Positions 1 through 64,000 of a DNA stretch of 64,000 nucleotides are shown piece by piece. The stretch covers positions 62,001 to 126,000 of the forward strand of contig JAJDTP010000004.1 of NCBI GenBank assembly GCA_022827095.1. The letters run 5' to 3'. The position numbers were made by a program, and so were the translations under genes. Numbering within the stretch: the stretch's first letter is position 1; each line of letters begins with the position of its first letter. Origin of the DNA: Dehalococcoidia bacterium (GTDB lineage: Bacteria; Chloroflexota; Dehalococcoidia; Lucifugimonadales; UBA3495). The notes under the pieces were generated by a model. It ran no database searches and was not told the DNA's origin. It saw only the letters and a program-made list of their open reading frames with translations.

Positions 1-281
1 CACTGAAACCGGAGCTGGAAGCGCGCATCGCCGACCTGGCCGAGCGGCTGGGTTTTGACGGGCCCGACGCGGCGGAGCGGGTTATTGTCGCCGCGCTGGA
101 CTATCTGGACGAAAGCACCGGCAAGTGGGAACGGTGGTACACCCGCGCCGAGATTGACGCGATGGTAGAGCGCGACCGCGTGGCATACTTGAAGGAGAAG
201 GGTTACTCTGAAACCGACCCACGACCCCTGTCGCAATTGCTCCAGGACGAATTGTACGACGAATTCGGGCTGCCCAAGTAA
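1..281 (+). CDS. VapB-like antitoxin, 5' end outside the window
   Basis: The open frame runs from the left edge (first full codon at base 3) to a TAA at 279-281, giving about 92 visible residues. The visible N-terminal part (L-K-P-E-L-E-A-R-I-A-D-L-A-E-R-L-G-F-D-G) matches closely the start of the next gene at 300-551, so the two are tandem paralogues. Helical residues with an A-L-D-Y-L-x-E segment fit the short DNA-binding antitoxins that accompany PIN-domain toxins. The C-terminal tail is acidic and lacks similarity to its neighbour. Only about 18 bases separate it from the next antitoxin start. The antitoxin role is inferred from the paralogue and the adjacent PIN gene. Confidence 0.55.
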   Translation, partial: LKPELEARIADLAERLGFDGPDAAERVIVAALDYLDESTGKWERWYTRAEIDAMVERDRVAYLKEKGYSETDPRPLSQLLQDELYDEFGLPK

Positions 282-299
282 CCGAAGGATGCTGTGACC

Positions 300-551
300 A
301 TGACTACTCTGGACAAGCCGGACATCGCAACTCGCATTGCGGCGCTGGCTCAACGAGTGGGCTTTGACGGCCCGGATGCCGGCGAGCAAGTACTGGACAT
401 GGCGCTGGAGTATTTGGAGGACAGCGTCGCCGGCCGCCCACGCTGGCGCACCCGCCAACACTGGGACGATTTCTCCCAGCAACACGCGGCGGATCTGGCG
501 CGGCAAGGCCATGCCGCCGGCTTGGATACACTCGTATCCGGTGAAGAGTAG
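300..551 (+). CDS. VapB-like antitoxin paralogue
   Basis: 83-residue protein starting at ATG 300, with an AAGGA tract at about 284-288; a GTG at 294 is an alternative start. The N-terminal half repeats the pattern of the preceding gene (D-I-A-T-R-I-A-A-L-A-Q-R-V-G-F-D-G-P-D-A), followed by a second helix ending in L-E-Y-L-E-D-S. In VapBC-type modules such a protein binds its promoter and neutralises a PIN-domain ribonuclease. The PIN gene begins 16 bases downstream but is broken, so this antitoxin may now be orphaned. The family call rests on context and pattern only. Confidence 0.6.
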   Translation: MTTLDKPDIATRIAALAQRVGFDGPDAGEQVLDMALEYLEDSVAGRPRWRTRQHWDDFSQQHAADLARQGHAAGLDTLVSGEE

Positions 552-567
552 CGAGACTGGCGGCCTG

Positions 568-949
568 ATGATTGTATCCGATACCTCAGCACTGATAGCG
601 TTGGTGATGGACTAACCGGAAGCGCCCGCCATCCGGCACACCATTGACGAAGTCGGGCAAACGCTAATCTCTGCCGCCACGCTGGTGGAATTCTACATCG
701 TAGCTATGGGCAAGGGTGACGACGCCTATGTGCGCGCCCAAGCCTTAATTCAGGAGCAGCCCATTACAGTCGTCCCATCGGATGCGGAGCAGGCCGAAAT
801 CGCCCGCCGCGCCTACGAACGATACGGCAAAGGCCGCGAGCATCCAGCTCAACTGAACTTCGGCGACACGCTTGCCTACGTGCGGGGGGCTGCCCTTGTT
901 GTACAAGGGCGACGACTTTGCTCACACTGACATCCTGTCAGTGGTGTGA
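568..949 (+). pseudogene. Broken PIN-domain toxin (VapC-like)
   Basis: ATG 568 opens a typical PIN start (M-I-V-S-D-T-S-A-L-I-A-L-V-M-D) carrying the first metal-binding Asp. An in-frame TAA at 613-615 then interrupts the D-x-P-E-A motif where Glu or Gln is expected. The same frame continues with the central Glu (T-L-V-E-F) and N-F-G-D-T-L-A-Y. Near 885-890 the frame is lost. The canonical VapC ending (L-P-L-L-Y-K-G-D-D-F-A-H-T-D-I) is intact in another frame and ends at TGA 947-949. About four residues before L-P-L-L also seem to be missing. So there is one nonsense change and one frameshift/deletion. Readthrough or reinitiation at ATG 685 could not restore the first catalytic Asp. Confidence 0.8.
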
Positions 950-1139
950 CGCCACCAGTGGCGCACATGGATCCGGCGTTCTTCCCGGCAGCGGAACGGC
1001 GTTCGCCCAAGTTCAAACGTCAGCCGAAGCGCTTGACTCTCGAATCGCGAAGCGCCCCAAATGAAAGGCGGCCGCTCCGTATCCATGGTAGCGACCGCCT
1101 AATCGATCCCGGGGATCGTGCTGGATTTCTGTGCAGGCT

Positions 1140-2159
1140 CTAGCTCGCGGCCGCGCCCACGGTCTCCATGATCAACCGGGTTACGGTGTAGGGATCGCAG
1201 TTGGCGTTGGGCCGACGGTCCTCGATGTAACCCTTGCCGTCCCGGGCCACCTGCCACGGAATCCGGACCGATGCGCCCCGGTCGGACACGCCGTACCGGA
1301 ACTCGCGGTACGAGCAGGTCTCGTGCAGGCCGGTGAGGCGCTCCTCGATGCGGTCGCCGTAGTTGGCGATGTGCAGGTCGTGGCGGGTCTGCAGAGCCTC
1401 CGCCGCGGCGACACAGGCGTCGTAGTTCTCGCGCATCAGGGTGGTGGAGAAGTTGGTGTGGGCCCCGGCGCCGTTCCAGTCGCCCTTGACCGGTTTGGGA
1501 TCCAGCGTGGCGCTGATGCCCCTTCGCCCGTCGACGGTCTCCACGTCCTCGCCGATGCGATAGAGTAGCCAGCGGGCCAGCCACAGGTGGTCGCCCACGG
1601 TGGGCGCTCCCACTGGGCCGATCTGGAACTCCCACTGCGCCGGCATAACCTCGCCGTTGATGCCGGAAATGGCCAGTCCGGCATACATGCAGGCGTCCAT
1701 GTGCTGCTCGACCACGGGGCGGCCGAACACTTCGTCGGAACCTACGCCGCAGTAGTAGCCGCCCTGGGGCGCGGGGAAGCCGTTGTCCGGCCAGCCCAGC
1801 GGCTTGATGCCGTCAAAGAAGGTGTACTCCTGCTCGATGCCGAACCAGAAGTCCATCGAGGCGTACTGCTCGGCCGCGGCCGCGCAACCCGCCCTGGTGT
1901 TGGAGGGGTGCGGCGTCATGTCAGTGAGCAGCACTTCGCACATCACCAGTTTGTGGTTACCGCCGCGTATCGGGTCAGGAACCGCCAGCACCGGGTTCAG
2001 CACACAGTCCGAGTTTTCGCCGGGCGCCTGGTTGGTGCTGGAACCGTCGAAACCCCAGATGGGCGGGTCCTCGCCATCCGGTACGATCTTGCCCTTGGAC
2101 CGGAGCTTGGCAGTTGGCTGCTGCCCGTCGATCCAAATGTATTCCGCCTTGTAACTCAT
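1140..2159 (-). CDS. glnII: Glutamine synthetase, type II (GSII)
   Basis: 339 residues from ATG 2159; the open frame extends further upstream but that part has no GS similarity. It makes glutamine from glutamate, ammonia and ATP in the cytoplasm. The length fits the short eukaryote-like GSII class rather than GSI (about 470 residues). Visible signatures are W-G-F-D-G-S-S-T near the N-terminus, F-G-I-E-Q-E-Y-T-F-F with the metal-binding glutamates, N-G-E-V-M-P-A-Q-W-E-F-Q, A-G-A-H-T-N-F-S-T, R-L-T-G-x-H-E-T and R-G-A-S-V-R-I-P. It is transcribed away from the stress-protein gene starting at 2399, across a 239-base shared upstream region in which I see no clear operator. No GSI or regulator is adjacent. 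Confidence 0.95.
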   Translation of the reverse strand: MSYKAEYIWIDGQQPTAKLRSKGKIVPDGEDPPIWGFDGSSTNQAPGENSDCVLNPVLAVPDPIRGGNHKLVMCEVLLTDMTPHPSNTRAGCAAAAEQYASMDFWFGIEQEYTFFDGIKPLGWPDNGFPAPQGGYYCGVGSDEVFGRPVVEQHMDACMYAGLAISGINGEVMPAQWEFQIGPVGAPTVGDHLWLARWLLYRIGEDVETVDGRRGISATLDPKPVKGDWNGAGAHTNFSTTLMRENYDACVAAAEALQTRHDLHIANYGDRIEERLTGLHETCSYREFRYGVSDRGASVRIPWQVARDGKGYIEDRRPNANCDPYTVTRLIMETVGAAAS

Positions 2160-2398
2160 GAGACAGACCTCAAAGTCCAGATTGTCCAAGTATTGTACCC
2201 GAACTGCCCTGATTAAATCGCCCCGCCGCCGCCTCTCACTTGTAAAAAGTTTGTTACCACGGGCAACCGGGCGTCGTTGATCGTGCGCCGACCTCGGTGC
2301 GCCGGCTCGCCGTACTCTGACGTTCGTGGCCGATGGTACACTTGAACCTGGCGACACCGCCACCGCGATAATCCAAACCCCTGGAGAACGAAGACCGT

Positions 2399-3331
2399 AT
2401 GTACTCGAAAATAATCGTTCCACTGGACGGATCGGACCTGGCGGAACAGGCCCTGCCCTATGCCGAGTTGGTAGCCCAAACGCTGTCGGTGCCCATCGAG
2501 TTGGTGCAGGCTTATGACACCCTGCCTTCCAATGTTCTCGGCTCACGCTCGGGGCGGGTGGCAGACCAACTACAGCAGACCGCCAGGGGCCGGGCCGAAG
2601 CGTCACTGGAGCCGGCGCGACAGCGTCTTGAGGCCGCCGGGTTCGCCGTCAACATCGCCACCCAACGCGGACAGGCGGCGGACGTGATCGTCGCCCAGGC
2701 CGGCACCGACCCGGGCGCGCTGGTGGTCATGTGTACCCACGGACGCGGCGGCATCTCCCGGTGGGTGATGGGCAGCGTGACGGACAAAGTTCTGCACACC
2801 ATTCCCAATCCCATGCTAATCGTGCGGGCCACCGTGACTGGGCCCGCATCACCCGGCACCTCGCTGAAGACCGTCGTGGTTCCCCTGGACGGTTCCGCTC
2901 TTTCCGAACTGGCGATACCCCACGCGGTCAGCATGGCGGCCGCGCTCTCGGCCCGCATCACCGCGCTTCAAGTGACGCCAACGGCCGACTACTACCGACG
3001 CCAGCTCACGGTGGTAACGCCCGAACTGGGCGCGTTGCCCGACTTCGACCCGGGTTCGCCGGAGGATATGACCGAAGAGGATGCCGCCGGGGTGTCCGCC
3101 TACCTGGAGGACGTGACCAACCGCATGGCCATTGACCACGTCCACGGCGTCGACACGGCCCACGCCGTGGACGACAACATCGCCCAGAGCATCATCGACC
3201 GGGCTGCCGCCCAGCCGTCGCTGGTGGTCATGACCACCCACGGCCGCAGCGGCGTCGGCCGCATGGTACTGGGCAGCGTCACCGACCGCATCATCCGCCA
3301 TTCCAACACGCCGGTGCTCGTGATCCGCTGA
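2399..3331 (+). CDS. Universal stress protein, two UspA domains
   Basis: 310 residues with two UspA domains in tandem (about 1-145 and 155-310). Each opens with a K-x-I/V-V-V/I-P-L-D-G-S strand and closes with the ATP-binding pattern G-R-x-G-x(8-9)-G-S-V-T (T-H-G-R-G-G-I-S-R-W-V-M-G-S-V-T and T-H-G-R-S-G-V-G-R-M-V-L-G-S-V-T). ATP-binding Usp proteins act as cytoplasmic stress or energy-state regulators; the target is unknown. A GGAG lies at 2383-2386 before ATG 2399. A second paralogue follows at 3623 behind its own terminator and promoter, so the two look separately controlled. Confidence 0.93.
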   Translation: MYSKIIVPLDGSDLAEQALPYAELVAQTLSVPIELVQAYDTLPSNVLGSRSGRVADQLQQTARGRAEASLEPARQRLEAAGFAVNIATQRGQAADVIVAQAGTDPGALVVMCTHGRGGISRWVMGSVTDKVLHTIPNPMLIVRATVTGPASPGTSLKTVVVPLDGSALSELAIPHAVSMAAALSARITALQVTPTADYYRRQLTVVTPELGALPDFDPGSPEDMTEEDAAGVSAYLEDVTNRMAIDHVHGVDTAHAVDDNIAQSIIDRAAAQPSLVVMTTHGRSGVGRMVLGSVTDRIIRHSNTPVLVIR

Positions 3332-3352
3332 TTCCGGCCGCATCCCCGAACG

Positions 3353-3386
3353 GCGAGGCTCGCAGTTGCGGGCCTCGCTTCGTTTT
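3353..3386 (+). terminator. Intrinsic terminator after first Usp gene
   Basis: A 7-bp stem GCGAGGC/GCCTCGC (3353-3359 with 3372-3378) is followed by TTCGTTTT, just after the stop at 3331. The loop is 12 bases. This fits a Rho-independent terminator. Confidence 0.6.
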
Positions 3387-3439
3387 GGCGCGCCTTCGCC
3401 CTCAAGCGTGCCCAACCTGGGAAGGCGAGGTTATTGGCA

Positions 3440-3482
3440 TGGATAGGCATGGATGGACGGGATTGAACCCGTGTATCCATGC
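3440..3482. repeat. GGAT-heptad tract with stem-loop
   Basis: The tract reads as repeats of GGAT (ATAGGCATGGATGGACGGGAT) and folds into a hairpin: GCATGGAT (3447-3454) pairs with ATCCATGC (3475-3482), and ACGGG pairs with CCCGT inside. It is one of several GGAT-rich tracts in intergenic spaces of this window (see 8812, 10571, 11755, 25734). Its function is unknown; it could form a structured leader or act as a repeat-mediated recombination site. Confidence 0.55.
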
Positions 3483-3493
3483 GAAATTGCCCA

Positions 3494-3538
3494 TTGCGCG
3501 AACCCCGGGAGCGTGATACCATATCTCTAATAGAGATA
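3494..3538 (+). promoter_or_regulatory. Candidate promoter and operator for second Usp gene
   Basis: A possible -35 TTGCGC (3494-3499) is spaced 17 bases from a possible -10 TACCAT (3517-3522). Over the expected transcription start lies a perfect 17-base palindrome, TATCTCTAATAGAGATA (3522-3538). Such placement would suit a repressor, but the promoter match is weak. The palindrome is seen directly; its role is inferred. Confidence 0.4.
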
Positions 3539-3622
3539 AAGATTATCTGATTAATGAATGTGCAGCGTTTCACAAATAAGGCAAAAGCGCTACGGCTACG
3601 TAGCCAAAAAGGAGGTAACGCC

Positions 3623-4633
3623 ATGACACTGACCAACAACATAATCGTTCCCCTGGACGGGTCAAAATTGTCGGCCCAGGCGCTCCCCGCAGCCCGGTTG
3701 ATAGCCAACGCGACGCGTGCGCCGATCACGCTGGTGCGGTCCTTCGAGCGGGCGCCGGACTGGCACGTCGACGCCGAGCGCGGACGCTTCAGCGCCGCCA
3801 TGGCCGCCGGCGAGCACGACCGCACCGTGGCCGACCTGGCGAGCATCAGGCGGCGCATGGAGCATTGGGGCGTGGAGACCCCGATATTCGTCGAGGCCCA
3901 CGAAGAGCCGGCCCACGAAGCGATCATCGGCATGGCCAATCGCGACCCGAGCGCGCTGGTCGTCATGTCGACCCACGGGCGCGGCGGTTTCTCCCGCATG
4001 CTGACCGGCAGCGTGACCGCCAAGGTGGTGAACGCGGTCCGGAACCCGACGCTCATCGTGCGCTGCAACAAGACCGACTGCCCGGTGGTGCCGCAGTTCT
4101 TCGAGAACATCATCGTCCCGCTGGACGGGAATGGCTTTGCCGAGCATGCCCTGGACTACGCTGGCGAATTGGCCACCACCTTCGGCACGCGGATCACCCT
4201 GTTCCGGTCCACGCCCGGCGCGGACTACTTCCGCACCCATTCCGACTTGGGACACTTCGGCGGCACGGCCTTTTCGTTCAACGAACCCGAAGTGATGGCC
4301 CGGGAACTGGCACACTCCTCCCAAGAATACCTGTGGAAAAAGGCCGACGCCTTGCGCGCCCGGTTCCCCCTGTTCGACGTCGATGTGGTGTTCTCGCAGG
4401 AAAGCCCTGAGCACGCCATCGTCAAACTGGCCAACCGGCTGGACAACGGGCTGGTCGTGATGGCAACCCGGGGCCGTCGCTCCGTGGGACGTGCCTTGTT
4501 CGGCAGCGTGGGCGACCATGTGGTGCGGCATTCGACGACGCCGACCCTGCTGGTGCGAGGGCCTCTGCACGCCGCGGAAGGAGCCTTCGGCGGCCACCAG
4601 CACGACCGGCAACGCGAGTTGGCTGCGGTGTAA
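3623..4633 (+). CDS. Universal stress protein, two UspA domains
   Basis: 336 residues. The start is ATG 3623, behind a strong AAAGGAGGT at 3608-3616; the longer in-frame ATG at 3554 lacks such a site. Domain 1 (about 1-150) has I-I-V-P-L-D-G-S and T-H-G-R-G-G-F-S-R-M-L-T-G-S-V-T. Domain 2 (about 160-320) has I-I-V-P-L-D-G and T-R-G-R-R-S-V-G-R-A-L-F-G-S-V-G. Both retain the G-x2-G-x9-G-S nucleotide-binding pattern, so ATP binding is likely. It is a paralogue of the gene at 2399-3331 with its own leader (palindrome at 3522-3538) and terminator (4691-4714). Confidence 0.93.
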   Translation: MTLTNNIIVPLDGSKLSAQALPAARLIANATRAPITLVRSFERAPDWHVDAERGRFSAAMAAGEHDRTVADLASIRRRMEHWGVETPIFVEAHEEPAHEAIIGMANRDPSALVVMSTHGRGGFSRMLTGSVTAKVVNAVRNPTLIVRCNKTDCPVVPQFFENIIVPLDGNGFAEHALDYAGELATTFGTRITLFRSTPGADYFRTHSDLGHFGGTAFSFNEPEVMARELAHSSQEYLWKKADALRARFPLFDVDVVFSQESPEHAIVKLANRLDNGLVVMATRGRRSVGRALFGSVGDHVVRHSTTPTLLVRGPLHAAEGAFGGHQHDRQRELAAV

Positions 4634-4690
4634 CCTCCACACCGCCAGTGCGCACATAGCGCGGGCCAGAAATCTGGCGCCAACGCGAAG

Positions 4691-4714
4691 GGGGCGGGCC
4701 AATTGGCCCGCCCC
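4691..4714 (+). terminator. Strong stem-loop terminator
   Basis: A perfect 10-bp GC stem with AATT loop (GGGGCGGGCC/GGCCCGCCCC) is followed by AGTCTTTTG. It lies between the convergent second Usp gene (ends 4633) and the oxidoreductase (ends 4754), so it may serve both. Confidence 0.75.
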
Positions 4715-4753
4715 AGTCTTTTGTCACGGCGTGTGGCGTACGGGATCAGTCGT

Positions 4754-5887
4754 CTACCACTTCTGGATTACCGGCAGCACTTCCTTGCCGAACAGCCCGA
4801 TGTTCTTCATGGTGGCCTCGTGACCCATGCGGGATTCCTGGCCGTAGAACACCAGGTGCTCCATCCCCAGCCGCTTGTGGATGTGTTCCAGCTTTTCCAG
4901 CACTGTGTCCGGAGTGCCGCACACGATGTGGTAGTTCTCCTTCAGTTCCTCGAAGGTCTGCACGTTGAGCGGCTTCAGGCCGGTGCGCCGGGCGGCAATT
5001 GCGGCGCTGGCCGCCGAGCGATACCCAACCGGCGCCATGTACTCGCGGGGACCCCGAAGGGTGGGCCCCATGCGCCAGATGAAGTGCTTCGCCTGCTCGT
5101 CGGCCTCCTCCTGGGTGTCGCCCACGTAGCAGCAGAGCAGGTAGCCGAAGTTGTCGGGCACCGCCTCCCGGCCGGCCGCGTTGGCGGCCTGGGTGTACAT
5201 GCCGAAAAGTTCTTCGGTCACGTCGAGGTCGGTGAGGAACGCCACGTAGGTGTACCCGTGCCGGCCGGACCACTCAGCGGTCTCTGGGGACGATGTGCCC
5301 GGCACCCAGATGGGCGGGTGCGGCTGCTGGACGGGGACCATCCATGGATTGACCACGCGGAAATTGTAGTGCTTGCCCTCCCAGCGGAAGGGGCCCGGCG
5401 TCGTCCACGTTTTGATGACCAGGTCGTGGCACTCTTCGAAACGCTCCCGGTTGGCCACCGGATTGTTGTTGGTGGACACCGTCTCCACGCCCGTGCCCCG
5501 GACAAAGCCGGAGATCAGCCGCCCGCCCGAAATCACGTCGATCATGGCCAGCTCTTCCGCCAGCCGTACCGGGTTGTCGTGGATGGGCAGGATGTTGCCC
5601 AGCAGCAGGATCTTGGCCTGGTGGGTGATCCTGGCCAGCACAGCCGCCGACAGGTTGGTGGCGGCGTTCATGCACGATGGCGTGTTGTGGTGCTCGTTGA
5701 GCATGATGCCGTCGAAGCCCAGCTCGTCGGCGTAAACGCACTCGTCGAAGTAGCGCTTGAAAAGCCCGTTGGCCGTGTTGGGGTTGAACCACGTGTTGGG
5801 AAAGGTGAGACGCAGCGACGGGTACTTGTCACCCTCTTCGTCTGGGTACTCGTGGTAGGGGAACTCGGAAAAGTAGTAGCTCTTCAC
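4754..5887 (-). CDS. LLM-class flavin-dependent oxidoreductase (luciferase-like)
   Basis: 377 residues with GTG start at 5887 (V-K-S-Y-Y-F-S-E-F-P-Y), chosen because GGAGG sits 10 bases upstream; an in-frame ATG at 5932 has no ribosome site. The TIM-barrel luciferase-like family uses FMN or F420 to oxidise or monooxygenate small organic substrates. Support includes L-G-F-D-G-I-M-L-N-E-H-H-N-T-P near the N-terminus, L-G-N-I-L-P-I-H-D-N-P-V-R-L-A-E-E-L-A-M-I-D-V-I-S-G-G-R, and G-T-P-D-T-V-L-E-K-L. Substrate and cofactor cannot be read from sequence. No flavin reductase is adjacent. Confidence 0.92.
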   Translation of the reverse strand: MKSYYFSEFPYHEYPDEEGDKYPSLRLTFPNTWFNPNTANGLFKRYFDECVYADELGFDGIMLNEHHNTPSCMNAATNLSAAVLARITHQAKILLLGNILPIHDNPVRLAEELAMIDVISGGRLISGFVRGTGVETVSTNNNPVANRERFEECHDLVIKTWTTPGPFRWEGKHYNFRVVNPWMVPVQQPHPPIWVPGTSSPETAEWSGRHGYTYVAFLTDLDVTEELFGMYTQAANAAGREAVPDNFGYLLCCYVGDTQEEADEQAKHFIWRMGPTLRGPREYMAPVGYRSAASAAIAARRTGLKPLNVQTFEELKENYHIVCGTPDTVLEKLEHIHKRLGMEHLVFYGQESRMGHEATMKNIGLFGKEVLPVIQKW

Positions 5888-5980
5888 GGGACAACGGCCT
5901 CCGCTGGTGAATGGTATGAAACCGGCGGCCATAATAGCACAGGGCCCGTGCTATCCTATTGGCGCGGATTGGGAAGAACG

Positions 5981-6672
5981 ATGGCCACTATCAATAACAT
6001 CGAAGATTTGGTCCGCGTTCTGGACGAGCATCCCGAGTGGCTTGAGGCGGTGCGGACGCGGCTGCTGACACGCGAATTGCTGGAGTTGCCGCAAACCGTC
6101 GCGCGGTCAGACGAGCGCTTGGCGCGGATAGAAGAAAACCAGGCTGAGCTCACAAAAAGCCAAGATGCGCTAGTCAGAGGTCATGCGCAGCTTGCCGAGG
6201 CACTGGCGCGGCTGGAAGCCCGGCAAGACCGGATGCAGGATGATTTGGGCTGGATAAAGGGCCGCATTATTTACGACATAGTGCGCAATGACGCCGGACT
6301 AATCGCCCGCGAGATGGGTTCGTTCTGGAGAGATCGTTGGTCAGGGCCGACTTGATGAGGTTGACGGAGCGACACGACGTCTCCGACCTTCCGCGCGGCG
6401 CTTTGCGGAGTTTCCACCGCGCCGATTTGGTGATGCAGGTTTCCGACGAGGAAGGAGGACAGCGTTACATCGCCGTGGAAGCCTCGTTCACCGCAAACGG
6501 CAGGGACTCCCGTCGGGCTTTGCGCAACGCCGAGTTGATGACCCGGTTCACCGGGCAGCCGGCCATTGCCGCTGTGGCCGGAGTCCGTTACGACTGGGCA
6601 TTGAAGGATCAGATTGAATTCCAGAGGCTGTACTGGTACGAGATCCCGTCCGAGGATCTTGAAACGGAATAG
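5981..6672 (+). pseudogene. Frameshifted coiled-coil/PD-(D/E)XK-like protein
   Basis: Two overlapping frames form what looks like one gene of about 230 codons. Frame 1 (5981-6355) starts M-A-T-I-N-N-I-E-D-L-V-R-V-L-D-E-H-P-E-W-L-E-A-V and has a coiled-coil heptad region (about residues 45-95). It should run on past R-E-M-G but ends at TGA 6353-6355. Frame 2 (open before 6337, to 6672) carries R-A-D-L-V-M-Q-V-S-D-x4-Q-R-Y-I-A-V-E-A-S-F-T, reminiscent of the D...E-x-S/K core of PD-(D/E)XK nuclease-fold proteins, then A-A-V-A-G-V-R-Y-D. A one-base shift between about 6318 and 6337 would rejoin them. Alternatively a TTG at 6337 reinitiates. The fold assignment is tentative. Confidence 0.6.
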
Positions 6673-6684
6673 CGGCTCCGAGAC

Positions 6685-7686
6685 TTACAGCCGGTAAGCC
6701 CGAACCGCCGTGCCCTGGAACATTGCCGCTTTTTCCTCGTCCGAATAGGCCGCAGTCACCCGTTTGAAAGCGTTCCACGCCGTGGTGTAGGAGTAGGAGG
6801 CCTTGTCCACCGGGAAGTTGCTCTCAAACATGCAGCGTTCCGGACCAAATTGCTCGATGCAGTAGTCCAGCCAGGGACGGATGGTCTCAGCCAACTCCTC
6901 AGAGTCCGGCGGCACGTCGCGCTGGTGCCAGTCGTAGCCGCTGATCACGTTGCCGAACCCACCCAGCTTGACCACCACGTTTTCGCGAGCCGCGACTTCG
7001 GCGATGCCCTCCTGCCAGTCCGCGAACACCTCGTCCCGCCGGCCGGCGTACGGACCTACGCCCAGCGGCCGGCCGACGTGGTTCAGGATGATGGTGGCGT
7101 TGGGGAACGCTCCGGCCAGGTCGGCCAGTTCCGGCAGCTGCGGGTGAAACACCAACGCATCGAAACTCAGGCCCATCCGTTGCAGCCGGTCGAACCCGGC
7201 ACGGAAACCCGCGTCGGCCAACATTCCGGCCGTGGTGGAGCGTCCCAGCGAAACCTCGGGGCTGGCGTCCCAGGAGCACGAGAACCGTATCCCGCGGAAC
7301 CGGTTGTTACTGGCCGCCACGTGCGCTTCCAGCACCGGAGCCACCGCGTCTCCCAGCATCAGGTCGGCGTTGGCCACTATGCCGGCGGCCACCTCCGTCG
7401 GTCCGTACTGGCCACTGGCGCTCTGGGCGGCCAGACCTTGCACGAACTCGGTTTCGCCTATGGCCCGCATCTCCTCCGGACCCCTGGCCCGATACATGGA
7501 GTGGCATTCGATGAACACCGTCTGGGCGACATTGTGTCCGCCGCCCAGGTCGTCGGTCAGCTGGTCCAGCAGGTAGCGGTCGCCCTCGCGGTCCCAGAAG
7601 TGATGGTGCGGGTCACAGATGGGCAGGGCGGGATCGATGGCCCCTTCCACCACCTGGTTCAGCCAGGCCGCGCGTTGGGTGGACAT
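6685..7686 (-). CDS. COG3618-type amidohydrolase (TIM-barrel hydrolase)
   Basis: 333 residues from ATG 7686 behind AAGGAGGGG. The metal-dependent hydrolase fold shows I-C-D-P-H-H-H-F-W-D at residues 23-32 (the H-x-H strand), F-I-E-C-H-S, H-P-Q-L-P-E-L, I-I-L-N-H-V-G-R-P-L-G and M-F-E-S-N-F-P-V-D-K with the late catalytic Asp. This subgroup includes 2-pyrone-4,6-dicarboxylate lactonase relatives that open lactones or decarboxylate aromatic-derived acids. It lies 12 bases after the CMD-like gene and likely shares a transcript with 7699-8256 and 8320-8715, hinting at a small catabolic operon. The substrate is unknown. Confidence 0.9.
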   Translation of the reverse strand: MSTQRAAWLNQVVEGAIDPALPICDPHHHFWDREGDRYLLDQLTDDLGGGHNVAQTVFIECHSMYRARGPEEMRAIGETEFVQGLAAQSASGQYGPTEVAAGIVANADLMLGDAVAPVLEAHVAASNNRFRGIRFSCSWDASPEVSLGRSTTAGMLADAGFRAGFDRLQRMGLSFDALVFHPQLPELADLAGAFPNATIILNHVGRPLGVGPYAGRRDEVFADWQEGIAEVAARENVVVKLGGFGNVISGYDWHQRDVPPDSEELAETIRPWLDYCIEQFGPERCMFESNFPVDKASYSYTTAWNAFKRVTAAYSDEEKAAMFQGTAVRAYRL

Positions 7687-7698
7687 GTTGGCCCCTCC

Positions 7699-8256
7699 TT
7701 AGACGGGAAGCGGCTTCTCGGTGATGTTGTCGGGCAGCTCCACGCCAAAGGCGTTGACGTTGAAGGCCAGCATGGAGTAGCAGCCCATCAGCGTGGTGAG
7801 CTCCGTAACGCCGTTCCTGCCGAAGTGCTGCATTACCGCGTCAAAGGCGTCCTGGCTGACCGCCCGCGTGCGGAAGAACTGCTGGCCGTACTCGACCACG
7901 GCCGCCTCGTCGGCCGCCGGGTCGGGCAGATCCTGCCGGTCGCGGAGAGCATCTACGATGTCATCGCGCAAGCCGGCCTGGCGGGCCGGCGGAGCGTGGG
8001 CGTTCCAGATGAACTGGCAGTTGTTCTCGCGGGCCGCCACCAGCATGGCAAGCTCGCGGATCCGCGGCGACAGCGATGTATCCGTCCGCAAGTACAGAGC
8101 CAGTCCCAAGGCGCGCTGGGCCACCTCCGGGGCGTTGAGCATCACCGAGCCCGGCCCGGTGGTCGGCACGTCGCCCCGGTCGGCGACGAATGCGTCAAAG
8201 GCGTTGCGTTCGTTTTCGGGCACTGATTCTCGGGTCACTGTAGGAGTTCGGGCCAT
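7699..8256 (-). CDS. Carboxymuconolactone decarboxylase/AhpD-like protein
   Basis: 185 residues. The start at ATG 8256 (M-A-R-T-P-T-V) is chosen because GGGAGGACACC precedes it; an ATG further upstream at 8295 lacks a site. The all-helical CMD fold is suggested by S-P-R-I-R-E-L-A-M-L-V-A-A-R-E-N-N-C-Q-F-I-W-N-A-H-A, the usual segment around the catalytic position. Here a single Cys is followed by H rather than the AhpD C-x2-C pair, so peroxidase activity is unlikely and a decarboxylase- or isomerase-type role is more probable. It sits between SnoaL-like and amidohydrolase genes on the same strand. Confidence 0.88.
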   Translation of the reverse strand: MARTPTVTRESVPENERNAFDAFVADRGDVPTTGPGSVMLNAPEVAQRALGLALYLRTDTSLSPRIRELAMLVAARENNCQFIWNAHAPPARQAGLRDDIVDALRDRQDLPDPAADEAAVVEYGQQFFRTRAVSQDAFDAVMQHFGRNGVTELTTLMGCYSMLAFNVNAFGVELPDNITEKPLPV

Positions 8257-8319
8257 GGTGTCCTCCCGGCGTGCGTCGTTCGGTTCTTCAGGCACAGTCT
8301 AACACCGTTGCACGCAACG

Positions 8320-8715
8320 TTACGGGGCGAAACTCGACCGCGCCTGCGCGCCCCAGCGCCCGTCATTGTCGGTCATGATCCACAGCGAACGGTGGGTGGC
8401 GATGGCCCCGCCATCCTCGGTGCACCTCGTGAACTGGATCAGCACGTGGACCTTGTGCGCAGAACTGTGGATCATTTCGGTAGAGTCCAGGATGGTGTGG
8501 TGCCAGTCCGGGCCGGCCCGGTCGTAGAAATCACGCAGGTAGGTCGCCTCCAGCTCGACTCGGTCGTGCCAGATGGCAACGCCTTCGCCGGAAATGCGCA
8601 CGTGGGGAAGGTGCAGCAGGTCGTAAAGCGCGGCGTCATCCCGTGCGTTCAGCGCCGCCATGAACTGTTCGATAGCGGTCACCGCCGCGTGCGATGCCTC
8701 ATTTATTTCGCTCAT
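8320..8715 (-). CDS. SnoaL/NTF2-like protein
   Basis: 131 residues from ATG 8715 with GAGGAAACC upstream. The pattern A-I-E-Q-F-M-A-A-L-N-A-R-D-D-A-A-L-Y-D-L-L-H-L-P-H-V-R at the N-terminus, followed by alternating strands (H-K-V-H-V-L-I-Q-F-T-R) and a C-terminal W-G-x-Q-A-R-S, is typical of small cone-shaped NTF2/SnoaL domains (isomerases, hydratases or ligand-binding proteins). First gene of the presumed three-gene minus-strand operon; 63 bases separate it from the CMD-like gene. No catalytic call is possible. Confidence 0.8.
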   Translation of the reverse strand: MSEINEASHAAVTAIEQFMAALNARDDAALYDLLHLPHVRISGEGVAIWHDRVELEATYLRDFYDRAGPDWHHTILDSTEMIHSSAHKVHVLIQFTRCTEDGGAIATHRSLWIMTDNDGRWGAQARSSFAP

Positions 8716-8776
8716 GCTGGTTTCCTCGGGGCAGATTTGGTATCTGACACACGACCGCGCGCGGCAGGCGACGCCG

Positions 8777-8798
8777 CCTCACGCGCACGCAGTTTGTC
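8777..8798 (+). repeat. Left-end fragment of palindromic element
   Basis: CCTCACGCGCACGCAGTTTG followed by TC matches the left terminus of the complete copies at 10425-10563 and 38754-38890; the rest of the element is missing here, replaced by a GGAT-heptad tract. Confidence 0.6.
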
Positions 8799-8811
8799 TT
8801 TTACATCGATG

Positions 8812-8842
8812 CACAGGATGGACAGGATGGATTTGACGATTG
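8812..8842. repeat. GGAT-heptad tract
   Basis: Short head-to-tail heptamers of the type CAGGATGGACAGGATGGAT. Similar tracts occur at 3440, 10571, 11755 and 25734, always between or at the edges of genes. Confidence 0.55.
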
Positions 8843-8869
8843 GGATGGCTCCTTTGGGATTGGATTTTT

Positions 8870-8950
8870 GCAGGCGATTGGGATGGTTGGTTTATTGCAG
8901 GTGACTGGCGGTTGGTTTTGCAGGTGATTGGGTGATTGGTTGGTTAGTTG
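8870..8950. repeat. Degenerate tandem GATTGG/GGTTGG array
   Basis: Imperfect repeats of about 20-25 bases built on TTGCAGG(T/C)GATTGG with GGTTGG spacers. The units are contiguous with no unique spacers, so this is not a CRISPR. It looks like slippage-generated low-complexity DNA. Confidence 0.55.
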
Positions 8951-9205
8951 ATATTGACCAGTTCCATGCCCACGGTATGGCGCGCTGTTGCGGGCGCGGC
9001 GACCCAGGAGACTACTCCGATTAGAGTGGTCGGGGACAGTCTACTGCGGTACGGGTAGCGACTTGGATGCTGACCGAAATTGGACGTGTACTCCTGGAAC
9101 CTGGCGGGGAATGGATAATCACCTGCGGGACACAATATGGCACGGGCGTTCTGAATGGGTCAAGAGGCCGCATGACATCATAATTTTGGTTACCGAAAGC
9201 GGAAA

Positions 9206-10409
9206 TGTTCCTCAAAATTGCCGTTACCCAAGCCATGGTATTGGGAGGCCAGGTAACCGTGGATCAGCACAGCGTAGCAGAGTACATCCGGCGACAAGGC
9301 GAGCGTTACGCCGAGGCGGACCGGACGGAGAAGACCCGGATCCTGGACGAGGTGGTAGCGGTAACGGGCTATCATCGAAAGTCGGTAGTGCGGCGGTTGT
9401 CGAGACGCAGACGACCGGTCCGCGGGGGTGTGGTGGGGCGGCCGGTGGAATACGACGGGAAGGTAGCGGCGGCGGCCTTGGCGCCCGGCGGCGGCATCCC
9501 TTTGTGGGTGAGCTGGCGGCGCGGCTGGTGCAGCTGGGTGAGTTGGTCCTGGAACCGGAGACGATGGACTTGCTGGATCGGGCCAGTCCGGCCACTCTGG
9601 AACGGTTGCTGTCGGCCCAGCAGCCCCGGGTCCGTCGCCAGCCCCGGGGCTTGACCAAGCCGGGAACCGCTTTGCGCCACCGGATTCCGGTGCGCACCTT
9701 TCGAGATTGGGACGACGCCCGACCGGGCTTCGTGGAGCCGGGCTTCGTGGAGGTAGATACAGTGGCCCACTGCGGCCCCACCAGCGCCGGCTTCCACCTG
9801 TGGACCGTGATGGCCGTGGCCGTGGCCACCGGCTGGGTGGAGATGGCCGTGGTCTGGGGCAAGACCCAGGAACGGGTGGGCGCGGCCTTACGCCGGATGC
9901 AACGGATGCGGCCCGTGCCCCTACTGGGCATTGACTGCGACAACGGCAGTGAGTTTATCAACCGGGGTCTTTACGCCTACTGCCAGGACCAGGGCATCAC
10001 CTTGACCGGAAGCCGGCCCTACCGCAAGAACGACGCTGCCCACGTGGAGCAGAAGAACGGCGCCGTGATCCGCAGAGTCACCGGACACGAACGCTACTCC
10101 TCGTCCGCAGCCTTCCAACAACTACGCAGCCTCTACTCCCTGCTCCGGCTGCAAGCCAACTACTTCCAGCCCGTGCGCCCGCTCACCCACCAGCAGCGCC
10201 ATGGCTCCCGCATCCAACGCCGTCACGACTCGGGCCAAACTCCCTACCAGCGCATGGTCGCCAGCGGACTGCTCACCGGAGGACGCCGGGTCGCCTCTGT
10301 GGCTCAGCCGGCGCATCGAAGCCGAAACCGAGGCGCTGCTGCGGCTGGCCTGGCGTCCGGGTGAGCCGCTAAACTGGGCGCCAGCCCGGTAACCGCAATT
10401 TTGAGGTCA
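9206..10409 (+). mobile_element. Insertion sequence with rve-type transposase, inactive
   Basis: An element of about 1.2 kb bounded by inverted repeats: CCTCAAAATTGCCGTTAC at 9210-9227 on the left, and its complement with one mismatch at 10389-10406 on the right. The TG just outside each repeat suggests ends at about 9206 and 10409. The single transposase gene inside is frameshifted. No clear target-site duplication was seen. Confidence 0.8.
9235..10392 (+). pseudogene. DDE (rve superfamily) transposase, two frameshifts
   Basis: Starts at about ATG 9235, since an ATG at 9205 lies at the element end. The N-terminal helix-turn-helix part (Q-H-S-V-A-E-Y-I-R-R-Q-G-E-R-Y, Y-H-R-K-S-V-V-R-R-L) is in frame 1. 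Near 9475-9490 the frame changes, with apparent loss of some residues, to one carrying the catalytic domain: V-E-V-D-T-V-A-H-C-G, I-D-C-D-N-G-S-E-F-I-N and H-V-E-Q-K-N-G give D, D and E. Near 10275 a second shift moves the C-terminal (R-R-I-E-A-E-T-E-A-L-L-R-L) to a third frame ending at 10392. The enzyme is therefore inactive. Confidence 0.85.
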
Positions 10410-10424
10410 TAGGGGGGTTGGTTG

Positions 10425-10563
10425 CCTCACGCGTACCCGGTTTCACACGAACTGTCATTGCGAGCGCAGCGCGGCAATCTCGTCAGGTCAAGGAAGGTCG
10501 CCACGGTAACGAGATCGCCACGTCGCTGCGCTCCACGCGATGACAAACTGGGTACGCGTGAGG
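10425..10563. repeat. Palindromic MITE-like element, complete copy
   Basis: 139 bases with long terminal inverted repeats: CCTCACGCGTACCCGGTTT on the left and AAACTGGGTACGCGTGAGG on the right. The interior carries TCATTGCGAGCGCAGCGCGG and a partly complementary block. No coding capacity. A close copy is at 38754-38890, with fragments at 8777, 10671 and about 38984. Confidence 0.75.
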
Positions 10564-10570
10564 TAGTTTG

Positions 10571-10642
10571 GCATGAATGGACGGGATGGGCGGGGGAACG
10601 TCAGAAGCAGGATTTGCGGGATTTTATGATTGGGCAGGATTC
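10571..10642. repeat. GGAT-heptad tract
   Basis: Repeats such as AATGGACGGGATGGGCGGG and CAGGATTTGCGGGATTTTAT, then GGGCAGGAT, directly after a palindromic element. Same type as the tract at 11755-11786. Confidence 0.5.
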
Positions 10643-10670
10643 GGTTGGTTGGTGGGCGCCGAGCCGAGGG

Positions 10671-10737
10671 GATTGCCGCGCTGCGCTCGCAATGACAAAT
10701 TGGGTACGCTCGCGATGACAAACTGGGTAGCGTGAGG
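10671..10737. repeat. Palindromic element, right-half fragment
   Basis: Begins with GATTGCCGCGCTGCGCTCGC and ends with two nested right termini (AATTGGGTACGCTCGCG then AAACTGGGTAGCGTGAGG), as if a terminus had been duplicated by slippage or insertion. Confidence 0.6.
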
Positions 10738-10831
10738 GGCGATCCGGTGGCGCCTGCGCGCCCGCTGGCGGCAACGCGGACCCGGCGTGGCGCGGATTGA
10801 CCCGACGGGAGGATGTCCCCCGGTCGGGGGT

Positions 10832-11545
10832 CTAGGCGCGGCAGCAGGCGACCCGACACGTCGATAGGCCATACCAGCATCTCAGGCAGAAGCAGACCAG
10901 CGCCGATCGGACCCCATGCTCATCCGCGTGCTCATCATCGTGGTCGTGGTGCCCGGAGAAATTCTCCATGCCTTCCTTGATGAAGAAGGGGATCAGCAAC
11001 AGGGCTGCGACCGGGTCGGCCCACCACCAGGAGAGTAAAACGTTGAGTCCCAGACCGACCAGTATGGCCAGGTCCTGGAGATCGCAGAACAGGCTCTCCA
11101 CTGCTTCGGCGCGGAGAGCGCGGGACTGCATGCGCGCGGCGATGCGCATCTTGGCTACGTAGAGGACACTCATCACGAGGGCGCTGGCTACCGCGATCCC
11201 GATGCCCGCCAGGCTCGGCTGCGGCTCCGGCAACCATCCCCCCAGGCTAACCACCGAATGCAGCCCGACGTACCCCGCCAGGACAAAGAAGGTGATCCCG
11301 ACCAGCCGTTGCGCCCGCCGTTCCGCCGCCTCGCCCTCGCGCCCTTCGCCTTCCTGCCTCAGGCGCCAGACCAGCACCCCGCCGGCGAAAAGCTCGATGA
11401 TGCTGTCCAGCCCGAACGCGATGAGGGCCACGCTGCCCACCCGGGCGCCGGCCCAGAAGGCGACTACAGCCTCAACCAAGTTCCAAGCCAGGCCGATGGA
11501 TACCAAGACCAGCGCCGTTCGGCGCAGGTCATCGGATTGCACCAT
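10832..11545 (-). CDS. Cation diffusion facilitator-type transporter
   Basis: 237 residues from ATG 11545, with GGAGGGATG upstream. Several hydrophobic helices are visible, including a CDF-like first pair with F-G-L-D-S-I-I-E-L-F-A-G-G and the second metal-site helix E-A-V-E-S-L-F-C-D-L-Q-D-L, then W-W-A-D-P-V-A-A-L-L-L-I-P-F-F-I-K-E-G-M-E. CDF proteins export Zn, Fe or other divalent cations by proton antiport. It is short, lacking the usual cytoplasmic C-terminal domain. Instead it ends in a His/Asp-rich stretch (H-H-D-H-D-D-E-H-A-D-E-H) and a Cys-rich tail (C-F-C-L-R-C-W and V-A-C-C). These may bind metal. Confidence 0.85.
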   Translation of the reverse strand: MVQSDDLRRTALVLVSIGLAWNLVEAVVAFWAGARVGSVALIAFGLDSIIELFAGGVLVWRLRQEGEGREGEAAERRAQRLVGITFFVLAGYVGLHSVVSLGGWLPEPQPSLAGIGIAVASALVMSVLYVAKMRIAARMQSRALRAEAVESLFCDLQDLAILVGLGLNVLLSWWWADPVAALLLIPFFIKEGMENFSGHHDHDDEHADEHGVRSALVCFCLRCWYGLSTCRVACCRA

Positions 11546-11754
11546 ATCGTTTCATCCCTCCGGGGTCCGTTTCCGCCACGCGGCCCTCTACAGACCCACC
11601 AAAACCGGTGCTACCGAGTGCAGTCTAACAGGTGGAAGGCGATTTGTGGCGCTAAAGGCTGAGCCAACCCGGGGCAATCGCTTCTAAATCGCTGACGGTA
11701 GCGGCATTGGGGCCGGTCTCGCCTGGCATCGGCCAACGGTGAAATTTTACCGGG

Positions 11755-11786
11755 ATAAACAGGATGGGCGGGATGGACAGGATATG
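11755..11786. repeat. GGAT-heptad tract
   Basis: GGATAAACAGGATGGGCGGG followed by ATGGACAGGAT, in the gap between the CDF transporter and hydrolase genes (11546-11822). Nothing else is recognised in that gap. Confidence 0.55.
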
Positions 11787-11822
11787 ATCATTTGGCGGTC
11801 TATCTGCGTGAAGCAATCTTTT

Positions 11823-12542
11823 TCAGCTTTCTTCTGGTGTAACTATGGTTTCGGGCAGGTGCTCCGGTATCCATTCCCGCAGCAGGTCGCCCAACTCCTC
11901 GCGGCACTCGTCCAGGCGGTGCTCCGCGCCTTCGTACAGCACCAGTTCCTTGGGCTCCTTGGCCCAGTCGTGGATGGCGACGGCGCACGAGAAGGGCAAC
12001 CGCGTATCGGCCTTGCCGTGCACCACCAGCAGCGGCTTGGGCGATATCATTCCCGCGCCCTGCGCTCCGTAGGTCTGCGGGGAGAGCGAGACGACGCCGG
12101 CGATGTTGTCGCTGACCGCGCCGGCGGCGATCACTACGGCGCCACCGAAGGAGTGTCCCACTACGATGGCCGGCCCGTGCCCGGTGGCTCGCAGGAAGTT
12201 GCAGCCGGCGACGAGGTCCAGGGCGCATTCCTGGATATGGTTGGGATGACGGTAGTCCATCCGCAGGGACGTGATGCCCTGCCCCGTCAGTTCCTCGGCC
12301 AGTTCGGCGTAGAGCCCGCCGCCTGGGCCGCCGAAACCGCCTCGCGCTCCGCACACCCAGACCACGGCCCTGGTGGTCTCTTCGGCGGCGTGCAGGATGG
12401 CCGGTATGTCGCCCCGATTAGTACAGATCAGCAGGCCCTGGCCGTTCTCGCCCTCGTGGGGCGGGCCGACCATCACCTTCTCGATCATCATGCCGATGCG
12501 GTTTTCCGTTGGCTGCTCGCCCGATCCGGATTGAGTGGACAT
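11823..12542 (-). CDS. Alpha/beta hydrolase
   Basis: 239 residues from ATG 12542, with AAAGGCGG upstream. The hydrolase fold is shown by the nucleophile elbow G-H-S-F-G-G (Ser about residue 131), a following acid in H-G-K-A-D-T-R-L-P, and the catalytic His in E-G-A-E-H-R-L-D-E. V-W-V-C-G-A-R-G-G-F-G-G-P provides an oxyanion-like loop. Such dienelactone-hydrolase-like cytoplasmic enzymes cleave esters or lactones; the substrate is unknown. It is divergent from the FAD/Fe-S dehydrogenase gene at 12733. A TATATT-like -10 is present on its strand in the shared spacer. Confidence 0.85.
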   Translation of the reverse strand: MSTQSGSGEQPTENRIGMMIEKVMVGPPHEGENGQGLLICTNRGDIPAILHAAEETTRAVVWVCGARGGFGGPGGGLYAELAEELTGQGITSLRMDYRHPNHIQECALDLVAGCNFLRATGHGPAIVVGHSFGGAVVIAAGAVSDNIAGVVSLSPQTYGAQGAGMISPKPLLVVHGKADTRLPFSCAVAIHDWAKEPKELVLYEGAEHRLDECREELGDLLREWIPEHLPETIVTPEES

Positions 12543-12645
12543 ATCGCCGCCTTTCGTGGGTCGATTGGTTGCGCCAATATAACACGGCCACCTCCCGGGA
12601 AACGGCCGGACGACGTCGCGGACCAGGCGGCCAGAATGCGCGTGC

Positions 12646-12651
12646 TATACT
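12646..12651 (+). promoter_or_regulatory. Possible -10 element for dehydrogenase gene
   Basis: TATACT preceded by GTGC lies 82 bases before the ATG at 12733. No good -35 is visible at 17 bases. Weak call based on the hexamer only. Confidence 0.3.
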
Positions 12652-12732
12652 GCCGACGAGGCGCTTGCGCCGTGCTTTGCTACTCCAAATCGTCCGTGAA
12701 CGGACGGCTTGGATCACGTGGGAGGACCATAG

Positions 12733-15657
12733 ATGGCGACGGTAATGGAACGCAGGATTCGCGGCCGCGAGCGGCAGGAAATCGCCGACGAACTGAGCCG
12801 GCGCGTGGACGGCGAGGTCCGTTTCGACCCGCATTCCCGCCTGCTCTACAGCACCGACGCCAGCATCTACCAGATGGAACCAGTGGGCGTGGTCATTCCG
12901 CGCACCACCGCCGACGTGCAGGCTGTGGTCGAGTTCGCCGCCCGCGAGGGCATTCCCGTGCTGCCCCGTTCCGGCGGCACCAGCCTAGCCGGCCAGACCG
13001 TCAACCACGCCATCGTCATGGACTTCAGCAAGTACCTGAACAACGTGCTGGAGGTGAACGCCGAGGAGCAGTGGGCGCGCGTCCAGCCGGGCATCATTCT
13101 TGACCAATTGACCCGCCAGATGGGCCCCCACGGATTGCAATACGCGCCGGATCCGACCACTGCCAACCGCGCCTGCGTCGGCGGCGGCATCGGCAACAAC
13201 ACCTGCGGCGCCCACAGCGTCATCTACGGCAAGACGCTGGACCACATCCAGGAGCTGGACGTCGTCCTGTCCGATGGCTCCACGGCCCACTTCGGCGAGC
13301 TTTCTCCCGCCGATCTGGAAGCGCGGCTCAGCGCCTCCGGTATGGAGGGCGACATCTACCGCGGCGTCCTCCGCATTGCCCGCGAGCAGAAGGACGAGAT
13401 CGACCGAACCTACGCCAAGATCCAGCGCCGGGTCAGCGGTTACAACCTGGACGAGTTCATACTGGACGACGCCCATCGCGGCGGCCCGGTTAACCTGGCG
13501 CGCATGGTGGTGGGTTCCGAGGGTACGCTGTGCGTCGTCACCGAGGCCAAGGTGAACCTGGTCCCCCGGCCCACCATGACATCCTTGTCCGTGATGCACT
13601 TCCGCACCATCTATGATGCCAGCGAAGCCACCACCCGCGTGCTGCGTCACGAGCCGTCGTCCATCGAGCTCATCGACAAGATGGTCCTCGACCGTTCCCG
13701 TGAGGCCATGGGAACGGCGCGGCTGCCCGGGTTTGTCGATGGTGATCCCGGGGCCATGCTGGTGGTCGAATTCTACGGCGAGTCGGAACACGAACTTACC
13801 GCCAAGATGGACGGCCTCAAGGCCGACATCGGTCTCGCCTACGCCTGCGTGAACATACTGGATCGGGCCGGGCAGGCCGCCGTCTGGAACCTGCGCAAGG
13901 GCGGGCTCGGCCTGCTGATGAGCACCCGCGGTGATGCCAAGCCGATCCCCTTCGTGGAAGACCCCGCCGTTGACCCGTCGGTGATGGGCGATTTCGTGCG
14001 CCGCTTCGACCAGATCGTCACCGAGCACGGCACCACCGCCGGCTACTACGGACACGCCTCCGTGGGCTGCCTGCACATCCGCCCGCTGGTCAGCCTGAAG
14101 AACCAGGACGGCATCGACAAGATGGTCTCCATCGGCGAGGCCGTGTCCGACCTGATCAAGGAGTTCGGCGGCTCCATGAGCGGCGAGCACGGCGACGGCA
14201 TCGTGCGTGGCGTCTGGACCCGCAAGATGTTCGGCGACCAGATCTACAACGCCTTCCGTGAGCTGAAGCAGACCTGGGACCCCCAGGGCATCATGAACCC
14301 GGGCAAGATCATCGACACGCCCCCCATGACCGAAAACCTGCGTTACGGCGTCGCCTACCAGCCGCAGGCGCTGGACACCACGCTGGACTTCTCCCAGGAC
14401 TTCGGCTACGCCGGCGCTGTTGAGATGTGCAACGGCATGGGCGCCTGCCGCAAGCTGGACGGGACGATGTGTCCGTCCTTCATGGCCACTCGTGACGAGG
14501 AGCATTCCACCCGAGGCCGGGCCAACCTGCTCCGCGCCGCGCTCTCCGGCCGGATGCCGGATGGCGCGGAGAGCTCCATCACGGACCACCGACTGCACGA
14601 GGCGCTGGACCTCTGCCTGGAGTGCAAGGCCTGCAAGGCGGAGTGCGAGTCGGGCGTGGACATGGCCAAGCTCAAGTACGAGTTCCTGGACCACTACCAC
14701 AAGGAGCACGGCGTGCCGCTGCGCTCCCGCTTCTTTGCCAACATCAACGGGCTGAACAAGCTGGGCAGCCGCTACGCGCCGCTCACCAACTGGCTGGCCG
14801 GATCCGCGCTGGGCCGCTCGCTGACGTCCAGGTTCCTGGGTATCGCGCCCCAGCGTCAGCAGCCGGCTTTTGCGTCAATGTCCCTGCCCGACTGGTTCGC
14901 CCGCCGCAGCCGGAACGGCCACGGTGAGGCCAAATACGGAACGGTGGCGCTCTACAACGACACCTTCATGAACTACAACTACCCCGAGATCGGCATCGCC
15001 GCCGTGGAGGTGCTGGAGGCTGCGGGATACCATGTCGAGCTGGTCAACGGCGGCTGCTGCGGCCGCCCCATGATCTCGAAGGGTCTGCTGGATCAGGCCC
15101 GCGACCAAGCACGTTCCAACATCGACGCCCTGTACGCCTACGCCAGTCACGGCATTCCCATCGTCGGCTGTGAGCCCAGCTGCCTGCTCACCCTCCGCGA
15201 CGAATATCCCGAGTTCGTGGCGGATGATCGCGCCAGGGCCGTCGCCGAAAACGCATTCCTCATTGACGAGTTCCTGGCCAACGCGCGATCAGAAGGCCGG
15301 TTGGACTTGCAATTCTCCGACCTGGAGAAGCAGGTGCTGTTCCACGGACACTGCCACCAGAAGGCCATGGTCGGCACCGCCGCCTCCCTCGCCGTGCTGA
15401 ACATGCCGTCGGGCTACCGGGCGGAGCTGATCAACGCCGGCTGCTGCGGCATGGCCGGCTCCTTCGGATTTGAGAAGGAGCACTACGACATCTCCATGCA
15501 GATCGGCGGGCTGTCCCTCTTCCCGGCGATTGCAGCGAAACCGGACGCGGAAGTGGCGGTGATGGGCGTCTCGTGTCGCCAGCAGGTGGAGCACGGCGCC
15601 GGCCGCCGCGCTCGCCACCTGGTCGAGGTGCTGCGGGACGCGGTGGTGACTCCGTAG
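12733..15657 (+). CDS. FAD-linked/Fe-S D-2-hydroxyacid dehydrogenase (YdiJ-like)
   Basis: 974 residues from ATG 12733 with GGGAGG upstream. It fuses a GlcD-type FAD-binding oxidase (about 1-540) to a GlpC/LldE-type iron-sulfur part. FAD signatures are P-R-S-G-G-T-S-L-A-G-Q and G-G-G-I-G-N-N-T-C-G-A-H-S. S-G-E-H-G-D-G-I-V-R-G is the classical C-terminal FAD-domain motif. The middle carries a ferredoxin-like cluster, C-L-E-C-K-A-C-K-A-E-C. The end has two CCG domains (N-G-G-C-C-G-R-P and N-A-G-C-C-G-M-A-G-S-F-G) plus H-G-H-C-H-Q-K-A. The length fits the YdiJ group (about 1000), which oxidises D-lactate/D-2-hydroxyglutarate-like acids and passes electrons on. The stop is only 2 bases from the convergent CARDB gene. 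Confidence 0.92.
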   Translation: MATVMERRIRGRERQEIADELSRRVDGEVRFDPHSRLLYSTDASIYQMEPVGVVIPRTTADVQAVVEFAAREGIPVLPRSGGTSLAGQTVNHAIVMDFSKYLNNVLEVNAEEQWARVQPGIILDQLTRQMGPHGLQYAPDPTTANRACVGGGIGNNTCGAHSVIYGKTLDHIQELDVVLSDGSTAHFGELSPADLEARLSASGMEGDIYRGVLRIAREQKDEIDRTYAKIQRRVSGYNLDEFILDDAHRGGPVNLARMVVGSEGTLCVVTEAKVNLVPRPTMTSLSVMHFRTIYDASEATTRVLRHEPSSIELIDKMVLDRSREAMGTARLPGFVDGDPGAMLVVEFYGESEHELTAKMDGLKADIGLAYACVNILDRAGQAAVWNLRKGGLGLLMSTRGDAKPIPFVEDPAVDPSVMGDFVRRFDQIVTEHGTTAGYYGHASVGCLHIRPLVSLKNQDGIDKMVSIGEAVSDLIKEFGGSMSGEHGDGIVRGVWTRKMFGDQIYNAFRELKQTWDPQGIMNPGKIIDTPPMTENLRYGVAYQPQALDTTLDFSQDFGYAGAVEMCNGMGACRKLDGTMCPSFMATRDEEHSTRGRANLLRAALSGRMPDGAESSITDHRLHEALDLCLECKACKAECESGVDMAKLKYEFLDHYHKEHGVPLRSRFFANINGLNKLGSRYAPLTNWLAGSALGRSLTSRFLGIAPQRQQPAFASMSLPDWFARRSRNGHGEAKYGTVALYNDTFMNYNYPEIGIAAVEVLEAAGYHVELVNGGCCGRPMISKGLLDQARDQARSNIDALYAYASHGIPIVGCEPSCLLTLRDEYPEFVADDRARAVAENAFLIDEFLANARSEGRLDLQFSDLEKQVLFHGHCHQKAMVGTAASLAVLNMPSGYRAELINAGCCGMAGSFGFEKEHYDISMQIGGLSLFPAIAAKPDAEVAVMGVSCRQQVEHGAGRRARHLVEVLRDAVVTP

Positions 15658-15659
15658 GG

Positions 15660-18600
15660 TCAGCGGACCAGCGCCGGCGCTTTCGGGCAAAGGGCTGCGC
15701 GCGGCAGGCTCTCCCCGACGGTCTGCTGGAGTCGAGCGCATTCCCACGGGGATTTCTGGGCGGAGCGCCACCGCCAGTACATCCGGACCGGATCGTAGTT
15801 TCGGCCCGCTGGTTTGGGCGATACGCCCATTGACAAGTCCGATGCCGCAGCGATCGGACGGTCAACCGGAGTATGGCTGTTTCCGACGACCGAAATGTCG
15901 TTGCGATACCGGGGCATCAACGACAGGCCGACTTCCGATGTCGACTCGGCGAAAACCGCCGGCCGCACCGCGCTGCCGAAACCGACGGTAATGTCGCGGT
16001 CGGTCAGCAGGTGGACGGGCGCCAGGTCCGAGCGGTCGTTACCGGGGTCTGTGTCATGTTCCGCGTCGACGCGAGCCAGTAATTCGTAACCGCCCACCGG
16101 GTAACGCAATGTCTTCCACGTAAACTCCACTTCTCTGAACTCGCCCGGTTCCAGGCTCGCGGCTTGCTCGTACATTGCGTCAGGGTTGGCGCCGTTCAAC
16201 AGGTACACCGTGCCCCGGCCAGAGTATGGCCCCTGGTTCTGTACGACGACGGTCATTTCGACCCAATCGCCCTTCACAATCGGGCGCATTGGATCCGGCG
16301 TCTGGAAACTCACCACGGCAAAATCGACTTCAGGCGGCCGCAGTTCTATTTCGAACGTTCTGAACGCGCCGGCTACGCCGGGTATCTGCACGCGGAACAC
16401 GTGGTCTCCAGGCTCGTATCGGCTGGTACGCCAGGTGAACGAAGCCGTGCCAACGGCCCCCGGCGCGACGCGAGGTCGTCTCGTTTCCGGTTGCCTGTGC
16501 ACTGACGGAAAGTACAGCTTGACGGGGATGTTGGCCGCGACCGAACCGTTGTTGCGCACGGTCAACGTTATCGAAACCGGCTCGCCAACTACCGGAGAAG
16601 GGGGATGCCAGGATATGTCCACTATCGAAGCAGCCAACCGGGGAGAGACGAGCCTGATCTGAATTGTGGCGGATTTTGCCAACTCAGTAATATTGTGCTC
16701 GGCCATGAGCGTGGCGGTCAGGTGATGCTCCCCGGCGCCGTAATTTGAGGTCTTCCAAGTGAATTCCACCCGCGCGGTTTGCCCCGGCTCGATCCACGGG
16801 GACTTACGCTCCGGCTGTTTGTCGCTGGAAGGAAACGAGAGCTGCACCGGCACATTCAGGGCGGACGGGCCATTGTTGATCACGTCCACCCAGATCTTGA
16901 CGTGCTGCCCTCGGATAGCGGATTCAGCGGGATCGGAACCCATCCCCACGATTGAGACGTTGACCAGGGCAGGCAGGAGTTCGATTGTAAACGGCCGCGC
17001 CGATGGCGGTGTGCTTGCCACTTCGACAACGAACGCGTGTATACCCGGCTCGTAGCGGCTGGTGCGCCACGTGAATGAAACCTCGCCGGTAGCCCCGGGA
17101 TCAATGCGGTGGCTCCGAGTTTCCGGTTGCCTGCCGCCCGGAGGAAAGTGCAACGTGACCGGGATGTTGGCAGCGATCCGGCCGTCATTCCGTACGGTCA
17201 CCGTAATGGTCGCCGGTTCTCCGACGCGAGGGGCTTCAGGGCTGACCGCAATGTTCACGATTGTCGCGTTGATTATCAGCGGGGTGAGATGGAACCGGAG
17301 TTCCGCCGACCTGTCGCCGACAGTGACGTTGTCATCGAGCGGAATTGCGGCTTTCAAAGTGTGAATGCCGGGTTTGTAGTTGGAAGTTTTCCACTCAAAC
17401 CAGACTCTCGCGGTTTCGCCCGGGCCCACCCGCGGCGACTGGACCTCCGGCCGCTTGCTGGCAGACGGAAACGCAAGCTGTACGGGAATCCTGATGGCGA
17501 CCGGCCCGTCGTTGCGCACGTCAACCCACACTTCTACCGGTTCGCCCACCATCGCGGTTTCCGCCGGGTAAGTGCCCATGCCGACAATGGCGACGTTTTC
17601 CACGGCGGGCAGCAGGTCAATCGTGAAGCGCTGATAAGGAGTGTCTACGGCGGCTACTTCGACGCGGAACTGGTGCGTACCCACAGCGAAATTGCCGGTT
17701 AACCAGTCAAACGTCGCGGTTCCGGTATGGCCGGACTCCACTCGCGGGCTCCGTGTTTCCGGCTGCCTGCCGCCTGGAGGGAAGTGCAAAGTGACGGGGA
17801 TGTTGGCCGCGACGATACCGTCGTTGCGTACGGTTACCGTGATGCGAACCGGTTCGCCCACCGACGGAAACTCTGGGCTCCAGGATATGTCGATGATGGA
17901 CGCCATCAATTGGGCAGGAACCAATGCAATCTGAATTGTTGCCGATGCGTCCAGCTCGGTGACGTTGTAGTCCGCCATGAGTGTTGCCGCCAGCAGATGG
18001 GTGCCTACGTCGTAGTTGGCGGTCTTCCACGTGAACTCCACCCTCGCGATTTCGCCCGGTTCGATGCGGGGTAACCTGCGCTCGGGCTGCTTCTCATCCG
18101 ACGGAAACGCAAGCTGCACCGGTACGTTCAGGGCCGACGGGCCGTTGTTGATCACGTCCACCCAGATCTTGACGTGCTGCCCTTGAACGGCAGTATCTGC
18201 CGGGTCGGAACTGATACCAACGATAGCTACGTCAACGATGGGCGGGAGCAGTTCGACCTCAAACCGTTGCGATGCTGGCGGATCGCTGGCCACTTCCACT
18301 CTGAAATCATGTATTCCTGGCTCGTAGCGGCTAGTACGCCAAGTGAAAGCAACCGAATCAACCGCTCCAGGTTCCACGCGGGACCTTTGCGTTTCAGGCT
18401 GTTTTTCGTCCGATGGGAAATGCAGGGTTACGGGAATGTTAGTAGGAATCCAGCCATCATTTCGGACTGTTACGGAGATGGTGACTGGCTCACCGAGCCG
18501 TGGGATCTCCGGATTGACAGCAACATCTACAATAGTTGCGTTCACTACCGGCGCCGACAATTCCACGTCCAGGTACTCTACTGGATTGCCAACTGCGGCT

Positions 18601-21600
18601 ACCTCGATGCGGAACTGGTGCGTACCCGACCGGGAGTTGCCGGTAAGCCATTCGAACGTCTCAGTTTCGGTTTGGCCGGGGAGCACGTGCGGGCTCCGGG
18701 TTTTTGGCTGCCTGCCGCCCTGAGGGAAGTGCAGGGTAATCGGGATTCTGGTCGCAACCGGCCCGTCGTTGCGCGCCTTCACCGTAATGGTCACTGGCTC
18801 GCCGACCATCGGCGCTGTCGGGTATGCCGAGACATCCACGATTGTTGCCGTGACCACCAGCGAGGAGACGCGGAACGGCAACTCCATCGATGTCCCCCTA
18901 CCGGCGACGTTGTGCTGCTCTGGCACGGTCGCGGTAAGCATGTGATCACCCACGGCATAGTCTCGGGTTCTCCAAGTGAAACGGGCCGTCTCGGTAGACT
19001 CTGCCGGCACCGATGGCCTGAGTGTCTCGGGTTGCTTCGTTGCCGACGGGAAGCGGAGCGTTACTGGCACGTTGACGGTGGCCGGCCCGTTGTTCCGTAC
19101 CTCCACCTCGATGGCGACCTTTTCACCCTGCATCGCAGTCCCTTCGGGCGATGCATTGATGCCCAGTATCTCGGCGTCAATGTGAAAGATCACCTCTGAT
19201 TTGACGGTGGCGACGGCGCCGAAGTCGTCCGAGGACGCCATCAACGTTAGCGTGTGTTGTCCCAGCTTTCGTGCCGAGGCCGGGACACGCCAGGCAATCT
19301 GCTCCTCAGATTGACCATCCGGCGCCAGCTCGTCGATGGTTTGTGTGCCTATCGGTTCGGAATCGTCGTCTGCATACAATTCCAGGCTCAGCGGCAGAGC
19401 TATCTCGCTGTTGTTCTGAACCGTCAGGGACACTGTGGCCTCGTCGCCCAAGATCAGCACGTCCGGAGAAAAGACGACATCCTTCATCGTGACGTTCACC
19501 AACGGAGCCATGCGAGTAATTTCAACGGTCGCCGCGTTGTTTTCCAGGGACTGGTCGACCGCCGCCGCAAGCCGTACCTCGACCGTATGGACGCCGGGCA
19601 GTACATCCCGCAGCGGCATTGCAACGGTTTCCGTCCTGGTCTGGCCGTTTGGAATGACCATCGGGCGCTGGTGCAGTACGCGGGAGTCCGTATCGTCATC
19701 GGGGACGAGAACGAACCGTAAAGTGACCGGCTCTGTAGTCGGTCCGTCGTTCGCCGCTGCAACAACAATTTCGGCGGTTTCGGCAGCAAACGGCAGGGTA
19801 GTCTGTAGCGCGTTAACCGAAACCAATCGCACGTCTACCTCTCCGAAATCCGGCCCCGCCAGGAGTCGTACCGTAGAGACTTTGTCGCCGGTCTGTTCCC
19901 CGAGATGCAAAACGATGTTGTCCGGATGGACGATATTGATTTGATCTGTGGACTCGGTGGAGTTGTTGGCCTCGTCAACGTCCACGAAGTCGCTCGGGCT
20001 CACAATGGTGACCGCGGCCTCGAAAGGTTGGGCGTTCAGGGCCGGAAGCGCCGGAATGGTCCACGCGGTTTCGCCCTCGATCCTGCTGCCAAAAGGTAGG
20101 AAACAATCTGAAAAGCAGACCGCGCTGGCATCGCTGATCGGCTGATCATTGGGGCCGGTCATGGTGAGGGCAAGCGTGATGTCCGTTTGGCAACTGAAAT
20201 TGTAGATCCGGTAAGTGGCCCGCAGGGTCTCGCCCACCTGGTAGTCGGGCGGAGATCGCGTTTCATCGCTCAGGTCCCTGATGTCAGTGACTTGGATACG
20301 GACATCCTCGACGCAGTTGTCCACATCATGAGCGCCGTCGAACGCCGACCGGAGAAGCTGGATCTCGAGAAGGGCCTCGTTGTCATCGGCGGTGGTGTCT
20401 CCGGGAAGCTCAGCGGCGATTTTCAGCGTATGGGCGCCGACTACTTCGCCTGTTGAGTCCCATTGCAACGTCACCTCTGAAGTGGATCCAGGCTCTATGC
20501 TCGGCGTGGTTGCAGTCGCCGCAGCGGTGGTGTGCTGCAAACTCCCGACCAGGTACAGGTTAACCGGCACCGCCGCGGGAACCTCGCCATGATTGGTGAT
20601 CTTGGCAGTCACGTCCAGCGTTTGGCCGATGGCTGACACGCTGCGATTGATCGTCGCCGATGAGAGTTCTACGGCGATCACCGGGTCGCGCAGGGTTATG
20701 GTGAACGACAACTCATCGTTGTCATCACCGCTAAAGTCATCCATGCCGGCGATGACTTTCAGATCGTACTCGCCAGCGTTAACGCCGTCAGTGTCCCATT
20801 CCAGGACAGCCGCGCCCGTCTCGCCGGCCGGAATCGCCGCGATTGTCGCGCAGCCGATCTTCTGCTCCTCCTCTTCATCTTCCTCGTTCTCACAATCCTC
20901 AACGACATCAAGCCTGACCTCTACGTCGGTGACTTCGGCGCCGCTTTCGTTGCGCACCTCCACGTTGATCGACACCGCAGTGCCCGCAATGTTGTCCTCG
21001 GATGCCGGCGTTGCCGATGACAACTCTATGGGATTGCGAATGGTCACGTTGACCGACTGGCTATCGTCCCGGTCTGAAGCCTGTGCATCGGCCCCGGTGA
21101 CGACGACCAATTCAACCTGACCCGCGTCCCGCCCGGTCGTGTCCCACTGGATACTGGCGTCTTCCGTATCGCCGGCGGCCACGGAGTCAATAGTCGCGGA
21201 AGCGAGCGCTTCGTTGCCCCTCGATTCGTACAGGCCAACCGTCACGCCGGTCACTTCATCCTGCCCGACGTTTTCGACTTGAGCCGTGAAATTGACGGTA
21301 CCGCCGGTCACCGCCTCGGCGCTCGTCGGGGAGACATTCTTGATTATCAGCCAGTTTCGGATTTCGATGCTTTGGGACGCCTCGTTGTTCGTTTTATCGG
21401 TGTCGCCGATGGTGTGGATGACCACTGCCAGCTCATAATCCCCCACTGCGACGTCGGCGGTGTCCCAATCGAATGATCCCTTTGCCGAACCCCCGACGGC
21501 TATGGTTGGTATGGTGGTGGTAGCAGCGGGTTCCTGCTCCCCACGCTCTTCGTCATCCACCGTCACGTACAGGCTGACCGTCACCTGGCCGGTGGCGTGG

Positions 21601-22934
21601 TCTCCGGCATTGGCAAGCGTGAACCCGATTGGAACGCTGTTTCCCGATATCGCTGTTGCGGCGTTATCGTCGCTCAGACTCAGGCTCACCTCTACCTGGT
21701 TGTGCAGCGTCAGCGTTGTAGTTGCGCTGTCGTTGGTTGAATCGTCGTCATCAGAGACAGTTGCGACCGCGCGCAGGCTGTACTCGCCGGCTGAGGCATC
21801 GCCCGTATCCCATGAGATCGATACGGTGGTTTCGTCTCCTACGGCGATGGTATTGGCGGTCACGGACGCCAGCGGTGCGGCATCTTCTGCGCCGTTCGCG
21901 TCGAACAGCGACACTGCGGGCGTCGCCGCCACAACGTTGCCGCGGTTTTCGAGCGTGACGGTGAAGTCAACCGTATCCCCGACCACCGCTTCGGTTGCCG
22001 ATGCCGTGACGGACTTGACGGCGACGTCCACCGACGGCTCCACCAAGGTCACGGTGGCCGCCATGCTGTCGTTCTCCGCGTTGCCGTCTCCGTCGGTTGC
22101 GGCCACTACGCGCAGACTGTGTTCGCCGGCCTCCGCGTCGTCCGTGTCCCACGATAGCGTTACCGAGCCCTCTGCCTCGGCGGCGAGGGTGGTGACCGTG
22201 TCCGAGTCCAGCGCCGCCGTATCATCGCCGAGGTGGAGGGTTACCGTGGTGTCAGATTCCGCATCGGCGTCACCCTCGTTCTGCACCGCAACGGTGAACT
22301 CAATCGTATCCCCGACCACTGCTTCGCTCGGGGACGCCGTGGCCGACTTGACGGCGACGTCCGGCGCCGGCTCGGGTTCCGTTTCTTCGTTGACGATGTT
22401 GATGGACTGGGCGGATGTAGCGCTGTCGTTGCTCGTATCGGTGTCACTGAAATCTGATGGCGCGTCGATTGTGACAGTGGCGACCACCTTCTCGCCGGTG
22501 GCGTTCGGGTGCTTGCCCAGGTCCCATTGGGCGCTAGAATTTTGCGTCGCGCCGGCGGCTATGGTGCATCCGTCCAGACAAGGCGCCTGAGAGCCGTCGG
22601 CATCGTGAATTGTTGCCCCACTCACCGACCCCGTTAGAACCACTGTGACGGTGACTTCACGACAGCTTGAATTGACAACATCGTAGAAAATCGCGATATC
22701 GTCGCCATCGGCATAATCGGGAGGATTTTGGAAGACAAAGCCGTTGCCGCGGTCCCAAACCGACAGGTTCTGGACGCTCAGGTCGTCAACGCAAGACTGC
22801 TGCGAGGTCGCGCCTTCCACAACCTCGGCGGGTAGAGAGGCTTGCCCGCCGGCGAGATGGAGCCACATGCCCGCCAAGGCCACGCAACCGGTTACCACCG
22901 CCAGAATCAGGTCCAGCGGACGAACGCCGTTCAC
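15660..22934 (-). CDS. Giant CARDB-repeat surface protein (2424 aa)
   Basis: GTG start at 22934, then a membrane/signal segment (L-I-L-A-V-V-T-G-C-V-A-L-A-G-M-W-L). The remainder is about 20 Ig-like CARDB-type repeats of roughly 100-106 residues. Each has a D-x-V-G-x-x-V-x-I-x-V-x-V-x-N-x-G core and a closing F-x-W-x-T-x(4-6)-G-x-H pattern. The distal half (about 16.3-18.6 kb) is more uniform and shows a higher-order duplication of four repeats with exact spacing of 1272 bases. The C-terminal 110 residues are unique, without a sortase motif or membrane helix. Likely an exported stalk or adhesin. It follows the secreted protein at 22980-24023 by 45 bases on the same strand, so co-transcription is likely. 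No ribosome site is obvious. Confidence 0.88.
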   Translation of the reverse strand: MNGVRPLDLILAVVTGCVALAGMWLHLAGGQASLPAEVVEGATSQQSCVDDLSVQNLSVWDRGNGFVFQNPPDYADGDDIAIFYDVVNSSCREVTVTVVLTGSVSGATIHDADGSQAPCLDGCTIAAGATQNSSAQWDLGKHPNATGEKVVATVTIDAPSDFSDTDTSNDSATSAQSINIVNEETEPEPAPDVAVKSATASPSEAVVGDTIEFTVAVQNEGDADAESDTTVTLHLGDDTAALDSDTVTTLAAEAEGSVTLSWDTDDAEAGEHSLRVVAATDGDGNAENDSMAATVTLVEPSVDVAVKSVTASATEAVVGDTVDFTVTLENRGNVVAATPAVSLFDANGAEDAAPLASVTANTIAVGDETTVSISWDTGDASAGEYSLRAVATVSDDDDSTNDSATTTLTLHNQVEVSLSLSDDNAATAISGNSVPIGFTLANAGDHATGQVTVSLYVTVDDEERGEQEPAATTTIPTIAVGGSAKGSFDWDTADVAVGDYELAVVIHTIGDTDKTNNEASQSIEIRNWLIIKNVSPTSAEAVTGGTVNFTAQVENVGQDEVTGVTVGLYESRGNEALASATIDSVAAGDTEDASIQWDTTGRDAGQVELVVVTGADAQASDRDDSQSVNVTIRNPIELSSATPASEDNIAGTAVSINVEVRNESGAEVTDVEVRLDVVEDCENEEDEEEEQKIGCATIAAIPAGETGAAVLEWDTDGVNAGEYDLKVIAGMDDFSGDDNDELSFTITLRDPVIAVELSSATINRSVSAIGQTLDVTAKITNHGEVPAAVPVNLYLVGSLQHTTAAATATTPSIEPGSTSEVTLQWDSTGEVVGAHTLKIAAELPGDTTADDNEALLEIQLLRSAFDGAHDVDNCVEDVRIQVTDIRDLSDETRSPPDYQVGETLRATYRIYNFSCQTDITLALTMTGPNDQPISDASAVCFSDCFLPFGSRIEGETAWTIPALPALNAQPFEAAVTIVSPSDFVDVDEANNSTESTDQINIVHPDNIVLHLGEQTGDKVSTVRLLAGPDFGEVDVRLVSVNALQTTLPFAAETAEIVVAAANDGPTTEPVTLRFVLVPDDDTDSRVLHQRPMVIPNGQTRTETVAMPLRDVLPGVHTVEVRLAAAVDQSLENNAATVEITRMAPLVNVTMKDVVFSPDVLILGDEATVSLTVQNNSEIALPLSLELYADDDSEPIGTQTIDELAPDGQSEEQIAWRVPASARKLGQHTLTLMASSDDFGAVATVKSEVIFHIDAEILGINASPEGTAMQGEKVAIEVEVRNNGPATVNVPVTLRFPSATKQPETLRPSVPAESTETARFTWRTRDYAVGDHMLTATVPEQHNVAGRGTSMELPFRVSSLVVTATIVDVSAYPTAPMVGEPVTITVKARNDGPVATRIPITLHFPQGGRQPKTRSPHVLPGQTETETFEWLTGNSRSGTHQFRIEVAAVGNPVEYLDVELSAPVVNATIVDVAVNPEIPRLGEPVTISVTVRNDGWIPTNIPVTLHFPSDEKQPETQRSRVEPGAVDSVAFTWRTSRYEPGIHDFRVEVASDPPASQRFEVELLPPIVDVAIVGISSDPADTAVQGQHVKIWVDVINNGPSALNVPVQLAFPSDEKQPERRLPRIEPGEIARVEFTWKTANYDVGTHLLAATLMADYNVTELDASATIQIALVPAQLMASIIDISWSPEFPSVGEPVRITVTVRNDGIVAANIPVTLHFPPGGRQPETRSPRVESGHTGTATFDWLTGNFAVGTHQFRVEVAAVDTPYQRFTIDLLPAVENVAIVGMGTYPAETAMVGEPVEVWVDVRNDGPVAIRIPVQLAFPSASKRPEVQSPRVGPGETARVWFEWKTSNYKPGIHTLKAAIPLDDNVTVGDRSAELRFHLTPLIINATIVNIAVSPEAPRVGEPATITVTVRNDGRIAANIPVTLHFPPGGRQPETRSHRIDPGATGEVSFTWRTSRYEPGIHAFVVEVASTPPSARPFTIELLPALVNVSIVGMGSDPAESAIRGQHVKIWVDVINNGPSALNVPVQLSFPSSDKQPERKSPWIEPGQTARVEFTWKTSNYGAGEHHLTATLMAEHNITELAKSATIQIRLVSPRLAASIVDISWHPPSPVVGEPVSITLTVRNNGSVAANIPVKLYFPSVHRQPETRRPRVAPGAVGTASFTWRTSRYEPGDHVFRVQIPGVAGAFRTFEIELRPPEVDFAVVSFQTPDPMRPIVKGDWVEMTVVVQNQGPYSGRGTVYLLNGANPDAMYEQAASLEPGEFREVEFTWKTLRYPVGGYELLARVDAEHDTDPGNDRSDLAPVHLLTDRDITVGFGSAVRPAVFAESTSEVGLSLMPRYRNDISVVGNSHTPVDRPIAAASDLSMGVSPKPAGRNYDPVRMYWRWRSAQKSPWECARLQQTVGESLPRAALCPKAPALVR

Positions 22935-22979
22935 GATCGGACTCAGTAAAAAGTGTCCGGGGGTCAGCCTTCTCTAACG

Positions 22980-24023
22980 TCAGGAACCTGGCTTGGTGTA
23001 CACCAGCATCACGGCCCCGGCGGCAGTCCCATCAGCGCCGGCGGTCACCGTAACTTCGTGGAGACTGGTTTTGTCTGTAGGTCTTTCCGGATCGAAATCA
23101 AACCCCGACACTGCCATCCGGGACGACTCATTGACCGTGAGGACGAACTCGTCCACCTGCAAACTCGCGCCGGCTGCGGATGGCGTCGCAGGGGTAGTAT
23201 CCAGCACCAAGGCCGACGCCAGGATGTTTTCGATGGTCGGCGGGACGACAAACCGGACCGGGTCTGACGTTCCTCCGCTGGACTCATGCCGAAACAGCAC
23301 GAAGGCGTTGAAGTCCGGATACTGCCAATGGTAATAGCCGACCGTGTCGTCATCCTCGTCGATGATTTTGGGCACGGCCGGCTTGGCGACTGTCAAAACT
23401 TCGTTGATGGCTAGGACCAACAGGTTCTGTTCCAGACCGATTGTCTCCTGCTCCAGGGAGTCGTACCGCCAGATACCAGCGGCCGGCGCGTCAACCGGCA
23501 AATACGCCACGACCCATCCGCGGTCGTCGTAGTACACCGTGACGAGTCTAGGCGGCACCGTGGGCCCGAAGTTCTGCGTAGTGGCCATCGTCAACTCTAC
23601 TATGCCGAAGTTGGCCCCTGAATCCACGTGACGGCCGGGATCCTGGCGGTTGGCGTTCGATGGCTTCGGGTCTTTCTGCAGGGCCTCGGTGATTGCCATT
23701 ACATCGAGCCTCGGCTGGAGTTCACCTTGACCGTCTTCCTGGAAGGGATCGGGCACCCGGTGGTGTGCGGAAAAACCCGCATCCTCTTCCCGAAAAGCAG
23801 TGGTATCGTCACCCTGGGAAGTGGTGACTAAATGGTCTGGCGCCGCCAGGCCCCAAACCGTTGCGCGGGTGGCGTCTAACTCACCGGTTTCTGCCGGACC
23901 GCCAGTGGACAGCGACAGCAGCAGGGCCGCCGACACAGCAACGGCTAAACGAACCCAGAGCAGACGATTGGGAAATAGTTCTCGATGCGACGTGTTTTGG
24001 TGTTTGATGAGCACAGTTGGCAT
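22980..24023 (-). CDS. Secreted protein of unknown function
   Basis: 347 residues from ATG 24023 (M-P-T-V-L-I-K-H). The frame is open to 24143, but that part overlaps a dispersed repeat. An N-terminal Arg-rich stretch followed by L-A-V-A-V-S-A-A-L-L-L-S-L-S is a signal peptide. Mature regions contain V-T-V-Y-Y-D-D-R-G-W-V-V-A-Y-L-P and G-I-W-R-Y-D, then a C-terminal beta-rich domain ending G-A-V-M-L-V-Y-T-K-P-G-S. I do not recognise the family. No ribosome-binding site is visible at ATG 24023, so the start is uncertain. Position upstream of the giant CARDB gene suggests a partner in the same envelope structure. Confidence 0.65.
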   Translation of the reverse strand: MPTVLIKHQNTSHRELFPNRLLWVRLAVAVSAALLLSLSTGGPAETGELDATRATVWGLAAPDHLVTTSQGDDTTAFREEDAGFSAHHRVPDPFQEDGQGELQPRLDVMAITEALQKDPKPSNANRQDPGRHVDSGANFGIVELTMATTQNFGPTVPPRLVTVYYDDRGWVVAYLPVDAPAAGIWRYDSLEQETIGLEQNLLVLAINEVLTVAKPAVPKIIDEDDDTVGYYHWQYPDFNAFVLFRHESSGGTSDPVRFVVPPTIENILASALVLDTTPATPSAAGASLQVDEFVLTVNESSRMAVSGFDFDPERPTDKTSLHEVTVTAGADGTAAGAVMLVYTKPGS

Positions 24024-24126
24024 GATTTCGTAAAATGTGCGTGAAACAAGCAACGCAACAGCTTGATGTTTCACGATATTGATGTGAAGATCCGATAACT
24101 TTTTGGCACTGGTTTGAGCAGTGGCG

Positions 24127-24362
24127 GTCGTGCCGCTGGGCACTGCGCAGGTGTGTGCGGCGCCCGATGTTACCGTATGACCTGAATGACGGATGTATAA
24201 GATGCGCCATTTTTTATATTACATAACGTATATTTTGTGGCCGAGCCAAACCATTTAACCCAGCCCGGGCGCCGCGTTCGGCCTCAAGCGAAGGGAAGGA
24301 CCCGCAGCTACTACCGTCCTGTGCCAGGGTCTCCGGCCAGCGCCGCTATGACGGATTCAATC
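24127..24362. repeat. Dispersed 236-base repeat, copy A
   Basis: Aligns end to end with 38506-38742: both begin GTC(G/A)TGCCGCTGGGC, share GTTACCGTATGACCTGAATG, an AT-rich centre, CCAG(C/CC)GGGCGCCGCGTT-like DNA, and end TATGACGGATTCAATC or AATGACGGATTCAATC. It lies between the CoA-transferase and secreted-protein genes, upstream of a minus-strand secreted-protein gene. The 3' part can fold (CTCCGGCC with GGCC-rich arms). No coding role is supported. The rest of 24024-24495 holds nothing recognisable. Confidence 0.75.
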
Positions 24363-24495
24363 GAGCGCCGGCGTGGTGGTGGTGCTTGCTGGGCTCTATC
24401 TCAACGAGATGAACGCTAAACACGTCCAGAGCGCCACCCGCGACATGTTTCGGGCCGCCCAGGGATTGGGGTCTTCCTGGTGCAACGCCAGGCCA

Positions 24496-25713
24496 TCACA
24501 GCGCTCCTGCCCGCGCCAGCGCCGCCAAATCCCGCCGCGCGTAACCCAGCAGCCCGCAGTACACCTCCGCGTTGTGCTCGCCCAGCAAGGGCGCGCGTGC
24601 CAGCGTGGTAGGAGTCTCGCTGAGCTGGAAGGGGGCGCCGGCGTACTCCAGGGAGCCGGCGGCCGGGTGGTCGACCTGGGAATAGAAAGCGCGTTCGCGT
24701 TGCTGGGGGCTTTGGAACACCTCCGACGGCGTGTAATAGGGCGCGATGGGTACGCCGTGGGCCTGGCCCTCGGCATAGAGCCACTCGCGGGTGTGCTGGG
24801 CGAACCACTCTCGCATGTGCCGGTTCAGTTCGGGGCCGTGGGTGGCCGGATCGCTGAACATCTCGGGCGATGCCCAGTCGGGGTTGCCCATGAAGGCCAG
24901 CAGTCCCTCGAACTGGCGGGGCTCCAGGGTCAGCAGCTCCACGTATCCGTCGGACGCGGGCAGCACGCCGCCGACCCGGAAGTAGCGGGAGAAGCGCGTC
25001 TCGATGATGCCCTCAGACTCGTGGCGCTGGATTGGCATGTAGCCTACGGATAGCTGGGCCTCCTGGGCCGAAGCGTCAACCACCTGTCCTCGGGCGTTCC
25101 CCGCAGTTCCCAGGCGGTTGTAGATCGCGGCCAATGCGCCCACTGCTGTGGTCAGGCCAGCCTGGTAGTCGCCCATGTTGGCGCCGGCCACGATGGGCGG
25201 CCGGTCCGGGAAGGTGTCCAGGGCCACGCCGTTGGGGAGCAGCCAACCCTCTCCGCCGGCGTGAAACACCGCCAGGTGTCCGGCGTGGTAGTCCGCATAG
25301 GGGCCGCTGCTACCGAAGGGGGTGACGGCGGTGACAATCACATCGGGGTTGGCAGCAAGAAGGGAGTCGGAGTCGAGGCCGACCGCGGCGGCGTTGGCCG
25401 GCGTGTAATCATGCACCACCATATCGACGCGGGAGACCAGTTGGCGCAGCAAATCCCGGCCAAGTGGATTTTCCAGGTCCAGCGTAATGCCCTTCTTGCC
25501 GGTGTTGAGGTACAGGAACAGGCCGCTCCGCTCGGGATGAGGTTCATCACCCGGGAACGGGCCGCGACGGCGCGCAGCATCGCCGACGCCGGGCGGCTCC
25601 GCCTTGATGACCTCGGATCCCAACGAGGCCAGCAGCTTGCCGCAGTACGGGCCGGGGATGAGTGAGGCGATCTCCAGGACGCGCAGGTTGGGGAGGGCAG
25701 ATAGTGTCGTCAT
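24496..25713 (-). CDS. CaiB/BaiF-family CoA-transferase
   Basis: 405 residues from ATG 25713. The type III CoA-transferase fold is shown by N-L-R-V-L-E-I-A-S-L-I-P-G-P-Y-C-G-K-L-L-A-S-L-G-type N-terminus, G-K-K-G-I-T-L-D-L, F-G-x-x-G-P-Y and the likely catalytic Asp in G-A-N-M-G-D-Y-Q-A-G. It moves CoA between carboxylic acids, usually for carnitine, formate/oxalate or steroid-acid degradation; the substrate is undefined. No acyl-CoA partner enzyme is adjacent. No strong ribosome site is visible before the ATG, and a GGAT-heptad tract (25734-25752) sits just upstream. Confidence 0.92.
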   Translation of the reverse strand: MTTLSALPNLRVLEIASLIPGPYCGKLLASLGSEVIKAEPPGVGDAARRRGPFPGDEPHPERSGLFLYLNTGKKGITLDLENPLGRDLLRQLVSRVDMVVHDYTPANAAAVGLDSDSLLAANPDVIVTAVTPFGSSGPYADYHAGHLAVFHAGGEGWLLPNGVALDTFPDRPPIVAGANMGDYQAGLTTAVGALAAIYNRLGTAGNARGQVVDASAQEAQLSVGYMPIQRHESEGIIETRFSRYFRVGGVLPASDGYVELLTLEPRQFEGLLAFMGNPDWASPEMFSDPATHGPELNRHMREWFAQHTREWLYAEGQAHGVPIAPYYTPSEVFQSPQQRERAFYSQVDHPAAGSLEYAGAPFQLSETPTTLARAPLLGEHNAEVYCGLLGYARRDLAALARAGAL

Positions 25714-25733
25714 GCTATTGCGCTTATGCGGAC

Positions 25734-25752
25734 GTACAGGATGGGCAGGATC
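25734..25752. repeat. GGAT-heptad tract
   Basis: TACAGGATGGGCAGGATCA between the CoA-transferase start and the DUF2283 gene end, matching the tracts at 8812 and 11755. Confidence 0.45.
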
Positions 25753-26116
25753 AGGCTGGCGACGGTTCCGCCGTTTCGGTCCAGCCGGGAATGTACAGCT
25801 CGACGATTTCGGCGTCCGCCGGGAAGGTCAGCCACTCTGCGCCGGGCGGTGTGAGGCAGTGGAGTTCCGCGGCCGCCGGCTCGCCGCAGATGAAGCCGGG
25901 CGCAACGGAGATTTCCAGCCGGATCGGATCGCGGCTCAGGATCAGGTGGGAATAAGACAAAATCTCCAGGCTTTCCACTTCCCCGGTATCCGGGTTCATT
26001 CTGCCGACCACCGACAAGTCGATTTGGTCCGAGTCCTGCTCGGCGTAAGATGGGCACTTCTCAATGTACATGATATTGCCTATCACGTCGTACTCGAAGG
26101 TCAACTCCGTTGCCAT
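25751..26116 (-). CDS. DUF2283 protein, putative antitoxin-like partner
   Basis: 121 residues from ATG 26116, with GAGGAGAATT upstream. The first 65 residues show the DUF2283 pattern: short strands Y-D-V-I-G-N-I-M-Y-I-E, then V-V-G-R-M-N-P-D-T-G-E-V-E-S-L-E-I-L-S-Y-S-H. The function of DUF2283 is not established. The tail (about 70-121) is extra relative to the usual small protein. It overlaps the end of the upstream gene (26101-26415) by 16 bases, so the two are translationally coupled. That arrangement, with a small nuclease-fold-like partner, resembles a toxin-antitoxin or modification pair; this is inference. Confidence 0.75.
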   Translation of the reverse strand: MATELTFEYDVIGNIMYIEKCPSYAEQDSDQIDLSVVGRMNPDTGEVESLEILSYSHLILSRDPIRLEISVAPGFICGEPAAAELHCLTPPGAEWLTFPADAEIVELYIPGWTETAEPSPA

Positions 26117-26415
26117 AGCAATTCTCCTCTTGGCACCCGGTCGGAAGGGAAAGCGGTGATAATCCAGTTGCGGCCGGGATCCTTAACCACGACCACCACC
26201 ACATATTTGTTCCAGTTGCCGTAATACCAGCGGTAAAACTGGATGTCGTTGTCGGTCGGGCGCTTGCGCAGTATCAAGTCCGGGCTGGCCAGCGTCCCGG
26301 CAACGTACTCCAGAAGGTACGGGAGCAAGTCAGCGTGCCGATACGTGATGTGCCGCTCCCTATCGTCGGAAAGTTCAACTGCGCCGCCCAGATACGGGCA
26401 TTGAAATGCTTCCAT
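26101..26415 (-). CDS. Small protein, possible BECR/RelE-like nuclease fold
   Basis: 104 residues from ATG 26415 (M-E-A-F-Q-C-P-Y-L), preceded by GAGG; an ATG at 26436 is an alternative. The pattern R-H-I-T-Y-R-H-A-D-L-L-P-Y-L, then L-A-S-P-D-L-I-L-R-K, R-W-Y-Y-G and K-Y-V-V-V-V-V-V-K-D-P-G-R-N-W-I-I-T-A-F resembles small barnase/EndoU/colicin/RelE-like nucleases, in which a conserved H, R and C-terminal strand motif (x-W-I-I-T-A) recur. It overlaps the DUF2283 gene by 16 bases. The nuclease idea is from pattern memory; no catalytic set is proven. Confidence 0.55.
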   Translation of the reverse strand: MEAFQCPYLGGAVELSDDRERHITYRHADLLPYLLEYVAGTLASPDLILRKRPTDNDIQFYRWYYGNWNKYVVVVVVKDPGRNWIITAFPSDRVPRGELLWQRS

Positions 26416-26638
26416 GCTTGCCTCTGCGTACACCATCGTACCACGCAGGCGATATGAGCAGGTTGGCTTTGATGGCTGTGGAGACGAGGGGATTGCTGCA
26501 GCAAGGGCCAGGGACAAGCAACGCTGCCTCTAGCACGCGGAGGTTGAGGAAGGTTACAGGAAGTTAGGCAGATGAAGACTTGTGCCTCTCAACTGCATCC
26601 CTGTCGCCGTGGCAATCGTGGAGATGATATTGTATTGG

Positions 26639-27694
26639 TCAACCCCAATTTGCGCAGTAGGCGCATATATCGTTATGGGAAGGTTCGTTGCATATCAGGC
26701 AAATGCGATTGAGCGACGAGTGTCCGAACATCAAAACTTCTTCTCGTTGCTCTGTGGCGAGTGGGATTGGTGAAACTATGTCTCCGGAAAAGTGTTCGGC
26801 GAGGGTCGTCTTGCGTTGGCGTGCTGATTCCGACCGGTATTTGCTAGGGTCGTACAGCATATGAGTGCTCATTTTATAGCCTGTCAGAGCATCGTGCGCT
26901 GCTGCTTCAGCGTATTCGGTGGCTTTGTTGTCGGCATTCCTGCTATGCACCTGAATTTCGTGCGGCTGAGCAGCATCCCAGAAACGCAACCATGCAGGAT
27001 GAGTCGCCGGGGTTTCTTTGAAATCGTCGATATGCCACCTCAATGCCGCGTCGTCGATGTGGAAAACGGTGGGACCGGGCTGGATACTTTCCATGGCACG
27101 GGCGGCTGCTATGAGCAGTGCAAAGTACGGCGTGGCTTTTACTACGCCGTAAGTCGTTTCATGATCCCGCCATGGTGTAGCCCTTGTAGCCGCACAACCG
27201 ACGACACCGACCTGAGGTACTGTGGTTGCTAAACTGATATGGGAAATTATTCTACGGTGGGATTCTTTCCATATCGGCAAATTGTCGGCCTGGGTTCTAT
27301 GCGTATGGCACGTTTTTGTCTGAACTACCTCGATACTCCTATTACAGCGTACTCCTGACCGGGTTTTTCCACGACACTGTATAGTTCCCTTCAAATACCG
27401 CAGTAGCCAATACGTAATCCTTGGCACGTCTGTAGGCCCTGCGTAGGTAACGAATGGTACGTCTGTCAGCGCTGCTCTGGCATCGACACATCCACTTTCC
27501 AACGTACCCTTCGCCATGTAAGTAGGCATGGCGGTGCTTTCTTCGACGCGTGCGTTATACAACCCCAAAGCGTCGATATCTTCCTGAGGTAAGCCCAAGT
27601 TGCGAGTATGGGGGCCATGGGGGCCTACGAGAAAGTCGAACTCCCGCGTATTGTTCTCGCCGATGATGCGAGCTCTAACGTATGTGAGTCCCAT
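26639..27694 (-). CDS. Retropepsin-like/zinc-finger/RNase H-like fusion protein
   Basis: 351 residues from ATG 27694, with GAGGTGCTGAC upstream. Residues 1-105 resemble small bacterial retropepsin-type proteins (M-G-L-T-Y-V-R-A-R-I, F-D-F-L-V, G-L-P-Q-E-D-I-D-A-L-G-L, I-T-Y-W-L-L-R-Y-L), but the D-T/S-G active site is absent: F-L-V-G-P-H-G occurs there. Residues 107-132 carry C107, C117, C129 and H132 in a C-x-G-K-T-x-x-G-x-x-C context like short zinc-binding modules. Residues about 160-275 look RNase H-like: strand V-G-V-V-G-C-A, helix P-Y-F-A-L-L-I-A-A-A-R-A-M, strand V-F-H-I-D-D, V-H-S-R-N-A-D-N-K-A-T-E-Y-A-E-A-A-A. The end has a C-x2-C-x8-C-x2-C zinc ribbon (C332-C347). No reverse transcriptase is near. 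Domain calls are by eye. Confidence 0.5.
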   Translation of the reverse strand: MGLTYVRARIIGENNTREFDFLVGPHGPHTRNLGLPQEDIDALGLYNARVEESTAMPTYMAKGTLESGCVDARAALTDVPFVTYAGPTDVPRITYWLLRYLKGTIQCRGKTRSGVRCNRSIEVVQTKTCHTHRTQADNLPIWKESHRRIISHISLATTVPQVGVVGCAATRATPWRDHETTYGVVKATPYFALLIAAARAMESIQPGPTVFHIDDAALRWHIDDFKETPATHPAWLRFWDAAQPHEIQVHSRNADNKATEYAEAAAHDALTGYKMSTHMLYDPSKYRSESARQRKTTLAEHFSGDIVSPIPLATEQREEVLMFGHSSLNRICLICNEPSHNDICAYCANWG

Positions 27695-27733
27695 GTCAGC
27701 ACCTCGCTCCTCTTTGGCAAGGTCTTGCGTCAA

Positions 27734-27874
27734 TCACAGCAGAAACGGCGGCCCAACCTCGCCGTCCACCCGCTCGTTCGCCGGATCAACCTTGAACCCC
27801 AAGTCCTACAGCGGCTTGTAGCCTACCAGAGGCACCACCGCCGGCACTACGCCGTTGGCAACTCCACGTGTCAA
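27734..27874 (-). pseudogene. Retropepsin-like gene, C-terminal remnant
   Basis: 47 codons from a TTG that overlaps the TGA of the preceding remnant (TTGA). The frame reads V-V-P-A-V-V-P-L-V-G-Y-K-P-L, stop (TAG, 27806-27808), D-L-G-F-K-V-D-P-A-N-E-R-V-D-G-E-V-G-P-P-F-L-L. That is the usual C-terminal end of clan AA aspartic protease-like proteins with one nonsense codon (probably CAG to TAG). The N-terminal half is missing. Confidence 0.6.
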
Positions 27875-28277
27875 CTCGCAGACCGCAAATCCGATGCGTC
27901 CAGCATGGTTGGCATCAGGCCCCGTTGGATTTTTACCGGTTTAGCCGGTTTGACAATGCGTCCTTGCTCCAGGTCAATCTCGAACCCCAGCTTGCGCAGC
28001 GCTGTAGCGCCAACTTCGGGCACTGGCTCTGGTCGCACGTCCAGTTCATGTAGCACCTGTCGAAGTGTGTTCCGGCTTCGTAAGCCCTGTCTTCAAGCGT
28101 CCGAGCGTGACCGCCAAGTTCCTTCGGCGTAGCGAACAGGGACGGCTTCAAACCCAATTCGTCGATGTCGGATTGAGGCAGACCGATGTGGCGGGAATCT
28201 TTATCCAGCAGGAAGTCGAACTTCCAGGTCGTTGCCGCGCCAACCATCCCGATGCTGCCGTTGATGTAAGTATCCAC
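27871..28277 (-). pseudogene. Retropepsin-like protein, frameshifted
   Basis: GTG 28277 behind an ideal AAGGAGGT starts M-D-T-Y-I-N-G-S-I-G-M, then W-K-F-D-F-L-L-D-K-D-S-R-H-I-G-L-P-Q-S-D-I-D-E-L-G-L. The catalytic D-T-G/D-S-G is changed to D-K-D-S. Near 28055 the conserved continuation (V-G-A-T-A-L-R-K-L-G-F-E-I-D-L-E-Q-G-R-I-V-K-P) moves to another frame and ends at TGA 27871-27873. Its GTG overlaps the TAG of the next remnant upstream (TAGTG), a layout of translationally coupled tandem paralogues. Confidence 0.65.
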
Positions 28278-28456
28278 TACGGTGAAACCTCCTTGGCTAT
28301 GGGGGATAGGGGCGCCATTCCGTCTGCAGCACGATGAGCTCTTACCAGGTCAACTGCGAACCCTGGCCCTTGCAGCAATTCATAACCTACCAGTCGCTGG
28401 GGGGCAGGAATAACCTGGTCAGCAAAGGCGACACCCACCAGCGCAGACGAGGCTGC
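28277..28456 (-). pseudogene. Retropepsin-like gene, C-terminal remnant
   Basis: An open frame after a TGA at 28457-28459 reads V-G-V-A-F-A-D-Q-V-I-P-A-P-Q-R-L-V-G-Y-E-L-L-Q and G-P-G-F-A-V-D-L-V-R, the conserved L-V-G-Y-E-L-L...F-x-V-D end of the same family. It stops at TAG, coupled to the next gene. The 5' part is lost or out of frame; the preceding bases (28460-28532) carry no recognisable continuation. Confidence 0.5.
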
Positions 28457-28532
28457 TCAAATACCAGCACGGGAAGCAAGTCACACTCCGGTCTCATTTG
28501 CTCCATCGTACCAAACCGCCTCTCTGCATCGT

Positions 28533-28865
28533 TCACTCCCATCGCGATTCGACGGCTTCAGCGATGCGGTCCGCCAGACGGTGGACGGCCTGATCCACGA
28601 GGTCGAGGTGGTTGGTCAGGCGCCCGAAGAACCGGCAGATGCTGCTGGTGTTGGGAACGCAGTCCGTGAAGCCGCAGAGTTCGCGGACGGTACGGTTGGA
28701 GCGGAGCATTTCCGCCAGTTCACGGTAGTAGCGCAGTCCCAGCAGGTGCTTGGTCAGCGCGGCCCGGTACATGGCCTCCACCGGGTAGGGAGGCCGACCG
28801 GTGCGGTTGTAGGTACGCGGGGCGTCAAGAAGCGGCTCGTCGTCCGCCAAGCGGACCTGCCTCAC
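28533..28865 (-). pseudogene. Truncated transposase N-terminus (DUF772 type)
   Basis: 110 codons from GTG 28865: V-R-Q-V-R-L-A-D-D-E-P, then G-R-P-P-Y-P-V-E-A-M-Y-R-A-A-L-T-K-H-L-L-G-L-R-Y-Y-R-E-L-A-E-M-L and F-C/G-F-T-D-C-V-P-N-T-S-S-I-C-R-F-F, the N-terminal helical domain of IS5/IS1182-like transposases. The catalytic DDE part (another 250 or so residues) is absent, and the frame ends at 28533 shortly after the N-terminal domain. A deletion remnant. Confidence 0.7.
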
Positions 28866-29323
28866 ATCCTCCCCTCGCGGACGACATGCACTTGCCGAAA
28901 GGCATCCGCATATGTGGAATGCGAATCAGCCACCAGGGACCTATTTTTCCTGTTGGTGAGCCGGCGGGATTGCAGTCCCTATGGCCCAAAATAGCCGCTA
29001 GGAGTTGTAAGCCCTGGGCGGCTAAATTAGTGCTTGCTGAGTAGCGTAATTGCACCAAACTGACATTCGTTCTTCAAGGATTTCGTATCATTGCAGGTAA
29101 ATCAGATAGCGAATTTGATGCGAAAAGCAGCCTTAATGCTACGAAATATCTGCACAATGCAACCTGCAAATGTAGCCACACCAGACCCCGGATCGGCGGG
29201 CATTCCGACTGGCAATGCAAACGGCCCTCGCCAAGAGGGCCGCTAGAGTTTAGGAATCGTTTCACCGACGAGCACACTGAATTGACACAGCCGATGTCGC
29301 CGTCTATGATTAAGTTCCCTTCA
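28866..29323. other. Intergenic stretch before tRNA-Phe
   Basis: 458 bases of lower GC with no supported gene. A perfect 8-bp stem-loop (CGGCCCTC/GAGGGCCG, 29222-29242) lies 82 bases before the tRNA and could be a transcription terminator, though only a short T-run follows. Confidence 0.5.
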
Positions 29324-29400
29324 GCCGAGGTAGCTCAGCCTGGTAGAGCACGGCACTGAAAATGCCGGTGTCGGTGGTTCGAATCCGCCCCTCGGCACCA
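29324..29400 (+). tRNA. tRNA-Phe (GAA)
   Basis: Complete cloverleaf: acceptor GCCGAGG with CCTCGGC, D-arm AGCTCAGCCTGGTAGAGC, anticodon stem CGGCA/TGCCG with loop CTGAAAA giving anticodon GAA (29358-29360), T-arm GGTGGTTCGAATCCGCC, and discriminator A followed by encoded CCA (29398-29400). A T-run (TTTTTTAATT) follows directly and may terminate it. Confidence 0.97.
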
Positions 29401-29513
29401 TTTTTTAATTCGGCCAGCGGCCCTACTCAGAATGGCGTCAGCAGGGCTGCTACCGCCCGCAATTTTCCCGAAATGTGGCACAGATCAATAGTGCCTTCTG
29501 CATCTGACAGGAC

Positions 29514-29529
29514 GGTACAGCACTGTACC
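29514..29529. promoter_or_regulatory. 16-base palindrome GGTACAGCACTGTACC
   Basis: A perfect inverted repeat (7-base arms, 2-base spacer) just outside the left end of the IS256-like element. It could be an operator or an old IS terminus. No gene lies within reach on either side except the IS. Confidence 0.3.
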
Positions 29530-29551
29530 CAATGGAAGGGGTAGGGGTTAC

Positions 29552-30884
29552 GTCCCGTCAAGTGGAGTGAAAGGCGTCACCCTTGTTGATGCTGTTCAGG
29601 CTGCCGCCTCCAGGATGTGGCTGGATGACAGGGTCTCGGTAGATGTGTCGTCGGTGAAGGTCAGGTAGCGCCGGCCTTCGGCCCATTCGTTGTGCTGCTA
29701 GGCCAGCACCGCACCCACCAAACACCTGGTGGCGGCCCGGTTGGGGAAGATGCCCACCACGTCGGTGCGACGACGGATCTCCTTGTTCAGTCGTTCCAGC
29801 GGGTTGTTGGACCAGAGCTTCTGCCAGTGAGATACCGGGAAGGCGGTGAAGGCCAGGATGTCAGCCAAGGCATCCGCCAGCATCTCGGCGGCCTGGGCGT
29901 GGACTGCTTCCGGCGAAAGCTGCTTGTAGATGGTGCGCACCATGGTGGCCACGCCGGGCTGGGACCGCTTGGGCACCCGGGTCAGCAGGTTGGTCATGAA
30001 GTGGGTGCGGCACCGTTGCCAACTGGCTCCGGCAAACACCGTGGCGATGGCGTTCTTCAAACCCTGATGGGCATCTGAGATGACCAGTTCCACCCCGCTG
30101 AGACCCCGGGCGTTCGGCGAGCGCAGGAAGGCCAGCCAGCAGGCACCGTCCCCGCTGGCTCCCACGTCCATGCCCAATATCTCCCGCTGACCGTGGGCGT
30201 TGACGCCGGTGACCACCACCGCACTGACATTGACGATGCGTCCGCCCTCTCTGACCTTCTGGGTCAACGCGTCCAGCCACACGTAGGGATAAGGCCCGCC
30301 GTCCAAAGGCCGGCCCAGGAAGGCTTCCACCACCTGGTCCAGGTCCCGGCAGATGCGTGAGACCTGGCTCTTGGAGATCCGGCGCAGCCCAGGGACTTGA
30401 CCAGGTCATCCACTCGCCGAGTGGACACGCCCTCCACGTAAGCCTGCTGGATCACTGCCAGCAACGCCTTCTCGCTGCGTCTCCTGGGTTCCAGCAGGCT
30501 GGGGAAGTAGCTGCCCTCCCGGATCTGGGGGATGCGTAGTTCCATCGTACCCACCCGGGTGTCCCAATCTCGGCTGCGATAGCCGTTGCGGTGGGTAAGG
30601 CGATCCAGACTACGTTCACCATGCTTCGCGCCGATTTGCGCCGACACCGCGGCGTCCCCCGTGTCGAGGCACGGGACAGGCTATGATGCCCTCCACCAAC
30701 ACCCCGCAGGGCTTCCCGCAGAAAGTCCACGTCGCCTTCCATGCCGCGCTTGCACAGTAGCTCCAAAGGGTCCATGCTGTTCTTGGCCATCGTCGTACTC
30801 CTTGTTGGGTTTGTCACTTCCATCAAGGATGACGCAGTGGCCATCTTCGTGCCACCCGGTTTCCGTTACACCACGTGCAGGGAC
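29552..30884 (-). mobile_element. IS256-family element, inactive
   Basis: About 1.33 kb, with imperfect inverted ends: GTCCCGTCAAGTGGAGTGAA at 29552-29571 against the complement of the DNA at about 30862-30884 (GTCCCTGCACGTGGTGTAA). It encloses one decayed transposase gene on the minus strand. It sits against a different IS remnant (30892-31044), as if inserted into it. Confidence 0.7.
29596..30790 (-). pseudogene. IS256-family transposase (mutator type), multiply broken
   Basis: Starts at ATG 30790 (M-A-K-N-S-M-D-P-L-E-L-L). The frame shifts in the region near 30650, then R-T-H-R-N-G-Y-R-S-R-D-W-D-T-R-V-G-T and Y-F-P-S-L-L-E-P-R-R-R follow in a second frame. Near 30385 a second shift moves to the frame with W-L-D-A-L-T-Q-K-V-R, V-I-S-D-A-H-Q-G-L-K-N-A-I and W-Q-R-C-R-T-H-F-M-T-N-L-L. 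Some residues before A-E-M-L-A-D-A-L-A-D are missing. A TAG at 29698-29700 precedes the usual end, Q-H-N-E-W-A-E-G-R-R-Y (TGA 29596-29598). So there are at least two shifts, one deletion and one nonsense change. Confidence 0.85.
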
Positions 30885-30891
30885 ACTATTA

Positions 30892-31044
30892 CTTCCTGAC
30901 ATCAGCCAGGTGCAATTCGGTTACCAGCCGGTCCTGGAAGGTCCCGGCCGAGCGTTCCACACGGCCCTTAGCCTGCGGCGAGCGGGCGAAGATCTGCCGG
31001 ATCTCCAGTTCCTGCAAGGACCGGGTGAACTGGGTGGCCTCCGC
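30892..31044 (-). pseudogene. IS transposase C-terminal fragment (IS1202/ISNCY type)
   Basis: About 50 codons reading F-T-R-S-L-Q-E-L-E-I-R-Q-I-F-A-R-S-P-Q-A-K-G-R-V-E-R, then T-F-Q-D-R-L-V-T-E-L-H-L-A-D-V. The S-P-Q-A-K-G-R-V-E-R motif holds the last catalytic Glu of rve-type transposases. It ends where the IS256-like element begins, so that insertion probably destroyed it. The N-terminal part is not found on the far side. Confidence 0.65.
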
Positions 31045-31556
31045 CGCCGATCTCGACAACTCGGCCATGGCGCAGATGATCGTGCACATCGTGCGGGAGA
31101 TGACGTCTGAAGCAAGATGGCCCTTCAACGTCGAGGCGGCGCAGCAGGACCACGGTTTCAAGATCGATTACCCGCCCCATTCCGACCCCAGGAACTCCCC
31201 CTGGCGTAGGAGCAGTGGGACGGCTTCCCCTTCCGGGGCGTGGACATCGTGGACGGCGAGAGGAAAGAAAGCGCAACGACGGCCTGGGGCGACCCGACGA
31301 CGTACGCCGGCGTTTGCAGCGAGACGGTCCGCAACGCGTACCTGCTCACCGACAGCTTCCGGCCGGTGGACGGCCCATGCCCAGCGCTTCGCCGGCAAGG
31401 CGGCCATGGAATCAGCCCGGGCCGAGCAGCTGAACGTAGGGTTCACCGACGAGCACCGCCGGGTGGTCGGTCAGGCCTGACCGCGACACAATTCTGCGAC
31501 ATTTCACCTCTAACGTGGGTTGTAACCAAGGCGGATACACGCCAAAAGGAGGCGAA
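31045..31556. other. Degraded intergenic region
   Basis: 512 bases. A plus-strand stretch at about 31214-31375 reads Q-W-D-G-F-P-F-R-G-V-D-I-V-D-G-E-R and S-E-T-V-R-N-A-Y-L-L-T-D-S-F, which looks protein-like but lacks a start or known family. I take it as a remnant, not a gene. Confidence 0.35.
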
Positions 31557-33029
31557 ATGATGATTACCAGGAAGACAGCGTTGAGGGCAGCCCTCATTGG
31601 TCCGTTGGCCGCCGCGATGCTGGCAGCAGGAGTCCTGACGGGCTGCGTCGGCAACAACGGGATCATGGATGGTCGGGAAGCGAGCGCCGCCGCGCCAGCC
31701 CAGGAGATCTCACGGGGGGAAAGCCCCGGTGAACACGGCGTGGGTGGTGAGAGCGGCAGCGAGATCGGCGGGGCCGGCAGCGAAGAGGCCAGCGGCGCCA
31801 CCCTGGCTCCGGGTGACACCTTCGATGCGGTCCGCGGCGGCGCCAGGCTCGTCCTGAACTACGACGCAGCGAACAATTCATTCAACGGCACGGTGGAGAA
31901 CACCACCGGCAATGATCTGGGTCAGGTCCGGATAGAAGTGCATCTGTCGAACGGCGCCGAGCTGGGGCCGACTGCCCCGGTGGATCTGGCGCCCGGAGAG
32001 GTGATGTCGGTCAACCTGCCCGCCACGCAGGAAACGTTCACCGGTTGGATCGCCCACGCCGAGGTCGGCAGCGGAGCCGAGAACGCTCAGGCCGGCGGCG
32101 AGAGTGGACCTGATGGCCCCGAAGGGCCGGAGAGCGGCGGTGCCGGCAGTGAAGCTGCCAGGGAAGCGGCCATGTCCAGCCCCATCACGCCGCTGGACCA
32201 GACGTGGCAGGGCGTTCTCGGCGGCCTGGCCGTCTCTGCCCGCTACGATGCGGCAACCCAGTCGGTTCACACCACGGTGCAGAACACCTTGCCACAGCAG
32301 CTCTGCTACGTGCAGGCCGAACCGCACCTGAAGTCGGGCACGCAGACGGTGGGAGAGCTGGGTCCGGACCAGCTGGGAGATTTGAACCCTGGACAACAGG
32401 CAACCTCCAGCATCCCGGTCTCCAGTGAGCCGAACCTCGCGGGAGTTGCCTTCGACGGATACGTCATACACCTGGAGGTGTTCGATTGCGGCGGCCCCGG
32501 GCCCATGTCTCACACCGGCGGTGAGTCAGGTGGCGGTGAGGGAGCCGACGGCGAAGGACACGGTCCCGGTGGCGAGGGTGGCAGTGAAGGCAGCGGTGAG
32601 TCCGGCGGCTCCGGCGGCGAAGAGGGCAGCGGCGCCAACTTGACCTTGGATCAGACCTTCGACCAGGTTCGCGGCGGGGCCCGGCTGGTCCTGGGCTACG
32701 ACCCGGCGAGCAACGCCTTCCAGGGTATTGTGGTGAACACCACCAGCAACGTCCTGAGCCAGGTCAGGGTCGAGGTGCACCTCTCAAACGGGACCGAACT
32801 GGGGCCGACTGCTCCCGTGGATCTGGCGCCCGGCCAAGTCATGGCGGTGAACCTGCCCGCGACCCAGGCGACCTTCACCGGCTGGATCGCCCACGCCGAG
32901 GTTGGCGGTGGGGGAGAAGGCGGAGGTGAACACGGCAGTAGGGGCGCGTCCGGCGAGCACGGCTCGGGCGGTGGTGGAGAGCACGGTTCCGGTGGCGAAC
33001 ACGGCGGAAACCGGGGGTCGGGAGGCTGA
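31557..33029 (+). CDS. Exported lipoprotein with three FxLYD-like beta domains
   Basis: 490 residues from ATG 31557 (AAAGGAGGCGAA upstream; ATG 31560 also possible). Signal peptide with lipobox L-T-G-C, then Gly/Ser/Glu-rich linkers. Three beta-sandwich-type units follow (about 80-160, 205-300, 350-445). Units 1 and 3 are close copies (R-G-G-A-R-L-V-L-x-Y-D, T-G-W-I-A-H-A-E-V-G); unit 2 is divergent and has a pair of cysteines. The C-terminus is a Gly/His/Ser-rich tail. Likely anchored to the outer face of the membrane; ligand unknown. It precedes a two-component pair by 180 bases and may be its target or sensor partner; this is inference. A strong hairpin follows the stop. Confidence 0.75.
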   Translation: MMITRKTALRAALIGPLAAAMLAAGVLTGCVGNNGIMDGREASAAAPAQEISRGESPGEHGVGGESGSEIGGAGSEEASGATLAPGDTFDAVRGGARLVLNYDAANNSFNGTVENTTGNDLGQVRIEVHLSNGAELGPTAPVDLAPGEVMSVNLPATQETFTGWIAHAEVGSGAENAQAGGESGPDGPEGPESGGAGSEAAREAAMSSPITPLDQTWQGVLGGLAVSARYDAATQSVHTTVQNTLPQQLCYVQAEPHLKSGTQTVGELGPDQLGDLNPGQQATSSIPVSSEPNLAGVAFDGYVIHLEVFDCGGPGPMSHTGGESGGGEGADGEGHGPGGEGGSEGSGESGGSGGEEGSGANLTLDQTFDQVRGGARLVLGYDPASNAFQGIVVNTTSNVLSQVRVEVHLSNGTELGPTAPVDLAPGQVMAVNLPATQATFTGWIAHAEVGGGGEGGGEHGSRGASGEHGSGGGGEHGSGGEHGGNRGSGG

Positions 33030-33052
33030 CGCGACCACGGTGAGTCTGCCGA

Positions 33053-33091
33053 CGCGGTGGTGGTTGGTGTCTGCCAGCCACCACCGCCGCG
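33053..33091 (+). terminator. Stem-loop between lipoprotein and regulator genes
   Basis: A long GC stem (CGCGGTGGTGG with CCACCACCGCCGCG, one bulge) lies 24 bases after the stop at 33029. There is no T-run, so it could be a Rho-type or attenuating hairpin. Confidence 0.45.
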
Positions 33092-33211
33092 TGGCCAAAC
33101 TGGTCCAACCGAAATGCGATAATCGGCCTTGGGTGTCCGCGGACGGACGCGGTGTTGTCCATAGAGACACCGCGTCCTGGGGTAACCCTGCTACTGATGA
33201 GAGGGCTGCTG

Positions 33212-33889
33212 ATGAGCGGTACAGTATTGATAATCGAAGACGACACGCGGATCGCCAACTGGGTGAAGCTGTACTTCGAGCGAGCCGGGTTCTCCGCGGA
33301 GGTTGCCCATGATGGCGAATACGGCCTGGAGTTGGCCCGCGATCTGTCGCCGGCCTTGATCATCTTGGATCTCATGTTGCCCCGCCTGGATGGTATAGAG
33401 CTTTGCCGGATCCTGCGCGGGGAGTCGGACGTCCCGATCATCATGCTGACGGCCCGCGAAACTCCCGCCGAGCGGATCGCCGGGCTGGACATCGGGGCCG
33501 ACGACTACATCGTCAAGCCTTTTGAGCCCGAAGAAGTGATCGCCCGCGCCCATGCGGTGCTCCGGCGCGTCAACGACCGCGTCCAGCAGGTGCTGACCTG
33601 GGGCAACATCACGCTGAACGAGTCCACCGGCCTGGTGACCGTCGATGGAGAGCCAGTGGCGTTGAGCCAAGCCCAGCGCGCTTTGCTGTCGACCTTCATG
33701 CGCCATCCCAACCAACTCCTCACCCGAGACCAGCTGATTTCGCTGACTTTCAACGACGACTTTGACGGTTTCGACCGCGCCATTGACAATCAGGTCGCGC
33801 GCCTGCGCAGGCAGATCAACCGGGATGGCCGTCAGCCCATCCAGACCGTCTACGGCGGGGGCTATCGGTTCGTGGTGGAGGGCCAATGA
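33212..33889 (+). CDS. OmpR-family response regulator
   Basis: 225 residues from ATG 33212 (M-S-G-T-V-L-I-I-E-D-D); the longer frame lacks homology. Receiver domain 1-115 with acidic pair E-D-D, phospho-acceptor Asp in L-I-I-L-D-L-M-L-P and K in Y-I-V-K-P-F. A winged-helix DNA-binding domain (130-225) ends Q-T-V-Y-G-G-G-Y-R-F-V-V. The stop overlaps the ATG of the kinase gene (ATGATG), so both are translated from one message. Its targets are unknown; the preceding lipoprotein gene is a candidate. Confidence 0.95.
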   Translation: MSGTVLIIEDDTRIANWVKLYFERAGFSAEVAHDGEYGLELARDLSPALIILDLMLPRLDGIELCRILRGESDVPIIMLTARETPAERIAGLDIGADDYIVKPFEPEEVIARAHAVLRRVNDRVQQVLTWGNITLNESTGLVTVDGEPVALSQAQRALLSTFMRHPNQLLTRDQLISLTFNDDFDGFDRAIDNQVARLRRQINRDGRQPIQTVYGGGYRFVVEGQ

Positions 33890-35301
33890 TGTCGGTTCGC
33901 TGGCGAATAATGGGATCGATGGTCTTCGTCATCGTGCTAACCGTCGCGGTCAGCGTGAGCGTAGGCTACTACGCCACACAGTCGCGGCTGGACACGTTTG
34001 TGGAACGTATCGGCGGAGACGCGGCGCAGCAGTTGGCCCGGAATCTCGGGCGGGAGTACGCCGCCGCCGGTGGTTGGGCCACGGTAGACCAGGCGTTGAC
34101 CCGGGCCGGTTACACCTACGACGGCGTGCCCCGGGGCGAGCGGTCCGAAACGGACGCGGGAGAACACGCCGAGGGGTTCCATCACGACCGGGTCCGGGTT
34201 GTTGTAGTCGGTGTCGATGGTCGTTTGGTGAGGGACAACCTGTCCCAGTTGTCGCCGGGAACCCCGGCGCCGCGCTTGGGCGGGTACCGCGAGACGATAT
34301 TCGACGCCACGACCAACCAACCTGTGGGCGAGGTCTATCTCGACGTGAACCGTGAGTTCCTGTCCACGGAGTCCCACGGGTTCCTCAGCACGCTGCTGTA
34401 CATCATCGTTATCGGCGGCGTACTGACGATAGCCGCGGCCATGCTGCTGGCGGCCTGGTTGTCCAAGCGGATCACGGCGCCGGTGGCTGCCCTCACCCGG
34501 GCAACCCAGTCAATAGCCCAGGGGAACGCCACGCAGTTGCCGGTCGGTTCCTCGGACGAGTTGGGACGGATGAGCGAGGCCTTCAATCGGATGACCTCCG
34601 CCCTGGAAACCCAGCGCGAACTGCGCCGGCGGCTGATCAACGACCTCTCCCACGAGCTGAACACGCCGCTCAGCGTCATACAGTTGGAGGCGGCTGGGCT
34701 TCGCGACGGGCTTCAGACATCTGAGACAGCCTCCGACCACATCATCCAGGAGGTGGACCGGCTGCACGGCCTGGTCACTGACCTGGACTGGCTTGCGGAG
34801 ACGGACCACGGTGAGTTGAGGCTGGCTCCGGAAGCCACATCGCTCCGCGACCTGCTCGCCGCCGAGGCGGACCGCTGGCGGCCGCAGTCCCAGGCTCGTC
34901 AGGTCGAATTGTCCCTGCTGGTGTCGGACGGTCTCCCGGATGTGGAACTTGATCGGATGCGGATGAGCCAGGCGCTGGGCAACGTCGTGAACAACGCGAT
35001 TCGCAACACCGAGGCCGGTGGGCACGTAACCATCACGGCCCGACCGGAGGGCGACGATGCGGTGTCCGTATCGGTCGCCGACGACGGCATCGGCATCGAC
35101 CCGTCCGATCTGCCCCACGTCTTCGAACGCTTCTACCGTACCGACCAGTCTCGCAGCCGTGGGATGGGCGGCACGGGCCTGGGGCTTGCCATCACCCGAG
35201 CCATTGTCGAAGCGCACGGGGGAACGGTCGCCGTGGCAAGCGACGGGATTGGGCAGGGCGCCACGGTGACGATTCGCCTGCCCGTGGCAAGGACAACTTA
35301 G
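33886..35301 (+). CDS. Sensor histidine kinase
   Basis: 471 residues. N-terminal membrane helix (I-M-G-S-M-V-F-V-I-V-L-T-V-A-V-S-V), an external sensor region to about 165, and a second helix (L-L-Y-I-I-V-I-G-G-V-L-T-I-A-A-A-M-L-L). It continues with HAMP, HisKA with D-L-S-H-E-L-N-T-P-L, and HATPase (N-N-A-I-R-N, D-D-G-I-G-I, G-T-G-L-G-L-A). It autophosphorylates on His and passes phosphate to the regulator at 33212-33889, with which it overlaps by 4 bases. The signal is unknown; the extracytoplasmic loop is not a recognised sensor fold. Confidence 0.95.
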   Translation: MMSVRWRIMGSMVFVIVLTVAVSVSVGYYATQSRLDTFVERIGGDAAQQLARNLGREYAAAGGWATVDQALTRAGYTYDGVPRGERSETDAGEHAEGFHHDRVRVVVVGVDGRLVRDNLSQLSPGTPAPRLGGYRETIFDATTNQPVGEVYLDVNREFLSTESHGFLSTLLYIIVIGGVLTIAAAMLLAAWLSKRITAPVAALTRATQSIAQGNATQLPVGSSDELGRMSEAFNRMTSALETQRELRRRLINDLSHELNTPLSVIQLEAAGLRDGLQTSETASDHIIQEVDRLHGLVTDLDWLAETDHGELRLAPEATSLRDLLAAEADRWRPQSQARQVELSLLVSDGLPDVELDRMRMSQALGNVVNNAIRNTEAGGHVTITARPEGDDAVSVSVADDGIGIDPSDLPHVFERFYRTDQSRSRGMGGTGLGLAITRAIVEAHGGTVAVASDGIGQGATVTIRLPVARTT

Positions 35302-36044
35302 CGGTCCCGGTCTCTTCCCAGGCGGTCCAAGCGACACTGCCCGTAACGACCGGGATCATATACGGTACTGCTCCGTGGCAGCGCCGGTCGTGTCCGACAC
35401 CACGACCATGGCGTAATCCAGTGCCGCGCCGGTCTACTTTGCCCACTGGATGCGGCAGTTAGTGGACATGGCCTACCGCGACGCTTCGGCCGTGGCTGAC
35501 ACTGAGGATGCGTACCGGGTCGAGGTGTCCAAGGCGACTGTAACGACAAGATGTCGCCTTCGTTACACGCGATGCGGGTTCAATATAGGCCCACCGACAT
35601 AGCCGACTGAGAGTTGGTTCCGCTTGACTTGCGACGAAGCGCCGGAATGGTTGGCCGCGGGAGATGTCTAGGTGTGTGCACTGCGATCAACCCGGGGTGA
35701 TGTCGGATGAATTGCGCGTTCTGGGGATATTCCAACGAACGAACGTCGGCTTGCCGCGCCCTTCCGGTTGAGCACCGCTCCTTCGGGCTTGATGTTGCTC
35801 CCACGGCTTGGTGCGGCGTACTCTTGCGCCTGACGATAGGCACTGTGCCAGGGACCTGCAGACAGCCTGATGGGCGCCGGCCCGCTGGCTCCGTTGGCGG
35901 TGCTGCCGGCTTGGAGACAGGTCGACCCATTTCAGATGACTGCTTTGGTGGCGGGCTTTATGCTGCTCACCATAAGCGCCGACGTCGAACAGACCATTGG
36001 GTTCCTGAGCGGCCCGCTAGGTGAGGGCAGGTGGGGAGTATGGT
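35302..36044. other. Intergenic region with possible IS630 remnant
   Basis: 743 bases. At about 35430-35500 the plus strand reads Y-F-A-H-W-M-R-Q-L-V-D-M-A-Y, like the segment before D-N-L-N-T-H in IS630 transposases, but no D-N-L-N follows. The rest shows no gene. Confidence 0.35.
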
Positions 36045-37817
36045 TCAGACGTCAGCCGGCATGCAGCTGGCGCAGCAACAAACGAAGGGAGGCTCCATCG
36101 GATGCCCGGCTACGTTCGCCAACCCGCCCCAGTATTTCTCCTCCGGGCTGCCCACGTCGCCCGACCAATAGTGCTCCACGATCTCCAGTTGGTCGGGGAA
36201 CAACTCCCTGATTTCGGCGATTCCGGGATCGTCGCCTTCCGCAACCATCTGGTTCTTCAGGTGGTAGAGCCGGCGCATCCGCGCGAAGTATTCCTCCTGA
36301 CCCACGGCCTCCAGCAACTCCCGACCCATCCAGTAGCCCAGATAGTGGTGGCAGAGGCGGTTGCCCCGGTCGCTGTTGGGAGGATTCAGATCTTCAAGGT
36401 GCTGGATATTGCGGGCTACGCAGTCGCGGCGCTGGATGACGTTCAGCACGCTCTCTGGCACTTCGGAACGGTCTCTGCCATCCAGCCGGTACACGTACTC
36501 AAAGGTCTTGACCGGCGTATGGTTGAGCCACGATTTCAGCTCGTTGCCGAAGTAGTCATGGCCGAGTTCGTGGATCATCACGGAGGGAAGCATGGGCCGG
36601 CCGGTGGCGTATTGAGAAGCGAATCGCTGTAAATTCTCCCGATTTCCACGAAGCCCGTAAGCGAAGTCGTAACGCTTCCCCTGCGAGATGCCGTTGACTG
36701 AAATTGTGGGCGCCTGGTCGCTGATCACGAATACGAGGCGGGGGTTGGGCAAGGGAACCTGCATGAGGTTTTCGAGTTGCTCCGCGATGCGAACCAACTC
36801 CGGCATGGTTTCGGGTTGGGGATTGCCGTGGTCCCGGAAGACGGTGATTTTCAGTTCGGGGGTGAGCGTAGTCTGTCCGGTATGAACCTCGACACTGGCG
36901 TAGCCGGGAACCAGCCATCGGGCCAGTGCATCCGCATCCCGAATCGTGCCGGCCGCCCTGATCAACGTAGTCAAGTCGTCGGTTATCCCGTCCTTGAAAA
37001 TTTGCGACTGTTTCAGGGCCTCCAGGTGGCCCTCACCACGCCGTCCCATATAGTTGATGGCAGACAGCGCCAGCAGATCATCCTGCTCAAAGGTTTGCAA
37101 GAAGGGCATGCCGACTATCGCCAGAGTCACTTTCTCGTCTTCCCGGTCGTCAATGCGCTCCACCAAGTCCACGGCCGCTGCTTCCGCTTCCGTGATGTCA
37201 TCTTTTATCCAGGGCAATTCCACCAATTTCTCGACGATAGCCCACTCGTGTAAGTCTTCCCGGTCTACCATCCACGTCAAGCGTTGAACCACTCCCACCT
37301 CCCACTCGTTGATGCCGTCCCGTACCCAACTCGTGTCAAGCAGCGCTTTGCCAACCGGCTCGTTTCCGCGAATGAGGTAGTTGAGCCTGCCCAGGAACTC
37401 CGCCTCATCTTCAGTCAGCCCATCCCGTACCCACTCCATGTCGCGGGCTGATTCAACCGGCGTCGGTGTGCTGGTTGGCCGCGGCGTTGGCGTCGGCAGG
37501 ACGATAGTCGGCGCGGGCGTGTTGGTCGGCGTCGGCCTGGGGCGCGGCGTGAACGTCGGCAGCGGCGTATTGGGCGGTTCGAGTGTGTTGGCAAGCGGGA
37601 TCGGCGTGTCCGCGGGCGTTGGCGGCGGAGAGGTAGAGGTGGGTGTCAGCGTTGGCTCGGACACGGCTGCCCGATGCTGCGGCTCGATGGTGGGCGCGGG
37701 CACAGACGTGGCCGTCGAAACCGGAGCCAACGTGGTCGCTGGCTCCGGCGTGGAGCAGGCCAGTACCAGCATCCAGATGGCGCCGCAGAAAGACAAAGCG
37801 ACAATGAGCCTTCGCAT
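36045..37817 (-). CDS. Lipoprotein zinc-metallopeptidase-like protein with helical repeats
   Basis: 590 residues from ATG 37817, GGAG upstream. Signal peptide with lipobox L-V-L-A-C, then a Pro/Thr-rich stalk (about 25-125). Residues about 127-295 hold five degenerate repeats of the type W-V-R-D-G-L-T-E-x-E. The peptidase-like domain (about 305-590) has the zinc signature H-E-L-G-H in V-M-I-H-E-L-G-H-D-Y-F-G-N-E and a later R-M-R-R-L-Y helix. A membrane-anchored exopeptidase or adhesin-processing enzyme is plausible; the fifth ligand (Glu or Asp) cannot be fixed. It ends near the intergenic debris and is alone on its strand. Confidence 0.8.
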   Translation of the reverse strand: MRRLIVALSFCGAIWMLVLACSTPEPATTLAPVSTATSVPAPTIEPQHRAAVSEPTLTPTSTSPPPTPADTPIPLANTLEPPNTPLPTFTPRPRPTPTNTPAPTIVLPTPTPRPTSTPTPVESARDMEWVRDGLTEDEAEFLGRLNYLIRGNEPVGKALLDTSWVRDGINEWEVGVVQRLTWMVDREDLHEWAIVEKLVELPWIKDDITEAEAAAVDLVERIDDREDEKVTLAIVGMPFLQTFEQDDLLALSAINYMGRRGEGHLEALKQSQIFKDGITDDLTTLIRAAGTIRDADALARWLVPGYASVEVHTGQTTLTPELKITVFRDHGNPQPETMPELVRIAEQLENLMQVPLPNPRLVFVISDQAPTISVNGISQGKRYDFAYGLRGNRENLQRFASQYATGRPMLPSVMIHELGHDYFGNELKSWLNHTPVKTFEYVYRLDGRDRSEVPESVLNVIQRRDCVARNIQHLEDLNPPNSDRGNRLCHHYLGYWMGRELLEAVGQEEYFARMRRLYHLKNQMVAEGDDPGIAEIRELFPDQLEIVEHYWSGDVGSPEEKYWGGLANVAGHPMEPPFVCCCASCMPADV

Positions 37818-37935
37818 GGCGTCATCTCCTGTCGGTCAGCAGGACTGTCGAGAACTAAGCGAGTCGGACATTGTGCTGATTTTCCCTATGGCCGTCAGGG
37901 AACCATTCCACTGTTGTTCTGGAGAGGAACCGGAG

Positions 37936-38280
37936 TCAGTAACGCTTCAGAAATTCCTCAGCACGCAATTCGAACTCCGGGCCGGATGGACGCTTGCCTT
38001 CTTCAGCCATGCTGAGGGCGGCGTGTCTTACGGCCCGAAACCACTTCGCATAGGACGGCTTGTCGGGATCAGTCAGCACTTCCACGATGCCGGTTTTGTA
38101 GAATTCGAACCAGTCGGTCAATCCGTCACGGTCAAGCGTTGCCGCGACCACTCGGGCCAGAAGTGCGGCGTCAGCGTCTTTCTGGCCTGGGGAGACCCAC
38201 AGATTCGCCCCTTCCGTGTCAGAAGCAAATGCCATCACCAACTGACTGGACGATGTTCCGTGGTTGTTGGCCTCCCACAC
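37936..38280 (-). CDS. Hypothetical protein, possible remnant
   Basis: 114 codons from GTG 38280, or 99 from an internal ATG (M-A-F-A-S-D-T-E-G-A-N-L-W). The second half (L-A-R-V-V-A-A-T-L-D-R-D-G-L-T-D-W-F, F-R-A-V-R-H-A-A-L-S-M-A-E-E-G) looks helical. No family recognised. Upstream bases read protein-like in other frames (D-D-W-K-N-I-V-W-S-A-G-S-R-V-G-V), suggesting the 3' end of a decayed larger gene rather than an intact small one. Confidence 0.4.
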   Translation of the reverse strand: MWEANNHGTSSSQLVMAFASDTEGANLWVSPGQKDADAALLARVVAATLDRDGLTDWFEFYKTGIVEVLTDPDKPSYAKWFRAVRHAALSMAEEGKRPSGPEFELRAEEFLKRY

Positions 38281-38505
38281 TAGCCGGGGACGCCAACCCT
38301 GCTACCCGCCGACCAAACGATGTTTTTCCAGTCGTCGCTGACCGTGACCGGAGTGCCCATTTGGTTCCCACCAATCCGTGTAACAATTTGTGCCGATCCA
38401 CTGCCGCTGATGGGCGCCCTTACTGGGCTGCATCAGTCCGGCAGCTGGCGACGTCAAACTTGAAGATGCTGGAGTCGTACGTCACCCGCCAATCGCGACG
38501 GTGTG

Positions 38506-38742
38506 GTCATGCCGCTGGGCGCTCCGCACACCTGCGCCTGGCCGAATGTTACCGTATGACCTGAATGACAGAAGTATTAGTTATGTATGTTTTTATACGA
38601 CATGGTGTATATTTGTGCGCCATGTCAAATAATCGAACCCAGCCAGGGCGCCGCGTTTCGCTTCAAGCGAAGGAATGGATCCCGCAGCTATCGCTGGCCT
38701 GCGGCCGGGTCTCCGGCCGGCGCAGCAATGACGGATTCAATC
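38506..38742. repeat. Dispersed 237-base repeat, copy B
   Basis: Partner of 24127-24362 in the same orientation, with nearly equal length and conserved ends and core (TTACCGTATGACCTGAATGA). It holds a strong stem (GGCCGGGTCTCCGGCC). Copy B is followed after 11 bases by a palindromic element. It lies upstream of minus-strand genes. Confidence 0.75.
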
Positions 38743-38753
38743 CACCGCTGGTG

Positions 38754-38890
38754 CTCACGCGTACGCAGTTTGTCATCGCGAGGAGCGCAGCGACGTGGCG
38801 ATCCCGATCCCGCACCAGCATTCGTTGCCCTGACGAGATTGCCACGCTTCGCTCGCAATGACGGTTCGAGAGAAACTGGGTACGCGTGAG
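38754..38890. repeat. Palindromic MITE-like element, complete copy
   Basis: 137 bases: CTCACGCGTACGCAGTTTGT on the left and AAACTGGGTACGCGTGAG on the right, with the inner core GAGGAGCGCAGCGACGTGGC. It corresponds to 10425-10563. Confidence 0.75.
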
Positions 38891-39076
38891 AGCGCTGGTG
38901 CGGTTGTGGTGGTTGTGGGCTCCCTCTGGGCGGCGGCCGCGTCGGCCTCCAGGCTGAGACGCAGCCGCCCACGCCCCCTGCCATAGTGAGCGAAGCGCGG
39001 CAATCTCGTTGGCGCTGGGGAGTCCTTCGGGGCTGTCGTTGTGGCCACCGCCGCGCCCTTTGCGGGGATTACACAC

Positions 39077-41476
39077 CTATCCGACTTCTTCCGCGACTCC
39101 GTTGAACATCCGGTACCCGACTCGGGGCTCCGTCAAGATATAGGTGGGCTGATTAGCGGCGTCGCCAAGCTTGCTGCGCAGTCTCTTGACCACCTCACGC
39201 ACCAACCATGGATCTCCCATCCTCTCCGGCCCCCAGACCCGTCGCAGTAAATGGTCGTGGGTCAGGACACGGCCGGCGTGCACCGACAGTTCGTAGAGCA
39301 AACTGTACTCGGTGGGAGTCAATTCCACCGTTCGTCCCGCCAATCTCACCAGACGTTGGGCATAGTCGATGGCCAGCTCGCCCACCCGGAAGGGCTCGGA
39401 AGGCACTGCCACCTCGGGCGCGGCTCGCCGACGCAGTGCCGCTCGGATCCGAGCAGCCAGCTCCGTCGGCGAGAAGGGTTTGACCACGTAGTCGGAGGCC
39501 CCCATGTCGAAGGCCCTGGCCACCACGTCCTCCTGTCCGTATACCGACACGAAGATGACCGGCACATCCGCGCTCCTGAGTATCCCTGTCATCAACTCGA
39601 TGCCGTCGCTGCCTGGGAGCATTAGGTCCAGCAGCACCAGGTGCGGCTTCTCTTCCTCCATGAGGCGCGGCACTTCTTCGGGGTCTCCGGTCACGATGGG
39701 CAAATATCCCGCCTTGGAGATGGCGTCGCGAACGTAACGGAGCGCCTGGGGGTCATCGTCCACCGCCAGGATGCGCGCCCTGTCCCGGGACGCTCTACCG
39801 GCGCGCGCCAAATTCGCTGAGGCCCTCGTTACTGGATACTCCGCGGCATCCGCTACCGGAACGGTGAATGTGAACCGCGCTCCCAGCGCCCGGCCTTCGC
39901 TGTCCGCCCGGATGCGGCCCCCGTGAGCCTCCACAATCCCTTTGCAGATCGACAGGCCGAGGCCCGAGCCAGTGATCCCCTCGTCCCTGGCGGCCCCGCC
40001 GATCCGGGAGAATTTTCGAAAAAGGTGCGGCAGCATATCCGCAGGGATGCCGCGACCTTGGTCCGAGACCGAAACTGCCACGTGGGTACCATCCCGCACT
40101 GCGGACACACGAACCGGCGACCCGTCCGGCGAGTGCCGAACGGCGTTGGACAGCAGGTTGCCCAACACCTGCGCTATGCGCCGCCGGTCTGCCATCACCG
40201 GCGGCAGATTCGGTTCCAGGTCTATGGTCAACCGTTCGCTTCCCCCCGCCCCCAGAAACCTGCTGCGAGCCTCGTCCACTATCTCCGCCAGGTCCACCGG
40301 CGCCGGATCCACCGACAGCGAACCGGCTTCGATCCGGGCCACGTCCAGAAGGTCACCGATCAGGTCCTGCATGTGGTCCACCTGCTGATCCATGATCCGG
40401 TGGAACTGGGTCATAACTGCCGGGTCAAGGTCAGACGCGCCGCTGAGCAGGGTAGTGGTGGATCCCTTTATGGTGGCCAGCGGCGTGCGCAGCTCGTGGC
40501 TCACCATGCCCAGGAAATCCGCTCGCAGCCGCTCCATCTCTTCCAGCGGCGTCATGTCCTGGAGAGTCACCACCACCGAGGCCACCTCCCCTGTCACCGA
40601 ACGGATCGGCGTGGCGTTAATCAGCACGGTTACCCTGCGGCCGTCGGGCACCTGCAGCACGATCTCTTCTGCACGGACCGTCTCACCGACCCTGCGGCGA
40701 GCGGCAATGGGGAAATCCTTGAGGGAGACCTCTTGGCCGTCGGCACGCACCCAGGTCATCACCTCAGCAAAGTCCGCCACTGACTGGTCAGGGTCACGAA
40801 GATGGTCGACGATTCGGGGCGCTTCCCGGTTGAAGGATACGGGCGCCCCGGTCCTGGCGTCCAAAACCACCACGCCCACCGGCGAAGTGTTTACCAGGGT
40901 CTCCAGGTCGTCCCTCGCCCGCTGTTCGTCCCGGTACCGGCGGGCATTGGCGATCACCAGAGCCGCCTGGGACGCGAACATCACCAGCGTCTCCTCGTCC
41001 TCCTGAGTGAACTCGGGACGACTTAATTTTGCCGCCAGGTAGATGTTACCCAAGCGCTGGCCCCGGTGTAACAATGGCGACGCCAGGAAGGAAAAGGTTA
41101 TGCCCGACGGCAGAGGCACACGAACCCCGGGGACGCCCATCTCGCTCAGCATCTCCAACAGGTCCGGATGCCGCACCGGAACCGTGATGCCGCCCAGGCG
41201 CTCGTAGATCCCAGGCGCCGTCGGTATTTTCCAGAGCGCGCTCTCCTCCTCGGCGGTCATCCCCGATGACAGAAAGTTCTCCACCTCTCCGTCATCGTCG
41301 TGGAACGTCATCACCCCGTACCGGGCATCGGTCAGTGATCTGGCGGCCTCCAGAACTCCCTGCAGCACTGTGCCGAACTCCAGACTCTCGTTGATGCGCA
41401 GGCTGGCCTCGCTCAAGCGCGTCAGACGCTCACGCAGCGCCTCATTCTCCATCTGCAGGTGGTCGGACCGGTTCAT
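39077..41476 (-). CDS. Single-chain GAF-PAS-histidine kinase-REC-winged-helix protein
   Basis: 799 residues from ATG 41476 (GGGAGG 11 bases upstream); the frame is open to 41530. Order: short coiled coil (1-30), GAF (about 33-185), PAS (about 195-320), HisKA with M-V-S-H-E-L-R-T-P-L (about 330-395), and HATPase with N-L-L-S-N-A-V-R-H-S and G-S-G-L-G-L-S-I (about 430-545). Then come a receiver with phospho-acceptor in V-L-L-D-L-M-L-P and Y-V-V-K-P-F (about 575-690), and an OmpR-type winged helix ending Y-I-L-T-E-P-R-V-G-Y-R-M-F (about 705-795). No membrane helix, so the signal is cytoplasmic (GAF/PAS ligand). A whole phosphorelay with output DNA-binding in one polypeptide is unusual. Target genes are unknown; the upstream region (41477-41645) is AT-rich. 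Confidence 0.92.
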   Translation of the reverse strand: MNRSDHLQMENEALRERLTRLSEASLRINESLEFGTVLQGVLEAARSLTDARYGVMTFHDDDGEVENFLSSGMTAEEESALWKIPTAPGIYERLGGITVPVRHPDLLEMLSEMGVPGVRVPLPSGITFSFLASPLLHRGQRLGNIYLAAKLSRPEFTQEDEETLVMFASQAALVIANARRYRDEQRARDDLETLVNTSPVGVVVLDARTGAPVSFNREAPRIVDHLRDPDQSVADFAEVMTWVRADGQEVSLKDFPIAARRRVGETVRAEEIVLQVPDGRRVTVLINATPIRSVTGEVASVVVTLQDMTPLEEMERLRADFLGMVSHELRTPLATIKGSTTTLLSGASDLDPAVMTQFHRIMDQQVDHMQDLIGDLLDVARIEAGSLSVDPAPVDLAEIVDEARSRFLGAGGSERLTIDLEPNLPPVMADRRRIAQVLGNLLSNAVRHSPDGSPVRVSAVRDGTHVAVSVSDQGRGIPADMLPHLFRKFSRIGGAARDEGITGSGLGLSICKGIVEAHGGRIRADSEGRALGARFTFTVPVADAAEYPVTRASANLARAGRASRDRARILAVDDDPQALRYVRDAISKAGYLPIVTGDPEEVPRLMEEEKPHLVLLDLMLPGSDGIELMTGILRSADVPVIFVSVYGQEDVVARAFDMGASDYVVKPFSPTELAARIRAALRRRAAPEVAVPSEPFRVGELAIDYAQRLVRLAGRTVELTPTEYSLLYELSVHAGRVLTHDHLLRRVWGPERMGDPWLVREVVKRLRSKLGDAANQPTYILTEPRVGYRMFNGVAEEVG

Positions 41477-41645
41477 AGCTGTGTTGCCTCCCTGAGCGAT
41501 CGGGACGCCGGTTACGTACGCGCCGCACATGATACAAGAAATATTACATTATTGACCGTTTTATTACGCATATCATATGAACGCTTGTCTACAATCCGGT
41601 GAACGTCAATTGATAAACGCAGCGCGTCGCCCGTAGTGGAGGCGC

Positions 41646-41957
41646 ATGGTGGGTGAGGCAGTGGACTCCGCTCCTGAACTCCTGGTTGAAGCTGCCAGGG
41701 ACATGCTCGCGATTTGCCAGGCGTTGGACGAGACCAGTCCGGCGGTGTACATCGTCCAGTCTCCCTCCATGCTCAAACGTGATCTTCTTGCCGCGGCCTA
41801 CCGAGCAGTCGGGGAAGCGGTGAGGTTGGCCCGCAAATTGCAAGGAGACCCCGACCGGTTCGGACTGGACCAGATTAACGGCGTGGCCGTCGCGGTTCTG
41901 CTCCGGCGCGTGGCCCATGACTTGGAGCGGGAGGCGGACGCTTGGGTGCAGACCTGA
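41646..41957 (+). CDS. Small helical hypothetical protein
   Basis: 103 residues from ATG 41646 with GGAGG just upstream. Predicted mostly helical (E-A-A-R-D-M-L-A-I-C-Q-A-L; K-R-D-L-L-A-A-A-Y-R-A-V-G-E-A-V-R-L-A-R-K-L; A-V-A-V-L-L-R-R-V-A-H-D-L-E-R-E). Divergent from the sensor-regulator gene at 39077-41476 across an AT-rich 169-base spacer. I do not recognise a family. Confidence 0.6.
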   Translation: MVGEAVDSAPELLVEAARDMLAICQALDETSPAVYIVQSPSMLKRDLLAAAYRAVGEAVRLARKLQGDPDRFGLDQINGVAVAVLLRRVAHDLEREADAWVQT

Positions 41958-42282
41958 ATCTGTTCGATTTGTGATGCACTTTGGCTTCGGTGATTTTGGT
42001 TCGCTGACATTGTCATGTTCGGACGTGCGGCCCACACCCGACGAAGATCCGCCCCTTCGTCTGACTTCTCCTCGCAAATCAGGGGTGTGGAAGCGTATGG
42101 AAAGACGCAGGATCACCTCTTTTATGTGGGCGAGCACTACTGGAATGGCGTTCCAGATGCCGCCGTGGCCGTGGTGTCACGCCCAATCAACATCTTCCCA
42201 GATACGTCGGACGAGCGCTTAGACGCCCTGGAAGTGTCGGAATACTCTCATGCCTATCAGCAGATACGGGCGCTCGGGGCAG
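41958..42282. other. Intergenic stretch, no gene seen
   Basis: 325 bases between two small plus-strand genes. Short open frames exist, but none has a plausible start and ribosome site. Confidence 0.4.
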
Positions 42283-42558
42283 ATGACGGTGCATCGTTTG
42301 CGGACCACGCTGGGGATAATGGTCTGCCTGTGGGTTGCGCTGGCCTGCGGGTCGTTCGCTGAAGAACGGATGGTGCGTCGGTACGCCGATTGCATGGCGG
42401 ACCCCAACACCGCTCTGCATCGGCTGACCGTCTCCAAAGCTGTGGGAGCCGTGCCGCTGAGCGTCGAGGCCATTGAAGCGCGGTTGCGCTCTCAACTGGA
42501 GCAGGGGCAGATCACGATGGCGGAGATCAGGGCTGACTATACCCGCTATTGCAAATAG
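42283..42558 (+). CDS. Small exported lipoprotein
   Basis: 91 residues from ATG 42283 (M-T-V-H-R-L-R-T-T-L). A signal peptide with lipobox V-A-L-A-C is followed by G-S-F-A-E-E-R-M-V-R-R-Y-A-D-C-M-A-D. The mature part is mostly helical, ends Y-T-R-Y-C-K, and has two further cysteines (in A-D-C-M and at the end) that could form a disulfide. No family recognised. GGGGCAG precedes the start. Confidence 0.6.
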   Translation: MTVHRLRTTLGIMVCLWVALACGSFAEERMVRRYADCMADPNTALHRLTVSKAVGAVPLSVEAIEARLRSQLEQGQITMAEIRADYTRYCK

Positions 42559-42941
42559 GTGATGGGAACAGTTGGCGCGCCGGCGCAAACCGACCAGTAG
42601 CTCCAACACGACAGTTGCCGTCGGAGTGAAGACCAGTCCGCATCGCACCTCCCTGCCGTCATAGCCCTTAATTCCCCGGCAGGGCCAGGCGGAGATTGAT
42701 CGCGGCCAGCAAACCAGGCCGCGGCCTCGCGGCTCAAACGGCGAATCATACAAGCTTTATTACGGAAAACCGGTCGATGATTATTCGCATCATACGGCCT
42801 CACGGTTACCATTCAGCGTGAGCGCCGGTCGGCGGGCTTGGAGGCTGGCGGTACGGGTTCCGACATTGTTCAGGATGGCCCACAAGGCTACCGGCGGTCC
42901 CAACAGACGGGTAACCGAGAACCGATGCAGCGAGGAAGATC
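42559..42941. other. Intergenic stretch, no gene seen
   Basis: 383 bases; nothing gene-like on either strand beyond short shadow frames. Confidence 0.4.
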
Positions 42942-43319
42942 ATGACGCATCGCATACTGGCTGGAACACGCCGGGGTGTTGACCAACTCGTTGGGAGCGG
43001 CATGGTGGTCATACGCGCCTTCGTGCTCGCCGGTGGTTTCGGTTGCGCGGTCGTTCATCCAGTTATAGACCTCAGGCGGCCCGGCTCGCGCCCGGGACTA
43101 CGCCAGAGGGGAAAATCCGCCATTCCCACCGGGGCGCGGGTGGATACCGAATGCGGCCCGCTGACTGCGCCAATGGACTGGAATGACGTCGCGGGAACGG
43201 ACGGCTGCCTGCTGCGCTGGCAGGCCGGTGATGGGGATCTGAACGTAGGCGTGCTCGCGCGCGGGATAGACCGAGTTGATGAAGAGTATGGCCTGGCGGT
43301 GGTCCGTGGTGTTGGTTAA
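42942..43319 (+). CDS. Hypothetical protein, doubtful
   Basis: 125 codons from ATG 42942 with GAGGAAGATC upstream, a fair ribosome site. The N-terminal third is hydrophobic (M-V-V-I-R-A-F-V-L-A-G-G-F-G-C-A-V-V). An open frame of 113 codons exists on the opposite strand (43098-43439), and neither has recognisable homology. The plus-strand choice rests on the ribosome site only. Confidence 0.3.
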   Translation: MTHRILAGTRRGVDQLVGSGMVVIRAFVLAGGFGCAVVHPVIDLRRPGSRPGLRQRGKSAIPTGARVDTECGPLTAPMDWNDVAGTDGCLLRWQAGDGDLNVGVLARGIDRVDEEYGLAVVRGVG

Positions 43320-43451
43320 CCCGTCGGGTATCTTGCAGAACAGTTGGGTAACGAGATCGGCACTATTCACGAAGTCGTAGGCTGTAGTGAGTGGCAACCT
43401 GCAGCATAGCGGGGCCTTGCGCCATTTCGAAACCAGCATTGAAGGTTGGCA

Positions 43452-45482
43452 ATGGATTTGACGGCGAACCTAAACCTTGCACAAGAACTGCTGCTTCTGG
43501 TTATGGATGAGGACAGTGGCGAAGCTACGGTCGTTCCATCGCGCACAATGGGCTATGCGCTTGCCGCGGCGGCGCTGATCGAACTCGAGCTGCAACATCG
43601 CATTGATACCAGCCCCGAGGAGCTGATAGTCGCCGACCCCACGCCGCTGGGAGATGACCTGTTGGACCCGGTTCTGGGGGATATCGTCGAGTTGTCCCGT
43701 GAAGCTCCCCGCAATGCGGAGTTCTGGATCCGGCGGATGGCGGCGCGTTCGGAAGAGCTACGCGCCACGGCGTTGGCCGGGTTGGCTACCCACGGATTGG
43801 TCGAGGCTGACGATACCGGCTTTTTCTCGCTCTCCCGATTGGCGGCGCGGGCTCGGCGCTACCCGGAAGCCGGCAGTCGTCAAGCTCAGGAAGTTCGGCT
43901 TCGGGTTTTGCAGGAGATTTTCGGCACCGAGATTCCCGACCCACGGGACATAGCCATGATCAGCCTGGCCCACGCGTGCGACATATTCCAGAGGATTTTG
44001 CCCGCTGACGATTATGAAGAAGTCCGCGAGCGGATCGAACTGATCTCCCGGTTGGAACTGGTGAGCCGCTCTGTCGTCGGCTCGATTCGCAACTTGACGC
44101 TGGCCGAAGCCTACGCCCAGCATCGGCACATACGGGAGAAAGGCGGCGGCTGGCCACGCGCTTCGGGGTATTTGCCAGTCATCGGCCATGCACTGCAATT
44201 CCGCAATACCATCAACGGATTTCTGACGGAACAGTACCGAAACCTGGGCCCGGTGTTTGAAATATCTTTGCTCGGCAAGAAATGGCTGGTGCTGGCCGGA
44301 CCGGAGGCAAACCGATTTCTGCTGCAGGATGGCAAGGAATGCCTGCATACCGATCATGTTACCTGGCAGGGGTTCGCCCAGCAATTCGGCGGCACCAGGG
44401 CCATCGCCGGGATGGACGGCCCGGAACACGTGCGCCTGCGACGGCTCATGCGGGACGGTTACTCCCGCGGGCAGTTGGTGAGGGATCCAACCGAGGCCGT
44501 GGCTATTGTGGAGAATGAGATGCGGCAGTGGCCGGAAAATCGTCCGGTTTCGGTTTACCCCAGCGTGCAGCGTATGGTGGTGGATCAACTGGGCACGCTG
44601 ATGTCCGGCATATCTCCCCGGGAAAACGTGGAGGACATACTCACCTTTATCCATGCGCTGGAAATGGTCTATATGGCCAGAATGTACCCGAGGTTCATGG
44701 CGCATACGCCCAAGGTGCGGCGCGCCCGCCGCCGCGTCGAGGAGCTCTTCGAGCGAGTGCTGGCCGCCCATGAGCCGACGCTACGCTCCGCAGAAACGCC
44801 GAACCTTTCCGACACCCTGATGGAAATGCGGCGCTCGGCGCCGGACTTCATCACGGACAAGAACCTGTTCGTTGACTCCATGGGGCCATTCCTGGCCGGA
44901 GCCGACACTTCATCCGCGGCGACTTCCTTCATGCTCTACTCCCTGATGAAGAACCCCGACGTGCTGGAGCAGGTGCGTGAAGAGGCCGATCAACTGTTTG
45001 CCAACGGCGCGCCCACTGCGGCCGGCCTGAACAACATGCCCGTCACCCAGCGGGCCGTCCAGGAAACACTGCGGCTGCATCCCATTGTGCCGGTAATGGT
45101 GCGAACCGTAGCGAACTCTTTTGAATTCGCCGGCTACTGGATTCCCGCTGGCACGTCGGTCTGGGTAGCCATGCCGGTGTCGCATCACTTGCCGGAGCTA
45201 TACCCGGATCCCGAGCGTTTTGATATCGACCGCTTCTTGCCCGAGCGTCGGGAACACGGCCAGCCGGGAGCCTACGCTCCCTTCGGCTTCGGACCCCACA
45301 GCTGCCTGGGACAGGGAGCGGCACAGGTCCAGATGACGCTCATCAACGCGACAATCCTGAACCGGGCGGAAATCGTCCTGGACCCGCCCGATTACCGGAT
45401 GAAACTCGATTCCATACCCACACCCAGCCCGAACCGCAGCTTTAAAATCCGACTGACTCGATGGCGACAAAAGGGAGGATAG
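43452..45482 (+). CDS. GPP34 (GOLPH3-like)-cytochrome P450 fusion protein
   Basis: 676 residues from ATG 43452 with GAAGGTTGG upstream. Residues 1-215 are a GPP34 domain: L-N-L-A-Q-E-L-L-L-L-V-M-D-E-D-S-G near the start, a helical body (A-A-A-A-L-I-E-L-E-L), and L-I-S-R-L-E-L-V-S-R-S-V-V-G-S-I at the end. In eukaryotes this domain binds phosphoinositide lipid; bacterial versions are uncharacterised. Residues about 230-670 are a complete P450: I-helix A-G-A-D-T (482-486), E-T-L-R (538-541) and heme loop F-G-F-G-P-H-S-C-L-G (611-620; axial Cys618). Heme-thiolate monooxygenase activity is likely; the substrate is unknown. Stop and the next gene's ATG are 4 bases apart. Confidence 0.93.
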   Translation: MDLTANLNLAQELLLLVMDEDSGEATVVPSRTMGYALAAAALIELELQHRIDTSPEELIVADPTPLGDDLLDPVLGDIVELSREAPRNAEFWIRRMAARSEELRATALAGLATHGLVEADDTGFFSLSRLAARARRYPEAGSRQAQEVRLRVLQEIFGTEIPDPRDIAMISLAHACDIFQRILPADDYEEVRERIELISRLELVSRSVVGSIRNLTLAEAYAQHRHIREKGGGWPRASGYLPVIGHALQFRNTINGFLTEQYRNLGPVFEISLLGKKWLVLAGPEANRFLLQDGKECLHTDHVTWQGFAQQFGGTRAIAGMDGPEHVRLRRLMRDGYSRGQLVRDPTEAVAIVENEMRQWPENRPVSVYPSVQRMVVDQLGTLMSGISPRENVEDILTFIHALEMVYMARMYPRFMAHTPKVRRARRRVEELFERVLAAHEPTLRSAETPNLSDTLMEMRRSAPDFITDKNLFVDSMGPFLAGADTSSAATSFMLYSLMKNPDVLEQVREEADQLFANGAPTAAGLNNMPVTQRAVQETLRLHPIVPVMVRTVANSFEFAGYWIPAGTSVWVAMPVSHHLPELYPDPERFDIDRFLPERREHGQPGAYAPFGFGPHSCLGQGAAQVQMTLINATILNRAEIVLDPPDYRMKLDSIPTPSPNRSFKIRLTRWRQKGG

Positions 45483-45486
45483 GATC

Positions 45487-46746
45487 ATGGCGTCTGCTTC
45501 TCAACCCGCTCCGCGCTATCACGACCTGGACGCGCTGCGCGCCGTAGCCACGCTGCTGGGCATCGCGCTCCACGGCGCATTCTTCGTGCTGCCCGAGCTG
45601 ATTTACCCCTGGCCGGTGCATGACAAGTCCGTCGGCAATGACCCCACCTACCACATCATTCTTGACATCACCCACGGCCTCCGGACTCCGGTGTTCTATT
45701 TGCTCAGCGGCCTGTTCAGCGTGCTGCTCTGGGAGCGCCGGGGGCTGTACTCGCTGGGGATGCAGCGGCTCAAGCGCATCGGCCTGCCTCTGGCCGTCGG
45801 GTGCTTCACCATAATTCCGCTGACCGCCCTGGCCATGGCCCTGACCTCGGGGCGGGAGCATCCGTATGACTTTCCCTTCTGGGCCCTGCCGCTGATCTGG
45901 CTCTTCGCCACGATGCACCTGTGGTTCCTCTGGAACCTGCTGCTGATGGTCGGCGTCTTTATCATCCTGGCCAAGCCGGCCATCGTTCTGGCGCCCCTGT
46001 TCCGCGTCCTGGCCCGCTTGGGAATACGCTTGGACCCGAGCCGGCTGGACCAGCTGGGAGTGCAATACCGCAACCCGAAAATCTGGTTGCTTACCATTCC
46101 GATTTCGGTGGTGGCCTCTCTCCTGATGCAGGAACCGATCTTCGGGGCCGACTCCCTGCAAAGCCTGATACCCAAGCCGGCGACTTTTGTCTTCTATTGC
46201 TGTTTCTTCTTTTTCGGCGCGTTTCTTTACCGGCAGGGCATCGGGGTACGCCGCTGGTGGACAATCGCCCTGCTGCCCGCCGCCGTCACCTTCTGCATCG
46301 GCTTCCTGCTGCTCCGGGAGTATGCCGCCGAAGCGAAACCCTTTACCCATGGCGAACTGCCCGAACTGGTGTGGATGTTCAGCAACCGCCTGACCGCGGT
46401 GAGCGCCCTGGCCGAAACCGCTTTTGCCTGGCTGACCGCTTTCGGCATGATGGGGCTCTTCCGCTGGTTGCTCTCCCGCCCCAGCTTCACTGTGCGATAC
46501 CTCTCCGACGCCAGTTACTGGATGTACATGGCGCACCTGCCGCTGGTTGTCGTGGCTCATTGGGTGGTCGTCGATTGGCCTATCAGCTACCACCTCAAGT
46601 ACATCCTGGCCTGTGCCGGCGTCACGGTCGTGCTGCTGATAACCTACCAGCTGTTCATACGTTACACCTTTATCGGCAACGTCCTGAACGGCCCACGCAC
46701 CCGGCGCAAGCGATCGCTGCCCACAGCCGCGCCGGAACGCGCGTAG
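45487..46746 (+). CDS. Membrane acyltransferase 3 family protein
   Basis: 419 residues from ATG 45487 with GGGAGGATAGG upstream, 4 bases after the P450 fusion. About ten membrane helices of the acyltransferase 3/OpgC type. The early motif R-Y-H-D-L-D-A-L-R-A-V-A, an active His in L-G-I-A-L-H-G-A-F-F, and F-Y-L-L-S-G-L-F-S fit the family. These enzymes O-acetylate or O-succinylate sugars, glucans or lipids at the membrane. Coupling to the GPP34-P450 suggests a shared lipid or glycolipid substrate; this is inference. Confidence 0.9.
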   Translation: MASASQPAPRYHDLDALRAVATLLGIALHGAFFVLPELIYPWPVHDKSVGNDPTYHIILDITHGLRTPVFYLLSGLFSVLLWERRGLYSLGMQRLKRIGLPLAVGCFTIIPLTALAMALTSGREHPYDFPFWALPLIWLFATMHLWFLWNLLLMVGVFIILAKPAIVLAPLFRVLARLGIRLDPSRLDQLGVQYRNPKIWLLTIPISVVASLLMQEPIFGADSLQSLIPKPATFVFYCCFFFFGAFLYRQGIGVRRWWTIALLPAAVTFCIGFLLLREYAAEAKPFTHGELPELVWMFSNRLTAVSALAETAFAWLTAFGMMGLFRWLLSRPSFTVRYLSDASYWMYMAHLPLVVVAHWVVVDWPISYHLKYILACAGVTVVLLITYQLFIRYTFIGNVLNGPRTRRKRSLPTAAPERA

Positions 46747-46898
46747 CATACGGTGACTCGGATACAAAATGATGATGCAGCGGCGACCCGGCGGACTCCC
46801 CGCGGGTGCAGGGGCACTGACGTCGATCTCAAAGGACGCCGAAACCAACCCGAGTATCAGTTGATCGTTGGGCTAAACGCATCGCCCGCCATCGTCTC

Positions 46899-49598
46899 GT
46901 GAAATTCCTGTCGTTCGGCAACAACATAAGACAATATCTCCGGCCGGCAGCGCTGGTATTGGTGGCGGCGGTCATCTTCGCCCTGATCGCTCTGGCGATT
47001 TTCGCGCCGTTGCAAGGGGCAGCCCCGTCCCAGGGGCCGCCCCCTCCGGTGACGCCGCCGCCGGTGCCGACGCCTACTCCGGTGGTTCTGGGAGTTCCGG
47101 CCAAGGTGGAAGCCACGCCCACCGGTCGTGCCGGCGAGGTTTTCGTGGTGTGGAAGCCCGCGCAAAACGCCACCGTCCACTGGGTCTGGTCGGCGAAGTG
47201 GGACAACACGGGCGGCAAATGGACCCGGGGCGAAGAGGGTTCCGTGGTCGTAACCGGCCTGGAAAGCGATCAGGATTACTGGTTCCGTGTCATCGCCGGC
47301 CGGGAAATCCCGGGCCAATCTACCCAATGGTCCAGATGGAGCAATTGGGCCAAAGCTACGCCCAAGGAGCAGGCGTTCGCCATTGAACTGGTCTGTATCA
47401 ACGTCGTGCGCAAGCCCTGCCAGGAGCTGGCCGCAACCGACGTATCCCCGGGGTTTGGCGGGTTCATTGAGCGGGTCAAACACCGCACCGGCGGCAGCGT
47501 GACGTTCAATCTCACTTCCTACTCCGAACGCGAACTGCCCGACAACGAAGCCGTAGGTTTGATCAAGAGCGGCGTCGTGGACATGGCGGAAATCTATCCC
47601 GCCCACGTTTCCGGGGACCTGGCGATAATCGAGGCGGTCAACCTTTGGGGCCTCTACCCCGACCTGGAAACTCAATTCGCCGCAGTCGATAAGAGTCGCG
47701 ACGCCGTTCGCGCCGTGATTGAGCGCGACACCAACGGCGTGGTCATCACCGAACACTACACGGACAGCAACTACATCTTCTCCACCCGCCCCTTGCGTTC
47801 CCTGGATGATTTCAAAGGTTTGCGAACGCGCAGCTACCGCCCTCCGCTGACCGAGATGCTGGTCAGCATTGGCGCCGACCCCCATTTCGTCGATTACTTC
47901 GACGTGTACCGCGCGCTGCAAAGTCGGTTGGTCGATGCCGCTATCTCCTGTGGAACCTGCGGTCTCAGCCAGGGCTGGTACGAAGTCGCCAAATATCTCT
48001 ATGGACCAATCAACGGCTCATCCAGCGTTACCTGGATCGCGATGAACCGGGACCGGTGGAATGAAATACCGCCAGAGTTCCAGGCCATCATCATTGAAGA
48101 GGGCAATCGCCATTGGGAACACATGACGGATCTGGCCATTGGGGAATGGGAGCATGAAGCCATCGACGAAAATACTGAAGGCGGCATGATCCACTCCCCG
48201 CTTTCGCCTGAAATCCACGACGTGATATTCCAGGCCAACCTCTACAGCGTGCTGCCCCGCTGGGTGGAGCGGGCGGGAGGCCCCCACTCGGAAGCGGTCC
48301 GCATATTCAACGAGATCATCGGCCCCATCATCGACGTCCACATCAACCCCGACGGCTTCGCGGCATATCCGGTGCCCGGCAACCCGGGCGTTACGGAGTC
48401 GGTCTACATCAACGTCACCGATACCGCCAACGGTCCCGAAGCCATCGCCTCCATCTTTCCTTGTGACGGCCCACCGTCCCTCATCGTTACGGCACACCAC
48501 CACGCCGGCAGTCCCACCGGATCATCATGCGGCCGATATGGCGGCGCCAACTTCAACCATTCCCGGTTGGTATCCCGCGGGCACAGCTTCAAGATACCGA
48601 TGGCCTGCGCAGAACTCTCGTCGGTGGATTGCGGGCTAGCGGCGGGCGCCTACCGCCATATTTGGGACATTGGCTTTGTTGAGCGCGTCAAGCGCCGCAC
48701 CAATGGCCAGGTGCAGTTTGAGGTCACGTCGTTCTCTGAACTGGGCGTTTCCGGCGCGGACACGTTGCGCCTTGTTGAGGACGGCACGCTGTCAGCGGCG
48801 CAGACCCATCCTACGCACATCAGCGGCGATCACCCAATCGTGGAAATCAGCGGACTGTGGGGCCTGCATCCCAATCAGGCGACCAACCTCGCCGTTATCG
48901 ACGCCGTACAGCCCGCAATGGCCGAATTGACCGCGGCCAACAGCGGCGTGCAGGTCGCCTACATGATGAGTGGTGATTACTATCTGTTCTCCCGGAAGGA
49001 AGTCCACGATGACCCGCGCGACTGGCAGGGTCTCAAAGTGCGCAGCCACGACGTCGCCCTCAGCGACCTCCTGGAAGGCCTGGGCGCCGAGCCTCAGCGC
49101 CTTGCGTTCTCTGATGTGTACACGGCCCTGGAGCGTGGTGAGATTGACGGCGCGCTCACATGCGCCTCCTGCGGACATGAACAACGTTGGCACGAGGTTG
49201 CCGATTACATCATCGGTCCGTTCTACAGCCTCTCCCACAGCTGGCTAACCGTCAACCAAGAACTTTGGGACACGATGCCGCTGGACTTGCAGAATATCAT
49301 CCTCGAAGAGGGCGCTCGCCACGCCTATCTCAACCGCTATTTCCTGCTGGCGCACTCCGAGCCGGAAGCGGTTCAGAAGAACGTTGCCGAAGGTCTGAAA
49401 CCCGCGCATCTTTCCTACGCAATACGGGACGAGATGCGCCTGGCGGCCGTCAAAAATGTCATTCCCCGCTGGGTTGACCGCGCTGGCGGCCCGTACTCTG
49501 AGGGGCTATACGATATCAACGTGCTCTTCAACGGTCTCGTGTATCCAATCGTCGGCGTTTACATTAATCCCGACGGTTCCGCCTCGATAGAGCCGTAA
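46899..49598 (+). CDS. Membrane-tethered FN3 + double DctP-like binding protein
   Basis: 899 residues with GTG start at 46899; no good ribosome site is visible, so the start is less certain. An N-terminal hydrophobic helix (about 16-38) and Pro-rich linker precede a fibronectin III-like domain (about 64-155). Two TRAP-transporter DctP-like domains follow (about 157-475 and 555-880). The two copies share motifs such as Y-E-V-A-K-Y-L-Y-G-P against H-E-V-A-D-Y-I-I-G-P, W-N-E-I-P-P-E-F-Q-A-I-I-I-E-E-G against W-D-T-M-P-L-D-L-Q-N-I-I-L-E-E-G, and S-C-G-T-C-G against T-C-A-S-C-G. DctP proteins capture organic acids for TRAP permeases, but no permease (DctQ/M) is nearby. It may be a surface receptor. 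Confidence 0.8.
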   Translation: MKFLSFGNNIRQYLRPAALVLVAAVIFALIALAIFAPLQGAAPSQGPPPPVTPPPVPTPTPVVLGVPAKVEATPTGRAGEVFVVWKPAQNATVHWVWSAKWDNTGGKWTRGEEGSVVVTGLESDQDYWFRVIAGREIPGQSTQWSRWSNWAKATPKEQAFAIELVCINVVRKPCQELAATDVSPGFGGFIERVKHRTGGSVTFNLTSYSERELPDNEAVGLIKSGVVDMAEIYPAHVSGDLAIIEAVNLWGLYPDLETQFAAVDKSRDAVRAVIERDTNGVVITEHYTDSNYIFSTRPLRSLDDFKGLRTRSYRPPLTEMLVSIGADPHFVDYFDVYRALQSRLVDAAISCGTCGLSQGWYEVAKYLYGPINGSSSVTWIAMNRDRWNEIPPEFQAIIIEEGNRHWEHMTDLAIGEWEHEAIDENTEGGMIHSPLSPEIHDVIFQANLYSVLPRWVERAGGPHSEAVRIFNEIIGPIIDVHINPDGFAAYPVPGNPGVTESVYINVTDTANGPEAIASIFPCDGPPSLIVTAHHHAGSPTGSSCGRYGGANFNHSRLVSRGHSFKIPMACAELSSVDCGLAAGAYRHIWDIGFVERVKRRTNGQVQFEVTSFSELGVSGADTLRLVEDGTLSAAQTHPTHISGDHPIVEISGLWGLHPNQATNLAVIDAVQPAMAELTAANSGVQVAYMMSGDYYLFSRKEVHDDPRDWQGLKVRSHDVALSDLLEGLGAEPQRLAFSDVYTALERGEIDGALTCASCGHEQRWHEVADYIIGPFYSLSHSWLTVNQELWDTMPLDLQNIILEEGARHAYLNRYFLLAHSEPEAVQKNVAEGLKPAHLSYAIRDEMRLAAVKNVIPRWVDRAGGPYSEGLYDINVLFNGLVYPIVGVYINPDGSASIEP

Positions 49599-50066
49599 CC
49601 GGCGCCGTACACGCCAACACCACCGCGAGCTATTGGGATGAACCTCGAAACCATCGCCGCCCCGGCGGCGCACCAGATTGACACGGCGACGGGCGCCGTT
49701 GCGTCACCCATCTATCTGTCTCCCGCCGATGAGCGAGATGGCAAGCATCGCGGATCCGAGTTTCCGGCGGCCGGCAGCAGGAGCGGGATCTCGCCGGTGC
49801 GGTAGGCCGGTCGATCTGGGGCAGCATCCACTCGCCGGCGGTGGTGTTGTCGGTCAGAACGATGTTGGCCATGAACTCGGTCTCGATGGCAGAAATGCCC
49901 GCGGTCACGGCTTCCAGCCACTTCCCAGGTCGATGACCGTCAGGCGCTTCTGAGCGCGTGCGCGACCATGGCCGTGCGAGCAGGCGGCGCACGGTTGACG
50001 GCCAGTGGAGATGCCCCGATTATTGATCGGCCCCAAACGCACAAGTCCGAAAATGGGAATGCAGCA
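49599..50066. other. Intergenic with small decayed gene
   Basis: 468 bases. On the minus strand at about 49735-49935 two frames join to read E-A-V-T-A-G-I-S-A-I-E-T-E-F-M-A-N-I-V-L, then T-D-N-T-T-A-G-E-W-M-L-P-Q-I-D-R and P-A-Y-R-T-G-E-I-P-L-L-L-P-A. This looks like a frameshifted small protein, of unknown family. No other gene. Confidence 0.4.
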
Positions 50067-52367
50067 ATGTTCAACAGACGCAAATGGATGCTGGGATTGG
50101 CGGTCATCGCCGCGGTGGCCCTGGTCGCCTGCGGTGGTGACAGCCAAGTGGAACCGGCCGGCCTCAATACCGAACTGGACGCCCTGCGGGCGGAAGTCGG
50201 GTCCCTGCGCCAGGAATTGGCAGAGGTTTCGCAGCGCACGCCGGCGCCGTCCGCCCCGTCCGGCCCGTCAGCCGAAGATTTACAACGGCTGGAAACCGAA
50301 CTTGAGGGCCTCGCCGAGGCAACGAACCGTCGGTTCGCCCCGCTTGAAGCGGATTCCGGTTCCCGCCTGGCGCCAGCGCCATCCGCACCGCCGCCGGTCG
50401 GCCCATTCTTCACCCTGCAGCTTTTGCACGCCGCGGACATGGACAGCGCGGTGGGCGCTCTGGAGAACGTCGAGAACTTTTCCGCCATGCTGGACGGCTT
50501 CCGGGCGCAGTTCCCCGACAACACTCTGGTGCTGAGTTCGGGCGACAATTACGTCCCCGGTCCCCGGTACTTCGCCGCCGGCGACGACGCCAACGACGCC
50601 CTGCTGGGCGTTTCCGGCAACGGTCGGGCCGACATTGCCTTCCTCAACGCCATGGGTTTCCAGGCGTCTGCCCTCGGCAACCACGAGTTGGACCTGGGGA
50701 CGGGAGCCCTTGCCAGCGTCATCGGCGCCGAAACCGACGAGGCCGGGACCTATCCTGGAAGCCGGTTTCCCTACCTGTCCAGCAACCTGGATTTCACCAG
50801 CGACGAGAACCTGGCCGGTCTGGTCGTGCCCGACGGGCAGGAGGCGATGCTGGTGGGCGGCAGCCTGGCCCGCAGCGCCGTGGTGACCGTCGCCGGAGAA
50901 CGCATCGGCATCGTGGGGGCCACCACGCCCACCCTGGCCTCCATCACCGGAGCGGGCGGCATCACCGTGGCCCCAGAGGACATCTTCGACGTGGACGCGC
51001 TGGCGGTGGTCATCCAGGACGCGGTGGACGAACTGGTGGCCCAGGGAATAAACAAGGTCATCCTGCTGGCCCACATGCAGCGCATCGACATTGAGCAGGA
51101 ACTGGCCACGAAGTTGAAAGATGTTGACATCATCGTGGCCGGCGGCTCCAACACCCTGCTGGCCGACGCAACCGACCGTCTGCGCCGGGGAGACAAGGCC
51201 CAGGACGCCTATCCCCTGACCCACCGCGCCGCCGACGGAGCGCCGGTCCTGCTGGTCAACACCGACGGCGACTACAGGTACCTGGGCCGGCTCATGGTGC
51301 GGTTTGACGACGCTGGACGCGTGCTCCCCGACTCCGTGGACCCGCACCTCAGCGGGGCCTACGCCACCGACCTCCAGGGCGGACAGGCTTTCGCCGGGCG
51401 GCCCATCCCCGAGGTTAGTCTCATCGCCGAGTCCCTGCGCCGGATTCTCATCGTGCGCGACGGCAACATCATCGCCCGCACCGAGGTGTACCTGGACGGC
51501 CGGCGCGGCACCGTGCGTACCCAGGAGAGCAACCTGGGCAACCTGGTGGCGGACGCCCTCCTGTGGACAGCCCGCCGGGTTGACCCCGAGGTGGCGGTGT
51601 CCCTCAAGAACAGCGGCGGCATCCGCGACGACATCGGCGTAGTGGTGCACCCGGCCGGCGCCACTGATGCGTCCGACGTGGAGTTTCTGCCGCCCCCGGC
51701 CAATCCGGTCACCGGCAAACTCCAAGGCGACGTGTCTCAGTTCGACGTTGAGGGCACGTTGCGCTTCGACAACGGGCTGGTCATCGTCCCGCTGACGGCC
51801 CGTCAACTGGTGGCGGTCATCGAGCATACGGTCGCCGCTGACGATGTCGGCAAAGTCCCGTCCGGCGGTTTTCCCCAGATGGGCGGGATGCGTTTCAGCT
51901 TTGACCCGACCGCCCCCGCCGGCCAGCGCGTGCGCTCGCTCGCGGTGATCGACGACAGTGGCGCGGTGATCGACCGCGTGGTTGAAAACGGCGAACCGGC
52001 GGGAGACCCGGAGCGTGTGATCAAGATGGGCACGCTGAACTTCCTGGCCAACGGCGGCAGCGGCTACCCGTTCCCAGTGCCCCAGACGGGTAGGATTGAT
52101 TTCAGCGGCGAGGCCGGCCAGTACAATCCGCACGATCCCGATTTCCCCGACGCCAACGGCAATGGCGTCATCGATGGGCCGTTAGCCGACGCGGACCCCG
52201 GGCTGTCCGATGCCTTCGCCGCCGGCAAGGAGCAGGACGCCCTGGCCGAGTACCTGGCGCGCTTCCATGACGAGACGCCCTTCAACCGGCCCGAGACGGC
52301 GCCGCTGGACGATCAACGCATCCAGAATCTGGGTATTCACGGCAAAACTGATACCGTCTTTGAGTAA
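50067..52367 (+). CDS. 5'-nucleotidase/metallophosphatase-family lipoprotein
   Basis: 766 residues from ATG 50067. Lipobox A-L-V-A-C, then a coiled-coil linker (about 30-75). The metallophosphatase domain has L-L-H-A-A-D-M-D, S-S-G-D-N-Y, L-G-N-H-E-L-D and L-L-A-H-M-Q. The usual D-x-H first site is D-M-D and the usual G-G-H-x-H is G-G-S-N-T, so two metal or substrate-binding histidines are replaced. The C-terminal 5'-nucleotidase domain has T-Q-E-S-N-L-G-N-L-V-A-D-A and N-S-G-G-I-R. It may hydrolyse nucleotides or other phosphoesters outside the cytoplasm; a related group with this variant site occurs in other bacteria from memory. Convergent with the large surface protein ending at 52473. 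Confidence 0.88.
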   Translation: MFNRRKWMLGLAVIAAVALVACGGDSQVEPAGLNTELDALRAEVGSLRQELAEVSQRTPAPSAPSGPSAEDLQRLETELEGLAEATNRRFAPLEADSGSRLAPAPSAPPPVGPFFTLQLLHAADMDSAVGALENVENFSAMLDGFRAQFPDNTLVLSSGDNYVPGPRYFAAGDDANDALLGVSGNGRADIAFLNAMGFQASALGNHELDLGTGALASVIGAETDEAGTYPGSRFPYLSSNLDFTSDENLAGLVVPDGQEAMLVGGSLARSAVVTVAGERIGIVGATTPTLASITGAGGITVAPEDIFDVDALAVVIQDAVDELVAQGINKVILLAHMQRIDIEQELATKLKDVDIIVAGGSNTLLADATDRLRRGDKAQDAYPLTHRAADGAPVLLVNTDGDYRYLGRLMVRFDDAGRVLPDSVDPHLSGAYATDLQGGQAFAGRPIPEVSLIAESLRRILIVRDGNIIARTEVYLDGRRGTVRTQESNLGNLVADALLWTARRVDPEVAVSLKNSGGIRDDIGVVVHPAGATDASDVEFLPPPANPVTGKLQGDVSQFDVEGTLRFDNGLVIVPLTARQLVAVIEHTVAADDVGKVPSGGFPQMGGMRFSFDPTAPAGQRVRSLAVIDDSGAVIDRVVENGEPAGDPERVIKMGTLNFLANGGSGYPFPVPQTGRIDFSGEAGQYNPHDPDFPDANGNGVIDGPLADADPGLSDAFAAGKEQDALAEYLARFHDETPFNRPETAPLDDQRIQNLGIHGKTDTVFE

Positions 52368-52472
52368 GCAGCCCCATCAAATCAGGCTGTCAGCCAGAAA
52401 CGGTTGCCGGACCAATGTCCATGACTCAGGCGCCTTTTCGGTGGATTGGGCTTACCCGCCGCAGCCTCAGCG

Positions 52473-55400
52473 TCAGTTCCCGGCCGGAGGAATGAAGATA
52501 CTGGCCATAGAGTAGGGGCCGATGTAGGGGACGGCGCCGTTGCGCGTCACCGCCGCCACCTGGTAGTAGTATTGGGTATTCGGCGTGAGGCCGGTTTCCA
52601 CGTAGGGACTGCCCTTGCGATTGGTCTGGCGGACCACCCAGGACGTGTCAAAGTCCCCCGGGCCGTCGCCGTTCCACGTGCTGCGCTCGATCCGGTAGCC
52701 GGTGATAGACGCAGCGTCTCGGCCTTCCGTAACCTCATCCCATACCAGCCTGAGCCCGCGCTCTCCCTCCTTCTCGATGGTGAAATTCTGGGGCGCGCCC
52801 ACCCGGAAGTCGGCGGTGGTGGCTTTCTTGATTTGCGACCAACGCCCAAGCAACTGGCGGCGATTCTCGTCTTTGTAGCCCGCCACGCGGTAATACCGGG
52901 TGGCGCCGGGCTCCACAGTGGCATCGAGGACCGTGGTCTGGTCAGTCCAGAGCCAGGTGAGACGCTCCCAGCCGTACAACCCGCCGTCATCGGAATACTC
53001 CACCATGTACCCATCAACGCCCTTGTTTTCGCAATCGCCCTCCCGGTTCGGGTTGCACAGGCTGCTCCAGGACAGGAGAACCTCCTTTGAGGTCCTGGCT
53101 TGAACGGTGAGGCTGGGCTGCGACAGGTTTGCCGTCTTGCCCTCCTCGATGGTGACCGTGACCGGATACGACCACCCGCCCCAGCCGGCGCTGTTGCGCG
53201 CCCGGATCTGGTAGTGCCACGTTTCGCCCACCTTCCGCCCGGTGTGGGTGTAGGAGCGGGCCGACGCCGACGTCGTGGTCAGGTTGCGCCAGTTCTCGCC
53301 GTCTTCGGAGTATTGCAGCTGGTAGCCGGTCACCGGCGCGCCGCCGTCGTAGTGCGGCTCACCCCAGTACAGGGTGATGGCGTTCTGCCCGTCGGCCTCG
53401 CCGTCCAGGTACAGCCACTGGTCGGGCGGAACCGCGCCGCCGGCGCTGGCCGAGGCCGCGTTGCTCCAGGCGCCGGCTCCGGCGCTGTTGACCGCCCGCA
53501 CCCGGTAGCACCGGTAGGCCCCGGGTTCCAGGCCGTCTCCGAAGTTGCCGGCGTCCAGATACTCCCGCGCCACCGGCGAGTCGGAATAGGGGCCGCCGAC
53601 GCCGTCGAGAGCCTCCCACTCGGTTCCGCACCTCCGGGCCACCTGGTCGTAGTCCACGTAATCGATCTCGTAGGCGTAGATGGTGCTGCCGTTGTCCCGG
53701 GGCTGGCTCCAGTTCAGGCGGATGGCGCGGAGGATGTCGTCGCCCGCCCCCCGGGTGGCCCGGCTGGCGCTGAGGCTGGGCGCTTCCGGCACGCCGGCCT
53801 TGGTGGTCGCCACCGCCAGGTCCGACCAGGCGCCCAGCCCGCCGGCGTAGGCCGCCACCCGGTAGTAGCGCGTTTCCCCGCTGGGGATGCCGGTGTTGGT
53901 GCAGCTCCGTCCGGAGGCGTTGTCGCTGCGGCAGGCGTTGCTCCAGCCGCTGGCGCCGTTGCGCGACCACTGCGCCTGGTAGTGGGTGATGGGCGATCCC
54001 CCGTCGTCCGACGACGGCTCCCAGGACACCACGACCTCGCCGGGCTGGCCGGCCACGGCGGTCACGTTCAGCGGCGGCGACGCCTGCCGGTAGGTGACCT
54101 GGGACGCCGACCGGGACCACAAGCCGGGCTTGCCGGCCTCGTTCAGCGCCCGCACCCGGTAGCTGCGCCGGGACCCGCCGCCGGTGTCCGCGTAATGGGT
54201 CTGGTCGCCTGGAACCTCGGCCAGATCCTCCCAGTGAGTGCCCCGGAGGTACTGCACCTGGTAGCGGTGCACCGGCCAGTTGTTCACGTGGGGCACCGAC
54301 TCCCAGGTCAGGACCGGCGTGTTGGCGAAGCGCGGCACAGCCGGCCCGCCCGACGTTCCCGACGCTCCGCCCCCACGGGCCGTTATGGTAGCCGTGTCGT
54401 TGCCGGTGTTGTAGTCGTACACCGTGCCCTCATGCCAACTTGCCCCGCATTCCGCCTCCGTGCGGCTGCTTCGGACGCTCCCATCGCTTGCGGCGCAGAC
54501 GATTTCGCGCCATTCACGATCCGTTGTACCGTCGCACGTGGCCTCAACGGTGATGGTCGAGTCAATCTCGTTGTCCGCGGTGTTGACGCAGACCGCAGCG
54601 TACCAGATGTCGGTGGCGGCTCCGCCATCCTCACAGTCCGTCTCGTTGGCGGGGGCCAGCGTGCTGCGGTCGCTGCCGATGCACACCGTGTAGTCTGTCG
54701 AGTTTTCGATGGTTACGTCGACGTTGTCACCGGCAGCCGCGCTCAGGACGAGTGTTGGTTCGGGCTCTCCCGCGGACCGGTAGTGGTCCCTAACCCTCAA
54801 TTCACCGACATTCCAAACGCCGGTGGATCCGTCGTAGCTGCTGCTGAGCGGGCTTTTGTACAGTACCTCCGCCTCCGTGGGCAGTCCAGTGACTTGCGCC
54901 GCGGGCGCGTGGTCCGGCCCGTTGTTAATGGCGACTATCGTCAGCGCGCTCCGGTCGGCAGCGACGTGAGCACTGCCGCCGCCATCACGCACCTCCAACT
55001 CCGCGATGGGGCCGACGTGGAAAACGTAAGTTCTTTCGGCAATACTATAGCTTGTATCGTCAGTTGTATCTGTTGGTGTGCCATTGTTTTTCGCTATCGC
55101 ACCGTCGAAGTCAACCCGGTAGGTACCCAACTTACTGAACTCCGCGTACCAGGGATATGATTCTGGATCCACGTACCAGGTGCCGGAGGTCAGCGCACCG
55201 TTCGTAGCAGAACCGAACCATTCATATATGTCTGTTTCGGTCGCTGACCATGTTGCCAGCTTCCCGGGGCCTGATACATCCACATTCAAAGTAGCGGCGC
55301 GAGTGCCGTCATTGTCCACGTCAACGCCCCATTGGCTAGGATCCAGTGAAACCATCTGTTCAGTCAAGACAACACCGCGTCTGATCACAACCCCTGTGTC

Positions 55401-56768
55401 ATGCCCGGTGGACCAGACCAGATCACTCGATCCATCCTCGGAACTGGTAGCTCGACCGGAGGGATCAGGAACTTGGATTACGACCTTATCCGGCTTGAAT
55501 ACCCGGTAGGGCAGGCCGAGGTCAATCGCAGCGGACCCACCAAGGACGACGATCTCCACCGAATCCGTGGTCCCGCAAGGGAAAGTGGTTCGGCTCACAC
55601 AGTTGAACCAAGTCAACAGGCCGATTACGCCGCTATTGAACACCACTGTACGGTCAGGAGGTTCTCCCAGGCAAACTTTAGCCACGTTGTCCGATATGTC
55701 GTCGTCATATGGGCCGACGCCTGGCGGGGGATTCCCGGTCAGCGTCGCCGTCAGGCACTGTTCATTCACGACCGCGCCGTTTTTCACCTTGATCGGCAGG
55801 GTCACGGAAGTCGTGGGTTTATCGCCCACTATTGCATCCCCCTCTTTCAGTGTCCCGACAGTGAACACTTTATCGTCATCGTTGTAGCTCAAGCCCAGGT
55901 TAGCCGGAGAGTAAGTTATCTCGCGCTTGGGGGTGGCCATCGTATCTACGTCAACGGCCAATCCATCTGTCAGCTCTATGGCAACCTCCAGGTTAATCGG
56001 CGCTGGGTAGGATCCTGATGCTGGTGGGCGTGATGCTCTGGCTGTTTCGATCTTGAAATTGACGTAGTCCCCCGGTGAAGGGACTGAGTTGTTCACCGAC
56101 ACCGCGACTGAATAATTGCCCGCCGCCTGATAAAAAAGACCATTGCCTACATGACGGGTATATGACCAGACCCGAGCGGTGTTGTTTCCTTCGTGGAGGT
56201 TACTCTCGAAGCTTGACGTGGACACCGTTCCGGAGTGTTCATGGGGGTAAGCTCTATAATCAAAAAGAGAACCAGTACTAGGATCAGTATTTCTATGAGT
56301 CACTTTCGCAGTAACCGCTTCACGTTGCAGCCCCCCAAGCGCGGGAATGGACCATGTGAGCGTTCTTTCATTACTGTCCAAAGACGCGTTTCCGACCGGC
56401 ACTGCTGGCGCCTTATCAAAATGGCTTAAGTCCTTGGGGTATTCTATCGTCACCACGACTTCCACGTCGTAAGCGGTCCTGGACCCGTGGTTCACGACGA
56501 TGATGTTTAGATCGTGAAGCAACCCATTGCTCGTATGAAGAGGAACTTCCAATATCAAACCCACGTCCACATGGTCGCCGTCCTCCACTTGAGCGTATGC
56601 AACGGGCTCGTCCAGGAAGGCTCCTGACAGAACGGCCAGGATTATGGGAATCGCAATCAGTGCGATCTGGAATTTCCATCGAGTAAACACCTTGTACACT
56701 CCTGAAGAAAATCGCCATTCAAACAGTCGCGTCCCTATCCGGAGACGATGCACACGAGACTCGCCCAT
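52473..56768 (-). CDS. Large DUF11/fibronectin III surface protein (1431 aa)
   Basis: ATG 56768 (M-G-E-S-R-V-H-R); the frame is open to 56816, and no strong ribosome site decides. A signal/membrane segment (I-A-L-I-A-I-P-I-I-L-A-V-L-S-G) is followed by beta-rich units of DUF11 or CARDB type to about residue 850. Five fibronectin III-like domains follow (about 860-1431) with W-x(2-8)-Y-x-V-x-Y and A-x-N-x-A-G-x-G-x-W-S motifs. Tryptophan-rich repeats (for example W-S-N-A-A-S and W-S-Y-P-V-T) are typical of FN3 stalks. It ends V-A-A-V-T-R-N-G-A-V-P-Y-I-G-P-Y without an anchor. Probably exported adhesin; same-strand partner of 56849-59008. Confidence 0.85.
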   Translation of the reverse strand: MGESRVHRLRIGTRLFEWRFSSGVYKVFTRWKFQIALIAIPIILAVLSGAFLDEPVAYAQVEDGDHVDVGLILEVPLHTSNGLLHDLNIIVVNHGSRTAYDVEVVVTIEYPKDLSHFDKAPAVPVGNASLDSNERTLTWSIPALGGLQREAVTAKVTHRNTDPSTGSLFDYRAYPHEHSGTVSTSSFESNLHEGNNTARVWSYTRHVGNGLFYQAAGNYSVAVSVNNSVPSPGDYVNFKIETARASRPPASGSYPAPINLEVAIELTDGLAVDVDTMATPKREITYSPANLGLSYNDDDKVFTVGTLKEGDAIVGDKPTTSVTLPIKVKNGAVVNEQCLTATLTGNPPPGVGPYDDDISDNVAKVCLGEPPDRTVVFNSGVIGLLTWFNCVSRTTFPCGTTDSVEIVVLGGSAAIDLGLPYRVFKPDKVVIQVPDPSGRATSSEDGSSDLVWSTGHDTGVVIRRGVVLTEQMVSLDPSQWGVDVDNDGTRAATLNVDVSGPGKLATWSATETDIYEWFGSATNGALTSGTWYVDPESYPWYAEFSKLGTYRVDFDGAIAKNNGTPTDTTDDTSYSIAERTYVFHVGPIAELEVRDGGGSAHVAADRSALTIVAINNGPDHAPAAQVTGLPTEAEVLYKSPLSSSYDGSTGVWNVGELRVRDHYRSAGEPEPTLVLSAAAGDNVDVTIENSTDYTVCIGSDRSTLAPANETDCEDGGAATDIWYAAVCVNTADNEIDSTITVEATCDGTTDREWREIVCAASDGSVRSSRTEAECGASWHEGTVYDYNTGNDTATITARGGGASGTSGGPAVPRFANTPVLTWESVPHVNNWPVHRYQVQYLRGTHWEDLAEVPGDQTHYADTGGGSRRSYRVRALNEAGKPGLWSRSASQVTYRQASPPLNVTAVAGQPGEVVVSWEPSSDDGGSPITHYQAQWSRNGASGWSNACRSDNASGRSCTNTGIPSGETRYYRVAAYAGGLGAWSDLAVATTKAGVPEAPSLSASRATRGAGDDILRAIRLNWSQPRDNGSTIYAYEIDYVDYDQVARRCGTEWEALDGVGGPYSDSPVAREYLDAGNFGDGLEPGAYRCYRVRAVNSAGAGAWSNAASASAGGAVPPDQWLYLDGEADGQNAITLYWGEPHYDGGAPVTGYQLQYSEDGENWRNLTTTSASARSYTHTGRKVGETWHYQIRARNSAGWGGWSYPVTVTIEEGKTANLSQPSLTVQARTSKEVLLSWSSLCNPNREGDCENKGVDGYMVEYSDDGGLYGWERLTWLWTDQTTVLDATVEPGATRYYRVAGYKDENRRQLLGRWSQIKKATTADFRVGAPQNFTIEKEGERGLRLVWDEVTEGRDAASITGYRIERSTWNGDGPGDFDTSWVVRQTNRKGSPYVETGLTPNTQYYYQVAAVTRNGAVPYIGPYSMASIFIPPAGN

Positions 56769-56848
56769 GTGCACCGTCGGGTCGTTGCGGCCCGGAGGCG
56801 GTGACGCCCGCAGCAATGAAGCCGCGAGCGTCGTCGCCTGGTCGTGAC

Positions 56849-59008
56849 CTACTTCCAGGTGGCCACATGGGTAGCCGACGAGGTGAGATCGTGAGAGGTG
56901 CCTGCCTTATCGCGGTAGGTGGTGGCAACCCGGTAGTACCAGGTGCCCGCGGTAGATTGGGTATCACTGTAGGTGAGTTCGGTGCCTCTTTGCACCTCGA
57001 TGTATGGACCGGCGAACGCAGTCGCACGCTTCCAGACGTATGTCAGCTCTTGACAGAGCGGGAAGTTCTTGGGAGTCACGCTGAAATGTGTCGTCTCTCC
57101 CAGGCGCAGCTGGTCTTCGGAGTGCGCAAAGGCGAGCTTCGGGTTATTCGGCAACTCGTTGAGGACGTTAGTCACCTGGATATGCACGCCGATGTGGTGA
57201 TCGGCGACCCTAACCGTTTCTTGGTTGCCGTCACGGTCCTTCCGGTCGCTCGCGTGAAGCTTCAGGTCGTATGACCGTTGAACCTCGTAGTCCAGGTCAT
57301 CGCACATTGAGGTCGTTATTTGCCCGGCCCCGTTCACCACGAAGTTCTCACGGCCGGCGCCAGTGAGCCAGTACGTGAGCGGGTCGCCGTCGGGATCATG
57401 CGCCGGTATGGGAGCTCCCACCGCGTCGCCTGTTTCCGCAGTCTCCTGCACAGAACGCGTCACGCTGAAAAACGGGGCCAAGTTGGCCATGGCCGGTACC
57501 GTGACCGTGGCCATAGCCATGTTGTTGCCCGTATCCGTGTCCGGCACCGACACTTCGTATGGCGTCACCCTCACCGTTTTCTGCCCGTTAGCGTCCCTCA
57601 CGATATTCCCGTTGGCGTCCTTTACGTACTCCTTGATACGCAAGGTCTCCGTGGCGGAAATCGTCGCCTTGACCTTCTGCACGGTTCCCTTCGTTCCTTC
57701 CGCGACCGTCGCCGTGATGGTCAGGGTTGGGGAATCGTCGGTAGTGTCAGTGTTGTCGTCGTTGGTCACCGCCAGGTCGCCGATAGTCCAGGTGACTGTG
57801 CCGGAATCGTGAGTGACTCCAGTGGCCGCTCCGGCTGTCTTGTAGGTCAGGCCGTCTGGCAGTGTCACCTTAACCTTGGTGCCGGGAGCCGTGTCCGGCC
57901 CGGCATTGCTGGCGGTTACTGCGATGGTCACGTTGCTTGGAGGCGAGGCGGTGTCCGGCGTCGCTGTCATCCCGACGCTCAGGTCGGCCTCAGCGCCCAC
58001 GTGGATAATGTACTCCCGCACGTCGCTGTTCACGGCGGGATCCACGGAGACAGGATCCTGGGGACCGGTCAACCCGGGAGCGGAAGCGGGAGCTCGCTTA
58101 GGGTCGCCCGTGATATGCACCTGGAATTGGTACGTGCCGCGACTGGTGAAGAACCACATCGGGCGGTCGTACTTTCCGACCGGTACGGGCATCGTGCTGA
58201 CACTCGCATTGGACGAATCCCAGCGGAGCACAGGCTGACTGGGCGTGCCGTCGTACACGAGCACGTACCTGGCCTTCTGCTTGTCGATATCGACCTGGTG
58301 CACGTGGTCAACGTGGTAGTCGATCGTGGCGACTGCCCCTTCAGGCGCATCAGGGGGGGTGGTCCAGTCCGCCTTATTCAGCAGGGCGGCGGAGAACATG
58401 AGGCACAAATCGCCGTCCGCGGCGGTGTCTACTCCGGGAGGGCACGCCGGCAGCGCCCATACCATGCCGTCGCCGGGAACACTCTCATCGGGGGTTTCCT
58501 TAGCGTCGGCATCCCACAACTTCTGATACTTGGCCGTTGGGTAGTCGGTTGTGTTCAGAGTGGCCTTGTGGGTGTTAGGGATGTGGATGATGGTTTCATC
58601 GATGTTGATGCTGGACGGGGAGCGGTCGTCCCTAGCCGGTGTGAGAACCTTGCCCTTCTTGGTCACTGCCGGAACGTGCTCCACGGTAGGCGGGCAGGAG
58701 GTGTTGGTCAGCTCCCCTTCGCCCGGGTTCCACCACACGTCGAACAGGGCGATGTGCCCGGAATCGACCGCGCTGGCGGCCTCAGCGGGGCAGGGCTCCG
58801 GCGTGGGATAGCGGGGTGTCGGCGTGGGCGTCGCAGTAGGGTCGGTTGCCATCGGCAGCAGGTGTCCGCCGCCGTTGTCGGGGGCGATGGTTGCTGCGGT
58901 GTCGGCCTGGGCCGAGTTGCCGCCGGCCAGCAGCATCACTGCGGCCACGGCGAAGACGGCCAGGGCGGCCACCGCCATTACGGAAAGTTGCACGGGTTTC
59001 GTTCTCAT
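56849..59008 (-). CDS. Secreted surface protein with anchor-M-like and DUF11/cadherin-like domains
   Basis: 719 residues from ATG 59008 with AAGGTGA upstream (GTG 59020 possible). A signal peptide (V-M-A-V-A-A-L-A-V-F-A-V-A-A-V-M-L-L-A-G-G) precedes a Pro/Thr-rich segment (P-T-A-T-P-T-P-T-P). A domain at about 85-345 has D-Y-H-V-D-H-V-H-Q-V and M-W-F-F-T-S-R-G-T-Y-Q-F-Q-V-H-I, like the 'choice-of-anchor' surface domains. A DUF11-like unit (about 350-500) and a cadherin-like unit (about 520-630, H-D-P-D-G-D-P-L-T-Y) follow. It ends W-Y-Y-R-V-A-T-T-Y-R. Followed after 80 bases by the FN3 protein, so the two probably act together on the cell surface. Confidence 0.8.
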   Translation of the reverse strand: MRTKPVQLSVMAVAALAVFAVAAVMLLAGGNSAQADTAATIAPDNGGGHLLPMATDPTATPTPTPRYPTPEPCPAEAASAVDSGHIALFDVWWNPGEGELTNTSCPPTVEHVPAVTKKGKVLTPARDDRSPSSINIDETIIHIPNTHKATLNTTDYPTAKYQKLWDADAKETPDESVPGDGMVWALPACPPGVDTAADGDLCLMFSAALLNKADWTTPPDAPEGAVATIDYHVDHVHQVDIDKQKARYVLVYDGTPSQPVLRWDSSNASVSTMPVPVGKYDRPMWFFTSRGTYQFQVHITGDPKRAPASAPGLTGPQDPVSVDPAVNSDVREYIIHVGAEADLSVGMTATPDTASPPSNVTIAVTASNAGPDTAPGTKVKVTLPDGLTYKTAGAATGVTHDSGTVTWTIGDLAVTNDDNTDTTDDSPTLTITATVAEGTKGTVQKVKATISATETLRIKEYVKDANGNIVRDANGQKTVRVTPYEVSVPDTDTGNNMAMATVTVPAMANLAPFFSVTRSVQETAETGDAVGAPIPAHDPDGDPLTYWLTGAGRENFVVNGAGQITTSMCDDLDYEVQRSYDLKLHASDRKDRDGNQETVRVADHHIGVHIQVTNVLNELPNNPKLAFAHSEDQLRLGETTHFSVTPKNFPLCQELTYVWKRATAFAGPYIEVQRGTELTYSDTQSTAGTWYYRVATTYRDKAGTSHDLTSSATHVATWK

Positions 59009-59613
59009 GCTATTTTTCACCTTGTGTTCGTTCCTTTTTTGCAGGAATCGGATGCAGGGGGGCAGCAGGTGTTAGCGCACGCTGCTCCCCATCTTCATTT
59101 TGTGCCGGATTGTTGCCCCTTTGGGGCAGTCCGGCGACGTTTTCCGACGCACGCTCGGATGGATTTCGTATTTCCGGCGCGATTTTCCCGCGGGCCGCCT
59201 CCGGGGACCCGTCTGGGAATGCGGAAAGTACCAGCGATGCGGTTACCGGGCCCGCGACAGGCAGCGCCGTTGGGCGTGCCGGGGTCAGGTCCTGATTTAC
59301 GATGACTGCCATTTCGAGATCGTGTATCAAAAAAGTCAAGTGACTGATAATCGGTATCATTTGTGTCCGGGCAATGAGACAACCGGAGCCGAGGCTTCCG
59401 GCGCAGGATTGCAGTTATGTGACTTGCGGGTCGCGGTTCAATCCATCGGATTGATTACCAAAAGGACTGAGAGTCTAACACTGTGCCGGGGACATATGCG
59501 TATAATATATGTGAGATATGTGCGTATATTTATATGAGTTTATGTATGAAATTCCCCATCCGCTTCGTGATGCGTCCGTACTGCCGGTGGCGGAACCGGA
59601 GAGCGGCGCAGTG
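59009..59613. other. Divergent intergenic region with AT-rich block
   Basis: 605 bases between the surface protein and the SDR. The block at about 59492-59535 has repeated ATATG/CGTATA motifs and TATAAT (59501-59506), a possible -10 for the SDR. Elsewhere nothing is clearly coding. Confidence 0.5.
59492..59535 (+). promoter_or_regulatory. AT-rich repeat block, possible SDR control region
   Basis: Two copies of ATATG-CGTATA-like DNA (ACATATGCGTATA and ATATGTGCGTATA) lie about 23 bases apart around TATAAT. Spacing suits two binding sites of one regulator. No -35 is visible. Confidence 0.35.
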
Positions 59614-60495
59614 ATGAGTAATTTGATGCCAGGCAAAATCTGTCTCATAACCGGCGGCAGCGACGGCATCGGCTACGCGGCATCCCGCGAACTGGCCCGT
59701 ATGGGTGCCAGGGTGGTCATCGTAGGCCGCAACGCCACCAAGACCGAAGCCGCAGTGCGGCAGATCATCGCCGATACGGGCAACCCGGCGGTTGAGTGCC
59801 TGCTGGCCGACCTTTCCTCTCAGCGCGAGGTGCGGCGCGGCGCCGCTGAGGCGATGGCACTGGTACCTCATGTGGATGTGCTGTTGAACAATGCCGGCGC
59901 CATCTTCCTGTCTGACAAACGCAGCGCTGAGGACATCGAGATGACCTTCGCACTGAACCACCTGAGCTACTTCCTGCTGACCGGCCTGCTGCTCGAACAT
60001 CTGCGGAAAGCGCCACGGGCCCGGATCATCAACGTATCCTCCTGTGCCCATGAATCGCCGGGCAGGTTCCGGCTGGAAGACCTGCCCAAACCTGCCGGCA
60101 ATGGGGGATATGCAGCCTACAAACGCTCCAAGCTCTGCAACATCCTGTTCACCTATGAGCTCGCGCGGCGACTGGAGGGCCAGAACATCACGGTGAATGC
60201 CCTGCATCCCGGCCTGGTGCGGACCAACATCGCCCGCAACAATGGGCTGCTGGGTCGTGTGGTTAATTTCTTCATTGGAGTTCGCGGCATTGCCCCCGAC
60301 CAGGGAGCGGAGACGCCGGTGTACCTGGCCGCATCGCCCGAAGTGGAGGGTGTGAGCGGCAAGTATTTCGTCGACTGCCGGCCGGTGCCGTCCTCCAGCA
60401 TCAGTTACGACGCGGACCTGGCAGCCCGGCTGTGGGACATGAGCGCGTCCCTTACCGCCGCCGGAGATCCACCGGCTGCATTTCCGCTATCATAG
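59614..60495 (+). CDS. Short-chain dehydrogenase/reductase
   Basis: 293 residues from ATG 59614 (M-S-N-L-M-P-G-K); the frame is open further upstream but without homology. Rossmann N-terminus with T-G-G-S-D-G-I-G (NAD(P)-binding), N-N-A-G at about residue 91, and active-site Y-A-A-Y-K-R-S-K-L (Tyr/Lys). Typical of cytoplasmic NAD(P)-dependent oxidoreductases related to retinol or oxidoreductase-like SDRs. The following flavin-type gene is on the same strand at 60555, and the two may share a message. Confidence 0.92.
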   Translation: MSNLMPGKICLITGGSDGIGYAASRELARMGARVVIVGRNATKTEAAVRQIIADTGNPAVECLLADLSSQREVRRGAAEAMALVPHVDVLLNNAGAIFLSDKRSAEDIEMTFALNHLSYFLLTGLLLEHLRKAPRARIINVSSCAHESPGRFRLEDLPKPAGNGGYAAYKRSKLCNILFTYELARRLEGQNITVNALHPGLVRTNIARNNGLLGRVVNFFIGVRGIAPDQGAETPVYLAASPEVEGVSGKYFVDCRPVPSSSISYDADLAARLWDMSASLTAAGDPPAAFPLS

Positions 60496-60554
60496 GTTCG
60501 GCGTCTTGACGAATGGCATCGCGGATCCGACGAGAGGATGCAGGAGGAAATACC

Positions 60555-60974
60555 TTGGGAACGCTGAACTCAGCAGAGGTGGATGAATTTCTGTCCCAGC
60601 CCCTGACGGCGCAGTTGGTCACCATGCACGCGGCCGGCACTCCCCACGTGGCGCCGGTCTGGTTCCTTTGGGATAAAGGGCGGGCATTGGTGATGGCCGA
60701 CCGAGCGGCGGTCAAGGTGCGAAACATTCGCCGCAACTCCGCCGTTGCCCTGTGCGTCGCCACTCCGGATCACCCCTATTCGTTTGTGACCATCGAGGGC
60801 ACGGCCGAGGTAACCGACAGCGGGCTGGATGACATGGTGCGCCGGACCTGCGTCCTCTACGAAGGAGAAGAGCGAGGCGCCGAGTTCGCCGCAGAGCTTC
60901 TGGCAGACGAACGGTTGAGCCTGATCGTCATTTCCCCGGGTCGTTTCATCTCCTGGAAAGAGGACGAGGAATAA
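60555..60974 (+). CDS. PPOX-class flavin/F420-binding oxidoreductase
   Basis: 139 residues with TTG start at 60555, chosen because an AGGAGG (60542-60547) is ideally spaced (7 bases); an upstream ATG at 60513 has no site. The split-barrel FMN/F420-binding fold is visible in L-V-T-M-H-A-A-G-T-P-H-V-A-P-V-W-F, K-V-R-N-I-R-R-N-S-A-V-A-L, and F-V-T-I-E-G-T-A-E-V. Related enzymes reduce or oxidise small molecules with F420 or FMN; substrate unknown. It follows the SDR by 59 bases. Confidence 0.85.
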   Translation: MGTLNSAEVDEFLSQPLTAQLVTMHAAGTPHVAPVWFLWDKGRALVMADRAAVKVRNIRRNSAVALCVATPDHPYSFVTIEGTAEVTDSGLDDMVRRTCVLYEGEERGAEFAAELLADERLSLIVISPGRFISWKEDEE

Positions 60975-61124
60975 GAAACCATCTCAAAACTGGGCGGCAT
61001 CTAGCAGCCCGTCTGAGGATTGCCGGCGACTGCTGATGAGGCCATGCGGTGGGCACGGTTTACATGGTCACCGGGCTTGGTGGTGTGGGATTGGCCAACG
61101 GGCAGCACACGGGCTCCACTGTCG

Positions 61125-61222
61125 CTAATGGTACGCACCAAGGTGGCAACGCCGGGCTGGGACCGCTTGGACACCCGGGTCAGCAGGTTGGGCACGAAGT
61201 GAGTACGACAGCGCTGCCATAA
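61125..61222 (-). pseudogene. IS256-family transposase fragment
   Basis: About 30 codons (W-Q-R-C-R-T-H-F-V-P-N-L-L-T-R-V-S-K-R, then S-Q-P-G-V-A-T-L-V-R-T-I) matching the IS256-like pseudogene at 29596-30790. Flanking bases read as nothing. It sits just beyond the modC stop at 61235, so no gene follows modC here. Confidence 0.7.
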
Positions 61223-61234
61223 TTGCACTTCCCC

Positions 61235-62356
61235 CTATTCGCTCAGCAGGAAGCATGACGACGCCTTGAAGATCGCCCACATGGGCAGCCCGGGTACGAT
61301 GCCCATGGCCTCCAAAGAAGTCCCGGTGATGTGGCACCGCAGCGGCACGCCGTCGCACTCCAGCGTCACCTCGTAACCAGGCGGCCTCGGCGACACCGCC
61401 GACACCACGCCGGCCCAGGTGTTGCGCGCCGACGACTGCGGCAGTGGCCCCGCCGCCAGGATGATGTCCGACGCCCGGATGCCAACGGTCACCGGATCCC
61501 CCACCGCGCAGCCGTCCGCCAGCGGGGTCTCCAGCAAGTGCTCCGCCGCCGCGCACACCATGGTGCCGTCCTGCGGCAGCCGCGCCGTCACCCGCATCTC
61601 CAGCAGGTTCTCGACTCCCACTAGCCTTGCCACACGGCCGCGCCCCGGCTGCTCCAACGCCGTCAACGGCGGTCCCTGCGCCACGGTGACGCCGGAATCG
61701 ATGATCTGCACCTCGTCGCCCAACGCCAGGGCCTCCTCCCGACTGTGCGTCACCAGGATCACCGGCACGTCGAATTGCCGCACCGTTGCCCGCAACTCCG
61801 AACCTAACTCTCGTCGCAGCTCCATGTCCAGTGCGGCGAAGGGCTCGTCCAGCAGCAGCAGGTCCGGTTGCGGTGCCAGCGCCCGGGCCAGCGCGGCCCG
61901 CTGCTGCTGCCCGCCCGACAGCTGCCAAACCCGACGGTCCTCCAGCCCGTCCAGTCGCAGCTTCTCCACCAGCCCGGCCACGCGATGCCGGGCGGATTCT
62001 CTCCGTCTGTCCCGCAGGCCGTAGGCGATGTTCTGGCGCACCGTCAGGTGGGGAAACAGGTGGTTCTGCTGCGTCACGTATCCCACGCCCCGGCGGTGCG
62101 GCTCCACCCAGACCGGCCGCCCACCGGCGCCGTTCCGGTCCTCGTACACCGTGCGGCCGGCGATGACGATACGGCCGGCGTCGGGCCGGACCAAGCCGGC
62201 GATGGTTCGCAGCGCTGTGGTCTTGCCCGCGCCCGACGGACCGAAGAGCACCAGGACCTGCCCGGCGTCCACCTCGAACTCAAGCTCCAATCGGAAGCCG
62301 CCCATGTTCACCGCAAAGCGCCCCGATGCGCCGTTGCCGCCTGGATGATCGCTCAT
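61235..62356 (-). CDS. modC: Molybdate ABC transporter ATPase ModC
   Basis: 373 residues from ATG 62356, which overlaps the modB stop (ATGA); the frame is open further upstream inside modB, but that part is unrelated. Walker A F-G-P-S-G-A-G-K-T-T, signature L-S-G-G-Q-Q-Q-R, Walker B L-L-L-L-D-E-P-F-A-A-L, and H-loop V-T-H-S-R-E-E-A. The C-terminal third has TOBE/Mop-like character (G-I-R-A-S-D-I-I-L-A), which binds molybdate in ModC. It hydrolyses ATP to drive uptake with ModB. Order modA-modB-modC. Confidence 0.95.
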   Translation of the reverse strand: MSDHPGGNGASGRFAVNMGGFRLELEFEVDAGQVLVLFGPSGAGKTTALRTIAGLVRPDAGRIVIAGRTVYEDRNGAGGRPVWVEPHRRGVGYVTQQNHLFPHLTVRQNIAYGLRDRRRESARHRVAGLVEKLRLDGLEDRRVWQLSGGQQQRAALARALAPQPDLLLLDEPFAALDMELRRELGSELRATVRQFDVPVILVTHSREEALALGDEVQIIDSGVTVAQGPPLTALEQPGRGRVARLVGVENLLEMRVTARLPQDGTMVCAAAEHLLETPLADGCAVGDPVTVGIRASDIILAAGPLPQSSARNTWAGVVSAVSPRPPGYEVTLECDGVPLRCHITGTSLEAMGIVPGLPMWAIFKASSCFLLSE

Positions 62357-63201
62357 GCCGTCGATCCGGTTCGCCGGAGCAGCACGCTCAGCGCCGCCAG
62401 CGCCAGCGCGGACATCGCCAGCAGCAGCACCGCCAACGCCAGCGCCGCCCCCAGGCTCGACTCCATGGCGGTCATGATGGCCAGCGGCATGGTCTGCGTG
62501 CGGCCGGTCAGGTTCCCGGCGAACATGATCGTCGCCCCGAACTCCGAGACTGCCCGAGCCCAGGCCAGGGTCAGCCCGGTCAGCAGCGACGGCCACGCCA
62601 CCGGCAGGGTCAGCCGCCAGAACGTTGCCCACGGCGAAACCCCCAGCGTCTGCGACACTTCCTCGTAGGTGGGGTCCACGCCGGCGAACCCGATCCGCGC
62701 CGCCCGGATGTAGAACGGCGCCGCCACGAACACCTGCGCGAAGATCACCGCCGCCGTGGTGAACGGCAGCGTCACGCCCAGGGCCCCCAGGACCGGTCCC
62801 AGCAACCCGTTCCTCCCGAACGCCATCAGCATCGCCACGCCGGCCACCACCGGCGGCAGCACGATGGGCAGCTCTACGAAGGTGTCGATGACCCGCAGCG
62901 CCGTCGACCGCCGGCGGGCCAGCAGCAAGGCAAAGGGCGTCCCGACCACCACGACCACCAACATGCTCACAACGCTGGTGATGATGGTGAGGCGGAGCGC
63001 CTGGAGCACCATGTCGCCCCTCAGGCCGGCCAGGAAGCCCTCCTGCTGGCTCGCCTGCACCAGCAGCGCCAGGATGGGCAACCCGATGAACAGGACGTAG
63101 ACGACAGTCGCCGCAACACCGGCCGGCGCCAGCGCCCCCAGGGACGATTGCTGTCGTCCGCCGTCAGCGCGGCCATTGCCCAGGAGGAACCTTGCGATCA
63201 T
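62353..63201 (-). CDS. modB: Molybdate ABC transporter permease ModB
   Basis: 282 residues from ATG 63201, preceded by the modA stop 3 bases away. Several membrane helices with the permease coupling motif E-V-S-Q-T-L-G-V-S-P-W-A-T-F-W-R and E-F-G-A-T-I-M-F-A-G-N. It overlaps modC by 4 bases. The partner of ModA and ModC for molybdate (or tungstate) import. Confidence 0.94.
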   Translation of the reverse strand: MIARFLLGNGRADGGRQQSSLGALAPAGVAATVVYVLFIGLPILALLVQASQQEGFLAGLRGDMVLQALRLTIITSVVSMLVVVVVGTPFALLLARRRSTALRVIDTFVELPIVLPPVVAGVAMLMAFGRNGLLGPVLGALGVTLPFTTAAVIFAQVFVAAPFYIRAARIGFAGVDPTYEEVSQTLGVSPWATFWRLTLPVAWPSLLTGLTLAWARAVSEFGATIMFAGNLTGRTQTMPLAIMTAMESSLGAALALAVLLLAMSALALAALSVLLRRTGSTA

Positions 63202-63204
63202 CGA

Positions 63205-64000
63205 TCACTGCGGTGGTGTAGGAGCAACGCCCCCGGACGGCATGCCATCGTGGCAGGGGCAGGCGACGTTGGCCGGCGGCGCAAAGCCGTATTCCCGAAG
63301 AATGGCCTGCCCATCGTCGCCCTGGACGAACGCGATGAAGTCCAGGGCGGCCTGGTGATGGATGGCCTCCCCCAGCGTCGCGATGGGATACTCGGCCGCC
63401 GGGTTGAATTCAAGCGGAATTTCGATCACGCGAAACGCATCCCCGTGTTGCGCCGCTCGCGCGTCCGTCTCGTACACGATGCCGGCGTCAACCTCGCCCA
63501 GGGCGACCTTCTGGGCCACGGCCCGCACGTTGGTCTCGTGGGTCACCACATTGGCCAACACGCGCTGGGCGAAGTCGTCGGGAAAGTCTGACGACTCCGC
63601 CATCAGGTCCAGCGTCGCGCGAGCGTACCCGCCGGCCGGCGCCTCCGGCGATGCGATGGCAATACTCACCCCCGGGCGCGCCAGGTCGTCCAGGCTCTGC
63701 ACGGCGTTGGAGTCGACCGGCGCGACCACCGCCATTCGGTTGGTGGCGAAGTATTCCGGAGTGTTCCCCAACAGGTTTGCTTTCCTCACCGCCGCCATCT
63801 GCTCCCAGTCGGCCGAGGCGAAGACGTCCGCCCGCGCTCCGTGTTCCAGCTGGGTCCGCAGCGCCTGGCTTCCCGCAAAGTTGAAGGTCACTCCGACACC
63901 GGGATGGTCAGTCTCAAAGGCGTCGGCTACGGCGCGAAACGGCTCCGCCAGCGACGCCGCGGCGAACACGGTCACGGTGTCTGCCGGCGTTTCCCCCTGC
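63205..64000 (-). CDS. modA: Molybdate-binding protein ModA, start outside the window
   Basis: Open to the right edge (frame continues to 64000). Visible: F-A-A-A-S-L-A-E-P-F near the start, F-N-F-A-G-S-Q-A-L-R-T-Q-L-E-H-G-A-R-A-D, V-F-A-S-A-D, G-G-Y-A-R-A-T-L-D-L and V-D-A-G-I-V-Y-E-T-D-A. These fit the extracellular lipoprotein/periplasmic ModA class that captures molybdate. The signal peptide lies beyond the edge. The C-terminus ends with a short Pro-rich tail. Confidence 0.93.
   Translation of the reverse strand, partial: QGETPADTVTVFAAASLAEPFRAVADAFETDHPGVGVTFNFAGSQALRTQLEHGARADVFASADWEQMAAVRKANLLGNTPEYFATNRMAVVAPVDSNAVQSLDDLARPGVSIAIASPEAPAGGYARATLDLMAESSDFPDDFAQRVLANVVTHETNVRAVAQKVALGEVDAGIVYETDARAAQHGDAFRVIEIPLEFNPAAEYPIATLGEAIHHQAALDFIAFVQGDDGQAILREYGFAPPANVACPCHDGMPSGGVAPTPPQ

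Follow-up and report, generated by a model that had tools for sequence, protein, structure and literature searches.

A widespread bacterial fusion of a GOLPH3-like domain to a cytochrome P450: a possible membrane-docked route to lipid tailoring

The window, by which we mean the whole stretch of 64,000 nucleotides analysed here, comes from a Dehalococcoidia bacterium whose lineage occurs in marine sponges. It contains a gene in which one open reading frame joins an N-terminal GPP34 (GOLPH3-like) domain to a cytochrome P450, an architecture first pointed out in an earlier note on this DNA (Table 1). The frame can be read from TTG 43446 or from ATG 43452, and ends at a TAG codon (45480-45482). 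The ATG, which the earlier note had also chosen, is the better start because GAAGG sits 6 nt upstream. A domain search recovered both partners: GPP34 (PF05719) scores 121.7 bits against a curated cut-off of 29.1, which places the protein in the family with a match inside the first 215 residues, and p450 (PF00067) scores 240.6 bits, with nothing else found in the Pfam scan of the fusion. Judged by sequence, the protein is a complete P450, combining the Pfam match with the acid-alcohol pair, the ExxR motif and the heme-Cys loop. It does not belong with the self-sufficient P450s (CYP102, CYP116B and CYP51-ferredoxin types), as it has only the GPP34 and p450 domains and no fused redox partner domain; no redox partner is encoded near the gene either.

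Table 1. Features of the fusion gene and its downstream neighbour; residue numbers follow the 678-aa reading from TTG 43446.
Feature	Position	Strand	Basis
GPP34-P450 fusion gene	43452..45482	+	676 aa from ATG 43452; frame open throughout
GPP34 (GOLPH3-like) domain, residues 11-210	43476..44075	+	Pfam E 5.6e-35; fold match to GOLPH3 with Z up to 19.6
Long helix linking GPP34 to P450, residues 205-231	44058..44138	+	AlphaFold2 model; hydropathy too low for a TM segment
Cytochrome P450 domain, residues 242-647	44169..45386	+	Pfam E 4.1e-71; best profile match Methylococcus CYP51
I-helix AGADT (acid-alcohol pair), residues 484-488	44895..44909	+	Sequence motif
ExxR motif ETLR, residues 540-543	45063..45074	+	Sequence motif
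Heme-Cys loop FGFGPHSCLG, residues 613-622, Cys620	45282..45311	+	Sequence motif
Likely ribosome-binding site for the acyltransferase (GGGAGGA), inside the fusion gene at its 3' end	45473..45479	+	Sequence read directly
Membrane acyltransferase (Acyl_transf_3, MdoC-like), 419 aa	45487..46746	+	PF01757 E 2.3e-21; 4 nt after the fusion stop

An AlphaFold2 model of the fusion, built from a 64-sequence alignment, reached a mean pLDDT of 88.6 and a pTM of 0.87. In it, the long helix closes the GPP34 domain and runs on to the P450, and hydropathy identified no TM helix anywhere in the protein. Since Foldseek with the full-length model returned only P450s, the GPP34 domain was modelled alone, and this model matched GOLPH3/Vps74 structures with Z scores of 16.4-19.6 (19.6 to 9qpq, 18.2 to 3kn1 and 17.8 to 2zih), the next fold scoring 4.0.

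The earlier note treated the gene as an isolated case, which captures only part of the picture, as the fusion belongs to a widespread family with two groups, one tied to sterol genes and the other to product-capping transferases. We collected 88 full-length GPP34-P450 fusions spanning nine or more phyla; most come from metagenome-assembled genomes (MAGs) with sponge-suggestive names. When 84,980 species genomes were scanned, 416 relatives were recovered, and the best 79 of these 416 loci are nearly all full-length fusions, assigned by record title to Chloroflexota, Gemmatimonadota, Pseudomonadota, Acidobacteriota, Nitrospirota, Binatota, Latescibacterota, Rhodothermota and Myxococcota. Closer to the window, about a dozen of the genomes of 60 relatives encode a full-length fusion, as do 21 of 301 Chloroflexota genomes when GPP34 frames of at least 600 aa are counted. 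Because two-domain homologues occur in independent assemblies and both Pfam domains are present in all 64 non-redundant family members, the architecture is beyond chance. The same recurrence excludes an assembly error that joined two separate genes; two MAG copies (L094 and L099), in which in-frame breaks split the fusion, are exceptions.

Phylum labels change 22 times on the family tree against a minimum of 8, a pattern that fits horizontal spread and to which paralogy and contaminated bins may contribute. No plasmid locus covering 80% of the protein was found in 72,556 records. Among the best 79 of 416 hits, MAG names largely match sponge metagenome projects: the jk18x MAGs derive from the sponge Ircinia (PMC9531527), the only set tied to a sponge by text, while the sets RHO, COS, IRC and APA appear to fit the sponge hosts of PMC8163846.

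GPP34 domains taken from the fusions cluster in a single clade (SH-aLRT 99) that excludes 18 stand-alone GPP34 proteins of Chloroflexota, and the P450s of the fusions fall into two groups. Group 1 comprises 32 proteins, including that of the window, with the usual I-helix (A/G)Gx(D/E/H)T. Group 2 comprises 56 proteins with AGHY(L/T)GS or ASxYLG(S/D), placing a Tyr at the acid position, where the MAFFT gap is probably misplaced; in examples such as L127:10001-12016 and L156:9986-12001, which read AGHYLGS or ASIYLGS, the ExxR motif and heme Cys are intact. The Tyr-bearing I-helix may give group 2 a chemistry that differs from ordinary hydroxylation. In the P450 tree, group 2 is nested within group 1, with a rooting that is weak because the outgroup is distant. 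Two P450s without GPP34 (L112 and L114) also nest within group 1 and so look like losses of the domain, which makes GPP34 dispensable in some settings.

The profiles of both groups find Methylococcus CYP51 as their best match (E 7e-60 for group 1 and 3e-33 for group 2), followed in group 1 by CYP120 and human CYP51. The Methylococcus capsulatus CYP51-ferredoxin is itself a bacterial P450 fusion, but its partner is ferredoxin rather than GPP34, and the window protein carries AGADT in place of the CYP51 motif AGHHT. Membership of one CYP family usually takes 40% identity. With 22-25% identity to CYP51 structures and no AGHHT-type I-helix, the window P450 is not CYP51 itself. Nor is it a member of CYP120: the cyanobacterial retinoic acid hydroxylase CYP120A1 is its top single-sequence and Foldseek match, yet it is not fused and shares only 26-27% identity.

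On the GPP34 side, the window domain has the fold of GOLPH3/Vps74 at 21-24% identity (profile E 7e-13 to human GOLPH3), but it is fused to an enzyme and works in bacteria, which have neither Golgi nor COPI. The PI4P site of human GOLPH3, formed by W81, R90, R171 and R174, corresponds in the window to P31/R33, A40, E103 and R106, so that only the R174 equivalent is retained. Across the family alignment, Ala stands at the R90 position in 58 of 64 sequences and residues at the R171 position are mostly acidic; the W81 region of the window protein has Arg, and that of group 2 and stand-alone GPP34 proteins has Trp. With three of the four site residues replaced, PI4P binding in the eukaryotic style is unlikely, and the phosphoinositide mechanism of GOLPH3, which the earlier note had brought to bear on this protein, is not supported for it; GPP34 is just as likely to bind some different ligand, or a partner protein, as it is to bind a phosphoinositide. 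Many other GPP34 positions, such as D74, W94 and P164, are nearly invariant in the family. Since the fusion has no TM segment, GPP34 could dock the P450 at the membrane.

The second gene of the locus is the membrane acyltransferase, whose putative ribosome-binding site lies inside the fusion gene, and the two are likely translationally coupled. An acyltransferase follows directly downstream in all seven loci of the window's clade, in two of which the fusion gene is split. This constancy, together with the missing TM helix, makes plausible the earlier suggestion of a monooxygenase brought to a lipid surface. The neighbour is best described as an Acyl_transf_3 protein, as an MdoC/OpgC identity is not supported (NCBIfam PRK03854.1, 116 bits against a cut-off of 338). 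At L097:12019-13701 (+), directly 3' of another group 1 fusion, the Acyl_transf_3 domain is interrupted by ankyrin repeats. Downstream of the window's acyltransferase, the gene at 46899-49598 (+) encodes 899 aa with an N-terminal hydrophobic segment followed by two DctP-type (TRAP family 7) solute-binding stretches, forming a tandem binding protein.

Within about 10 kb, the 31 group 1 loci encode ecdysteroid-kinase/APH-like proteins (10), acyltransferases (6) and sulfotransferases (6), with at least one of these in 21, as well as MFS exporters (10) and hopene-type cyclases (3). The 45 group 2 loci are populated by RND pumps (37), HlyD proteins (29), KshA-like Rieske oxygenases (24), sterol methyltransferases (SMTs; 16) and amine-oxidase-like flavoproteins (13), and a Rieske oxygenase or an SMT is present in 32 of them. 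In Chloroflexota group 2 loci, the transporter gene encodes an MMPL protein that also gives Patched and sterol-sensing hits.

The link of group 2 to sterol genes also holds at the level of whole genomes. In a set of 61, SMT and KshA each accompany the group 2 fusion in 8/8 genomes versus 1/53 others (p 3e-9 each), and an ERG4/ERG24 reductase does so in 6/8 (p 3e-6), p values that ignore shared ancestry and bound the strength of the link only from above. Group 1 has no significant link to SMT, KshA or the ERG4/ERG24 reductase in these 61 genomes. Among the 301 Chloroflexota genomes, a GPP34 gene is present in 35, including all 22 that encode an SMT; SMT occurs in 18 of 21 fusion genomes versus 4 of 280 others, and in 16 of those 18 an SMT gene sits on the strand opposite to the fusion, no more than about 2 kb away. 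Two genomes with a window-type fusion (G136 and G272) carry a group 2 cluster on the same contig, and one window-type contig has an SMT fragment upstream of the fusion.

The window's own genome encodes no SMT, KshA or ERG24, and its one cyclase, located away from the fusion gene, carries the hopene-type DIDDTA motif. Squalene epoxidase is missing from it and is essentially absent among the genomes examined. A de novo sterol cluster or pathway (ERG24-CYP51-LSS) was thus rejected for this genome, and the cyclases beside three group 1 fusions (L118-L120) are not oxidosqualene cyclases, as they carry the hopene-type DxDDTA motif. Because squalene epoxidase is essentially absent and the examined cyclases are hopene-type, we infer that any sterols would be taken up rather than made.

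We favor a reading in which a P450 of the CYP51 clan, peripherally attached to the membrane, adds a hydroxyl group to a sterol or another triterpenoid, which the neighbouring acyltransferase then acylates, and we put the probability of this reading at roughly 0.45. The gene product would be a cytoplasmic, peripheral membrane monooxygenase in which GPP34 serves as a docking module, replacing the TM helix of membrane-bound P450s and holding the catalytic domain at the membrane, where its lipophilic substrate resides. That substrate would be a polycyclic triterpenoid, most likely a sterol from the host or the surroundings, or else the cell's own hopanoid; an outside sterol is favored because neither squalene epoxidase nor a sterol reductase was found in the genome, whose only cyclase is of the hopene type. 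The coupled acyltransferase would esterify the hydroxylated product, an order proposed mainly because, across group 1, the oxygenase precedes a hydroxyl-capping enzyme of three different chemistries. This reading draws on the fusion itself, both folds, the intact P450 motifs, the single clade of fused GPP34 domains, the tight gene coupling and the association of group 2 with sterol genes, and it presumes a substrate class common to both groups. A sterol-type substrate is accordingly less secure for the window than for group 2; the sterol genes missing from its own genome, the lack of a significant group 1 link to such genes and the three group 1 loci that adjoin a hopene-type cyclase all count against it. 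Further points against the favored reading are the largely replaced PI4P site, the absence of a redox partner gene nearby and the two P450s, L112 and L114, that manage without GPP34.

In a rival that we consider rather unlikely, the P450 of the window would act on hopanoids of the cell itself, or on a different squalene-derived triterpene from its hopene-type cyclase, and the acyltransferase would esterify the oxidised product, leaving sterols as the substrate of group 2 only. The DIDDTA cyclase of the genome and the cyclases adjoining L118-L120 speak for it. A cyclase is also present in each of the seven relatives with a group 1 fusion, but this co-occurrence carries little weight because cyclases are common in the order (44 of 60 relatives); moreover, none lies near the window gene, and G136 and G272 pair a window-type fusion with a steroid-type cluster.

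An unlikely alternative is that the P450 acts on some other lipophilic compound (a xenobiotic, fatty acid, retinoid-like molecule or secondary metabolite) whose product is conjugated and exported, with GPP34 as a membrane anchor only. CYP120 is indeed among the best matches, and the group 1 combination of P450, conjugating transferase and MFS exporter resembles a detoxification set, but CYP51 is the closest match by profile, ecdysteroid-kinase-like proteins are among the capping families, the derived sister group 2 is tied to sterol genes, and the acyltransferase is fixed in the window's clade. GOLPH3 gathers Golgi enzymes by their tails, and a GPP34 that is a protein adaptor rather than a lipid binder, assembling the acyltransferase, a methyltransferase or a transporter beside the P450 as a metabolic complex, would suit the largely missing PI4P site, the invariant positions and a coupled neighbour that is a membrane protein, but we find it improbable, as those positions may serve the fold only, the interaction is a prediction, and the remaining chemistry equals that of the triterpenoid hydroxylation we favor, from which sequence can hardly separate it.

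For the family as a whole, we offer a more tentative reading than for the window gene: the fusions may be horizontally spread, membrane-docked sterol oxygenases of sponge symbionts, in which GPP34 brings modifying enzymes to sterol-bearing membranes for sterol or isoprenoid metabolism. Group 2 would perform unusual P450 chemistry with Tyr for the I-helix acid, and the hydroxylated products of group 1 would be acylated, sulfated or phosphorylated and then exported. Sterol clusters of sponge symbionts (ERG24-CYP51-LSS) and bacterial SMTs are known, with sterol genes spread by transfer (PMC9531527, PMC10070321). These come from the same kind of bacteria and partly the same MAG set as the fusions, but the reports name no GPP34 protein (PMC9531527, PMC10070321), and the fusion clusters differ in combining Rieske, SMT and MMPL or RND genes, with no lanosterol synthase adjoining the fusion.

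GOLPH3 proteins have been studied mainly in eukaryotes, and the role of bacterial GPP34 is almost unknown. The earlier note's view that these proteins are uncharacterised is nearly true, the one bacterial GPP34 study found in our literature search being that of Streptomyces SCO4440, which has a membrane or cell-wall phenotype; unlike the window protein, it is unfused and paired with a D-Ala-D-Ala carboxypeptidase gene, with no P450 link reported (PMC12402492). In the open-access papers searched, none relevant to GPP34 with cytochrome P450, or with sponges, was found, in keeping with the earlier impression that the domain pair had not been described. We regard GPP34-P450 as a P450 fusion whose partner is of a new kind, and since the family spans at least nine phyla and one of its branches adjoins sterol-modifying genes, it suggests an undescribed membrane-docked route to tailor sterols or similar lipids. 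Because the neighbours of the fused enzyme point to a chemistry, a function for a bacterial GPP34 becomes directly testable. If the docking reading is true, a folded adaptor would hold this P450 at the membrane instead of a TM helix. Should the substrate be a sterol, many phyla of sponge bacteria would join the sterol modifiers, with a bearing on the makers of unusual sponge sterols, some of which are used as molecular fossils.

Several minor observations accompany these results. 1-Deoxyxylulose-5-phosphate synthase is the entry enzyme of isoprenoid synthesis, and stand-alone GPP34 genes lie beside or near its gene in five related genomes (L060-L063 and L204). Upstream of the fusion, the window encodes a one-chain two-component system of 817 aa (39077-41530, -) with GAF, PAS, histidine kinase, receiver and OmpR-type DNA-binding domains, and similar proteins occur near the group 1 fusions L109, L110 and L124. 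Three very large repeat proteins, all on the minus strand, may act at the cell surface or in contact with a host: one of 2424 aa has CARDB repeats (15660-22934), one of 1447 aa has fibronectin III repeats (52473-56816) and one of 723 aa has DUF11 (56849-59020). Finally, the window holds a Mutator-family transposase remnant (29698-30333, -) with a tRNA-Phe gene nearby (29324-29400) and, at 8988-10364 (+), a gene for an integrase-core (rve) protein.
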